64,000 nt of DNA from Sialis fuliginosa. Its lineage: Eukaryota; Arthropoda; Insecta; Megaloptera; Sialidae. Numbering within the stretch: the stretch's first letter is position 1; every line of letters begins with the position of its first letter. Positions 1 to 64,000 of this stretch are shown here, one piece after another. The stretch is from contig OY540810.1 of NCBI GenBank assembly GCA_961205875.1, positions 28,706,001 to 28,770,000 on the forward strand. Reading direction: 5' to 3'. The translations under genes and the position numbers were made by a program. The notes under the pieces are model-generated. The model did no database searches, was not told the origin of the DNA, and saw only the letters and a list, made by a program, of their open reading frames with translations.

Positions 1-636
1 ACTGGCGTCACATGGCGCTAGTATCACTTTATTTTGAATTTACTGCTGTCTGTATGCGCATGCCAGTACACATTTGAAATTTTTTATTGTTTGACATTTT
101 GTAAAACAATTAAAATGTTTTTGTAAAAGTAGTTTACGTTCGTTTGATTAGAAAATGATTGATTAATGTTAATAAATAATGTTATTTTACTGTTGTGTAC
201 CGTTATGGCATATTCATTAATAACAAAAATACATAAATAATGTATTATAAACCGTTGGAGTCGGAGTATAGACTATGTGCACGATAGGTATTCATAAAAC
301 AACAACGCCTAGGGACGCCAGTCATGAACTAAAATTTAAAACGCGCTAAATTTGAATACGCTCCAATAATACAGCTGTTATTTTATAGATTAAATGATAT
401 TTGTTCATTAAAAAATTTCGCGGTATAAATAATAAAAAGAAAGATCAGTGCGATCAGTACTTCATTATTGTCCGCTAGCGGCGCTAGTAGGCTTCGTGCT
501 AATGAATACATGAGAGTTGCCTATCTATAGTATTTATTTATCTATGTATTATGTATGATGCATAAAAGAATGAAAGTTAATTCGTTGTTTAGTTTGACAA
601 CATTTTCATAAACAAATATTTCTTTTATTTAAAAAT
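1..636. other. 5' flank of mRpL19, no gene seen
   Basis: I see no coding exon or RNA gene in this stretch. It is AT-rich and must hold the mRpL19 promoter just upstream of the ATG at 637, but no TATA box or other clear core element stands out. The decamer GGCGCTAGTA occurs near both ends (about 14 and 481), without further structure. Confidence 0.4.
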
Positions 637-2015
637 ATGTCGAACTCTGAACGATTATTAATAAAAACACTATCTAAAAATATACAAATTTTAAAAGCAA
701 ATGCTAACTTTTCAAGGGGTACGTATGAAATAATATGAAAATGATTAAAAATAAATTTGAGGTTATATTTTTTCAGGACAATTTTTATATAGATATACAA
801 CAGCTGCGAAACTTGTAGAAAATACAAACAATCCTATTGAACAAAAGAAATTAGAAGTACCAGAAAGACTTCGATTTACTTACCGAGAATTTTTTCCAGA
901 TCCTAACCCCAAATGGAGAAATTTAGTTCGTGAAAAATTAGAACGTAGTGATATGATAAAGCGAAGGGCCTATGTAGATATTCCTGAATTTTATGTTGGT
1001 TAGTTTCTAATAACATTATTTTAATAATTATAATTTGAAAATATTATTTTTTAGGGTCTATCCTTGCTGTCACAACATCTGATATTCATTCAAAAGGAAA
1101 AACAAATAGATTTGTCGGCATTTGCATAGATCGGCAAGGATGTGGTTTGAGATCAAATTTTCTTTTACGTAATGTAATAGATCATCAAGGTATCGAAATC
1201 CTTTATGAAATATATGATCCGACAATACAGAAAATAGAAGTGCTGAAATTAGAAAAAAGACTCGATGATAAACTGTATTATTTAAGAGATGCATTACCAG
1301 AGTATAGTACGTTTGATGTAAACATAGAGCCTGAGTTCATACCAGAAAATGCTCCTGTACCAATCAATACAATTAAGGTATATAATAATTTAATAAGTCA
1401 CATGCTCTATATTAATTTGAATGAAAAATAAGATAAGAAAACATATGCTGCTAGAATTTAGTATAAATGTTACACCGAATCTGTGAAATTGCTTATTACA
1501 TGGAATGGGCAAAAAAATTGCCTATTTCATGAAGTGTAAGCCAATTGCTTTATTCATGAATTAGGTGGTACATCATGGAAACAAGATTATTTTAGTCTTT
1601 TGATGCCTAATTCACACACTCGGCAGATAATTTGCCTAATTCATGAATGAAGTAACTGCCTTGCACTTTTCATGAATTAGGTAATTTTTTACCCATTCCA
1701 TATAATCATCAATTTCACGGATTCAGTGTAACATATACATGTTTATTTTTACTTTAGGTTAAGTTGAAACCGAAGCCTTGGCTAGAAAAGTGGGCACGTC
1801 AAGATTTGAAAGGTGTAGAAAAAATAGTTAGAGACCACAGACGCGATCAACCTTGGGAGAAATATGATTTAATGAAAACTTATAAGTCGACTATACCCGA
1901 GGAAGAACAAAAGAGTGTTTTCGCTGAAGTTTATTCACAATTACATCAACTAGAACTCACGAGAAAGAAGCTTAAGAGTAAACGCACTTTTGTATTGCCG
2001 AAAAAACTAGCTTAG
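637..2015 (+). CDS. mRpL19: Mitochondrial large ribosomal subunit protein bL19m
   Basis: Structural protein of the mitochondrial 39S ribosomal subunit, nuclear-encoded. Four exons join in frame: 637-718, 777-998, 1055-1377 and 1758-2015, giving 294 aa, close to the usual ~290 aa. The N-terminus is basic and hydroxylated, as expected of a matrix-targeting peptide. The bL19 core is easily recognised: residues near [13 protein letters not shown], then [20 protein letters not shown], which is nearly invariant in animal bL19m, and KPKPWLEKW at the start of the last exon. The start was chosen because it is the first ATG in the frame and begins a targeting-like leader; the exon 1 donor is GTACGT. 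Intron 3 carries a palindromic element. The gene converges on Fip1. The product is secure; the exact 5' end is inferred. Confidence 0.95.
1467..1734. mobile_element. Palindromic MITE in mRpL19 intron 3
   Basis: Inverted ends at 1471-1491 and 1710-1730 (TACACCGAATCTGTGAAATT against its imperfect complement, 2 mismatches) extend about 4 bp outward through ATGT/ACAT. Inner segments are also inverted: TGGAATGGG near 1500 against CCCATTCCA near 1692. The whole ~265 bp could therefore fold into one hairpin. There is no coding capacity. No convincing target duplication was found, so the superfamily is open. Confidence 0.7.
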
Positions 2016-2836
2016 AATCTTTTATATCTGTATCAAATGCTTATAGTTAAATATAACAATATTTAAAAGTATATTTAAATTATTTGAATTAAATAATAAT
2101 TTTCAATAATTACAATAAAATTAATTTAATCAAGACATTTAGAACCCGCGCGCACATGCTATTAAATAATCGTGGCAATTAAAGAATGCAACCAGTCCTA
2201 TTTCCTAGCGATTAAATTATCACAGAAAGAAGTTAATGGAAATTAACACGCACTCCCCTCCCACGCTCATTCCCCCCGCACACTGTCATTTTTAAACTTC
2301 ATATTACTATTAAAATTTCATGTCAGTAGAATGTATAAAATATATTATAATCTATTCAATTAATTTAATATAATTACAAAATAATAATAATTTAAGGTTT
2401 AAAAACAATGATAGGAGTCGAATTTTATTACTAAATTTTACCCCCTATCACAAATTATTATCATTACAAAATTACATTTATTTTGCAATACTGATAACAT
2501 AATATATTTTATATATTTTACCTATTATACTGACACAAAATTTAAAAATGACACGTGTCTGGAAATTATGTAACCAAATGTTCCATCCTCAAGGTAACCG
2601 ATAGCTTAAACACAAAAGGTGTTTGGTGCCAGACTAAAACGTTACTATTTCTTAAACTATCACGAAATTGTAGGTGTGATATTACAATCATGTTAAATAC
2701 AAAAACAGTCGTCTATGTGCTAATAGTTTAATTTAATTAATGAAAAATAAAGAAAAAACATAAATGAAAAACATAATCAATAAACAACTTCACTTAATAA
2801 AACAATATTTTTATTCAATAAACAATGCTCCGATTA
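2016..2836. repeat. Convergent 3' spacer with an inverted repeat
   Basis: This spacer separates the converging mRpL19 and Fip1 genes and holds no coding exon. An inverted pair, TGTCATTTTTAAA near 2284 and its complement near 2541, could bound a ~270-bp MITE-like element, but flanking duplications are not clear. A reverse-strand AATAAA near 2812 is a plausible Fip1 polyadenylation signal. Confidence 0.4.
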
Positions 2837-5022
2837 CTATTCGCTTTCACTTTCGTGACGTTTGGACTTCTTTTTCTTGTGTGAACGATGATTAGGTGAC
2901 CGCGACCGGCTTTTATGCCTGCGTGATCTACTTCTAGACCTCTCTCTTCGATGGGATCTGTAATACATATAAAAAAATTACAACTAAAAATTGGGACTTA
3001 GAATTTCAAACTAACTTAACCATTAAGGGTTAATAAAAATAATTAAATAATCTAATAATACCATGAAAATATTTTAACACGAAAACAATTAATATAAAAA
3101 ATCAGTTAACATGAAATAACAATTTAATCTCAACAAAATATATACAAGCTGCCGCGTGTCACCAAATTTTTTTGATTGTTTGACACTGTAATGAATTGTT
3201 TACCCCTTGTACTGTTTTTGTTTTTTTGTATAATTCTTTTTAAAATATTTATGTCCTCATTGTTTCGTGTTAAACGATTTCCACACTAGTACCTTTCTCT
3301 ATTATATCTTTCTGGCTTTTCAGAGTAATCTCTGCTACGCCTTTCGCGGCTCGGTGAATCTTCTTTCAAATCTCGATTCTTAAATCCGTCCTAAAAAAAC
3401 AATTCAAACAATATATTACAATACGTAACTTTCTTAAGAGAGTAACAAAATTTTTTAAAGAAAAGGAATTTTGGAAATATTTTTTAACACCTGCGATAAA
3501 CTGTCAACCATTGGGGAAGTAACATCTGACCTAGGATTACTGGGCGCTCCCTCCAACGGTATTCCAGGTGGCCCCAAACGAGGTGGACCAACACCAATAG
3601 GTGTTATAGTTGAAATTACTTCCTTAGGTTCAGTTGGAGCCCACGTCGGATCTAAAAGCAACAAATTTATTAAAATAAAAACATATATATCATTTTTTTT
3701 TAAATACCCTCATAAAAAAGTACTACCTACCCCACTGTTGTTCTTGAGTAGGTTCGTAATGGTAATAAGGATCGGCTTCTGAGTTATAGAACTCTCCGGG
3801 GTAATTAGGCTCGAAGGCAGGCGGTGCGATAGGTTCCTCAAACGCAGCTCCTGCTGGAGGGGGTACACTCACATCAGGAAATGCTGGCATTTTGCGACTG
3901 TATTCTCGCCTATCTGCTGTCATTACCTATGTGATATTTAATATAAATAATAATTTCAGAAAACCCTTGTTAATCCTGTGTTCATATTTAACAAAAGAAA
4001 AATTGTCTTATTTTTCATCATTAATACAAGTTAACTTACTTGAATAACATTTTCTTTTGGTGGCGGAGTCGCTTTTAAATTTTCACCTACACGACGACTG
4101 GCTAGTCCGGAATTTCCTCCAATGACATCAATGGCCCCCATCATTCTTCTCCCTGGAGGAGGACCTGCTTTACGAGGCCCTGTATAAGCTCCTGAATATT
4201 TACTATTATCGTTAGTTATGCCTGTTGTTGACCGTATTAAATTACCAGGGTTCATTGGTAACAATCCAGCCCCAGATTCATGCACTCTCATTCTTTTTTG
4301 ACGTTCACAATAAGCTCTCCATGTATCTTCATTGAAACCATAATTGAAATAATCTAAAATAAAAATTATTTACTTTTTGTCACTAACGAATTGTACAAAT
4401 AGAATTTTTTTTTACAATACCTGTAATATCTGCACCAGGTTTTCTCCACGGTTTATCTTCCAATGAATCTAAATTAAATTCCTGAGCCGATGTGCCATTA
4501 ATAGTTCCAATAGATTCAAATTCATCTATTGAAAATTTACCCGGCTGTGATTTGGTCTTTTCACCTACCCCAGCACCCGGTTGTGCTAAACCTCCCCTTT
4601 TAATATTCAAACTTGTGTATGTAGGATTGGTTTTAATATCACCAATAACAACGTTGACATCATCATCACTATCATCTTCGTCTGAATCTTTATCATCTGT
4701 TTGTTGACCGTTTTCTTGCTCTCCATTAATTTCTTCTGAAATACCTGGTGTAGAATCTTCTATATCAGGTGGAGGCGGTAGTTCTGACTGGTTTTGATCC
4801 TAAATTATACCAATTGACTTGTGTTATTAAAATACGTTAAATAATGCACTTTAAAAATGAAATATATATATATACCCCATTTTCTGTATAATCGAGTTCA
4901 GCTCCTGGCGGAGCATCTGTAAGCTCGGAAGGAGGATTTTTATTTTCATTATTTTCTTCGGGAGGTTCGGGATTAGAATCTCCGTACAACCAACTATCTT
5001 CGTTACCTGAATCGTCAGCCAT
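2837..5022 (-). CDS. Fip1: Pre-mRNA 3'-end processing factor FIP1
   Basis: Subunit of the nuclear CPSF complex that binds U-rich RNA and recruits poly(A) polymerase. Seven exons on the reverse strand (5022-4876, 4799-4421, 4353-4040, 3926-3731, 3651-3491, 3390-3293, 2957-2837) join in frame to about 471 aa. The acidic N-terminus ([14 protein letters not shown]) is followed by an Asp-rich stretch. The diagnostic Fip1 motif spans the exon 2/3 junction: [13 protein letters not shown], then [16 protein letters not shown]. After it come Pro/Gly-rich segments and an Arg/Ser and Lys-rich tail ([16 protein letters not shown]) ending in SESE. The exon 5 donor is GTGTTA, the weakest site in the model; without it the frame reads into a stop at 3455, so an intron-retained short isoform is possible. 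Fip1 is divergent from RpS8. Confidence 0.92.
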
Positions 5023-5613
5023 TTTCAACACATTTTAATTTTAAAAGAAACATGTAGTCGGTTATGAAGAAAACTTCTTACACTGTCGTGTACATACATA
5101 CATATATGGCATATATGTAATTTTTAAATTTTTGGTTGTATTCCATGATAAATTTTTTTTAAGTGAAGTTTAATTTAAAATTCTAAACAAACTGAATTAC
5201 TAAAATGAATGATTTTTTCAGTTAGTGTTGTCTTTATTGAATTTTTAATGATTTAAAAACATTAATATTCGATTAATTCTAATATAAGACTACCTAGGCT
5301 GTGTCGGCTGTGTCTATATTTTTAAATTTATCCTAAATACCTTATATACAATAAGTTATGTTAATAAAAATAGTAAAAGGTATGGTAATAACCATGGGGG
5401 TAATAAAAATGATAATATCAAAATTATTATTGATTTAATTAGAATTTAGAAATCAATTCACTGCAAGAATTTTAAAAATTCACTGTATTTCAAATAAATT
5501 AACGGCACTGACGTGATATGCTGGGTGCTTGTGCGATGTTCATGTCATTCATGTGGTCATGTGACTGATTTCACGCAGGCGCTTCCGTTTCAGTTCTTTA
5601 GTTCGTCGGCAAA
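5023..5613. promoter_or_regulatory. Divergent promoter between Fip1 and RpS8
   Basis: Two essential genes start back to back across 590 bp. A palindromic E-box-like site, GTCATGTGAC, lies at 5556-5565. The stretch CTTCCGTTTC at about 5582-5591, shortly before the RpS8 ATG, is pyrimidine-rich and resembles the terminal oligopyrimidine start of ribosomal protein mRNAs. The transcription starts are inferred, not visible. Confidence 0.5.
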
Positions 5614-7191
5614 ATGGGTAAGTACATGTGTCTAATCAAAATTTTTATTTATCCAAATCCATCTTTTAATAAAAAGTACATTCCTAAAAATTATTTATCT
5701 AGACAAATCATCCTGATGCTTTCGTTTTACTATATGTATTTATTTATTTAATTAATGGATGACAGTTGAAAAAAATGTAAATCTAAAATATAAACATGTT
5801 AGACTTAATATTTGTGAAAATATTTTTTTATAATGCATATTATGATGAGCAACCTTACCTACTCTGACTTGTCGTGCTGACGACACAAATATTCCACAGC
5901 GTTCTGAAGTACATGAAAAATATCAAAAGTTGGTAATCAATATGTGATAGTGTACTGTAAGAAATTTAACTTCCAGGTATTAGCCGGGATCATTGGCATA
6001 AACGACGAGCTACGGGTGGTAAAAGAAAACCACTACGTAAGAAGAGGAAGTTTGAATTGGGAAGACCAGCTGCTAACACCAAAGTAAGTTTGTACCAAAA
6101 TAAATGTTCAAACATTTTTAAATAAAACATTCTCTTCTATGCAGCTTGGACCACAACGTATTCACTACGTTCGTACACGAGGAGGTAACACTAAATATCG
6201 TGCTCTCCGTCTTGACACAGGGAACTTTTCGTGGGGTTCAGAATGTTGTACACGTAAATCTCGTATTATAGATGTCGTATATAACGCTAGCAACAATGAA
6301 TTGGTTCGTACTAAAACGTTAGTAAAGAATGCTATTGTTGTTATTGATGCGACACCATTCAGACATTGGTATGAGGCTCATTACATTCTACCTTTAGGTA
6401 GAAAGCGAGGAGCTAAACTGGTAAGTTTATTTCTTAATAGGTAAATTGCTTAAATCTTTCACATGCCAAAATTAATATTAAATGTGCTTCTCTTTAACTC
6501 TAGATAGATAACCATAATGAGTACGTCGATTCGATGTAGGTTATCTAACTAGGGTTAAGAGGGTTTATGAAGTGTTGAAGCATTAATTAATTTCTAAATG
6601 ATGACCATAAGCGTGTCATTTGATTTTTAATGATAAGAAAATTAATTGAAAACACTGATACCATTTTTTTCTTTATATTATAACGTTTCACTTTACATTA
6701 AGAAATTAATATACTATTATTATCGTAGACTGAAGCTGAAGAAGTAATGTTCAATAAAAAACGTAGCGAGAAAGCTACTAAGAAATTTACCACCCGACAA
6801 AGGACCGCAAAAGTTGAACCCGCTTTAGAAGAACAGTTCTCTACCGGTCGTTTATTAGGTGAGTTATCATTTCAACTTAAAATAAAACTAATAATATAAT
6901 AATAATTATAGTGATGAAATACTTAAAGCGAGATCTAAAATTACTGGTGAAGTTCGTCTTGAATCGATCCTATTTGTTCAATGACTGGCTTGTCATAGTT
7001 ACTCTGAATTTTTAATATTATAGATTATATCAATTATATTAGTTATAAGCATGATGTTGATATTTGTTAATTTTTTTATAGCGTGTATATCGTCCAGACC
7101 CGGACAGTGCGGTCGTTCTGACGGGTACATTCTTGAGGGCAAAGAATTAGAGTTCTACATGCGTAAAGCTAAGTCTAAGAAAGTGAAGTAA
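5614..7191 (+). CDS. RpS8: Small ribosomal subunit protein eS8
   Basis: Cytosolic 40S subunit protein. Five exons (5614-5617, 5977-6083, 6145-6420, 6729-6858, 7082-7191) join in phase to 208 aa, exactly the length of the human protein. Exon 1 codes only ATGG. The hallmark start [20 protein letters not shown] is intact, as are the basic RNA-binding stretches and the C-terminus ending [18 protein letters not shown] lies at 7208-7213 just after the stop. The tiny first coding exon and the snoRNA-bearing introns are typical of ribosomal protein genes. No anomaly seen. Confidence 0.98.
5838..5911 (+). ncRNA. Candidate box C/D snoRNA in RpS8 intron 1
   Basis: Box C ATGATGA lies at 5842-5848 and box D CTGA at 5904-5907. 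An internal D' box CTGA (5863-5866) and C'-like TGACGA (5878-5883) sit at normal spacing. A short terminal stem can form between TATT before box C and AGTA after box D. Size (~70 nt), position inside a ribosomal protein intron and box order all fit. I could not match either guide stretch (upstream of D' or D) to a rRNA site from memory, so the target is unknown. Confidence 0.5.
6494..6558 (+). ncRNA. Strong intronic hairpin in RpS8 intron 3
   Basis: Arms 6494-6513 and 6539-6558 pair over 20 positions with one A-A mismatch and one G-U, around a 25-nt loop. Size and perfection resemble a pre-miRNA, or a very short palindromic repeat. Function is not established. It lies on the sense strand of a highly transcribed host intron. 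Confidence 0.35.
6594..6664 (+). ncRNA. Weak box C/D snoRNA candidate in RpS8 intron 3
   Basis: Box C ATGATGA at 6598-6604 and box D CTGA at 6655-6658 bracket about 50 nt. The eight bases just upstream of box D (TGAAAACA) would pair with TGTTTTCA, a segment I recall as conserved in 18S rRNA. No terminal stem is visible and the complement is short, so this is only a candidate. Confidence 0.25.
6905..7013 (+). ncRNA. SNORD46: Box C/D snoRNA, SNORD46/snR63 type, in RpS8 intron 4
   Basis: Box C GTGATGA at 6911-6917 and box D CTGA at 7004-7007 are 97 nt apart. The 12 nt directly upstream of box D (GTCATAGTTACT) are exactly complementary to AGTAACTATGAC, the universally conserved loop of helix 69 in large-subunit rRNA. 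By the D+5 rule the base opposite T6999 is the A before C in AGTAAC. That is the known methylated adenosine guided by SNORD46 in vertebrates (also hosted by RPS8) and by snR63 in yeast (Am2256). An external AT-rich stem may form from flanks near 6893-6899 and 7015-7022. Guide and host identity together make this the best-supported RNA gene here. Confidence 0.85.
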
Positions 7192-8233
7192 GGTAAATTG
7201 TAATGTGAATAAATGTTTTATTCACGAAAAAAGTGTTTTATTTATTTCGTTACCTTTTGTAAGACATTTTCAGTAGCCATACCGAATACTCAGCCGAAGC
7301 AAATACATGTACCTGTTATTTTTTAAATAAAAGTTAAAGATTGTTTTTAGTTTTTTTTTTATTCTTTATTTTCACTTTAAATAAATATATACATTTTTGT
7401 ATGTAAAAGATAATATTAACTCAATAACAGAAATATTTATTCTCCATATATTTCAGCCAGTCAATATTTGCTGAAACAGTCGTAGAAGCGTAATCAACAC
7501 TTGCGTAATAGGATCTCAATGATTATTTTTTTAAAGAACAAAATTTTAGTATAATCTTATATTTTTGTTTTTCTATAAAGTTTATATAAAAATATTTTTT
7601 TTTAGCATTTCTGAATTAATTTATAATATTCAACTAGCAGTTTCTAAATAGGAAGCAAAATAATTCAAATCCCAGTGATAAAAAAAATGTATTTCTTTAC
7701 ATGCATCATTTTTATTTCCAATCTTCATTGTTCAGCTAAAAATAACACATAGGAGTTATACTATTTAATTATTGCAGAAAAATGTAACTAAAATAAAGAG
7801 CCCAGATGCCAAAATGAAAAAGTCAATTCTTTGTTAAATTACCGATTTTAATAATATTTTTGCATTACTATCTTTATACTTGTCTAAAAAAAATTTAAAA
7901 GTCGTGTATGGGTGATTTAGAGTTAACACCAAAATTAATCTCAACAGATTTCAGCAAAACTTCACGTTGGTACTTTTTTAATAAAATCAAACAAAATTTT
8001 AGAAAACACACCTTGGCTATTTATGTAATAACTTAATTTTTAAAACGATTAGTCTTGCAAACTAAAAAAACATGTTTATGTTTTCTATTTGCTTACAATA
8101 TCTATATTTTTTTAACTTATATTTTTTTTGGCTTCTGAGTAATTAAAATTATTTATCAGGTAAGTATTGCAAAAAAAGTTTTCTCTCACTGTTAGATATT
8201 TGAAGACTACAACTATTTCATGTTATCTTTTTC
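7192..8233. other. Spacer between RpS8 and XNP 3' ends
   Basis: Strongly AT-rich, with frequent stops in all frames. I see no coding exon, RNA gene or clear inverted-repeat element. It must contain the 3' UTRs of the convergent RpS8 and XNP genes. Confidence 0.5.
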
Positions 8234-11200
8234 CTAATTATCAGTTACATTTCTGAAAGTGTCCATTAACTTTAATTGTAAATAACTACCTTCAAACAAA
8301 TCTTCATTGTATGATATCATCCCTGCACTTTCATCAATATAGGCATTAATAAATTCAGTTAAGTCTATTATATCACCTGATTCTCTTAAATAAATAAATA
8401 AAAATTGAAAAAATAATTTTTTTTTAATGATAAATGTTTTACCTGATGACATTATCAATAGCTTCTTGTATTGAATCTATCTGTACATAATTTCTTTGAA
8501 CATTCCTTGAAAATAAAAAAAAATGAATTCGACAAATATTTAATTAATAATATTATTCCAAGTTAGCAGCGGATCTATAGAGTTGTTGCACGACCTCCCT
8601 GAAGTAAAAATTAATGTGATGACTTTTTGATAAAAAGCAAATTAATATATGGAAAACCATGCTGATACGAATTCCTAGATCCGCCACTGTTCCCAGTATA
8701 ATTTACTTACATTGGTATATTGCTAGGTATGTACTCAATGTTATTATTACTGGTCGCTGTAAAATAAATACATAAAAAGATTAAATTATCACATATTACC
8801 CAGTATAGTTAAAAAAAAAAAACAGTTTAATCTACCAAAAAATGTATGCTCTATTTAAATGGTAATGGAGTACATAAAGATGCTCCTAGTATCCTAATGT
8901 TAAAAGTTTGATCTTATCTAACATTTTGTTTTTTGATAAACAAAGTTATTTTTTCATTTGATATTTACAGAAAATCGATGTTAAAATTTTGATGTTTATA
9001 CAAGATATATTTTAAACATTTATAATTAAAATCACGTTCAGAAAGTGTAATTTATATCAGAAAAATTATACTAGGGCTTTGAACCGTTATTTTTTTCGTT
9101 CCGGTTCGAGTAAAAAAATATATTTCGGTTCTGGTTTTTGTTCCGAAAAAAATAACGGTTTTTTCGGTTTTCGGTTCAGCCCTGAGTGATTAATAAAAAA
9201 ATAAAAATATTTGTATTAAACAAATTTTTTCTACCATAATGTAGAACATTTTATGGTACTTGTATGATAATCCGAACAATTGAAATGGGAAATAAGATCA
9301 TGTTAACGCACGTATTTTAACATGTACTGAACCGTATCAACCGATATTTTTATTTCGGTTCTGTTCTGGCAAAAAATAACGGTTTTCGGTTCAGTTCCGG
9401 TTCGAAGCCCTGAATTATATACACAAATAAAGAGAAATGTAAGATGTGAATATCGTTTTCCAAATAGTATTAAATTATTTAAATGTAATACTAATAATAG
9501 AATTTAAAAAGCATCAGAGGGAGTATTTAAAAACAAATTAAACATACTTGGAAACTGTACGAAACTGTTAAACATTGGCAGAACAACAGTATTTTTACGT
9601 TCTTCTTCCTCTTTAAACTCTTTCCAAGCTGCTGCACGCTCCTCCAAGCTCAGTTCCTCTTGAGACTGGTTCTGCAGAAGCTCATTGTGCACATGGTAAC
9701 CCCAGACATATGAAGAAAAGTTCTGTAAGGTCGTAGCTAAGATACGGTCATTTGGGAGTATTGGAACAGGCCGTTCTGTATCTGTATCTGTGTACCTATA
9801 ATCAGACGATATTTTTGATTTTGATACAAAAAAATTGAGTTATAAGATATTCTTTAGCTGTTAAGTATACTTATAGTCTGGACGTTACGAGCTTCTACCT
9901 TCCACTTTGTAATAAGAACATGAAAATTGATAGTCGTAAATCAAAGCTTTCTTTTGAAAAGGAAGATTTGATGCACAACTATACCAATTTTCATGTTTTT
10001 ATCACAAAGTCCTAGATTGAGTTGAAATAAAGTTTTTAACATTAGACTATTAAATAGTTATTCTAAATTTATGAAAAATTTAAGTTAAACTGAAGAATAT
10101 GCGAGCACATCACAAATTTCAAAAATCATGTGTCAATGTATAGAGCACGGACCCACTTTTAAAAAATGAAAACTTTTTGCAACTCATTCGACTTGAGAGA
10201 AACAGAAAAAGGTCACTTTGTGTTTTTACAGTTTTTTGTTTAGTACATTTATTTAAGATATGTTAGTAAAATAAATTTTTGAATGAAACACTTTTTTTTA
10301 AAATAAAAACCATGACATGACGGCAGCTGAATGTATGGGTATTTACCATTTTTTATTTATTTCACAGACAAATATGTGAAGTATGCACTTGTTTTCTGTT
10401 TTTATTAATAAATTACATCCTTAATGTTCTCATCTATATTAGTCACTTTCTTGGTATGTAATATTTTTTAATTTTTCTCGTGATTACCAAAACTCGGTCT
10501 GCAACCCACATTTTGAGAATCTCTGGTATAGAGTATAATGTGCAGTATCTATAGTAACATGTAAGAATTTTTATTTGACAGATTGAATCCCTGTTTTTAT
10601 ACTATATCAACCCCCAATAGATTGTCCTAACCAAGGACAGTTAACGCGTATATTATTAGAGCATCAACTCTATTCTGAATAACTAAATACGTAATATTTG
10701 ACAATTGTGACGTACCCGCATATTCTTCATTTTAGCCAAATTCAAATATAATATAATTATTTGACTTACTCATAAAGCTTTTGAATATCAGCACAGTCGT
10801 AATGTCGATTTATTTGAAGTTCATCAATAACTCGGCAAGCAACAGCTTGCTTTGTAACAGACCTTTCATAAATTTTTTGTTCCATTGTACCCTGAAGATA
10901 CAAACATAAGCTAAAATTTCTAACATAAATATCTACATTCTGCAAACCTAATAATAAATTTTTAATATCATTAATAATTTTTATTTCTCCAAAATTGTTT
11001 TAAAATTTAAATAGTGTTTTCATGAATTGATTTGCATTTTTTAAGTGAAAAATGCTTAAATAACTAATTTTAAAGACAATTATATACCTAATATTCTCAT
11101 CACATAATATTTTAAAAACTTTATTTATAAACAATAACTTACTTTTGAGACAAGCGTGTACACATAACAAGGTTTGGTTTGTCCGTATCGATACACTCTA

Positions 11201-14200
11201 AATATACTCTGTGTATCTAGGGCAGGGTTCCAGGGAACATCTAATATCACTACACGGTTAGCTGCCGTCATGTTGATGCCCATTCCACAAGCCTTTATCG
11301 ATAATGTCAACATTTTTATGTTACTAGATTCCTCATTAAACTTGTTACATACATCGTGTCTTGTTTTTTTACTTTTAGAACCATCTAACCTGTAAAAAAT
11401 CATAAAATAAAAATTCTACATTAGATTAACACTTTATGTATATACTATATGTATACTATACCTGCTCGTTCATAAGCTTTCAATTTAACCTTAACAATAT
11501 AAAAAAAAGACCCATTTAAATGTTAAATCGCTATTACTTACCTATAATAATCTACGTTCTTAATCCATCGTTTGTTGAGGTTTGATTCTTCAGGACCTTT
11601 TGAAAGAAAGTAGTCAATGGCACACAAAGTGTTAAGAGATGTTGTATAGACTAATAATTTATCCCCAACAGCATCACTCTCGTTCATTATATGAAAAAGT
11701 ATTGGTAATTTGCTGCTTGCATAAAAATTACTTAAGTCTTTTCTACTAAATACACCGTGCCACCACTAAAAGTAATTAATTATCATAAATAAATCTTTGC
11801 ACCATTCAAAAACTAACTCCGCTTTGTCAATTTTCTAATTTCAGTAAAAATATTAATACAGTTATTTCCTGAGTTACGATTTTCGAACTTAACTTATGGC
11901 GCTTTGATTTTAACAATACCGTAATTAAAATATAAAATAACAGTGTTGTTATGAGTTATCAATATTAATATATTAATGCCCGGTATTATAAAGGACCTAA
12001 CAAATTTGTTAGCTAACAAACACTTTCAACTGAGATATCAAACTTATATGACAGTTCTTTTGGAGTTTGTTGATGACTTTGACAAGTTTCGCGCACGCGT
12101 TGAAGGTAAATACAAACGGTATTAAAACAGTGGTGATGTTATGAAAATTATTTTGTACGGTCAAAGATGCCAACTGTGTTACAATTAGTTGAAGTGTCAC
12201 TGCTCTAAATTCCATAACTAATCCATAGATACTAGTACAGTATTAATACCCCATTTGAATGTAATTGCTAGCTAACAAATTTTATTAGGTCCTTTATAAT
12301 ACCGGGCATAAGAGAGAAAGTTTGTCTGTGTGTTTGTGGGTGGAAAATATTGAACAGATTGTGATGAAACTCACAAGTGTTCCTTGAAACCTCAAAAGTT
12401 TTACAGGGTACATACTATCAAGAGCTGTCATAAGTACTCAGTGAAAGTACTTGAAATATCAAATAATGTTTGCTATTTTCAAATTTACTTGAAATAAATA
12501 CTTCAAGTACTTGTTAAAATCAAGTATTAAGTTCAAATATTATGAAAAAATACTTGAAGTATTAAGTACTTCAAGCTGTTTTTAAATGTGAAGTACTTAT
12601 TAAGTACTTCAAGTACTTTACTTGTTAAATTCAAGTATAATGTTCAAAAAGTACTTGAAGTATCAAGTAATTTTTAAATGTACTTGGAATAAAGTACTTG
12701 ATGTAGATAATATCCATTTAAACCTACATTATTTTAGTAACAACATAAACTACTTTTACTTTTTACTTTTCAGACTGTTGTCCATGTTGTCGTATGATAT
12801 AGCTTGACATTTCGACTCCCATGTCAGTTTTCTTCAGAATTGTTTCAGAAACACTTCTGAAGAAGACTATGGACAACGAAATATCAATTTAAGTAATAAA
12901 GAGACATAAAAAAATATTTGAGTTAAAATATATAAATATAGGCAAACCACATTAAATCATTAGTCTGATGAGGGAATGTGGTACTGAGCGTAGCAAGTAT
13001 TCGAATAGATGTATCAACAAGCGAAGAGGAGAGTATAGTTTATTATATTTACCTCAGGCCGAGTTGTTAATTCATTTTCCTCCAATATAACTTTCTTGTT
13101 AACCATAGTTAAAGATATAGGATGAAACCAAATATCCATTAAAATATTATAGTTTTTGAATAAAGATTTGTTTTTTTCAAAAGTTATATTATTTACGTAA
13201 TGTTTATAAAGGGTTGCCTGGATCTCAGATAGTTTTATGGATAGTATGTAATGATTCAATGGAGGTAGACATTCTTCTAAAACTGATTTCTCTACCCGCT
13301 AAAAAATTGCAGAGTATTGTAAATACACAAACTTAATTTAACATATAAATCAATATTACCTGTACGACTCCTGAAACCATGTCGTGTAAAACATGTGACC
13401 TTCTCTTCATTAAATTAATATCATGTTGGTTAGAATCCCGATGCTGCCCGTTAGTTATCGGGTTCACAAAACGGTTATTATACTCTGTATAGCTGCCAAG
13501 AAGGTTTGGTTTCACCAAGTTCACCATTGTGTAGTATTCATTCAGGTTATTCTGCATTGGTGTGCCTGTAAGCATTATCTTACGGCCTGTACGGACGCGG
13601 TTTATCAGTCCTGTTATCTGTGACATCTTATTTTTTAACATGTGTCCTTCGTCACACACTAACAAGTCAGGACCTGGATCTTGAAGAGTGTTCTCATATA
13701 GCTTTTTATATAAGTCAGCTTGATTGTTTGTGGAGTTCTAAAATAATTTTCCATTGTTTTAAAACATCTAAAATTTCAGTACCAGTGTTCCGAAAGTCCC
13801 TATCTATTTATTTATTTAAATATTTATTATTTAACCACTTAAATTAATGTTTTTTTTTTTGAAGAAAAGTGGTAAAAACAAATTATTTTTTTTAACTATA
13901 ATGCACCTGATTGCTTTATTTAATAAAAAATATATTTAATAAGTAAAAAATTAAGATTTTATAAAAAAAAAATTATTTTAATAATTTTAATTAATAATAC
14001 TTTTTCTCTAAAATTTATTGTTATTTTTAAATTATTTTGCACGCTGGAGAGTTCAATACATGAGCGTTATTTTCTTGTGCACAAAAATTGATCATGCCCA
14101 AACTGCGCTCGAATCTGGTCATTTTCATCAGTTTAGTATGCCCGAGCAGATCTCGGGACTGGGCGTTAAGGGGTTAAATAACAAAAATGCTGATCACTTC

Positions 14201-17200
14201 CACATTTTTAATAGTGTGTTTCAAATTAGATTTTTTTTAAATCTACAAAAATCCCCAAAATTTAAAATACACTGATGTTATTGAAAATTATCTTAATTAA
14301 TTTGGACTGTATTGAAAATAATTTGAATCTTTTACAAACATACCTGTTCATTTTTCTTATAAACCGATGTTAACATATTTCTAAATAAAGTATAGCTCAT
14401 TATACAAATTCCACCATACTTTAACCAATGCTGAAGTATGGTGATTCTTTTAGTAAGTTTCTGTACCAGACAGTAGACTTTAAACTTGTTATCTGGTATC
14501 CATCTATCTATTTCAAAATTCCAATTTAAAACAATATTCGAAGGTGCTAATATTAAAACTCTTTTTATGTTTAGAATAGGATGTGAAAATAGAGTATCTA
14601 CTAAAGCTATGACCTAAAAATAAATATTTTGAAATTATTATAATTAAACAGCTGTATATACAGAGATTAAACAATGGTATTAAAATTAGTAAATTGACAC
14701 AAATTGAACTTGGTAGCTCGTCTATACTAATTTATAAAGAAAACAAATTTTTGTGTGTATATGACTGAAGTAATCTCAAAAAATATGGGACCAACACCAA
14801 CATGTTCCTTGAAATCTCAGAAGTACTATAGGAAACAAAACAGCTGATAATGAGCTCATAAACTAGTTGCGCCCGTAAATAAAAATGCACAGGCCATTGT
14901 AGAGTTCAATTAGTTCTACTAATTAAGTCACTGTAAATATTTTTTATACAAAAACAGATGTTGCTGCGCATTGTCTATTTTGAACCTGCATTATCTCAGT
15001 AAAATCACTTTTCAGATATAAAATAACCAAGTTAAAAAATAAATGCATCAATAGGTGGAGGGGGGAGCATCAAACAATATTGTGTACATTTATCGATTTT
15101 AAAATATATGTGAGCGAAGCCACGGAGAACTGATAGTATATAGATATTTTTACTAACCTGTAATGTTTTTCCTAGCCCCATACAATGTGCCAAAACACAA
15201 CCTGACCCTTTCTTTTCTTTTAGTGTTGTTTTCACTGTTTCAAAACATGTATTCCACATGAACCGTATACCATCTTTCTGGTGAGGTTTAAGTTCAACTG
15301 TCAGTTCAGACGATACGGATATCACAGGCTCTTGCGTTTCTAGATTGTATTCCAAGACTAGCCTATCTGGTACAAATCCAGATGAAAATTTTTGACTTTC
15401 GATTTCATTGTACTGAAAAGATAAAAGATGAATCAGGATAAAATAATTATAAAAATCAGTCTCTCATTTACCTATGTAACTAAGTCCACAAATTGGTATA
15501 TAACTGCTTCATACGATTTTAAAGCTTGTAGTTTCAGTTTCAAAATTATTTTTTTAGATTGTATCTGTGATTATTTTTCACTGAATTACACAGGTCAACA
15601 GCATTTTTGCGGCCGAGACTTGTAGTAATTTTTTAATTACAACCAAAAAAATTTGTTTTCTGCTAAAAATAGTTTTGGTAGATTTTATATTTATAATATA
15701 TATATACAAAATTGTTTTCTTTGTACCTAAATCCAGTCATTAAAAAGTTACTTGAAGATTTAATTTAATTTGAATGATAGGTTACAACTTTGTATTAACG
15801 TCGCTGGTGGACATTTTTGAACAAAGAAATTAATTTTTATGTATCATTTTGTTTATTTAATTTCGAGATTTTTATGTTGTTAAAGTTTGTAAGTTCTAGT
15901 GAATTGTTTTATGGATTATAATAAAGTTGTATTGTTTTTATAAAACATGTTAAGATTTTTAAAATCTTTAAATAACTCTTTAAATGCTGGATTAAGGTAT
16001 AGAACATAGCTTATAAAATGTTTAGAATTGAATAGGCAATTCGAAAATGTAAAAATATATAGGGTGTTCCATTTGAAAAAAAAAATGGGTTTAGAGTTTT
16101 GATACATTCTGTACAAAGAATACAAACTTGTAAATGTTTGATATAATATCGCAATAATAGAGCATAATATACCAAAACTATTTTTAGCAGAGAACATGTT
16201 CTCTTTAAAAGTTATATTCTGGCAACCCAAAGTGCAGGGCTAAATGAACCTTACTATAATGTTGTAAATATAATAAAATCTTCAAGCCAGTGTATCTTGG
16301 CAAAAACAATCATACAATCTAAATTAAAAATTCATTTTAAAGAGGAAAGATAGTACTATTTGTTACTGCAAATGAAAACTTTAGAAAACAATTGCCTGCA
16401 TAGTAATTTATAGTAATTTATTCATAAATTGCCCAAAGTTGTCATTTTTGGTGTTTTTAGGTTAAGGATAAGATTTGGAGAACGGATTTAGTTACAGCAC
16501 TCAAAAAACCTTCAGGATTGTCTATTCAAGTCTTGGCCACAAAAGTATGTTTTTATTGCCCAGTGTTATCAACTTTAAAACAAAAACAATCTTCAGAACT
16601 TTTCAAGCTTTTTAAATGTAAATAAATCATCATGACATTTCTAGTCAAGTGTATTATATATCGGAGGGATCGGTTAATAATCATAAAAAAATAAGAATAT
16701 AAATATTTTACATTTTGGCTTTGCTTCTGTAGGCGTTCTATTCTTTCTCTTTCTAGTTTGTTAGCTTCTTTAGATGATTCTGTTAAATCTTCATCGGATA
16801 TTAAATTGCGTATATTTCTTCTCCCTTTTTTAGACAGACTTGTTTCACTTTCTTGTATTATCACATCATCTTCATCACTTGATATTAAGTATGTTGGATC
16901 ATCTGAATTGGTTGATCTAAAATTTATAAAAATCACAATTATTTATAGCAACGATATTTTTGCTAAAATTACATTATAATTAATTTCTCAAAAACGTTGT
17001 TATAAATATTGATAAGATTTAAAGCATCAACATATTTTTTATTATGAATATTACTTACATTTTATTTGTTGAAGTCAGTTTGTCATCACTATCTTTTGAT
17101 GTTCTACAAGGATTTTTTAATAACGGATCATCAAGCCAACTAGGTCTACTTTTGTCATCAGCTTCATCTTCAGTATATTCTCCTTCTTTATCGTCTATAT

Positions 17201-17394
17201 CTTGTTCTTCTTTTTCAGATTTCTGTTTATCAGAATCCTAAGAAATATATTAATGAGTATAAAATATCTGCCTTGGGAACCACGGGACTTTCTTATATGT
17301 AATCCTAACAGTGAATAGTATACGTGATTCTTATTTTATTAAAACATTTCTGACAAACTAACAAGATATATCCCATTATAATATAAACATGTAA

Positions 17395-17465
<71 letters not shown>

Positions 17466-19854
17466 CACCAAACTGAACCATTTTATTGCAAACTTCTGAT
17501 TCTAACCTTTCTCTTTTTACGTTTCTCTTCATTTTCTTCACTACATTTTGAAGAACACGAAGAGTCACTAAGCATATTTAGATCATTATCTTGACTGAAT
17601 TCAACTATTGATGAATTTATTGAATTGTCTGAATCATAGTATAATTCATCATAACAATCTGATAATATGTCCGATGATATGTTTGACTCCTCTGATTCAC
17701 TGGAATCATTACGTTTTCTTTTCTTCCTTTTGAACTGTATGCTTCTGTCTGAATTTTCACTGTCACTTTTGTCATCTGATGTCTTACGTTTTAATGTAGA
17801 TAAATTAGTCAACCTTGAAAATAAAAATGGTAAAAATTTGAATCACATATATAAAATTAAAGGCAATTAGCTATTCCGTGGCATTTAGAGAAATTTGCAC
17901 TTTACAAATTTATCACTAAGAGAAGACTTACGTAGACTTAAAATATAATTTTCCTAATAAATAATAGATTTTCCTAAAGAAAAAAGTAAATGCCATTGTC
18001 AGAAAAGCCATTATTTTAATGAAAATATCAAACATTTGACATAAAAATGAACTTACGATAGAAAACCTCATGGCTCTCATGGCAGATATTTTTTTAATGT
18101 CTTTATAAGGTATATTTTTCATGTCATTTTAAAAATTGAAAGGAGGCTAGGATACATGAGTCTTATTAGGTTTTTATTTCAATCAGGTATTTATGTATAA
18201 GAATTCATATATTGACGACTGATTTTAGCAATTTTTTTTAAAATAAATATTATAAGCGCATGAATAAAACCTAATTTGTAGGAACACAATCAACGCACAT
18301 AACGAGGGTTAATATATCTGTTTTCATTTTTATATACATCTTTATAATAAATTCATAATTTAAATATTTTTTATTTTTTATTTTTACTGTACAAAAATAT
18401 ATTATTATACCTCTTTGCTGCATCATTGAAATATCTGACAGCACTATACAATATGGAAGACTAAATTTAAGTGTTCAAAAAATAAAATAAAATTTCTAGA
18501 TTACCGATATAAGTTTTATTATTAAATTTTAAAATAAATTATAATCTCCAGTGATGCAATATTTTTTTATATTTTATTAACGTGTAAGACAGTAGAAAGT
18601 AGAAATAATGTTAGTTTATTGACTTTAGTTAAGTTATTACCTATCTATTAGTTGTCCTTGTGTATCCGTCACATTACTTTCATCAGTTTTTCCATCAGTA
18701 AGCTTCTCAGGATATTTTTTTATATCCTTCATTACAACTTGACAAGTTTGAAGTAATTTTGGATCATTAAATTGTTCCAAATACTGTGTATTAATTTCAT
18801 TTTCTTGCTTGTAAAATTTATCTAATGCATTAATTATTTTTCCTTCTAAAAATATAACATTGAACTAATATCTATGATATATGTCATTTATCAAATCGAG
18901 GATATACTATATTTTCTTTACCTGGCGGGAATTCAGGATCATTTGGTTTCATATACATATTATCTTCAATATCTTTCGAATCGTTGTCACTTATCTCACT
19001 ATCCTCACTAAAACTAAATGGATCAATAGCTAATAACCGGTCCACATAATCTTCATTTTTCTCTTCTGATTCTGCATCACTAAGCAATAACCCTATGTCA
19101 TCGCTTTGTTGGTGATCAGATGAATTACAATTTTCAGCTAGTATTTCATTTATATTATCTTCTCTTGAAATTTCTGTTTCATTAGGATTTGCTACTGAAT
19201 CTTCTTCTTCTTTAACTGTATTGTTGCTAGAATTTAAGTTATTTTTTTCTTTTATGTTTAGAGATAGCTTTAAATTATTTTCTAATATTTCAGTAGCTGC
19301 ATCCCAATCTGCACTCTCCAAAAAATGGCGTGTAATTACATTTCGTACGTTATTTTGATCTTCACTTGTACAAGAATAGAGTTTATCATGTATCATCATA
19401 TTGTCTGCAGTTAATTCAATTTTAATATCACCTTTAAATAATTCAGAACCTGATGAATTAATACCATGTTCTTGAATTTCTATATTATCTTCATTTTGAT
19501 CACTTCTGCTATACTTTTGTTTGAATTTATTGAAGTTTTCAGTTAGTTCATTATCGACATAATAAAAATTTTCAGTTGTATCATTACTAAATGTTTTGAG
19601 TACTTGATAACACTGAACCATTTCTTCAAATGTATGTACATTATTATTGTTAATTTGATAATGTTTAATATTTCGAATTTTTATTATCATCATTGACAAT
19701 ATAATTTTAATTTTCTTAATATATTTACTAGCAATCTTTTCAAATTGTTTTCGGCAATCATCAGTTATCTGTCTAAAATATAAATTATATTAATTCAAAA
19801 ATAATTTGGGCCATCAAAACAATTACAACTTATAACATACTCATGTATTTCCAT
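8234..19854 (-). CDS. XNP: ATRX/XNP SNF2-family chromatin remodeller (one frameshift)
   Basis: Nuclear ATP-dependent remodeller of the ATRX group. Seventeen exons on the reverse strand: 19854-19841, 19772-18922, 18845-18641, 17813-17507, 17237-17059, 16916-16712, 15412-15158, 14613-14344, 13737-13360, 13298-13053, 11766-11542, 11389-11143, 10891-10770, 9795-9548, 8756-8711, 8505-8443, 8384-8234; about 1,336 aa. The first ~590 aa are acidic, Ser/Lys-rich and disordered, without the Cys-rich ADD domain of vertebrate ATRX, as in fly XNP. Motor motifs follow: [13 protein letters not shown], Walker A in [10 protein letters not shown] (about aa 664-672), DEGH Walker B (about 792), LTGTPMQNN, then the C-lobe with [19 protein letters not shown] and [14 protein letters not shown]. 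These resemble ATRX more than the relative ARIP4. All phases agree except the exon 10/11 join, where one extra base in the GGG at 11760-11762 puts TAG in frame. Six exons downstream stay open, so sequence error is likelier than loss. Confidence 0.9.
8567..8689. repeat. Short inverted-repeat element in XNP intron
   Basis: CAGCGGATCTATAG at 8567 is mirrored by CTAGATCCGCCACTG ending at 8689. The CAG...CTG ends suggest a small hAT-like MITE, but the flanking octamers do not match, so the class is unproven. Confidence 0.4.
9071..9414. mobile_element. CGGTT-rich MITE, copy 1
   Basis: An element of ~340 bp lies in the XNP intron at 8757-9547, starting AGGGCTTTGAACCG and ending CGGTTCGAAGCCCTG, i.e. 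inverted termini. Inside, clusters of CGGTTTTCGGTT and TTTCGGTTC recur in both halves. A diverged relative lies at 50700-50985. It has no coding capacity. Confidence 0.7.
9898..10015. repeat. Small hairpin repeat in XNP intron
   Basis: An ~32-bp stretch containing AACATGAAAATTGATAG is inverted near 10000 (CTATACCAATTTTCATG), enclosing about 50 bp. It is MITE-like. No target duplication was identified. Confidence 0.45.
10520..10730. repeat. Truncated relative of the 40971 MITE
   Basis: The segment shares several blocks with 40971-41236, including AGTATCTATAGTAACATGTA, the run before ATCAACCCC, and CTATTCTGAATAACTA with TTGTGACGT. The outer termini of that family (ATACGG...) are not recognisable here, so this copy looks decayed or truncated. 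Confidence 0.5.
11977..12308. mobile_element. 332-bp PIF/Harbinger MITE, copy 1 (XNP intron 10)
   Basis: The termini TGCCCGGTATTATAAAGGAC and their inverse are perfect over ~28 bp. The element is flanked by TAA at 11974-11976 and 12309-12311, the 3-bp TWA duplication of PIF/Harbinger insertion. Two further copies of identical length lie at 20059 and 20399 in the opposite orientation. The ends match those of the large Harbinger relic at 20919-29950, which likely supplied, or shared, the transposase. Confidence 0.88.
12425..12710. repeat. Degenerate AAGTACTTGAA satellite
   Basis: Imperfect copies of AAGTACTTGAAGTA and its complement alternate over ~280 bp in XNP intron 10. The unit is nearly palindromic, so the tract is self-complementary in either orientation. 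No gene is seen in the rest of this intron. Confidence 0.65.
15646..16200. repeat. Inverted repeat within XNP intron 6
   Basis: TTCTGCTAAAAATAGTTTTGG near 15658 is repeated in inverse near 16172. The ~550-bp span may be an old MITE or foldback relic, with no coding capacity. The remainder of this 1.3-kb intron shows nothing else. Confidence 0.45.
17396..17462. repeat. (TA)n microsatellite
   Basis: About 33 uninterrupted TA units in XNP intron 4, immediately downstream of the Lys/Arg-rich exon 4. It is likely length-polymorphic. Confidence 0.95.
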
Positions 19855-20058
19855 TTTATCACGCAATTATTAAAATCTTCGGTACTGATCCTGTGCGGTA
19901 CTGTACAACGCGTATCTATAAAGCACTAAAAACAAATCAAATAAAAAGTACTAATATAGTCTAATTTCTATTTAATTAAGATAATTAACAATTATCACAG
20001 ATCACATGTAAGAAAATTGTTCTATCAGCTGCTTTTAGCCACAGAATAATAAATATTA

Positions 20059-20390
20059 TGCCCGGTATTATAAAGGACCTAACAAAATTTGTTAGCTAGC
20101 AATTACATTCATATGGGGTATTAATACTGTACTAGTATCTATGGATTAGTTATGGAATTTAGAGCAGTGACACTTCAATTAATTGTAACACAGTTGGCAT
20201 CTTTGACCGTACAAAATAATTTTCATAACATCACCACTGTTTTAATACCGTTTGTATTTACCTTCAACGCGTGCGCGAAACTTGTCAAAGTCATCAACAA
20301 ACTCCAAAAGAACTGTCATATATGTTTGATACCTCAGTTGAAAGTGTTTGTTAGCTAACAAATTTGTTAGGTCCTTTATGATACCGGACA
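20059..20390. mobile_element. 332-bp PIF/Harbinger MITE, copy 2
   Basis: Same family as 11977-12308. It is flanked by TTA at 20056-20058 and 20391-20393. One terminus reads CCGGACA instead of CCGGGCA. It lies ~200 bp upstream of the XNP start codon, so it may sit in the XNP promoter. Confidence 0.9.
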
Positions 20391-20398
20391 TTAGCTAA

Positions 20399-20730
20399 TG
20401 TCCGGTATTATAAAGGACCTAACAAAATTTGTTAGCTAGCAATTACATTCATATGGGGTATTAATACTGTACTAGTATCTATGGATTAGTTATGGAATTT
20501 AGAGCAGTGACACTTCAATTAATTGTAACACAGTTGGCATCTTTGACCGTACAAAATAATTTTCATAACATCACCACTGTTTTAATACCGTTTGTATTTA
20601 CCTTCAACGCGTGCGCGAAACTTGTCAAAGTCATCAACAAACTCCAAAAGAACTGTCATATATGTTTGATACCTCAGTTGAAAGTGTTTGTTAGCTAACA
20701 AATTTGTTAGGTCCTTTATGATACCGGACA
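20399..20730. mobile_element. 332-bp PIF/Harbinger MITE, copy 3 (adjacent to copy 2)
   Basis: It is near-identical to copy 2 and in the same orientation, separated from it by the 8 bp TTAGCTAA. It has its own TAA duplication (20396-20398 and 20731-20733), so the pair are two insertions or a transposition-linked duplication, not a simple tandem repeat. The 68-codon frame seen in all copies is an accident of conservation. Confidence 0.9.
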
Positions 20731-21025
20731 TAAGGAAAATTGATATGTATATATTGTACTGAAATTAGCCACGAATATTTGTCAAATTTCATAGACAACA
20801 ATCAACGCACGTGATCTTGACGTGATTTTTGAAAATTTTATAATTTTTTATTCTGTGAATTTGATATCCGTGGTTATATGCACGGGGGTGTCACTCTGGT
20901 GCTAAAACTGGAAACTCATGCCCGGTATTATAAAGAAATTGCATGGGTGCAAATTCGCGTCTGCGCACATTAGCTGTCAAATAACGCTATCAATTGGCAA
21001 GGTTAGTATATGTATAGGTTGCCTC

Positions 21026-22695
21026 CAAGGTTAGTATATGTATAGGTTACCTCAGTAGGTTGTCAAAATCGAGACAGGAGAGAGGGAACTACGTCACACC
21101 GCATGCTCAATTGCTGTCAGTCTATAGTATATCAAATGAATATATGGTAGAGTTCATAGTTTTTTTTATAATATTTTGTGATATTAAGCGATTTTATGTA
21201 AAATAAGATTTTGTTGTTTAATTAAGGTATGTAGCCACTGATTTATGTGTTTTATTTAAATTTTCTCTACATACAATAAGTAACATAATTAAAATTTTAG
21301 ATTATAGATTGAAAAAATGTCGGAAGGTACTGTCAGTATATGCAAAAGTAACTCTAAAAAGCAAAGGAAGAAGATGAAACCATATGAAACGTTAATCTTC
21401 AAAAGAAATGAATCAGAACATGTTATCGTAATGAATGCTGATCACTATACATACATTGACTATATGTATACATTGTCATTGTTCAATCTCCAATCCTGAT
21501 CATTATCTGCTATGTGAGGATTAAAATATAATCAATACAATCATGGCAACTTTAAAAGTCATTTACACAAAATAGGAGTAACACAGTAAAACCATCAGAG
21601 ATCTTCACCACATATAATTTTCACGTACTCTCTATGATATTGCTTGAAGACATCTACAGGACACAATATTAATCTACCAATATCTGTAGACTCACTTTTA
21701 GCCACGGAGAAACAATGGAATTACGAAGTGATTGTAGCATTAATTAAATGAGGTTATTCGCAGCGTACATGATGACAGCGCTAAGTAGCATTTACGACTT
21801 TGGCGGGCTAAAATGAGAAGTATGTAAACAAATAATTTCAATAAAATATCACAATATATATAAATATATATTTTAGATAATTCTTTATGACTATAGTGCG
21901 GTTAATCATATTGACCTTTCTATTTTCAGTTAAAAATAAGCCCGCCACAAGTTCCCTCGGCGCTGTAATCGATTTAGTTTCTCCCGTTACCTGCTTCGCA
22001 TCCAGCAAATAATAAATATTTTATTTAAAGTAGACAGTACAGACATAATAATAAATTTAAAATAATTACTACCTATTATTAGACATAATATAAAGTAAGA
22101 AATAAAATATATTGTACTTAATTTAAGAATTTATATATTAAATTTGTATATTGTTGATATTAATGTAATACATAAATGCCAAAATAAACTTATTGTTGGT
22201 AGGTAAGTAGTCGTATCAATTCATGGTTTTACATTCTTATAAGAATGCTATATATAATAATATATAATATAGCTTTCCAGCAGTTGTGAGAAACATGCCG
22301 CATCCCAATTAAAAATATATATAAGTGCCTTAAAAATAAAAACTAAAGTATCATTAAGATTTATGAGCTTACAATCAATAACTAATAATAAGAGTTTACT
22401 TTTACATGCATTTATTTTTTTATTTTATAATACTTCAATAATAAATAATTACGATAGTTTTATTTATATTTTAAATATTATATGCAATGATTTGTGCTTT
22501 TGTAATTACATGTATTGTTAAAATAGTTTAAAATATCCAAAAATTCGAAATAATACGATGACAACGTTTAATAAATATGTATTTGCAAGCCACTTTCCTG
22601 TATTACATTTAAATCAGCATGCGGTGTGACGTAATTCCCGCGCGGGCGCTGATTGGTCAAAACTACTGAGGTAACCTATACATATAATAACCTTG
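21026..22695. mobile_element. 1,670-bp MULE-like element, copy 1 (nested)
   Basis: The termini CAAGGTTAGTATATGTATAG and inverse extend imperfectly to ~100 bp, both ends including TACCTCAGTAG and ACGTCACACCGCATGC. A perfect 9-bp duplication GGTTGCCTC (21017-21025, 22696-22704) shows insertion into the related element around it. A copy of the same length lies at 34252-35921 and reads as identical wherever I compared them. It holds a 60-codon frame (21317-21499, starting MSEGTVSICKSNSKK) of unknown meaning and no transposase, so it is non-autonomous and recently active. Confidence 0.85.
21317..21499 (+). CDS. 60-codon open frame in MULE-like element (doubtful)
   Basis: Starts MSEGTVSICKSNSKKQRKK and is Lys-rich, then Tyr/His-rich. 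The same frame recurs at 34543-34725. Because the two elements are nearly identical, preservation is no evidence of selection. I recognise no family. It could be the 3' end of a captured host transcript or chance. Confidence 0.2.
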   Translation: MSEGTVSICKSNSKKQRKKMKPYETLIFKRNESEHVIVMNADHYTYIDYMYTLSLFNLQS

Positions 22696-23432
22696 GGTTG
22701 CCTCATAACTTTTTGACCAATCAGCGGCTGCGTGTGATGACGTCACCCTGAGGAACCTTTAAACGTAGTTTCATATATTAAGTTTTTTTTCAAATTATTT
22801 CGAATTTTTGGATATTTGTATTTAAAAAAAGTAAATATTATTGTTTATTACAGAAGCACAAATTATTACATATAATATTTCTTCATAAAAACTTTAAAAT
22901 GATGTCAGAAATCAATGCTTAAAGAAAATACATTTATTGGTTACACATAAAAAAACACTTGTTTAAAACTATAATTTATAATAATAAAATAATAAAAATT
23001 TAGATTTAAAACTCAGTACACTATCAATATCAAATGAAAATATTTAAAAACAACTTACAATAAATCAGCTTAACTAAAATAAAGAGTAAATATAGTTTGA
23101 CAGCCATTTATAATGTCAATGAGTTCCTCACGATGACGCGTTCTCCCCTCTCATGCCACTCCCCGCCAGAGTTATGAGGCAACCTATTACTTTACTAACC
23201 TTGATCAATTGGGTATTAAATTGGTACGAAATTGCTCGATATTTTAAAGCAGTGGTAATAAATAGACACATAATAATGTAATCGATGCATGTACATTATA
23301 TGGGTTTACACAAATGTGTATTTTAAGTCTGTGATGTGTTTATACATATTGCATTTAAATTGACACATAACCTAAGTATACGATATTAATGTACAAAAAT
23401 ATAACGTGTTGTGGTAAAAATTGAAAATTAAA

Positions 23433-23729
23433 ATGCCGGTAAGTAGTAAATATACTTTTATATAACACATTCATATATATCATAGCTCTTTAAAGCAATT
23501 CCTGCATTTGGAATTTTTTACAAAACGCTTGAAGATGAAAAACATTGTTTACTTTTAATTGTCACATAAAATTTATTTTTATATTATACTTTTATAATAT
23601 ATAGTATTTATCTCAACTTTTTGTATATTACAGAAACGTTTCAAAATGTCATCAATTTCATCTGTATCATCTGGACATTTTATATCACATGAATATTCAG
23701 TATTATTTTCAGATAACTTTGAAAATAAC
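23433..23729 (+). pseudogene. PIF/Harbinger transposase, N-terminal remnant
   Basis: ATGCCG at 23433-23438 is followed by a GTAAGT donor, and a second exon starts at 23634 after TTACAG. This reads MPKRFKMSSISSVSSGHF and ends DNFENN at the insertion point of the Foldback-like element. Across that insertion (from 28249, using one copy of the duplicated 9 bp) the frame continues with an IPREP motif, a stop, then RRNDP, the usual N-terminal flavour of Harbinger transposases. The DDE catalytic region is not recognisable. Broken by insertion, stops and deletion. Confidence 0.55.
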
Positions 23730-23739
23730 GGGTTCCGGT

Positions 23740-24100
23740 CAATTTATCGTAAACAGTTTATCGTAAACAGTTTATCGTACAACAGTTTATCGTAAAACAA
23801 TTTACCGAACGAACAATTTATCGTATGAACAATTTACCGTAAGAACAATTTATCGTAAAACAATTTATCGTAAGAACTATTTATCGTATGGACAATTTAC
23901 CGTAAGAACAATTTATCGTAAAACAATTTATCGTAAGAACAATTTATCGTATGTACAATTTACCGTATGAACAATTTATCGTAAAACAATTTATCGTAAA
24001 ACAATTTATCGTAGAACAATTTATCGTAAAACAATTTATCGTAGAGCAATTTATCGTAAAACAATTTATCGTAAAACAATTTATCGTAAAACAATTTATG
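23740..24100. repeat. Left 15-bp subterminal satellite of the Foldback-like element
   Basis: Tandem variants of CAATTTATCGTAAAA; subtypes read AAACAG, AGAACAATTTACCG and ATGGACAATT. The mirror-image array lies at about 27870-28235. Confidence 0.9.
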
Positions 24101-24339
24101 TATTATTACTGTCACAGACTCCACTGGACTTTCTTATACGTATTAAGGTCAAATCAATTATGAAAATATTATATAATATATTATTATATAGAAACCTTGT
24201 TTTCTAATTTTATCAATTAAAAAAAATGTACAGATGCGTATTAAGTTAGATTTTAGGCCCAAATTATTAAAATAATAAATACACATTACATATAAATAAT
24301 ATATATAAACCTTATTTATTATTTAATCAATTAAAAAAA

Positions 24340-25640
24340 AAATGTACAGAAGCGTATTGAGTAATTATTGAGACCCGTGTATTAAACTAATTAATAAACT
24401 CACAACTCGCCCCCTGTCACAGATGGAGGGTTGTAACTGGTCTCATTGGATCCGGCGGGAAAAATACTATAGGATTCTAGGGGGATGGGGGGCAAAACAA
24501 CCCTCTATCTAGCACAGGAGTCGAGATATTTACGATTTTCTGTAATGAATACCATAAGTAGCGAAACAGAAAAATTCAATATTTACAATAAATACTGCAT
24601 ATAAACATAAGGTATTATTATTTAATTTAATAGAATGAAATAAAAAGTTCAGGCATGTATTAAGTGATATTTTAGGCCCGTATTGTTAAAACAACAAATA
24701 CACATATGTATATAGAAACCTTGTTTATAATTTAGTCAGTTAAAAATAATTGTACAGAAGCGTATTGAGTGATTTTTGAGGCCCGTGTATTAAACTAATT
24801 AAAAAACTCACAAATCGCCCCCTGTCACAGATAGAGGGTTGTAACTGGTCTCATTGGATCCGGCGGGAAAAATACTATAGGATTCTAGGGGAATGGGGGG
24901 CAAAACAACCCTCTATCTAGCACAGGAGTCGAGATATTTACGATTTTCTGTAATGAATACCATAAGTAGCGAAACAGAAAAATTCAATATTTACAATAAA
25001 TACTGCATATAAACATAAGGTATTATTATTTAATTTAATAGAATGAAATAAAAAGTTCAGGCATGTATTAAGTGATATTTTAGGCCCGTATTGTTAAAAC
25101 AACAAATACACATATGTATATAGAAACCTTGTTTATAATTTAGTCAGTTAAAAATAATTGTACAGAAGCGTATTGAGTGATTTTTGAGGCCCGTGTATTA
25201 AACTAATTAAAAAACTCACAAATCGCCCCCTGTCACAGATGGAGGGTTGTAACTGGTCTCATTGGATCCGGCGGGAAAAATACTATAGGATTCTAGGGGG
25301 ATGGGGGGCAAAACAACCCTTTATCTAGCACAGGAGTCGAGATATTTATGATTTTCTGTAATGAATACCATAAGTAGCGAAACAGAAAAATTCAATATTT
25401 ACAATAAATACTGCATATAAACATAAGATATTATTATTTAATTTAATAGAATGAAATAAAAAGTTCAGGCATGTATTAAGTGATATTTTAGGCCCGTATT
25501 GTTAAAACAACAAATACACATATATTAAATAGAAACCTTGTTTATTATTTAGTCAATTAAAAATAATTGTACAGAACCATATTGAGTGATTTTTGAGGCC
25601 CGTGTATTAAACTAATTAATAAACTCGCCTCTGTCACGTG
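24340..25640. repeat. Left 408-bp tandem array
   Basis: About three complete units plus a partial, each containing TCTCATTGGATCCGGCGGG, CTATAGGATTCTAGGGG and a short inverted GAGGGTTGT/ACAACCCTC pair. The copies are nearly identical. Confidence 0.9.
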
Positions 25641-25899
25641 ATGAAAGAATGTAATATAACATTGTTTTACATTGAACTGTTTACCATAAATTGAACGCAA
25701 ATCGATTAAATAATATTCAATGTTTCTAAATAGTAGGTATACGTGAATTTGTTATTTTAAGAATACAGGCCTATATTATCACTTGATATACATCTGTACA
25801 TTTTTAAAATTTATTTAATTTAGTAATAATATCTAAGGTATATTATTATTGTGTAAGAGGTGGATATTGATTTTGTTTCTTTTTCACTATTTATTCATT

Positions 25900-27870
25900 A
25901 TAGAAAATCGTAAATAACACGTCACCTATACGAGTAAGGGGGTTGTTTTTAATTAGTTTAATACACGGGACTCAAAAATCACTCAATACGCTTCTGTACA
26001 ATTATTTTTAATTGACTAAATTATAAACAAGGTTTCTATATATGTATATTTGTTATTTTAACAATACAGACCTAAAATATCACTTAATACATGCCTGAAC
26101 TTTTTTTTTCATTCTATTAAATTAAATAATAATATCTTATGTTTCTATGCAATATTTATTGTAAATATTGAATTTTTCTGTTTCGCTAATTATGGTATTC
26201 ATTACAAAAAATCGTAAATATCTCGACTCCTGTGCTAGATAGAGGGTTGTTTTGCCCCCATTCCCCTAGAATCCTATAGTATTTTTCCCGCCGGATCCAA
26301 TAAGACCAGTTACAATCCTCCATCTGTGACAGGGGGCGAGTTGTGAGTTTATTAATTAGTTTATACACGGGCCTCAAAAATCACTCAATACGCTTCTGTA
26401 CAATTATTTTTAACTGACTAAATTATAAACAAGGTTTCTATATACATATGTGTATTTGTTGTTTTAACAATACGGGCCTAAAATATCACTTAATACATGC
26501 CTGAACTTTTTATTTCATTCTATTAAATTAAATAATAATATCTTATGTTTATATGCTGTATTTATTGTAAATATTGAATTTTTCTGTTTCGCTACTTATG
26601 GTATTCATTACAGAAAATCGTAAATATCTCGACTCCTGTGCTAGATAGAGGGTTGTTTTGCCCCCCATTCCCCTAGAATCCTATAGTATTTTTCCCGCCG
26701 GATCCAATGAGACCAGTTACAACCCTCTATCTGTGACAGGGGGCGATTTGTGAGTTTTTTAATTAGTTTAATACACGGGCCTCAAAAATCACTCAATACG
26801 CTTCTGTACAATTATTTTTAACTGACTAAATTATAAACAAGGTTTCTATATACATATGTGTATTTGTTGTTTTAACAATACGGGCCTAAAATATCACTTA
26901 ATACATGCCTGAACTTTTTATTTCATTCTATTAAATTAAATAATAATACCTTATGTTTATATGCAGTATTTATTGTAAATATTGAATTTTTCTGTTTCGC
27001 TACTTATGGTATTCATTACAGAAAATCGTAAATATCTCGACTCCTGTGCTAGATAGAGGGTTGTTTTGCCCCCCATTCCCCTAGAATCCTATAGTATTTT
27101 TCCCGCCGGATCCAATGAGACCAGTTACAACCCTCTATCTGTGACAGGGGGCGATTTGTGAGTTTTTTAATTAGTTTAATACACGGGCCTCAAAAATCAC
27201 TCAATACGCTTCTGTACAATTATTTTTAACTGACTAAATTATAAACAAGGTTTCTATATACATATGTGTATTTGTTGTTTTAACAATACGGGCCTAAAAT
27301 ATCACTTAATACATGCCTGAACTTTTTATTTCATTCTATTAAATTAAATAATAATACCTTATGTTTATATGCAGTATTTATTGTAAATATTGAATTTTTC
27401 TGTTTCGCTACTTATGGTATTCATTACAGAAAATCGTAAATATCTCGACTCCTGTGCTAGATAGAGGGTTGTTTTGCCCCCCATTCCCCTAGAATCCTAT
27501 AGTATTTTTCCCGCCGGATCCAATGAGACCAGTTACAACCCTCCATCTGTGACAGGGGGCGAGTTGTGAGTTTATTAATTAGTTTAATACACGGGTCTCA
27601 ATAATTACTCAATACGCTTCTGTACATTTTTTTTTTAATTGATTAAATAATAAATAAGGTTTATATATATTATTTATATGTAATGTGTATTTATTATTTT
27701 AATAATTTGGGCCTAAAATCTAACTTAATACGCATCTGTACATTTTTTTTAATTCTTAAAATTAGAAAACAAGGTTTCTTTATAATAACATATTATATAA
27801 TATTTTCATAATTGATTTGACCTTAATACGTATAAGAAAGTCCAGTGGAGTCTGTGACAATAATAATACA
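25900..27870. repeat. Right 408-bp tandem array (inverted)
   Basis: Four units of the same 408-bp repeat in opposite orientation to 24340-25640. The two inner copies are almost identical, which suggests recent unequal exchange or copying between arms. Confidence 0.9.
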
Positions 27871-28248
27871 TAAATTGTTTTACGATAAATTGTTTTACGA
27901 TAAATTGTTTTACGATAAATTGCTTTACGATAAATTGCTTTACGATAAATTGTTTTACGATAAATTGTTCTACGATAAATTGTTTTACGATAAATTGTTC
28001 ATACGGTAAATTGTCCATACGATAAATTGTTCTTACGATAAATTGTTTTACGATAAATTGTTCTTACGGTAAATTGTCCATACGATAAATTGTTCTTACG
28101 ATAAATTGTTTTACGATAAATTGTTCTTACGGTAAATTGTTCATACGATAAATTGTTCGTTCGGTAAATTGTTTTACGATGAACTGTTTACGATAAACTG
28201 TTTTACGATAAACTGTTTACGATAAATTGACCGCAAATCGAAAATAAC

Positions 28249-28500
28249 ATTCAAATACCAAGAGAACCTTAGGTGTTCATAGAAGAAATGATCCAATCCT
28301 AATGATTGAAAAAAAGATTAAAAAATGAGCATCAGAAGGTGGCTGGGAAATGATAGATGTTCGAAAAGTGGTATAAGTATACGGTAAGAAGCAAATTTAC
28401 AAGCGTCATAAGGTGGTTTGGATACAGCAGAAGCTGATCAAAAAGCAGCATTATGTATATAAAGGAATCGAGAGCAGTGGAGAAGATATTCAGCCGTATT
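28249..28500 (+). pseudogene. Displaced continuation of the Harbinger transposase
   Basis: Downstream of the Foldback-like insertion the frame from 23634 resumes as IQIPREP, then an in-frame TAG and frame changes around VHRRNDPILM. No catalytic DDE motif can be read in the ~300 bp that follow, so the element lost the core of its transposase as well as being interrupted. Confidence 0.4.
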
Positions 28501-28810
28501 CATAGTTCCTCCTTGTTACTAAATTTACGTTTCATAAAACTTCCTTGACTACGAAGGCTTCCTTATCTCAAGGTTGATCGGAAGCTTTCTTAAGGCAGCT
28601 TTGAATACAATTTTAACTGTAATGCTGACAATGTGTATATAAACATAACATAACATAAAAGTAGTTACACATTTCAATCTGTAGCTTTGTGCTGTCATTA
28701 TTTTTTTAGACAAAGCGAATAAAAGAAAAAAAAGATAATGGACAATAAATTTAAAAAAAACACTTTATTTATAAACTAAACATTATTAATAACATAACAC
28801 TAGTAAGTTA

Positions 28811-29560
28811 CTAAAAAGTCCTAAAATATTCATTACTTCTAGAAGGAAACCTTGAGATCTGTCTATGAAACAAGGGCGCCTTGGATATCTGTGATAGCCT
28901 TGATCGAGGTTTTCTCCAACCTTGCGATAAGGAACGATTATGATTACGGCTGATTGGAGATGAGAGTACTTGAGATAAAACATAAGTATATTGCGATGCT
29001 CTGTTTTGTAAATCAATCTGAAAATAAATGTATAATATTGATTAAAATGTTTTTATTATTGCAATGTTATGATTGGTCTTACAAATATTATTTCGTTGTC
29101 ACTGCTTTTCTCTAATAAGGCATCTGAAATAAAGAAAAATTAAATTAATTGATATTTTAATTATATATAAATGATAAAAAATTACCAAAAAACAAACCGA
29201 AAGATGCACAGCTACCAACAGGATTTTGTAGCTCCCTAGTTTTATTTCCAATTGTATGTAAAAAAAATTCGTCTTATAAAATCTATATTTTTTTTAATGC
29301 ATCTATAAAATTAATTCAATTAGTAATTTGTTAGTAAAACTTATTTTATAATAATTAATTACCTTCTCATCCGCACAATCTTTCTTGGCTTTTTTTTTAA
29401 TACTTTCGTGAAGATTTTTTAATTGAATACCATTACGTACTTGGCCTGTCTTTGTAATATTATTGAACTCGCTAGCTATTTCATTCCACGTTTGATTTTT
29501 TTTATTTGTAGTTACTAAATCGGTTGTCTTATTTTCGATAATATCTATGCATTTTAACAC
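28811..29560 (-). pseudogene. Myb/SANT-like (zeste-type) accessory gene of the Harbinger element
   Basis: Four reverse-strand exons keep phase: 29560-29363, 29231-29186, 29123-29083 and 29017-28811 (stop TAG). The first encodes a Myb/SANT-like block (IIENKTTDLVTTNKKNQTW, NGIQLKNLHESIKKKAKKD) as found in zeste-type regulators and in the second protein of PIF/Harbinger transposons, which helps the transposase enter the nucleus and bind DNA. The last exon is Ser/Arg-rich and basic. No ATG opens the first exon: the upstream segment has stops and apparent frameshifts, so I regard the gene as decayed at its 5' end. An unseen upstream exon is the alternative. Confidence 0.6.
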
Positions 29561-30314
29561 CGCTTATCATTATCACACTGTATCCTTTTTCTCTCATTTT
29601 AATTTCTTTTTATATACTTAAATAAACTCTTCATCAAAATAAGTACTTATTATAGTATTTTGATTTAGTTGTTTATCATAATAAAGAAATGTCAAATTGA
29701 ATAGTTTCCTTTTAGTGACATTGACTAGAAGTCTATTTTTTCTGTATATCACAAAATCACAACAGCTTTTAAGACTGCTGATTTCTACTTAATAACACGC
29801 ATGCGTGAAAGTCATAATATCTACGATTTCATTGGCTACATCTTTGCGTGATTGTCATTTACATTTAATACCCAGTAGATAGCGTTATTTGACAGCTAAT
29901 GTGCGCAGGCGCGAATTTGCACCCATGCAATTTCTTTATAATACCGGGCATTATTCTGTGAAAATGAGATGAAATGGTTATAATTAAATTTAATTAATTA
30001 ATTTGGTACTTCTCATTAGTATTTTATAATACAACTTATTGGTGAATATGTATTTTCCTGTGTATTTTACAATACTCTGTAACTATAAATGGTAGTTATG
30101 GTAGGTGATTGTAGAGTGATTGTAAAGTGATCACAGAGTGATATTTATTTAAATTAGTTACATATTATAAAACGTCAATTTAATGTCAAAAATTGAAGCT
30201 GTTAAGTTGTATAATAAAATTTATTATTTTAATTAATGGATACTAATGAACAATCAAATAAAATTTAAATGCAATAACTACATATTAATATAATTAACAT
30301 TTTAAAATATCATA

Positions 30315-31553
30315 ATGCTTCATAACTTTTTGAGTGATAAATTTTCACCAAAGGTGTTCACAGCCACACCATCATCCGAGGACTTTGAAATCACAAATTT
30401 AATATCAAATGATGTACATAGAAAAAATAAAGGATTTTTGGCGTACCCATGTATGAAACCTCCAGTAGACATAGAATTTGAATTTTCGTATCTTATTAAT
30501 ATTCGTTACATTATAATATGGCCTTCAGTTGGTACTCAGAAATCAAGTGGATTCGAAATAATAACCGCTAGTAATAACAAGTATCAGATGTCTACGAATG
30601 GCTATTTAAAAACTGAACACAAAGGTATTGTATTTTATAATAGAACAAATTGTAAAATTGAGGATATAAAAATATCCAAAGAATTTTTCTTTGTACCATT
30701 TAAAAGCATCCAGTTGAGGTCATTAGCTTCTTCTAAGAAAATCAAGTTACGGATATTAAGAACATTCAATTCTGTTCCATGTTTAGGCAAAATTGAAATT
30801 TGGGGTGAATTTTCATATGTCCACTTTAGTCAAAGAAAAATACTTCAGCAATCTTTGGACATCGATAAAAAAAATGGAGATGCTGCGATCAAAGAACCCA
30901 TTAAAGACAATCCACTGAATATAACAGATAAACAAGACTTTGAAATCCCTGAGGACTTTTTAGATGCTCTTACGTACGAAATAATGTGTCTACCTGTAAC
31001 ATTACCGTCTGGCAATAATATTGACTCTTCAACGTTAGAAAAACACAAAGAAACACAGAATGTCTGGGGCCGTAAACCATTTGATCCATTCACTGGACAA
31101 TTATTCACAGATACATGTAAACCAGTATTTAATTCAGCTTTAAAAAGTCGTATTGATAATTTCTTGACCGTACATAAAGATAAAAGTGAACTTAACTCTC
31201 TACCTCGTACCATAGGAACGTTAAAACAGTTTTATAGTTCAAATATTGGTAGTGAAGATAGATTATGCAGAAAAAGGAATATTTCAAGTTACATAGACGA
31301 AAGTGATCATGCTGATAATTTAAATTCAGTTTTACAATCAACTTTGTCAAAACTTACTAGATATACAGTCCCTGAGCCGGTTTTTGATAAAATACAGTGT
31401 AGTGAATGTAACATAACTGATAATTTATATAAATTAAATTGTTCACATTTTTTATGCAAAACTTGTCTTGAAAATTGTTTAAGAAGTAGAGCTAAATGCG
31501 CACAGTGTAATTTAACAGTTTTAAGAAATGAAGTACAAAAACATTATGGATAG
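30315..31553 (+). CDS. UBOX5: U-box E3 ubiquitin ligase UBOX5/RNF37
   Basis: Single-exon gene, 412 aa. The N-terminal ~180 aa form the RNF37-type discoidin-like region (strand-rich, ending CLGKIEIWGEFS). From about aa 208 the U-box reads FEIPEDFLDALTYEIMCLPV, LPSGNNIDSSTLEKH, then WGRKPFDPFTGQLFT, the long insertion typical of this family. The C-terminus (about 362-404) is a C4/C3HC4-like RING: CSECN, CSHFLCKTCLENC, CAQCN. It is predicted to act as an E2-dependent ubiquitin ligase, nuclear in vertebrates. The start is the first ATG of the frame, 367 bp downstream of the Harbinger relic. The lack of introns amid intron-rich neighbours is notable but could be ancestral. Confidence 0.93.
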   Translation: MLHNFLSDKFSPKVFTATPSSEDFEITNLISNDVHRKNKGFLAYPCMKPPVDIEFEFSYLINIRYIIIWPSVGTQKSSGFEIITASNNKYQMSTNGYLKTEHKGIVFYNRTNCKIEDIKISKEFFFVPFKSIQLRSLASSKKIKLRILRTFNSVPCLGKIEIWGEFSYVHFSQRKILQQSLDIDKKNGDAAIKEPIKDNPLNITDKQDFEIPEDFLDALTYEIMCLPVTLPSGNNIDSSTLEKHKETQNVWGRKPFDPFTGQLFTDTCKPVFNSALKSRIDNFLTVHKDKSELNSLPRTIGTLKQFYSSNIGSEDRLCRKRNISSYIDESDHADNLNSVLQSTLSKLTRYTVPEPVFDKIQCSECNITDNLYKLNCSHFLCKTCLENCLRSRAKCAQCNLTVLRNEVQKHYG

Positions 31554-31576
31554 CAACATCATAGTATTTATTTGAT

Positions 31577-31817
31577 AAGGGAGTGTCCATTTATTACGGA
31601 AGGATGATTTAAAAAAAAAATTTGCTTTACATATGTATAGAATTATGGGCCTCCGACTTAAGTATATTAAATTTATTTAACGTATGAAAAAGCAATTTCA
31701 AGTCGAAACTGGTTTGAATTAATGTTCGAGTTTTCCTCTATCTCTGCGTAGATTTGTATTGTTTGATGCCTCCACCCCTCAAGCCTTAACTAATTTGAAT
31801 GGACCCTCCCAAAGCAT
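31577..31817. mobile_element. GGGAGTGTCCAT-type MITE, copy 1
   Basis: Starts AGGGAGTGTCCATTTATTAC and ends with the inverse TTGAATGGACCCTCCC. A related pair of ends bounds 56142-56452, and a fragment lies near 39600-39722. Located just after the UBOX5 stop, so it is probably in its 3' UTR or flank. Target duplication not resolved. Confidence 0.6.
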
Positions 31818-32004
31818 TTTAAAATATGATTTTTATATTTATTATTAAATAACATATTTTTTCTCTAGTTAAAATAAAAATTGATATTTGAATTATTAGT
31901 TTTATTATTTTTAGGTGTAAGGATATATATTTAAAAAACTCATCACTACAACATGTTATAATACAAAACTATTATTATGCATATATCATGTGTATATACA
32001 TATA

Positions 32005-33019
32005 TCGGTCATTCCATAAATAACTACACACTTTTTTTGTTGTTGTTACTGATTTTTTTAATTTTTACAAATGTTTTAGTACTAGTTAAAAGAAGATTTT
32101 TAACGGTACTTAAAAATCGAAAAAAAAATTCCCCCCAAAAATATCGACTTTTGAAAATTTCACTTTTTTTTAAAACGAAATATCTCAAAAACTATCAAAG
32201 ATAACGTAAAAATACAAGAGATTAATTTTGTAGGAAAATGTATATAATTTATTTTAAAAAATATTTTGCTGCACAAAACTTTTGTTTAAATATATTTTTT
32301 TTATTTATAAAATTTTACAGAAAATTTGGGGCACATATCAATTTTGAATTTTAAAAATAAAAATACATGTTGTAGCTTACTCATTCCTGAGTATGTTGCA
32401 CTTTAAAAATTTATGAACATATGAAAACTTTATGAAATATTAATTTTTTTAGGTAACGACGCCCGAGTCTTAGCGCGCTTGCTTGGACGTATCACTGCAG
32501 TAAATGTTGAACGCTCCGGCACAGTCGCGCTGTGATACGTCCAAGCAAGCGTGCTAAGACTCGTGCGTCGTTACCTAAAAAAATTAATATTTCATAAAGT
32601 TTTCATATGTTCATAAATTTTCAAAGTGCTACATACTCAGGAATGATTAAGCTACAACATATATTTTTATTTTTAAAATTCAGAGTTGACATGTGCCCCA
32701 AATTTTCAGTTAAATTTTATAAATAAAAAAAATATATTTAAACGAAAGTTTTGTGCAGCAAAATATTTTTTTAAATAAATTATATACATTTTCCTACAAA
32801 ATTGATCCCTTGTATTTTTACGCTATCTTTGATAGTTTTTGAGATATTTCGTTTTTAAAAAAAAAGTTAAATTTTCAAAAGTCGATATTTTTGGGGGGAA
32901 TTTTTTTCGATTTTTAAATACCGTTAAAAATCTTTTAACTAGTACTAAAACATATGTAAAAATTTAAAAAATCGGTAACAACAACAAAAAATGCGTGCAG
33001 TTATTTATGGAATGACGGA
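32005..33019. mobile_element. 1,015-bp palindromic mariner-type element
   Basis: Nearly the whole element is one inverted repeat: ends TCGGTCATTCCATAAATAAC and inverse, TA at 32003-32004 and 33020-33021 as Tc1/mariner duplication. At the centre, 46-bp GC-rich arms (about 32456-32501 and 32534-32579, including GATACGTCCAAGCAAGC) flank a ~35-bp spacer unlike the AT-rich rest. There is no transposase frame. Confidence 0.85.
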
Positions 33020-33039
33020 TATATATATATATGTATATA

Positions 33040-33375
33040 CACAGAGGCGTAGCTAGGGGTTGGCGCTCGGTCCCTGCTGGGAGTGCCAGTCCTAGAGGGA
33101 TGGTAAAATGGGTGAAAATAGCATTACCAGAATTAAAAAAGTGACATGCTGAGTAAATAAAAGGTCTTCAGAAATTTAAAGCAACTTTGAAACTAAAAGG
33201 CGGCAAAATCATGATGAGAACTAAAAAAAGGGTCATAAAAAATAACAGGGGGTGTAAAAGTGAGTATTAGGAGTTGGTAAATTTGAGGTAGCAACAAAAA
33301 AAATTGATCAACAATTACAAGGTGCGTTAATTTCTGAGTTCACCGGGTAGACGCCAACCCCACACTACAGTACTG
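33040..33375. mobile_element. hAT-like MITE
   Basis: Begins CAGAGGCGTAGCTAGG and ends ...CTACAGTACTG, with the inner inverted pair GGGGTTGGCG / CGCCAACCCC. The flanking octamers TATATACA and TATATATA agree at 7 of 8. CAG termini and an 8-bp site suggest hAT. Confidence 0.6.
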
Positions 33376-33438
33376 TATATATAATTTTATATAATAAAGC
33401 AGTAGATACAAAGAACTTATTATTAAGTCAATAGAAAA

Positions 33439-33891
33439 TTATATATTATAATAAGCTGCAGAATCCATTAAATAATGATTTCCATAATAATATGGATTCA
33501 TGTTATATTCTATAGGTTGTGGTAATAAAAAATATGTTGGTGGAGGATACGAATACTGATATAAATTATCATTCTGGTTAAAATTGTATGGTTCAAGTTG
33601 AATATTAGCAAATGTATTGTCATTTAATAATTCTGATTGAAGATGTTCATAGTTCAATAATCTTTTTCTAGCATGTTGATTCATACAGGTAACATCTAAT
33701 TTATCTTTAAACTTGTTGTAACAAATGACAGCAAACATAGACATTAATTCTTTTGAAAATATAATATTTTTATCCTGATTTTTATTCTTTATAGCCGGTT
33801 TTTCAGTATCAGAGTTAACTGCAATTGATAGGAATAAGTCATTATATATATGTTTTGAATGTTTATTTATCTGTTCTTCATAATCAAGCAT
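33439..33891 (-). CDS. Unrecognised 150-aa protein
   Basis: An intact single-exon frame of 150 aa whose base composition and codon pattern look coding. The N-terminal half is helical and charged. Around aa 47-80 a segment (FSKELMSMFAVICYNKF, then MNQHARKRLLNYEHL) loosely recalls the second half of a histone fold as in CENP-S/MHF1 (QHA-RK pattern), which I offer only as a lead. The C-terminal third is Tyr/Pro/Asn-rich (YSYPPPTYFLLPQP, NPYYYGNHY) and probably disordered. It sits alone between a hAT-like MITE and the second 1,670-bp element. It could be a lineage-specific gene. Confidence 0.55.
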   Translation of the reverse strand: MLDYEEQINKHSKHIYNDLFLSIAVNSDTEKPAIKNKNQDKNIIFSKELMSMFAVICYNKFKDKLDVTCMNQHARKRLLNYEHLQSELLNDNTFANIQLEPYNFNQNDNLYQYSYPPPTYFLLPQPIEYNMNPYYYGNHYLMDSAAYYNI

Positions 33892-34242
33892 TTTTTTATA
33901 ACAATGTAATCAGTGTGTTGAATTATCTATAACAAAAACTAATTTTAGTTGAGTTTGCAAAAAGATATTAAAATATAACCTTACAATGTTTTTAGTATAT
34001 TTCTTTACTAAAATGGTTAAATAGTTATTATTATCATTTAACTAATTATTGATTTAACAATACTTTCGTATAAAAAAAATTATAAACAACGCAAAATTCA
34101 AAAATTATTAAAAAATATTGTAACCCCTTTTCCGGTCTTTCAAATTCTTAGATAAAACTAGATAAAATAGTTTTGTCAAGTGATCAAAAATGATACCTAT
34201 TCTATGATGATAACAGACCACTGATCTGGTATTATTTAACTG
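33892..34242. other. AT-rich spacer
   Basis: Upstream flank of the 150-aa gene. No repeat structure, RNA gene or coding exon is seen. Confidence 0.4.
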
Positions 34243-34251
34243 GATAGTGGA

Positions 34252-35921
34252 CAAGGTTAGTATATGTATAGGTTACCTCAGTAGGTTGTCAAAATCGAGA
34301 CAGGAGAGAGGGAACTACGTCACACCGCATGCTCAATTGCTGTCAGTCTATAGTATATCAAATGAATATATGGTAGAGTTCATAGTTTTTTTTATAATAT
34401 TTTGTGATATTAAGCGATTTTATGTAAAATAAGATTTTGTTGTTTAATTAAGGTATGTAGCCACTGATTTATGTGTTTTATTTAAATTTTCTCTACATAC
34501 AATAAGTAACATAATTAAAATTTTAGATTATAGATTGAAAAAATGTCGGAAGGTACTGTCAGTATATGCAAAAGTAACTCTAAAAAGCAAAGGAAGAAGA
34601 TGAAACCATATGAAACGTTAATCTTCAAAAGAAATGAATCAGAACATGTTATCGTAATGAATGCTGATCACTATACATACATTGACTATATGTATACATT
34701 GTCATTGTTCAATCTCCAATCCTGATCATTATCTGCTATGTGAGGATTAAAATATAATCAATACAATCATGGCAACTTTAAAAGTCATTTACACAAAATA
34801 GGAGTAACACAGTAAAACCATCAGAGATCTTCACCACATATAATTTTCACGTACTCTCTATGATATTGCTTGAAGACATCTACAGGACACAATATTAATC
34901 TACCAATATCTGTAGACTCACTTTTAGCCACGGAGAAACAATGGAATTACGAAGTGATTGTAGCATTAATTAAATGAGGTTATTCGCAGCGTACATGATG
35001 ACAGCGCTAAGTAGCATTTACGACTTTGGCGGGCTAAAATGAGAAGTATGTAAACAAATAATTTCAATAAAATATCACAATATATATAAATATATATTTT
35101 AGATAATTCTTTATGACTATAGTGCGGTTAATCATATTGACCTTTCTATTTTCAGTTAAAAATAAGCCCGCCACAAGTTCCCTCGGCGCTGTAATCGATT
35201 TAGTTTCTCCCGTTACCTGCTTCGCATCCAGCAAATAATAAATATTTTATTTAAAGTAGACAGTACAGACATAATAATAAATTTAAAATAATTACTACCT
35301 ATTATTAGACATAATATAAAGTAAGAAATAAAATATATTGTACTTAATTTAAGAATTTATATATTAAATTTGTATATTGTTGATATTAATGTAATACATA
35401 AATGCCAAAATAAACTTATTGTTGGTAGGTAAGTAGTCGTATCAATTCATGGTTTTACATTCTTATAAGAATGCTATATATAATAATATATAATATAGCT
35501 TTCCAGCAGTTGTGAGAAACATGCCGCATCCCAATTAAAAATATATATAAGTGCCTTAAAAATAAAAACTAAAGTATCATTAAGATTTATGAGCTTACAA
35601 TCAATAACTAATAATAAGAGTTTACTTTTACATGCATTTATTTTTTTATTTTATAATACTTCAATAATAAATAATTACGATAGTTTTATTTATATTTTAA
35701 ATATTATATGCAATGATTTGTGCTTTTGTAATTACATGTATTGTTAAAATAGTTTAAAATATCCAAAAATTCGAAATAATACGATGACAACGTTTAATAA
35801 ATATGTATTTGCAAGCCACTTTCCTGTATTACATTTAAATCAGCATGCGGTGTGACGTAATTCCCGCGCGGGCGCTGATTGGTCAAAACTACTGAGGTAA
35901 CCTATACATATAATAACCTTG
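34252..35921. mobile_element. 1,670-bp MULE-like element, copy 2
   Basis: Same length as the nested copy at 21026-22695 and visually identical throughout. Its own 9-bp duplication GATAGTGGA lies at 34243-34251 and 35922-35930. The CAAGG...CCTTG termini are perfect. Both copies carry TTGACCAATCAGCG context (on the reverse strand near the right end) and ACGTCA near both ends. The 60-codon frame recurs at 34543-34725. Confidence 0.9.
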
Positions 35922-35954
35922 GATAGTGGATACCTATGGAATTACTATTAAACC

Positions 35955-36175
35955 CTTCGAGCATATACCTACTAGAGGCAGCCTTTCCGTCCGCCGTACG
36001 AACAAGCGTGCGAGAGAGAAAGCGCGAATAAGTCTACAACCTTTCTCTTTCGCTCACCGAATTCAGCGCTCGGAGCGAGAGAGAAAGAATGTAAACTTAT
36101 TCGCGCTTTCTCTCTCGCACGCTTGTTTTGCACGGCCGAGCGGCAAGGCTGCCTCTAGTAGGTATATGCTCTAAG
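35955..36175. mobile_element. 221-bp hairpin MITE, copy 1
   Basis: Termini CTTCGAGCATATACC / GGTATATGCTCTAAG, 8-bp duplication ATTAAACC (35947-35954, 36176-36183). Almost all of the 221 bp is palindromic, including GAGAGAGAAAGCGCGAATAA and its inverse. A second copy of the same length is at 52648-52868. The 8-bp site suggests hAT or P-type mobilisation. Confidence 0.88.
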
Positions 36176-36183
36176 ATTAAACC

Positions 36184-36712
36184 GGATAATAATTAAAATA
36201 AATTACAGGTATTCGCGTGTTAAATAAGTGTACTTATTGTAGTTGATATACAATCGAACTTGTATGCATTTATTTATATATTTAACAAATCAATTTGATA
36301 AATTTGAATTTCGAACATCTGTTGACGCATGCGCATAATCAGTTTCGGTTGTTAGGAAATATTCAATTTCAGCCATCATGTCTGACTTATCATCAGTCCA
36401 GCCATGTCAATGGATTGAACATGCTATATTTGCTATATTTATTATTCTGTGAACAGATGATAACCTATTTTATTAAATAATAAAGAAGTGTGACAGATAT
36501 TATTTTATATCATATAAATTCTTTAAAAGTTAAAATATGCTAACAAATATTTATAATAGTGTACTGTAAGTAATAAGCACTGCAAATTCTATAAACTCTT
36601 AATAATATCATTTTGTTTTATTTATAAAAATCGGTTTAATACAATATTCTGTGTTCAATACAACTCTTATATTAATTTTTATTTAGATTTGAGTTAATTT
36701 TAGCGTTTTAAA
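36184..36712. other. 5' flank of GPALPP1
   Basis: Non-coding, AT-rich, presumably holding the GPALPP1 promoter and leader. An AG-containing pyrimidine tract shortly before 36713 leaves open a non-coding first exon farther upstream. No other feature is seen. Confidence 0.4.
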
Positions 36713-38361
36713 ATGTCTGATAGTGATAATTCAGATTCTGATTCTGGTATCCGTTATAAAACACAGAGTGTTAGAAATGCCGAAGATATAGAAATTACTA
36801 AATTAGAACATAAAAATAAGTATTCTAGACACAAAGAAGAAAATAAAGATGATAGTGATAATACACATGAGTCAACTTTACCAGCACATTTAAGAAAAAA
36901 CAACGATAGTTCTAGTTCACATTTAATTTCAGATGATTCTAATGAATCAATCGAGCCAAAAATTTGTGGCCCTACTATGCCTCAGTTTAATAAAGATAAA
37001 TGTAGTTCAGATGATTCTAATGAATCAATTGATCCTAAAATTTGTGGTCCAATTTTACCTCCTCATTTAAAAAAAGATAAAAATAATTCAGATGATTCTA
37101 ATGAATATTTTGGACCAAAAATTTGTAGTCCAACTTTGTCTCCTCATTTAAAAAAAGATAAATATAGTTCAGATGATTCTTATGAATCCCTTGGGCCAAA
37201 AATTTGTGGTCCAGCATTACCTCCTGACCTGGGAAAAGAAAAAAATACTTGTTCAAATATAACTTCAGAAACCAACTCGGATGATTCTAATGGATCTTTT
37301 GAATCAAAAATTTGTGGTCCAGTTTTGCCTCCTCATTTAAAAAAAGATAATTCAGAAAACATTAATAAATCCATTGAATCAATTACTGAAACAAAAGAAT
37401 CAAAGAAAGTTGATACTAAAATATATGGTCCTATAATTCCATCCCATTTAAGAAATAATATAGAAATTAATGTTTCAAACAAAACTGTGAGCAATACAGA
37501 TAAATCGGAGGAGAGTGATTCCGATGATGATATGATAGGACCGTTACCTGCTACAATTCAAAAGAAAAGTAAAAGTACTATCGAGTTAGAAGAGAGAGCT
37601 TTAGAAATAAAACTCAACAAAATGAACCCTAAACCAATTGAAACTGTCCGTGAGGAATGGATGTTAGAATTACCTGATGTAAAAGTACCATCTTTAGGGT
37701 TAGGTTCACGGCAATTTAAAAATAAGGAAGGGCCAGATTTTAGTGATAGAACTTCATGGACAGATACACCAAAAAGTAAAATAAAGAAGGAAAAGAAAAA
37801 TGATTTGAAAGAGGAAACTAAACTGGAACATATGAGAAAAAGAGATCTAGAACAAGAGGCGATGATAAAGAAATATAAGAAACATAAAAATAATGATTCA
37901 CTTTTGGATTTACACCAGAAGAAGTTATCAGAACAGGTAATGTAAAAAATAATACACTAATTCTAGGTTTTTAAATATAAAACAGCATTTGTGACAAGGC
38001 TTAAAGATGATGTTTACTGTTATGTGTATAAGATGTTTAGAGTTCAAAACAATTAACTCGTTTTTCAGTAAACAACAAATATACTTTTTTTTTCAATTGA
38101 AAAATACTTTATATTCCATATCCAAAAATTTAATTAAATTCATAATAAAAATGTTTTATTATTCTAAAAATGCAATTTAATTAATAAAGATAATATGATT
38201 TTCAGAAAAAGAAGTCAGACGAAAAACCAGAAAGAACACCATTTAATCGGGATACTGATTTAAAAGTAAATAGGTTCGACGAAGTGCAAAAAAAATCTAT
38301 TATAAAAAAAGCAATGCATCTAGATGATAGATTTTCAAGTGGTCAATCAAAATTCTTATAA
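36713..38361 (+). CDS. GPALPP1: GPALPP motif-containing protein 1 (DUF3752)
   Basis: Two exons, 36713-37936 and 38206-38361, join in phase 0 to 459 aa. The C-terminal DUF3752 region is clear: REEWMLELPDVKVPSLG, SRQFKNKEGPDFSDRTSWTD, then RTPFNRDTDLKVNRFDEVQKK and a tail ending SGQSKFL. The N-terminal half is a disordered Ser/Asp/Lys-rich region in which a ~30-aa unit (SDDSNES, then KICGPxLPPHLKKDK) is repeated about five times from aa ~75, followed by two degenerate versions (KIYGPIIPSHLR, MIGPLPATI). Vertebrate GPALPP1 has only a few spaced GPALPP motifs. Molecular role poorly known; probably nuclear. Confidence 0.92.
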
Positions 38362-40565
38362 ATTCATTCATACCACAACTTTATTCTCCAGGGAAATTAT
38401 ATTACAATCTTACAAATTGATAATACAATACAAATTATAAGCCATATTCGTCTCAGTTTAAATAAATAATGATTTAATCTTTATATAATTAAGTACAAAA
38501 TTTTTTTGCGGATGATTTTATAAATCTTTTAGGTATCTAGATACTAATTTCTATGTATGTAAAGCCATATTTATACAGATTAAAACTGTGTAAATGCGGC
38601 TTAAGTTTAATTTTTATTAATTCTTTTTAAAGAATATGGCTTTAGAGATATATATATATATATTTAAAATATAATAAAAGTATAAACAATTATATTAATT
38701 CTAGATACATGACTCAAAGTGGAATTGATATATAATATTACATAAAACACATCATAAACAAAAACAAAGGAATACATTTTTTTTTTCGGAAATAATAATG
38801 CTGCCAATATACAAAATGATTAAAAAGACTTACCAAAATAAATATTTTTTAGTAGTGACTTTTTGATCACCTCTAATTTTTAAATTAAAATTAAAAATAT
38901 AAACATACTTCAGTACTTCATGAACACTTCTACATTCAAGATTCTTATAGATAAAAACATACTAATAACATTTTATATAAAATTACAAAATATTGTATCT
39001 ATTAATTTTAGCGAACTTTTACATCAAATTCAACATTTTTTTTTTAAATAACAAACACAAAGTGTAATGCTTTTCATCATATAAAGATGAATTTCTATAT
39101 TGAAAATATACAATAATTATTTTTATTGATTTTGATGTAAAAATCATTGTTAATTAATATTTGTAATTGCTGTATAAATACTGAATAAAATTTTTTATTA
39201 CTATTTTGTGTTTGTGATGCATTTTTCTATTATACATGTGCTAACACACAGTATGGTAAAATAATTTACCAAATGCACAAAAAAAGGTTGTGCTGTTTTC
39301 AAGTAATTTATATTTTCTATATTTATTTTCACAAATTCAAAAAACTACATGTCGATTAATATACAGACGTTCATAGTAACATTTCATTAAAACAAGACAG
39401 ATAACTTTTTGTTGCTGAATTGATGATTTTATGTTTAAATATATGGAATAGGTTCTTCTGGTAATTTTAAATCTTTGGCTATTTTTTGGTAATTTTGATT
39501 AGGATAGGTTACGTTATGCAGACCATATATTACAATAATGTTTTTTAAACTATTTCAACATGAAGTAAACATAATAAATATGAGTTAATCATCCAACAAT
39601 TTTTTATTTTTATGAAAAAATGTTAGGAAACACTTAAATATGACCCCCCCTCCTCCCCATGTAGACAATAGAGCTGTACTCCCCTCCCCCTAAAAGAGTT
39701 ACATGATTTATGGACATTCCCAAAGATATTTTGGTATGTTATTCTGTTTTGCACTGATTTTAACACTGAGTTATCACTCAAGTTATATAGTATCTTTGAC
39801 TGTAACAAATCAATTATTTATACCAATTGCTTCACTATTACATGTTTTAGCTTATATTAGTAGACTGGCTTCGCCCGCTTGGACTACGGAATTATTGTTT
39901 AGGGTTTTTGAAAAATATAGTTGATTTAAGTACAAACACGATTAGTTATTATCGTAACAATAACTAATCAAAACCTAACGTACCTAAAAAAACATACTAA
40001 ATTTAAAAGTTAATAATTGAAAACAAAATAAACAACTGCTGACCGAGCGAAAAATCTTCCCTCCCCCCGCGACACTTCATTATAGTTCGTGCGAATTGCC
40101 GCGAATAATATGTTATTGTATGTTTATTTCACATTATTTCCTAAACCAAAAGACCAAATTGGATTCTGTAAAGGGCAAATTATATCTACATTAAGTACTT
40201 ATGACGATGAAATCATTTATTTCGATAAGGATTAATGTTTTGCAGGTCATAAGTCCACGTAAACAGAACCCAAATATTTTAAATTTTCTTTGTAACATAA
40301 AAGCAGTCATTGTGGCTTAAATATAAAAGTTAGACATATGGTGTCACGGACTTGATTTACTATTATCGTCATTGCTTAGTTGTTATGTTACCTAATGTAA
40401 CAAAATATAGCCTATAACCTGGCCAGAGAATGTACCTATGAATTAAAAAAGAAACCATGTAAATCTGATAAGTGGTTCTCGAGTGATAAGTGCACTAATG
40501 GACAGACAGATAGAGAGACGTTGAGCTTTATATGAGCACCATACATGAGTAGAAATGTTTACTTA
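38362..40565. other. Gene-poor spacer, first part
   Basis: No coding exon could be supported here. A fragment resembling the GGGAGTGTCCAT MITE family, reverse orientation, ends near 39722 (TTATGGACATTCCC). The remainder is AT-rich without recognisable structure. Confidence 0.4.
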
Positions 40566-40771
40566 GTCCTAGAGATCCTTGTTTTATAACCAAAAACAAT
40601 ATTTTCTTTATATTCGAATATAAATATACACTTTTAATCCAACTATATTATTGTTTTTGTCTGACAGTATTGCTTTAAAGAGAAACAATAATATAGATAA
40701 TTTATAGTTTATTAAGAGTGTATTCTTATATTAAGAAAATATTGTTTTTGTTATAAAACAAGGATTTCTTA
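40566..40771. repeat. Palindromic repeat
   Basis: TCCTTGTTTTATAACCAAAA at about 40576 is inverted near 40745 (TTTTGTTATAAAACAAGGA), with AATATTTTCTT/AAGAAAATATT adjoining. A MITE-like hairpin of ~200 bp; target duplication unresolved. Confidence 0.55.
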
Positions 40772-40970
40772 GCCCATATAAATTTCTGATTTTGAAAAAA
40801 AAATTTATTTGAAAACAGCAAGATTTTTTTTTGGCACCTGATACATAAATTAATTATTTTTTCTGTAAAAATGTAGTACAGGTAACTTTATATATATATA
40901 ATTTATATTAAAAAGCATAGATAATAATAATATTACATATATATATTTATAAAAGATACATTTTTGGTTA

Positions 40971-41236
40971 ATACGGAGAATATGGGTGTCCCGACGTCAC
41001 TACTATCAAAAATCACGTGTTGATGTGTTAGAATAGAGTAGAATGTGCTGTATCTATTGTAACATGTAGGAATTTTTATTTCACAATTATGTATTAGTAA
41101 AAACAGTTCGTTGCAGCGGAGATTGAATCCCCATTTTTTACTATATTAACCCCCTTTCACCCCAATAGATCTATTCTGAATAACTACATAAGTGTTTTTG
41201 ACAGTTGTGACGTCGGGACACTCTTACTGTCCGTAT
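40971..41236. mobile_element. 266-bp mariner-type MITE
   Basis: Ends ATACGGAGAATATGGG and inverse (CTCTTACTGTCCGTAT), inner ends both GTCCCGACGTCA. TA on each side (40969-40970, 41237-41238) indicates Tc1/mariner-like insertion. A decayed relative sits at 10520-10730. Confidence 0.75.
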
Positions 41237-42077
41237 TAGCCACATTTTTATATATTTATCAATATTCAGATTTAAATAATTATTATTCGTTATAAAAATT
41301 TCAATAACAATATATTGTCATTATTATTGTTATTATTTCAGACTATGATCTTTTGAATTATATTTGGGCACTATTTTATACATGGTAAAATTTAAATAAT
41401 TATTAAATCTGAAATTCTTACTGTATATAAATTATATACTTGTCCAAACAGATATTAAATATATTGGGTACTTTTTACAAATTTAAATATCAAGTATCCA
41501 ATAAAATAAGTCCATAATAAATAAATTTGGTTCAATTTCTTGTATTCTAAAACTACTCTACAAATTTAGCAATATTTTTTATCTAAGTACCAATCCTACC
41601 AAAAAATACTTTTACAAAATTCAGCTGCCTTTACAAAACAGGTATACTCAAACAATTATCAAAACAATTGTTTGAATGTAATTGTTAAAATAAAGTCTAT
41701 ACTTCTATTGTCTACGATGCTACCAAATTGATACAAATAGTACTAAAAAAACACTGATTTAAAATAAATATCATTATTAGATTTTGTATAAAATCAAGTT
41801 GATTTTCATATTTGAACTTCACTCTTATTTCTATTGAAATGTTTTGCTTAAAATAATCATTTTACATTTTAAAAATGCATTGGTTTTTATATACACGGTG
41901 TGTATTTAAACTAGATATAATAAATGCAAATATATATGAACATATACAAAGTATTCTACATTGGTATTATTTAAACTTAATCATAATTTACTGTACTTGG
42001 TTATTTAAATGATGAATAACTCAATCTCACAATAGTCCAGTAATTGTAGGTTTCAACTGTGAAAAAAATGTAGTTAA

Positions 42078-42818
42078 CTGAATTTTTGTATACAGCTTCA
42101 TTAAGGTGTTTTAAAAAATTTCTAAAAAGTTATATAATATCATGCTGGTATTGCAAGATATTGTAGGTCTAATGTCATGAAAAACGGGTTTTTGGCAAAT
42201 ATCTCAGTTCCTATGGCTCGGAGGTCAATGAGGTTGTATATTATAAAATTCTCAAGAAAAAAGGTTCAATTTTTAATCAATTTTTATCACATTTAGTAGA
42301 ATATGGCAATTTATGAAAAAAATACCATTCCTGTACAATTTTATGATCATAATCTATAACTAAGCTCTTGCAAAGTTATTTAATGGTTCTACTAAAATAA
42401 GTTATGGACATATTGAGTAGAAGAGAGAAAAATTGTGTTAAATTGATGTGCATTTAACAACAGGTATATCAAAAATGATTTTTTAGTATATCCAATTGGC
42501 ACACCTTATAGAGAATTACGCATACTCTATCTTTTGTCACCAAATTTATGAAGTGGTGAATGCATAGTTATTCAATGCCTACTTTCTCCATGCTTTACCA
42601 CAAAACGTTTTTTAACTATTTTTAAGTTGTATATATAAATAATATACAATTTCTATAATAACTCCCATTTACCTCCAAGCCATAGGAAGCGAAATATTCA
42701 CGAAAAATCATTTTTCATGTCTTTTAGACCTTCCATATCTCGCAGCGCCCACAATACCGATGGGAACTTTCTACACGTTATTTAAAACTCCGTAACGAAG
42801 GTGTATACAAAAATTCAG
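42078..42818. mobile_element. ~740-bp inverted-repeat element
   Basis: CTGAATTTTTGTATACA at 42078 and its inverse ending at 42818, with further inner matches (ATGTCATGAAAAACGGG against its diverged inverse near 42710, and CCTATGGCT against its inverse near 42680). There is no coding capacity; superfamily not determined. Confidence 0.65.
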
Positions 42819-42837
42819 CTCTGCTATTTTTTTTGTA

Positions 42838-43007
42838 GATTGGTTACTTTTATGTATAAAATTACTTTTTGTTATGAACAAACAAAATTATCACAAGCAA
42901 AATCAAAAGAACTGTTAATGGATTTGTTTCGTACTGAAATTAACTTGTTTGAATCCATGTTAAATACAAATCAACAATTAAAAATAAATGTATTTTGCAC
43001 AGAATAA
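42838..43007 (+). CDS. Orphan exon-like open frame
   Basis: A strong acceptor (TTTTTTTTGTAG at about 42827-42838) precedes an open frame that ends TAA at 43005-43007. It includes EQTKLSQAKSKELLMDLF and INLFESMLNTNQQ, a charged amphipathic-helix pattern typical of a coding last exon. I found no matching upstream exon: the preceding 740 bp is a mobile element. It may be the last exon of a gene I cannot assemble, a relic severed by the insertion, or chance. The helical tail loosely recalls small ciliary coiled-coil proteins, too weak to name. Confidence 0.3.
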
Positions 43008-43140
43008 ATTATGATATTGTTACACAGTTGTGTGGACTCTGTAACTTTACGTAATTTTATATTCATACAAATATAGACAAATACAAGATGATCACAAATA
43101 TTCAGAAAAATAATGTGATTTTACCAGTACCTTAAAATAC

Positions 43141-43249
43141 AGTTTCTCTGACGTTTTCTCCATCATTAAGTAGCAGTCACTTTTAATGTTTTCCTTTGAC
43201 CTATTAATAGGCCCGTCTTTTCCATATCTGTGGCCATCCTGAACTAAAA
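43141..43249 (-). other. Possible alternative exon downstream of BCR-like gene
   Basis: On the reverse strand a TTTTTAG acceptor is followed by ~36 open codons (QDGHRYGKDGPINRSKENIK...) up to a GTACTGG donor-like site. It lies 180 bp beyond the BCR-like stop. Phase does not match an obvious donor in the last exon, so it is noted as unproven. Confidence 0.2.
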
Positions 43250-43430
43250 ATAATAAATTACACACTATCAGCTGTAAAAAACTCTAAACCATACAAAAAT
43301 TTCAAATTGCACGTTCATGTTGCCAAAAAATGGCGTCTGCTGTAATTGAAAAAATATTTTATCACAGACGCGATACTAATGATAAGTAGTATTATTTAAG
43401 AAGAGGAGTAGTGTAGGGGGATAGGCACAT

Positions 43431-46400
43431 CTATAAGCTAGTATTAATTCCACTTGATACATTATTTGTAGTTGCTTTGTATTTGCTCTGCTTGTATGCT
43501 TGCAGGAAGGCGTAAAGTATTCCCGCTTGCGCCATCACATCTACGGTACCAGCGGCAAGAAGGTCCCTTTGTTTACCTCCGCTGTCTTTGCCCCCGGCCG
43601 GGCGCAACAGAGTTGGTCCAAACACTGTCGCTAAATTATGTAACGACATTTTGTTTTCAGTCTCATGTTCATTTACCCTGTATAGAATAAATGTTGAATA
43701 ATAATGATAATATAAAAAAATTCAATAAAAATGGTAGTAGTTACAAAAATTAATCTTCACCTGATTAAGTGTTGTAAAATAAAGTTAATGCAATGTTGAT
43801 TTTGTGTCGGTAGTCTATTGAAACATTCCTGAAGAGCGTGAAACCGCCTTTTCTCATTGTCACTGACAGAGTTGTAAGCATCGAATAGCTGTGAATACAT
43901 GTTGTCTGTAAACAGAGCTTCGGGAAGCTCTCGTAAATATGTTTTTAATATCCCTGTCACGGAATGTATGTCAACTTCTTTGAGCAATTGTTCTGCTTCA
44001 TATGAATCTAAAAAAAATACATTTTAAATTGTAGAATTCACTTGCCTTAATCCCAGTATTATAAAATACAACACAAAATTCATTCTACTGTTAGATTTAT
44101 TTCATTTATAAAGTAATTAATAGCATCTGAAAAGTGCCTAACCTTTTTCAAATGATTTTTTAAGTCGAGATAAATCAGATGCAGAACCAGAAACTCTGTA
44201 AACACCAACTTCAGACATTCCTCTTCGTTCCACTTCTCTTATACAAGACGTGATAATAAAAGGAACTTCCCGTTTTTGCCTCCTGAAAATGAACGCATTA
44301 GATAGGTACTTAACTCTTCCTCTAATTCTTTTAACTTACTTGCAAACTTGTTGAATTTTAGCACCAAATAAAGCCCCTGGTTTCGCACTAGAAACTCTTC
44401 TTAAAGTGATTTCACTTGGGATAAACTTTAATGTGATTGTTAGCGTAGTATTATTTTGAAATTTTATTTTCCGTTCGACTAATTGATCTGTAAGCCACGT
44501 ACGGCTAAGTTTCTGTGTGTGTATTGCAAATATTGTCGGCCTGGGTCCTCCAGCTTCTTCGTAAACAAGTATCCTTAAATTTTGTGATCCTTCCATATCT
44601 ATTACATATGTTTCGTTGAATCTAGGTGCCGCTGAATGGCAAACCATTTGGCTACGTGATTTACGGAAATAATGACCATAAGAGTCAACTTCAATGCATA
44701 TGTACAAATCTGTAAGAAAAAATACATGAATTTTTTTTTTTTTTTTAATTTTTAAATTGTCTTGTATTTTGTAATGTAAATAGCATAATTTTAGTTAACA
44801 AGATTTAAAATTATTTTAAACTTACCAGCAGGCCGATCAAGACCAATAAGATCCTGAATCGTCAAATGTAAGTCTCCAATTAAAAGACTCTCGTCGCGAC
44901 CTGACCTCATCAAATAAGAACCCATGTTGGTTTGTAAGAATTGACGACATGCTGTTATCCATGATTGTAGTTCTAACATATTTAAAGGCACCCCTTGTGT
45001 TGGGGGTTGAGTTTGCTATAAAGTAATAAATAGTCAATGAAAGTAAATTCACAAGTTAAAATAAAATGTTACATTTTTCAAATACAATAAATTACATAAT
45101 ATATACCTGTAAAGCATGAATGGTTTCAATCCATTGTGTTCTTTCATATTCCGATGATAGAAAGAATGTCATTATTTTCTGAGTCCCTCTGTTACTTAAA
45201 CGGAAAACAAGATTCGGAGAAGCGAGGACTAATTGACATTCTAACTCTGCTAATTTTTTACGATGTTTTTCACCGGCTCCTCTTCCAACTATTCTCAGCC
45301 GTTGCTAGAAAGAAAAATAAATATTTCAAAACTATTTTTTAACTAAATTTAATCTGGGACTAGCACTTACTTTCTCATCTCCCATACCAGAAGTCTGTTT
45401 GTCTTCTGCCAATATTTGATCCCGTACAGTACATGCTTGTGATTTTAAAGCAACAATATTTGCTGGGGAATTCTCCCTAGGTTCATTTGTTGATCCCGAT
45501 TCATCTAGTACAACTATATCGACAAGCGGAATGAACCATTTTAATTCAAACGTGAATTTTTCTCGCCCGGAAGGCTTATATTTTGCACAAGCTATGACAT
45601 CATTAAATAAAAATAAATGTCTCAGTTTCCGATGTCCTTCGCTGAGTTCGACTATGAACGAATTCTTTACTAATCTCCGTTGCGCTCGGTCGTTTGCCTA
45701 AAAGATTATAATTAATACTTGTTTCTGGAAACATAATGCTTAAACTTTTAAATATTTACTTACAGGAAACATTGATTTTGTTTGAATAATATTAAATTCA
45801 TCTAGAAATGTTTGAGTCCTCGCTAAGGCTTCATTTAATATTGTATGATCAGAATGTGATGGTGGTGTATACTTTAATAAATCCTTTAAAAAAATTAAAT
45901 TAACAAATTAGTGTTGAAAAATCATTTTGAGTGAATTTAAAATACTTACGTGTAAGACTAAAGCGTTCTTCTGAACTCTAGCTACGGGTTTGTGAAGTAA
46001 ATCTTCCAAAGATATCGATTGCCCTTGTCCCGCTAATGATTTACATCTTATATCGCTTGTGATTTCTTTGAATTGGTGATTATTTGCGCTGCATTTTCGT
46101 ACTGTATCTGTTGCATGAGCATAGTTGTGTAAAAAGGCTCCGTAAAGCATTAAATTTGTCGCCTGAATTGAAAAAAAAAATATTTTTCAAAATTCAAAAT
46201 TCCTATTATACTCCAGACAAACATACCAACATATAAAAAAGTTTCCCAATAGATTTCCGATCATCCCAACCGTCCTGATCAATTGTAGCTTGTTTGAGTC
46301 CTTGTAAAAATGTCTGATGAAGCTTACATAATTCAGGTATTTTATAGAACATTGTATTAAACTCTACTTCTGAAATAACTGGTTGTGACGTAGTCAAAGT

Positions 46401-49400
46401 AGCCTTAATTGCTTTCATATACTGTGAATAAAATATAAACAAATTTAAAATAACTTTCATATGTACTTATAGTATGATATTTTACCTGTAATAATACATT
46501 TAAACATTCAACATAAATCGTTTCGCTATCAATAATACTTGAAATTATACATCTGTACATCGTCATTCTTTCTGCTTCTTTTTTACTGTCCCCATCCTAT
46601 AAAAATTATAATATAATTTAATTAATAAATATAATTTTCGATTTTTACTAGAACCTTATAAAATCTCTATATGGTGTAAAGGTACTTGTGTTTTATTTAC
46701 CTGTACAAATTTATTGTGAGTAGCTGGCGTGGATGATTCCACTGAACTCGAGCTTCCGTAGGTATGATTCTCGGTATCGACGGATATTGTTCGCATAAGT
46801 GGCGGCACTTCTCCGTCATCGTCTATATCACTGTCTAACGAACTGCTTCTTGTTTCATTCGTTCCAGTCCTTTGCCTGTATTAAAATTAATTAATTTACT
46901 ATCAACACTTTTCTGGGAATCTATATAGATATATGTTCAATATTCATGATTTAGAATAAATAAGATAATACATGTAACTATGAAGATTAAGGAGTTACTT
47001 GAATGAATAATTTTTATTAATCAAAACTTACTTCATGAAAAAGTCAATGTTGACATAATTAGAAGGTTTTCCAGGAGAGTCTGGTTCGCTAAGAGCAAGA
47101 TTATTCGAGTGTTTTGCTGATATCGGTAGAGTACTTGAAGCCCTACTAGATACATCATCAGCTGTGGAACTACTTCCTATAATAACATAACATAAATCTT
47201 TGTTCTATGAACTGTTGAATACAGTGTAGAAAAAAAATTGTACAGAAAAATTATAAAGAATTCATAAACAAAATTATATCTTAATACTTATAATAGAAAA
47301 ATATGTATTTCTAAATGCATGATCTGTATTTTCCTTGTTAACATCAAAATTGTTATTTAATGGACATTTGAATTTAACGGTCACTCTATCCTCCTAATTA
47401 GTCTGCTAAATCAAGGTTCTACTATATTTATATCTAATTCCTAAAGTATATCAATTTTGGTATTCTTGTCATCTGTGTTCTACAGGTTTTTTAAAAACTC
47501 TAATGACAAAGCTGAGAGTTATTTAAGATAAGGTGACTCAATCTCCTGTATGTATGACAAGATTAGGTCAATTTTTTATGAAAAACATTTTGATCTGAAA
47601 AAATTAATTAAAAAAACATCTGCTAAGTAAATGCACAGTGCTTCCTCGTGTTAAATTCACCAAAGGTAGTTAATTATTGAACAATTTAAATAAAAACCAA
47701 TTAAGTATTCAGATGAACTCCCTGCCATTGGTTAACCATTTAATTATTATATAATTTTACTTAAAAACATTAATTCAAAATTTTTCTTAATACGCTCCTG
47801 ATTATTTTTTCGTATATTTTTAATTTTTTGACAATTTTTTAAAGCAAATTGAAATAAATCTTTGTAAGGGAATTTTAATTTTACAACAGTGTGGTAACCT
47901 ATCAGGTCGTAACATCTATTCTGTCCGCTGAGTTTAGCGATAACTTGCATTTTACAACTTAAGTCATTATAATTTTTTGATTTGTCATAGTATAGGCAGT
48001 ATTTATGCAGTTTTTGTGTAGTGCACATCTCTCCTGAAATTTTTTTTGCCCTACTAAATATGGAAGTTACCAAAGAACATATACGACATGTTATCCTTTA
48101 CGAGTTTAAGAAGAACATAAATGCAAGCAAAGCGGTTAAAAATACTCAAAGTGTGTATGGAAATGATGGAATAAGTGAACCGATGTGTCAACAACAACAG
48201 TCCGAGAACTAAACGTAAGTCATATGACATTTCAAAGTCATTTGAAACAGTTAAATAAAGTGGTAAAGTTCGGAAAGTGGATACCGCATGACTTATCACC
48301 AGCACAACTTCAACATCGTGTTGATGTTTGCGTTTCATTATGTTCTCATCGTCAACAAGTTCCATTTTTGGATCAAATTGAATTTTAATAACATAAGAAT
48401 GTTAAGCGTAAACACCAGTGGCTTAGCCCTGAAAAAAAACACTACCCCAACCTAAAGCTGAACTTCATCCCTTAAAGATATTGTTATGTGTTTGGTGGGA
48501 TGTTGGACCCATTTTGAATTGATGTTAATAGGCAGAGCGTTGTATTCCACCAGAATAATGCTCATCCACACAAAGCTTGAATTATCATCTATTTTGAAGC
48601 CTGTAAAAATTTCCATTCCCGAAAAGATGTACAAAATGCAGTGTCCTTATTTTTTTAATCCAAACCAAGGAAAATTTTTTGACAAGGGATTGGAAAATTA
48701 CCTGAAAGGTGGCTGCAGGTTATATCTAATAATGGATAATATATTGAAGATTAAGTGTTAATTAGTATAAAAATTATTGACTAATAAAAATAAAAATAAA
48801 ATTCGAACAAAATTTATGTTACAACCTGATATATTATAAGAAATTGAATGCTCTACAAAAAAGATTCTATGAAATGTTCATATAACGTGTTGTTCTTGAG
48901 ATATCTTGAAAAAGTAAATATTTTGGGGATGTCACCCCTCCCCCTTACACACGATTTTGAAATGGGACCATCCTTTACCCAGACCCAACCAGCCAATCAA
49001 GTTTCATTAATATTTAATATCAGTTCAGTGGTTCATGAGTTATGCATGAGATAAAGATTTATAGGACATACATACACACATACACAGACGGACACAGATA
49101 GACAGACACGGAACAAAAAATATTTGTCTTTACCTGAAACGGAAAGAAGTTAAAATTTTGAAATCGGAGAACAATATTTTTCTCATTTTAAAACAATCAC
49201 AAAGCTTCTATACGGCGAGAAAGCAACATATATATCATAATCAGCTGATTTTATGTATCATCATTTTCTTATCATTTTGGCAGGTTTAACCGCAAGTAAT
49301 ATAAGCATAATGTATGTAATCTATTATATTATATATATTTATTATTAATAATGAATAATAACATGACGTAAATTTATTTATTCTTAGAATGTTAGAATAC

Positions 49401-52213
49401 GAATAATTGTAATATATTTAATTATAGAAATTATTAAACATGAATGAAATACTGATATTGTAGTATAATGACGCTACAGATAATATAAATATTGTATTTA
49501 TTTTATCAAATATTTGTTTCCTTTATTTCTCAATATCATAATTTATATGGTTTTACTCATAAATAAAGACACAATAACTGACTCAAACACAACTAAATTA
49601 GAAATTTTCTTTTATTATTTATAATTTAGGAGCTAACTCATTTTTTATAGGGCAGAGGGTTAATATCACATTATATAACATTTGCCATTCATTAATTTTA
49701 AAACAGAATTTATTTACTCTAACTAAACATAATTATTTTAATCTCTAGCAAAACTGAAGATTAGATAAAAATTTTATTATATTATATAGTTTATAAGTAA
49801 ACTTGATTTATATGAATTAATTAAATTAAAATAATTTTTACATTTAATCATATATTGTTTAATACCGATGGTGGAAAGCTGAAACCAAATAAGTTACATT
49901 TTAGCCAATATTGAGCTACATATACAGAATGATTCGCACAGTCCTATCAAACTTGAACAGTAAATTGAGAAAAATATTCTAAGCAAAAAAATTATATGAA
50001 TATGTACCTGGAAACTTTTTATGAGGGAGCTACATCCCTCCAAAGATTTTGCCCCAGATTAGTTTTTATTTAATAATAAATTTATTTTGTTGTAAATGGT
50101 TTATCCTATGACAAATGAGCAAAGTATATTTTTGTGTATTTTGTGTCGTATAATCTTATATAAGTGCCCAACTCAAGAAAAAATTAAAGAAAAAAAAAAA
50201 TACTAGTTAAAAATCAATGGGCCCACTGGCCTCATAAAGTCCTAGTCTAAATTATAATGTTGGAAATCAATAACACTTATTAATACTAATTAATATCAAA
50301 TTTCATAACTATATCACAATGGGTTCTGAAGATATTAAATAAAAACTTATTTGGAGCAAAATCTTTGGAGGGCTGTAGCTCCCTAATGAAAAATTTATGG
50401 ACACATGTTTATAGAAAGTTTTAAATGCTGAATCACCTGTATATATTAAAATTTGTATTTTAAGCCACCACAAATGGTATATTCAGTAAAATGACCATCA
50501 TTTTAAGTAAATTAAAAGAAAAGCCTTACAAATAAGCGACATCACCCATCACAATGGACATTATTTTATCAAATAAAGCTCAAAAAAATATAAAAGGTGC
50601 CTAATTTTAGAAAAAAGTTGCTGACAAAAAACTGAAAAAATTTTGTTTTTCGTCCTTTGTGTGTCACTTATTTGGTTTTAACATTCTACCGTCAATATAA
50701 TTAGGGTTTGTTTTGGTTCAAGTAAAAAAATATATATCGGTTCGGATTCGATTTTTGTTAAAGAAAAAATAATGGTTTTCCAGTTTTCGGTTTAGCTTTG
50801 TTAGTTTTTAAATGTTTTTATTTGATTATAAATTCATTTTCCATAGTTATGCTGCCGTAGCCATAAATTTAAATTATTTTACGAACCGAAAAAACTATTT
50901 CGGTTCATTTACGGTTTTCGTTCCGATAAAAATAACGGTTTTTCTGATTTTTGGTTGTTCTGGCTTTGAAGTCTAGAATGATATACGGTATAACTATTAA
51001 CTATTCAATAATGTATCTTCTCAAACATTCATTCACTTACAATGACTCATTGTTACCATTTTAGTGAAATTTTAATGAATCAATTGAATATAAAATTTCT
51101 GTAGTACCAAATTTATTGATAAATATTCCCCTAAGAATGAGTCACTTAAAAAGAGGTAGGGTAGTTAGTAATAATTTATAGTACATGTAATATTAATTAG
51201 GAAGTTATTTATAAATAAAGAATTTAAAATTTACCAATTAAATAACAGTTTATCTTGATTTGTTGAGTATTCCTGTGAGAATAAAATTCATAATAACCAA
51301 AATAACTAACCTGCTTGTATATAAACATATTCTCCTGGATCAACATCGTCTTGTCCATCAGGCGGAACACTATCGTAATAATGTTCAGGATCGTCGTCAG
51401 GTCCTAGTGCACTTGGTATCGGACTTTCTACTGATTCAGATCTCAAACTTCCTAAAGGATCTTCACTAACACACAACGATTCTTTGGACCCAACTTTATC
51501 TGATATATTACATTCTTCACTAAGCAGACTTGTTTTGCTTTGTGTTAATGATTTGGGAAGTGATCTGTTAAAATAAAAAAAGTTGAAAAATTACCAACAA
51601 TTAATTTCTGTTAATTTGCTGACCTTGGTGCTGCTTGTGGCTCTTTATTAATTGAGTCTTTGTTGTCTTGACCTTTCACACCGTTAACTTCGATAACAGT
51701 AACAAAATTTGATGGGTCTGGTGATTTGGATAATTCGGTAACATGATCAGAAGATGGTAATTCTTCTGGAGGTGTAATTGCTTCTTTCGTTATAATTAAA
51801 CTCTACAAAAAATGTTTTCAAGTATATAAAAATGCAACAATTGAAATTGCAATTTTTTTTATCTTAAAAATAGCGAATTAAAGATAAATATGTATAAATA
51901 TAGCTAAAACTATCCAGGTGATTCATAATGTTTACATAAATATTATCTTTTTATCTTATCTTATTACCTTCCTGTTTTCAGGCGCGTCGCGGTTTTCTAC
52001 GGTAGTTTGGGCTTTATGTTTTTCTACATCGCTAAGCAGTCTTTCTAAATATTCCACATAAAATTCTTCCTTTTCGATTTCTTCCCTAAGTATCGCAACT
52101 TTCTGTTTATGCTTGGCCAAATTTGCTCTAACATCTTCTTCCCAAGCTGCAGGTAAAGCACTATCCGGAAATCTTTGTACCCACACACGTTGAAAATCAC
52201 CGAACACACTCAT
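43431..52213 (-). CDS. BCR: BCR/ABR-type RhoGEF and RhoGAP
   Basis: Dual regulator of Rho-family GTPases. Sixteen reverse-strand exons join in phase: 52213-51968, 51802-51624, 51564-51311, 47176-47032, 46875-46701, 46596-46486, 46421-46227, 46162-45950, 45883-45764, 45697-45371, 45304-45107, 45015-44826, 44709-44340, 44282-44143, 44007-43761, 43677-43431; 1,118 aa. Domains: N-terminal BCR-type coiled coil (aa 1-82, FGDFQRVWVQRFPDSALP); Ser-rich linker to ~333 with a Tyr/Pro/Asp stretch; DH domain ~334-510; PH ~511-720; C2 ~740-905; RhoGAP ~908-1118 with GVYRVSG (arginine finger about R937) and SLHNLATVFGPTLLRP. Vertebrate BCR has a kinase-like region between coiled coil and DH; nothing of the kind is seen in the shorter linker here. 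Intron 3 is 4.1 kb and transposon-filled. Confidence 0.93.
47902..48829 (+). pseudogene. Decayed mariner transposon with transposase relic
   Basis: TA duplications at 47900-47901 and 48830-48831 flank ends TCAGGTCGTAACAT and inverse (ATGTTACAACCTGA). Inside, from about 48060, blocks of a mariner transposase are readable in shifting frames: MEVTKEHIRHVILYEF with a SVYGNDGISE stretch, the second helix-turn-helix (VRELNVSHMTFQSHLKQL), WIPHDLSPAQL and, farther on, a CVWWD-like segment. At 928 bp it is ~350 bp shorter than a complete mariner and full of stops and deletions, so it is inactive. It lies antisense within BCR-like intron 3. Confidence 0.85.
49920..50455. mobile_element. Inverted-repeat element, copy 1 (BCR-like intron 3)
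   Basis: Ends near ATATACAGAATGATTCGCA (49920) and the inverse AATCACCTGTATATATT (about 50455). The inner block GAGGGAGCTACATCCCTCCA is inverted near 50365 (GGAGGGCTGTAGCTCCCT). The same blocks in the same order occur at 62222-62885 in Drp1, so this is a dispersed family. Target duplication not resolved. Confidence 0.65.
50700..50985. mobile_element. CGGTT-rich MITE, copy 2
   Basis: A diverged relative of 9071-9414: it starts TTAGGGTTTGTTTTGGTTC, carries TTTCGGTTCATTTACGG and AACGGTTTTTC motifs in both halves and ends TCTGGCTTTGAAGTC. More degenerate than copy 1, hence older. Confidence 0.55.
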
Positions 52214-53131
52214 TTTGCATTTTTCTTTCTGCACTAAATAAATATTCACATTTTTCACAAATTAATTAAATAAACTTTAATTAACAATGATATATATAAT
52301 TGCAGTATGACAGGAGAAACCTCCACTGAAGTTTACTGTGACGAATACCATAATACAGATATGAAATTTATCTATAAAATATAAATTTATTGTGTGGCCC
52401 TGCAATTACAGTAGTTGACCAATTGAATTGATTGTTTGATGTAAAAAAAGGATTGTCCAAAGTAAATAGAAAATATTTATTTTAATAAATATTAATAAAA
52501 TAACATCTAATTAACAATAATGACCTTATTAAAAATATTTTCATTGTCTTAATTAACTAACTATAATAAAATTATTTTTTATTGTACATTTATTTTAAAA
52601 GATTTTTAACTACACCAATAGTTCCTAATATTTTGATTACATGTAGTCTTCGAGCATAAACCTACTAGAGGCAGCCTTTCCGTCCGCCGTGCGAACAAGT
52701 GTGCGAGAGAGAAAGCGCGAATAAGTCTACAACCTTTCTCTTTCGCTCGCCGAATTCAGCACGCGGAGCGAGAGAGAAAGGATGTAGACTTATTTGCGCT
52801 TTCTCTCTCGCATGCTTGTTTTGCACGACCGAGCGGCAAGGCTGCCTCTAGTAGGTATATGCTCGAAGCATGTAATAGGTACATGGGTGGGGGGAAATCC
52901 AAAATAGCCACACGTGCTTTTTATATTTATGTTAAAAAACACAAAATATTAAAATGTATGTATATGTTTTTATTTGCATTTATTTCTAAACGAGAGCTAT
53001 ATTTCCATTATTAATAAAAATAAATTAAATGTAAACGCAATAGGTTATAGAAAAATATTTTCTATATACATACATACCTTTTAATTATTTAATGATTTAT
53101 TTATTGAAAATCAAAGAAAAGGTTTTATGAA
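52214..53131. promoter_or_regulatory. Divergent promoter between the BCR-like gene and Nle
   Basis: The two genes start back to back across 918 bp. The interval contains a 221-bp hairpin MITE (52648-52868). Flanking sequence is AT-rich, with no core promoter motif I can support. Confidence 0.4.
52648..52868. mobile_element. 221-bp hairpin MITE, copy 2
   Basis: Same length and sequence family as 35955-36175. Ends CTTCGAGCATAAACC / GGTATATGCTCGAAG; flanks CATGTAGT and CATGTAAT are an 8-bp duplication with one change. It lies in a divergent promoter, about 435 bp from one start codon and 264 bp from the other. Confidence 0.88.
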
Positions 53132-56100
53132 ATGGAAGAGGAAAAAGATAATCAACCACGTCGCATTTTATCACGATTTAAATCAGATAGTGGTGAACTA
53201 TCTGGTCTTATAGACATACCTTTGCAATGTACTGTAGACGAATTAACATTAATATGTAATGCTGTAATACAGGAGGTAAATTATACTATTTATAAATGAC
53301 TACTTAGTATATTTATTAATTATGTTTTTAATAGGATGAAAAATCATCATACATATTCTTTGTTGATGAAAAAGAAATAAAAAATAATTTAGAATCGGTA
53401 TTAGATTGTGACAAATTAAACACAGAAGATGTCTTAGATATAGTTTATCAAAAACAGGCGATATTTCGTGTGCGCCCAGTAACAAGATGTACCAGGTATG
53501 TGTCATTTTAACAATACAGTTTTGACGTGTTAATACTTTAACATTTTTTATAGTTCAATACCTGGTCATGCTGAAGCTGTCATATCGGTGAACTTTAGCC
53601 CTGATGGTAAACATTTAGCAAGTGGTTCCGGTGACACAACTGTACGATTTTGGGATGTAAATACACAAACACCTGATCATACTTGCAAGGCGCATAAAAA
53701 TTGGGTATGTTAAATTTTGCTTAAATATATTTATAATTTTAATAATTTTTTTTTTTCAAAAACGTGGACCCTGAATTTTAAACATTTATTTTTATTTCGT
53801 ACTAGCTTATTGGAGCTGGTGTTATCTGGGGATATATATTTAATCTATAATAAACCTATTAATTAAACATTGTTTTCACTTATCGCTAACTATTACACAG
53901 TTTACGTGAAGATACCTCTCCAATGATTGTTTTTTATCTGACTTCATGAAATTTACACAAAATATCCACAAATTATACACCTAAATCTTCCTCGTGAAAC
54001 ACTATCCATTAGTGAAAACCAGAATAAAATTTGGTTTTATACTATGTATAGATATAAAATAGCTAATCATCACTTGAAAATTTCAACTTCTATCATTTTA
54101 GGTACTTTGTATATCTTGGTCTCCTGATGGTAAAAAACTAGCATCTGCTTGTAAAGCAGGTCAGTTATGTATATGGGACCCTTGCACGGGAAATCAGCTA
54201 GGTCGTACGATGATAGGTCACAAACAATGGATCACAGCATTAGCTTGGGAACCATTCCATAAAGACCCTGAATGCCGAAGATTGGCAAGTTCGTCTAAAG
54301 ATTGTGATATAAGAATATGGGATACTGTAAGATGTTTAACATTGATTACACTAAGTGGGCACAGTAAGAGTGTCACTGCACTAAAATGGGGAGGAGGGGG
54401 ACTGATATATTCAGCATCACAGGATAGGACGATTAAAGTATGGAGAGCAGATGATGTAAGTAATTTTTTTAATATTGTATTGTATATTTTTAATATGTAT
54501 GTATTTGATGTTGTAGAAATAATAATTCATGTTTTACAGGGTGTTTTATGCCGTACTTTAGAAGGCCATGCACACTGGGTTAATACATTAGCGTTGAGTA
54601 CTGATTACGTACTTAGAACAGGACCTTATACAATACTAGAAAAAGCTTCTACTGACAGTAAGTCAAATAATAAAAAAAAATCAGTGATATAAATTTTTTA
54701 TTTACTAAAATAAAATACCATCTTATATTCTTTTTAGATATAAAATTGCAACAATCAGCACTAGAAAAATACCAGTCTGTTTGCACTAATGATGAAGAAA
54801 GACTTGTCTCAGGTTCAGATGACTTCACAATGTTTCTGTGGCAACCTGAAAAGGCGAAGAAGCCTTTAGCACGACTGACGGGTCACCAGCAGTTAGTTAA
54901 CGATGTCAAGTTTTCACCAGACGCTAGATACTTAGCGTCAGCTTCGTTTGATAAATCTGTTAAGCTATGGGACGGACATACAGGAAAGTTCATCACTACT
55001 TTAAGAGGTCACGTGCAAGCTGTGTATATGATTTCATGGTCAGCCGATTCTAGGCTTTTAGTAAGTGGCAGTGCTGATTCTACGTTGAAAGGTACTTTTA
55101 TTTTACTTATATTTATTTTATAAATATATATATTTGAAGATTTATTTGTCATTAGTATGTAGATAAATGTATATAAAAAAATGAATGTTTTAGTGTGGAA
55201 TTTATCAACTAAGAAATTAGAATTAGATCTTCCGGGACATGCTGATGAAGTATATGCAGTGGATTGGTCACCGGACGGAAGTAAAGTAGCTTCTGGAGGA
55301 AAAGATAAAGTGTTGAAACTGTATGTATATTTGGTCGTTAGATTTTTTTTTATGTTTTACAAGTTTCAATCATTTTTTAAGGCTTGGTTAAGTCATAGTT
55401 AATTAATGTGATCTGTGATTATAAAAGTTAATTTTTCTCAAAATTTTTCGTTTTTTTGAAGATTAGCATTACATAGGAAATAACTTCTTTAAAAAAATAT
55501 TACTTTAAATTATGAATATTTTAGAAAATATAAGCAGTATTCCGTATTTTTTGTTCACCTTTATATGTTCTTAAAACCAGGGCTTTTTTAAAATGTAACG
55601 CAGTGGAACGGCATTCTGGCAACTTTTTTTTCATGGCGTAAGAAAAGCTGCTTTAAAAATATAATTTTCTTTAGTAAAAAGCTTGACAAGAAGTGAGTTC
55701 TGGCACCTTTTTGTTTAAAAAAAAGCCCTGCTTAAAACTATATTACCAAAACAGCTATTTGTAAGCCAAAGTGACTAACTGTACGTTTTGTAATTTATAA
55801 CAAATTAAATATTTTTTAGAATAAAAAAATCGCTCAATATATTATTATTTAATTTGCATTTCAATTAATTTTCTATAAAAACATTTTGAATAGTTAGTAA
55901 TTTTTGTTTCTGAATACTTGCTTCAGATCTCTGATGTGTAATATAAATTATTTAATCATTTTTATTATATATATTCTAGTCATGCTTTAACATATTGATT
56001 CACAGTTAAAGAATGCTAATTATTTATATTTACAGTATTCAGCATGTTCCACTTTCCTAAAATAATTTTCAAAAGTAGAACAGTTTTTTTTTGTTTATAT

Positions 56101-56518
56101 TTTATTATTGGTTATTGTTTTTAACATTAATAAAATAAATAAGGGAACATCCATTAATTACATAAAACTTTTAGAGGGAGAGGGGTTCTATAAAACTTAC
56201 AATTAGGAATTCTTGTGTGAGTTAATTGAAACTAGTTTTTTTCACACATTTGGGAATTCTTATTTTTTCACTGTTATTAGAATTAATTTATATTGCAATC
56301 GACCTTAAAATTAAGTCCAATAAACAGTAAAAATGATTGATTTATCTTTAAGTAAAAAATAGGAGAGGTTGCCAAAACCTTAGAATGGGGATGGTTGGGT
56401 GGGGTTGAAAATTCCAAAAATCATCCTTATGTAATTAACGGAGGCTCCCTAACATAAAAAAGTAACTTATAAAAATTTATTTTGATAATTTTTTTTTAAT
56501 TACAGATGGCAGAACTAA
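53132..56518 (+). CDS. Nle: Notchless homolog, ribosome biogenesis WD40 protein
   Basis: Nuclear factor that docks on the AAA ATPase Midasin/Rea1 to drive pre-60S maturation; first known as a Notch modifier. Eight exons (53132-53275, 53335-53495, 53554-53704, 54102-54455, 54540-54657, 54738-55091, 55194-55320, 56506-56518) join to 473 aa. The N-terminal NLE/ubiquitin-like domain (aa ~20-100, [20 protein letters not shown]) is followed by eight WD40 blades, e.g. [69 protein letters not shown], each closing with WD or VW. The last exon codes only the final WQN after a 1.2-kb intron holding two MITEs; without it the frame would stop at 55402. The upstream ATG at 53127 is out of frame. Confidence 0.95.
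55578..55730. mobile_element. 153-bp hAT MITE in Nle intron 7
   Basis: CAGGGCTTTTTT and inverse AAAAAAAAGCCCTG, with a perfect 8-bp duplication CTTAAAAC at 55570-55577 and 55731-55738. It is a textbook hAT-type non-autonomous element. Confidence 0.9.
56142..56452. mobile_element. GGGA(A/G)-CC-CAT MITE, second copy
   Basis: AGGGAACATCCATTAATTAC and the inverse GTAATTAACGGAGGCTCCCT bound ~310 bp in Nle intron 7. Same terminal motif as 31577-31817. Confidence 0.65.
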
Positions 56519-56798
56519 GAATTAATTAATATACAAATTATACAATACGTATTTTTATTTGTGTAAATAAAAATTAATAATAAAATTTCATGATTGTTTT
56601 TTCTTCTCTTACAAACACAAAAACAGATAAAAAATAATCAATATGCCAATAAAATGATTAATACTTATTGTGTTTACATATACATTAATTAATTTTTAAT
56701 GCTAATTTTATTTACCTAAATGTATACCGTTCAGATCAATATGTTCACCAGTTATATTGAAAACTGAAAATTAAATTGTCAGATACCAATATAATACA

Positions 56799-58553
56799 AT
56801 GGAGGAACTTATAATATCTCCTAACTTACTTAATGACATATATCCATCTAACAACTCTATAAAGAAAGTACCAAAGTGCGAAAGTGCTCGTCAGAATGCT
56901 ATTAATTCCCGTGCACATTTATCTACGGCAGATGCACAGACTCTCGAAGATCACGATCAGTTTTATCGAGACCATAAGCTGCTACTTGTTCTTTTCAGAG
57001 TGTTAGGAGTTATGCCTGTTAAAAGAGAAATTGGTGAGTTCAAAATATTTTTTCGTATTTTTTATTTCGATACAAGAAACCAAGAATTTATGAAAATTTA
57101 TTACATATTTTGTTTTTTTAATTCAAAGATTTAATTAATTAAGTTAAAGAAAATTATTTTTATAGGAAAAATTGCATTTTATTGGATATCACCTGCAATG
57201 ATATATGCTTTTATATTCTACATCTTGACAACTTTGATTGTTTTACAAATTGGGTATGAACGGTTAATGATATTATCCAACAACGAACAGTTTGATGAGT
57301 ACATCTATTATATTATATTCATCATATTTCTCATTCCACATTTTTGGATCCCATTTGTAGGATGGGGCGTTGCAAGGGAAGTCGTCGACTATAAAAACTC
57401 TTGGACTATATTTCAAGTAAGACAAAATAAATGAATTAATAATTGAGTTCTTGAGAAGATTTTGTAAATGAAATGAACAATTTTTTAAATTAGTTCTTAT
57501 TTAAATTTTTAGTTAAGATATTACCGAATAGCAGGAAAAAACATGGAATTTCCACATTTAAGCACATTGATAGTTATAATCAGTGCTGGATGTTTATTTT
57601 GTGCAGTTGCATTATTGCTCACTCTCAGCACGCTTTTAACAGGATTCACGTTATGGCACACTACAGCATACTATCACATTGTCACGATGATCAACATGAA
57701 CGGGGCTTTATGGTATATTAATTGTAGGGCTATCGGAAATGCAAGCGATTCACTTGCGGCTAGTTTTCAAAAGGTAATTTAGTGTCTTTGGGTAAAGTAT
57801 ATATTGAAATAATAATTTTTAGGAAATAAATAGCAACTGTAAAGGATATATAGTAGCTTATTACCGACATCTTTGGCTAAGTTTAAGTGAAATATTGCAA
57901 AAACTTGGAAATGCTTATGCTCGAACTTATTCTACATATTCGTTGTTTTTAATCGTAAACATTACAATAGCTGTAAGTATTTAATACTGTGAGAATACTA
58001 ATTGTAACTAGAAGCATCTTAATTAAATTTATTAATTTTAGGCATACGGATATTTATCTGAAATAGTTGATAATGGTTTTGGTTTTTCATTTAAAGAAAG
58101 TGGTTTATTAGTCAATATATTCTACTGTAGTATTCTTTTATTTGTTTTTTGTGACTGTTCTCACCGTGCATCTTTAAAAGTTACAAAACGAATACAAGAA
58201 TCGCTTTTTAGTATTGACTTACAACGTGTTGACTATCGTACTATAAAAGAGGTACATATATATATTCATGTTTTGTTAGTGTAAATTTATAACATGGTTA
58301 TAATAAATAAATTTGACTGTACAGATCCGAATGTTCATTGCTGCAATAGAAATGAACCCACCTACAGTATCTTTGAAAGGTTATGAAAATATAAACAGGC
58401 AATTAATTACATCGGTAAATATTTTTTAAGTAATAATTTTGATAACATAATACGAAGATATTATTTAATATTTTTCAGAGTGCTGCTACAATTGCTATTT
58501 ACCTAATAGTACTTGTGCAATTTAAAATAAGTTTACCCAAGGAACTTCAGTAG
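56799..58553 (+). CDS. Gr: Gustatory receptor, CO2-receptor family (Gr21a/Gr22 type)
   Basis: Seven-transmembrane chemoreceptor of sensory neurons, expected to form a CO2-gated channel with its paralogs. Seven exons (56799-57033, 57166-57416, 57513-57773, 57823-57972, 58042-58251, 58325-58414, 58479-58553) join to 423 aa. Family hallmarks: DHKLLLVLFRVLGVMPV near aa 55-72, PHFWIPFVGWGVAREV, the TMINMNGALWYINCRAIGNA region, LGNAYARTYSTYSLFLIVNI, and the C-terminal INRQLITSSAATIAIYLIVL with VQF, the Gr signature (TYhhhhhQF, here IY). These motifs match the conserved CO2 receptors far better than sugar or bitter receptors. Assignment to the Gr21a/AgGr22 branch rather than the Gr63a/AgGr24 branch is my inference. 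Confidence 0.88.
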
Positions 58554-58696
58554 GCAACATAGAATAATAAACTAGAGGTAACAGTACAGAATATAAGTAA
58601 TGTTTGAAGATGCACAATATCATATATAATATTTAACCCTAGAAGACTAATCATATTTTATCTACGCGGAGGCTTTTTATTAGTCGATTCGACTGA

Positions 58697-58908
58697 CATC
58701 ATTTGATTTGTGTTTGCATTTTTTATAACTACATTACCTATTTTAGAGGAATATAAATGAAAAATACAGTTTTTGTAATCAATTAATCATGCAGTTATAT
58801 ATCCTCATTAATTATACATGTAATTATTTATATTTGATTTGTGTTTGCATTTTTTGTAATTAAATTATGTATTTTAGAGGAATATAAATGAAAAATACAA
58901 TTTTGGTA
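58697..58908. repeat. Direct duplication in the Gr 3' flank
   Basis: A ~78-bp block (TTTGATTTGTGTTTGCATTT ... TTTTAGAGGAATATAAATGA) at about 58697-58775 recurs at 58831-58908, 134 bp apart. The rest of the spacer 58554-59377 has no gene; GC-rich words near 59025-59110 (GGGCCTCC, CAGG-GCCCC, CGGCCCTG) may be a degraded element. Confidence 0.6.
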
Positions 58909-59377
58909 ATTTTTTTTATTAAAAGTTACAAAAATCAATCTTATCTAATTTTACTGACAAGAGATCCTAATGAAACAAAAACAAAGAATTAGGAATATAG
59001 AGCAAAAAATGTTTGCTGCATAGGGGGCCTCCAAACAAACGAAAGTGTGGATATATACAGGGCCCCTCGATCACTTGCTGCTCCGGGGCCCAAGAGTCGC
59101 TGTTACGGCCCTGCCTATATACTTATATAGACGTCTCAAATTTGTTAATACTCTCACATTATAAATTATCTCATAAAACTGTGCAGTCTAACGATTGAAT
59201 ATATAAAAAAAACTAATACCTATACATTAATTAAACAATTAAATATTTAATGTTCTTGTGATTTACATTTTCTTTCAACATAATTAATTTAATAAATAAC
59301 AAATGCATTGTACAATTACAATATTTACATGTTAATTAGTTAAATATTACAATACAAAAAATATAATTGAATGAATT

Positions 59378-59899
59378 TTATTTAATATCCCAAGCATCAC
59401 GTTCACGTCGTTCTTTAATAACTTCTTGAAGATATGGTTGAAGATATTTGTTATCTTCTTCATATTTAATCCACTGATCTTTTGGCAGAAATGTCTTGGT
59501 TGTATCCAACTGAAGAGCCCTTACGATACGAAATACACGCTCATCTTGCAAATTCTGGGGAAGTCTACGGACCGCTTCTGCTACATCTTCATTATCATCA
59601 TCCAAACAATCATCATGGTGTAATCCTGTAAAATACAATGCTCATTAATTAAGCTTCTTAAAATTACTTTTGATTTTTTTACCATATTTATTGAAGCCTG
59701 ATACATTGTAAGCCCATCGTTTAATAGCAAGAGCTGAAAATAAAAAATTCACATAAATATTTTTTTAGACAATTTTTATTTGAAGAGTACATAAATTATT
59801 TTAACATTATAGGCATTATAGGTATATATTAAACATTAAGAAATTAATAATATTTATAATAATTTTACCGAAAAAGCCACCCTTTGAAGCAACTGCCAT
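59378..59899 (-). CDS. UQCRB: Cytochrome b-c1 complex subunit 7
   Basis: Matrix-side subunit of mitochondrial respiratory complex III (14-kDa, Qcr7 family). Three reverse-strand exons, 59899-59869, 59733-59683 and 59625-59378, join in phase to 109 aa (family ~110). Readable family signatures: the N-terminal [40 protein letters not shown] and [20 protein letters not shown]. The N-terminus is retained as internal targeting information in this family. It is divergent from Drp1 over ~810 bp. Confidence 0.96.
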
Positions 59900-63918
<4,019 letters not shown>

Positions 63919-64000
63919 GTATGTCTGTATATTTATTTATTTATTTTTGTATATAGAGGTAAATATTAAATCAAACAAAATTTAAGGGGGAACTCCACTG

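Follow-up and report, generated by a model that had tools for sequence, protein, structure and literature searches.

A nest of four mobile DNA elements with three exact 9-bp target duplications in Sialis fuliginosa

The window analysed here, a 64,000-nucleotide stretch of contig OY540810.1 from the Sialis fuliginosa assembly GCA_961205875.1, contains four mobile DNA elements, one within another, and their insertions are recent. We consider it very probable (about 93%) that a young host element received two independent cut-and-paste insertions, that a related element then entered one of these, and that the transposases came from elsewhere. Nests of transposons are a common kind of event. This one records, to the base, that four families of elements have lately been active in a single genome, and the uninterrupted copies of the host elements make the relative timing testable.

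Boundaries, duplications and uninterrupted copies of the nested elements

The boundaries of the elements and their target duplications (TSDs) can be read directly from the window, as follows.

20919-29950, no strand assigned: PIF/Harbinger-type non-autonomous element, the host, with terminal repeats TGCCCGGTATTATAAAG.../...CTTTATAATACCGGGCA
20989-20997, plus strand: left 9-bp duplication of the outer element, ATCAATTGG, inside the Harbinger left terminal repeat
20998-23203, plus strand: outer 9-bp-TSD element, 2,206 bp, or 527 bp once the inner element and one TSD are subtracted
21017-21025, plus strand: left duplication of the inner element, GGTTGCCTC, identical with bases 20-28 of the outer terminal repeat
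21026-22695, plus strand: inner 9-bp-TSD element, 1,670 bp
22696-22704, plus strand: right duplication of the inner element, GGTTGCCTC
23204-23212, plus strand: right 9-bp duplication of the outer element, ATCAATTGG
23721-23729, plus strand: left duplication of the Foldback element, GAAAATAAC
23730-28239, no strand assigned: Foldback element, 4,510 bp
23740-24099, plus strand: left subterminal 15-bp array, 23.5 units
24300-25626, plus strand: left 408-bp tandem array, 3.2 units
25946-27669, minus strand: right 408-bp tandem array, 4.2 units
27870-28229, minus strand: right subterminal 15-bp array, 23.5 units
28240-28248, plus strand: right duplication of the Foldback element, GAAAATAAC
29303-29563, minus strand: Myb/SANT-like remnant of the Harbinger element, PF13873 matching the corresponding frame of its sister copy L009
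34252-35921, plus strand: second copy of the inner element, 100% identical, with TSD GATAGTGGA

All three 9-bp duplications of the nest are exact, with no mismatch. A random pair of 9-mers from the window agrees with a probability of 4.1e-5, so three such matches at element ends are not due to chance. The first-pass annotation had described a nest with readable 9-bp duplications and an inner element of 1,670 bp, and both descriptions hold: there are four separate insertions, contained in one another as proposed.

The real test of nesting is the existence of uninterrupted genomic copies of the host elements. Once each insertion is taken out together with one copy of its TSD, the expected length of the empty Harbinger element is 2,298 bp (9032-2215-4519), the Foldback insertion point lying after position 596. 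The uninterrupted copy L009 is exactly 2,298 bp long and differs from the window host by five substitutions and no indel; judged against the closely similar copies L033, L026 and L031, four of the five substitutions fall on the window branch. The outer element is likewise restored to 527 bp, and two other copies are 100% identical to it across the 499 bp searched. Among the 40 of 658 candidates that were scored there are 40 full-length matches at 99-100%, the window's own included; the same search returned one extra match, 82 bp at 77%, inside the inner element, and a further copy (98.6%) lies in L018. In ten sampled outer copies the terminal repeat is unbroken at the inner-element site in every case, and eight of the ten have a 9-bp TSD. 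The earlier proposal that excision restores the hosts and rejoins their terminal repeats is borne out by independent loci.

Every layer has copies 98-100% identical elsewhere in the genome, which makes the earlier description of the Harbinger element as a relic misleading; it is a young non-autonomous copy. The inner element has 34 genomic matches of at least 1,626 bp, the window's own included, and three copies are identical, two others matching the nested one at 100%. A TSD of 8-10 bp was found in 19 of 22 copies, and in 17 of the 22 it is an exact 9-bp duplication, most of these at unrelated sites.

Element families and possible sources of transposase

A 3-bp TSD of the TNA type and a Myb/SANT partner protein are features of the PIF/Harbinger family. 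The host resembles this family in its TNA-type 3-bp TSD across copies and in its Myb/SANT remnant, and differs in that no transposase domain was detected and that its terminal repeats measure some 80 bp or more. The PF13873 match (E 4.3e-11) lies at L009:507-767, and the corresponding frame is present in the window as a remnant only. A Pfam search of the 14 stop-to-stop frames of at least 50 aa in L009 found Myb/SANT as the sole domain and no PF13359-type DDE transposase. Among the frames of the Harbinger and inner elements, only Myb/SANT, seen in L009 and in the homologous frame of L017, exceeded the Pfam curated cut-off; other matches (E 0.06-0.18) were taken as chance. The Foldback does lie inside the Harbinger element, as first proposed, but the further statement that it interrupts the transposase finds no support in the L009 frames, where the only domain found is that of the Myb/SANT remnant, about 1 kb away. 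A 2.7-kb Harbinger subfamily was considered as the product of an 8-bp-TSD insertion; this was rejected, and the 2.3-kb form, which lacks about 420-520 bp, is read as a deletion form.

The outer and inner elements are related, having nearly the same terminal repeat. They may be MULE-like, an assignment partly supported by their 8-10-bp TSDs as its one basis: the 9-bp duplications noted in the first pass stand, and no transposase gene was linked to the ends of either element. Their terminal repeat was absent from the stretches around four of the 10 MULE-domain matches in the genome. The inner element has no long reading frame, the longest stop-to-stop frame listed being 82 aa. A literature lookup of the termini yielded nothing on transposons by title. 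Since none of the four nested elements shows a transposase gene, the enzymes that moved them were probably encoded at other loci.

The remaining insertion belongs to the Foldback structural class, with long inverted tandem-repeat arms, a short spacer and a TSD. Its plan is a 7-bp end, GGT, a 15-bp array, a 408-bp array and the spacer, then the same in mirror image. The arms are 98.5% identical across 1,895 bp, and the short units are spaced at 14-16 bp with one gap of 29. The two 7-bp ends are unlike (GGGTTCC and GATTTGC, the right end on the minus strand), and the same pair was found in all eight Foldback copies read, which had been chosen for the presence of both arms; the duplications are of 9 bp in six of these and 8 bp in two. 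The family is abundant, with 411 genomic matches and many palindromic copies. The 408-bp unit also occurs as a free short tandem array (L076), with no transposase seen nearby.

The ends are of the type known from Tm1, a Mutator/Foldback family of root-knot nematodes in the Phantom subclass. As far as the portion of the Tm1 description drawn on here extends (PMC3169594), both have a 9-bp TSD and two unlike 7-bp motifs outside the inverted repeat, then a 3-bp motif and short tandem units (13-15 bp in Tm1), and both have mostly non-autonomous copies. Tm1 has a FLYWCH+MULE transposase, a type that is a candidate here too; the same source also records a Tm1 element into which a different element has inserted. 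The motif sequences differ, and the present element adds 408-bp tandem arrays in its arms (arms of about 1.9 kb in a 4.5-kb element); in contrast to Tm1, no element found here combines both Foldback ends with a transposase. The Foldback is a further case of the plan with unlike ends and short tandem units. Tetris, a Foldback of Drosophila virilis, is likewise built of long arms that contain a tandem unit (of about 220 bp, against 408 bp here), and it shares the 8-10-bp TSD, the non-autonomous copies and the occurrence of the unit in free tandem arrays (PMC4079207). The portion of that account used here describes no subterminal arrays like the 15-bp ones of the present element, and reports that no autonomous copy of Tetris was found (PMC4079207).

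These likenesses point to a Phantom-type MULE transposase (FLYWCH + MULE) as the likely mover of the Foldback, and a plausible source is present in the same genome. The MULE-domain matches include two uninterrupted FLYWCH+MULE frames, 95% identical to each other and 479 and 482 codons long. Diverged Foldback-arm-like sequence adjoins both, over 869 bp in one case and 115 bp in the other, where the fetched stretch stops within it, and the two loci also match each other in this region. No such sequence was found at two other MULE loci, in positions 1-20000 and 30001-64000 of the window, or at ten Harbinger loci, and three shuffled queries gave no arm-like match on the C8 stretch. In the fetched stretches, neither a Foldback end nor a 15-bp array belongs to the two FLYWCH+MULE loci themselves; the single end that the C8 stretch does contain is part of a Foldback copy lying about 1.4 kb upstream. 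The juxtaposition could reflect chance or one duplicated locus, given the large number of Foldback copies and the free array of the unit, near which no transposase was seen. Alternatively, a non-MULE transposase may have moved the Foldback, much as Galileo is moved by a P-type transposase; we regard this as unlikely. It would fit with the origin of the Foldback form in unrelated superfamilies, in the portion of the source used (PMC3169594), with the modest resemblance at the FLYWCH+MULE loci (about 67-83%, arm only, no ends) and with arm-like sequence away from any transposase seen, but the 9-bp TSD, the Tm1-like ends and short units, and the arm-like sequence at both FLYWCH+MULE loci and in no control stretch favour a MULE mover, the match between the two loci being kept in mind.

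Order of insertion and insertion near kin

In the proposed history a 527-bp element with a 9-bp TSD entered the Harbinger left terminal repeat, after which a related 1,670-bp element entered that element's own terminal repeat; independently of this pair, the 4.5-kb Foldback entered the Harbinger element. The order is partial. The first-pass annotation held it to be fixed by sequence, and this is so for Harbinger before outer before inner, and for Harbinger before Foldback, but there is no evidence by which the Foldback could be placed before or after the outer and inner pair. Ranking the two branches by divergence was rejected, each layer being too young. The transposition-in-transposition (TinT) chronology reportedly uses nesting to order the activity of families; the nest described here is, by comparison, a single locus, backed by uninterrupted copies.

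It is very unlikely that the nest, or part of it, formed at another locus in a single history and reached its present position as one moved or copied unit, in which case the order would not be one of local events. The 3-bp Harbinger flanks, read as TCA/TTA in the first pass, do differ, with TCA at the left end and TTA at the right, and so are not an exact duplication, which could mean that the outermost ends derive from different events. Among 26 other end-to-end Harbinger copies in the fetched stretches, 22 have matching 3-bp flanks (20 of the 22 TNA) but four are also mismatched, and the mismatch in the window is therefore not special. Furthermore, among Harbinger loci L001-L043 the window copy alone carries any of the three inserted elements at the positions in question, some of the other copies being truncated at the edge of the fetched stretch or missing the site, and the genome list of copies being a lower bound; and a search of the first 75 loci for the Foldback found it at the locus of the window and, as an array, in L047, and at no other. 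An assembly artefact, with repeats collapsed or wrongly chained, is still less probable: all the layers are repeats that have near-identical copies, which is where assembly is most difficult, but exact TSDs flank all three inserts and the host lengths match independent copies to the base. The notion that local tandem duplication of the terminal repeat gave rise to the 28-bp doublet at 20998-21053, as a Tandem Repeats Finder call (28 bp, 96% matches) might imply, is hardly credible and is refuted by independent copies, since different bodies follow the two units, the inner element occurs with its own exact TSD mostly at unrelated sites, and the sampled outer copies are unbroken there without it.

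Nested insertion as described here has parallels, 9-bp-TSD elements also being found in or beside kin elsewhere in the genome. At one locus (L057) a pair of the 527/1,670-bp family shares a single triplicated 9-bp site, and at another (L077) a pair lies head-to-head, 5 bp apart. We tentatively raise the possibility, on balance a doubtful one, that this family is self-seeking, its transposase re-using or preferring 9-bp sites in or directly beside the ends of kin. If so, nesting would be a targeting habit and not an accident, and damage to host genes would be limited. The preferred 9-bp sites on that reading have G at the first and C at the last position.

A nest of transposons and the copies that lack it

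The window lies at C2:28706001-28770000 (assembly of 392 Mb, 20 contigs) and can be placed on a genic chromosome, because a domain scan found SNF2, U-box, WD40, dynamin and DUF3752 among the domains in six of its long frames. Its features, in window positions, are:

20919-29950, Harbinger host element
20998-23203, outer element, in the Harbinger
21026-22695, inner element, in the outer element
23730-28239, Foldback element, separately in the Harbinger
29303-29563, minus strand, Myb/SANT frame of the Harbinger, ~1 kb away from the Foldback
34252-35921, second inner copy, same orientation, 13.2 kb away, 100% identical, target-site duplication GATAGTGGA

The structural reading of this nest in the first-pass annotation is correct and well supported, and its interpretation needs corrections. 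The three 9-bp duplications that it claimed are each exact and in place; two random window 9-mers agree with a probability of 4.1e-5. Intact copies of the host elements it had inferred do exist, as the Harbinger at locus L009 and the outer copies are uninterrupted. Nesting of DNA transposons is a common kind of event, and the worth of this case lies in its controls, its young layers and its Phantom-like Foldback.

Once emptied, the Harbinger is 2,298 bp long. The L009 copy (C1:16641019-16643316) has exactly this length; against the three window pieces it shows five substitutions and no indel. Comparison with two close copies (L033 and L026, the latter without data after 29774) and a further one (L031) places four of these substitutions on the window branch and one on the L009 branch. 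The end-to-end Harbinger set (loci L009-L043, ends 2.0-5.0 kb apart, copies cut by the stretch or spaced otherwise excluded) comprises 27 rows and 26 distinct copies, one being present on both strands. The 3-bp flanks match in 22 of the 26, and 20 of these are TNA; the window flanks, TCA and TTA, disagree, as do those of four of the 26 other copies. The 2.3-kb form seems to derive from a 2.7-kb one by deletion. All 14 stop-to-stop frames of at least 50 aa in L009 were scanned and only the Myb/SANT frame bears a domain. The L009 frames spanning the Foldback site gave no domain; the proposal that the Foldback sits inside the Harbinger transposase is not supported by these frames.

Another Harbinger copy, at L013, hosts a different element of ~2.3 kb (~4695-6950) with ends CCCAGTAATCGAAAAAGTAATC. 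The sequence to the left of the window Harbinger (20880-20905, GGGGGTGTCACTCTGGT) recurs at C1:14284118 (L099), there holding an outer copy, and the Harbinger may therefore lie beside or within a further repeat. Two 332-bp elements with Harbinger-like ends (20059-20390 and 20399-20730) stand 8 bp apart, differ by one base and are flanked as TTA..TTAGCTAA..TAA; a third relative is solo and inverted at ~11977-12308.

The emptied outer element is 527 bp, exactly the length of the L018 outer copy. A search with a 499-bp query gave 41 matches from the best 40 scored of 658 candidates. Forty are full length at 99-100% over 499 bp, three of them, the window's own included, at 100%; the remaining match (82 bp at 77%) lies within the inner element. 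In ten sampled copies the terminal repeat is always continuous across the window's split point, and an exact 9-bp duplication flanks eight. For the inner element (1,670 bp), the best 40 scored out of 784 candidates yielded 119 matches, of which 34 reach at least 1,626 bp. Both window copies and that at L056 are identical. Duplications were read at 22 inner copies (two in the window): 17 are of 9 bp, one of 8 bp and one of 10 bp, and three copies have none.

Order and age of the insertions

The sequence settles the order from Harbinger to outer to inner element, and from Harbinger to Foldback. The annotation's claim of a fixed order thus stands for these steps but fails for the Foldback relative to the outer and inner elements; nothing ranks these two branches, so the order is only partial. 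The insertions are younger than the split between the window and L009 Harbingers, because L009 lacks them, and the window branch sets a ceiling of 4 changes in 2,298 bp, or 0.17%. With a Drosophila-like mutation rate of ~3e-9 per site per generation, this ceiling translates into roughly half a million generations. Gene conversion among copies could make the apparent age too young.

Insertion in or beside related elements

In the window, the inner element is housed in the terminal repeat of its outer relative. At L057 (185-2409; C1:36881000-36883500), three copies of GGTATAATG flank side-by-side outer-type and inner-type copies, which is two insertions at one 9-bp site. L077 has a head-to-head pair of outer-type copies with 5 bp between them (93% identical, and 98% over 252 bp only). 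One host flank is common to L018 and L070, and likewise one to L065 and L101. These examples are no measure of excess over chance, given that their loci were picked for carrying the elements and that outer copies are abundant. Of 17 inner duplications, 12 begin with G and 13 end with C; the bias is weaker in the outer ones (4 of 8 for each).

The Foldback element and its possible transposase

The Foldback is 4,510 bp long. The genome search gave at least 411 matches, many being an arm followed directly by its mirror; among the matches listed, the best to a 1,846-bp query besides itself is 99% identical. Ends were read in the window copy and seven others picked for having both arms complete. 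All eight have the same two unlike ends, with duplications of 9 bp in six and, as judged by eye, 8 bp in two. Its plan runs from GGGTTCC or GATTTGC through GGT and ~23 units of 14-16 bp to the 408-bp units. This layout agrees with the published description of Tm1, a Phantom-subclass Mutator/Foldback family of root-knot nematodes that has dissimilar 7-bp motifs, a motif of 3 bp and tandem units of 13-15 bp, along with 9-bp duplications and a FLYWCH and MULE transposase (PMC3169594).

There are ten MULE-domain hits in the genome, and stretches were fetched round four. Two frames, at C8:1324415 (479 codons) and C7:18231595 (482 codons), combine FLYWCH and MULE and are 95% identical. Both are followed downstream by sequence resembling the Foldback arms, over 869 bp on C8 and over 115 bp, to the stretch end, on C7. 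Such sequence was not found at the MULE loci on C11 and C10, on window 1-20000 and 30001-64000 and in ten Harbinger loci, and three shuffled queries gave no arm-like match on the C8 stretch. A link between these frames and the Foldback, as its transposase source, is suggestive, not proven. Against it, one Foldback copy lies ~1.4 kb upstream on C8, neither locus has Foldback ends or 15-bp arrays of its own within the fetched stretches, and the family is abundant, the 408-bp type of array also occurring free on C1 with no transposase seen nearby. This free tandem array (L076, 6221-7982; ~C1:36878720-36880481) has 4.3 copies of 407 bp, ~90% identical, and lacks a mirror arm within the 9 kb fetched.

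Two other repeats were seen in the window: a 335-bp inverted repeat (32164-32863; 95% complementary, spacer of 30 nt) and an 81-bp repeat in 3.7 copies (36928-37225) within the 410-codon frame that bears the DUF3752 domain.
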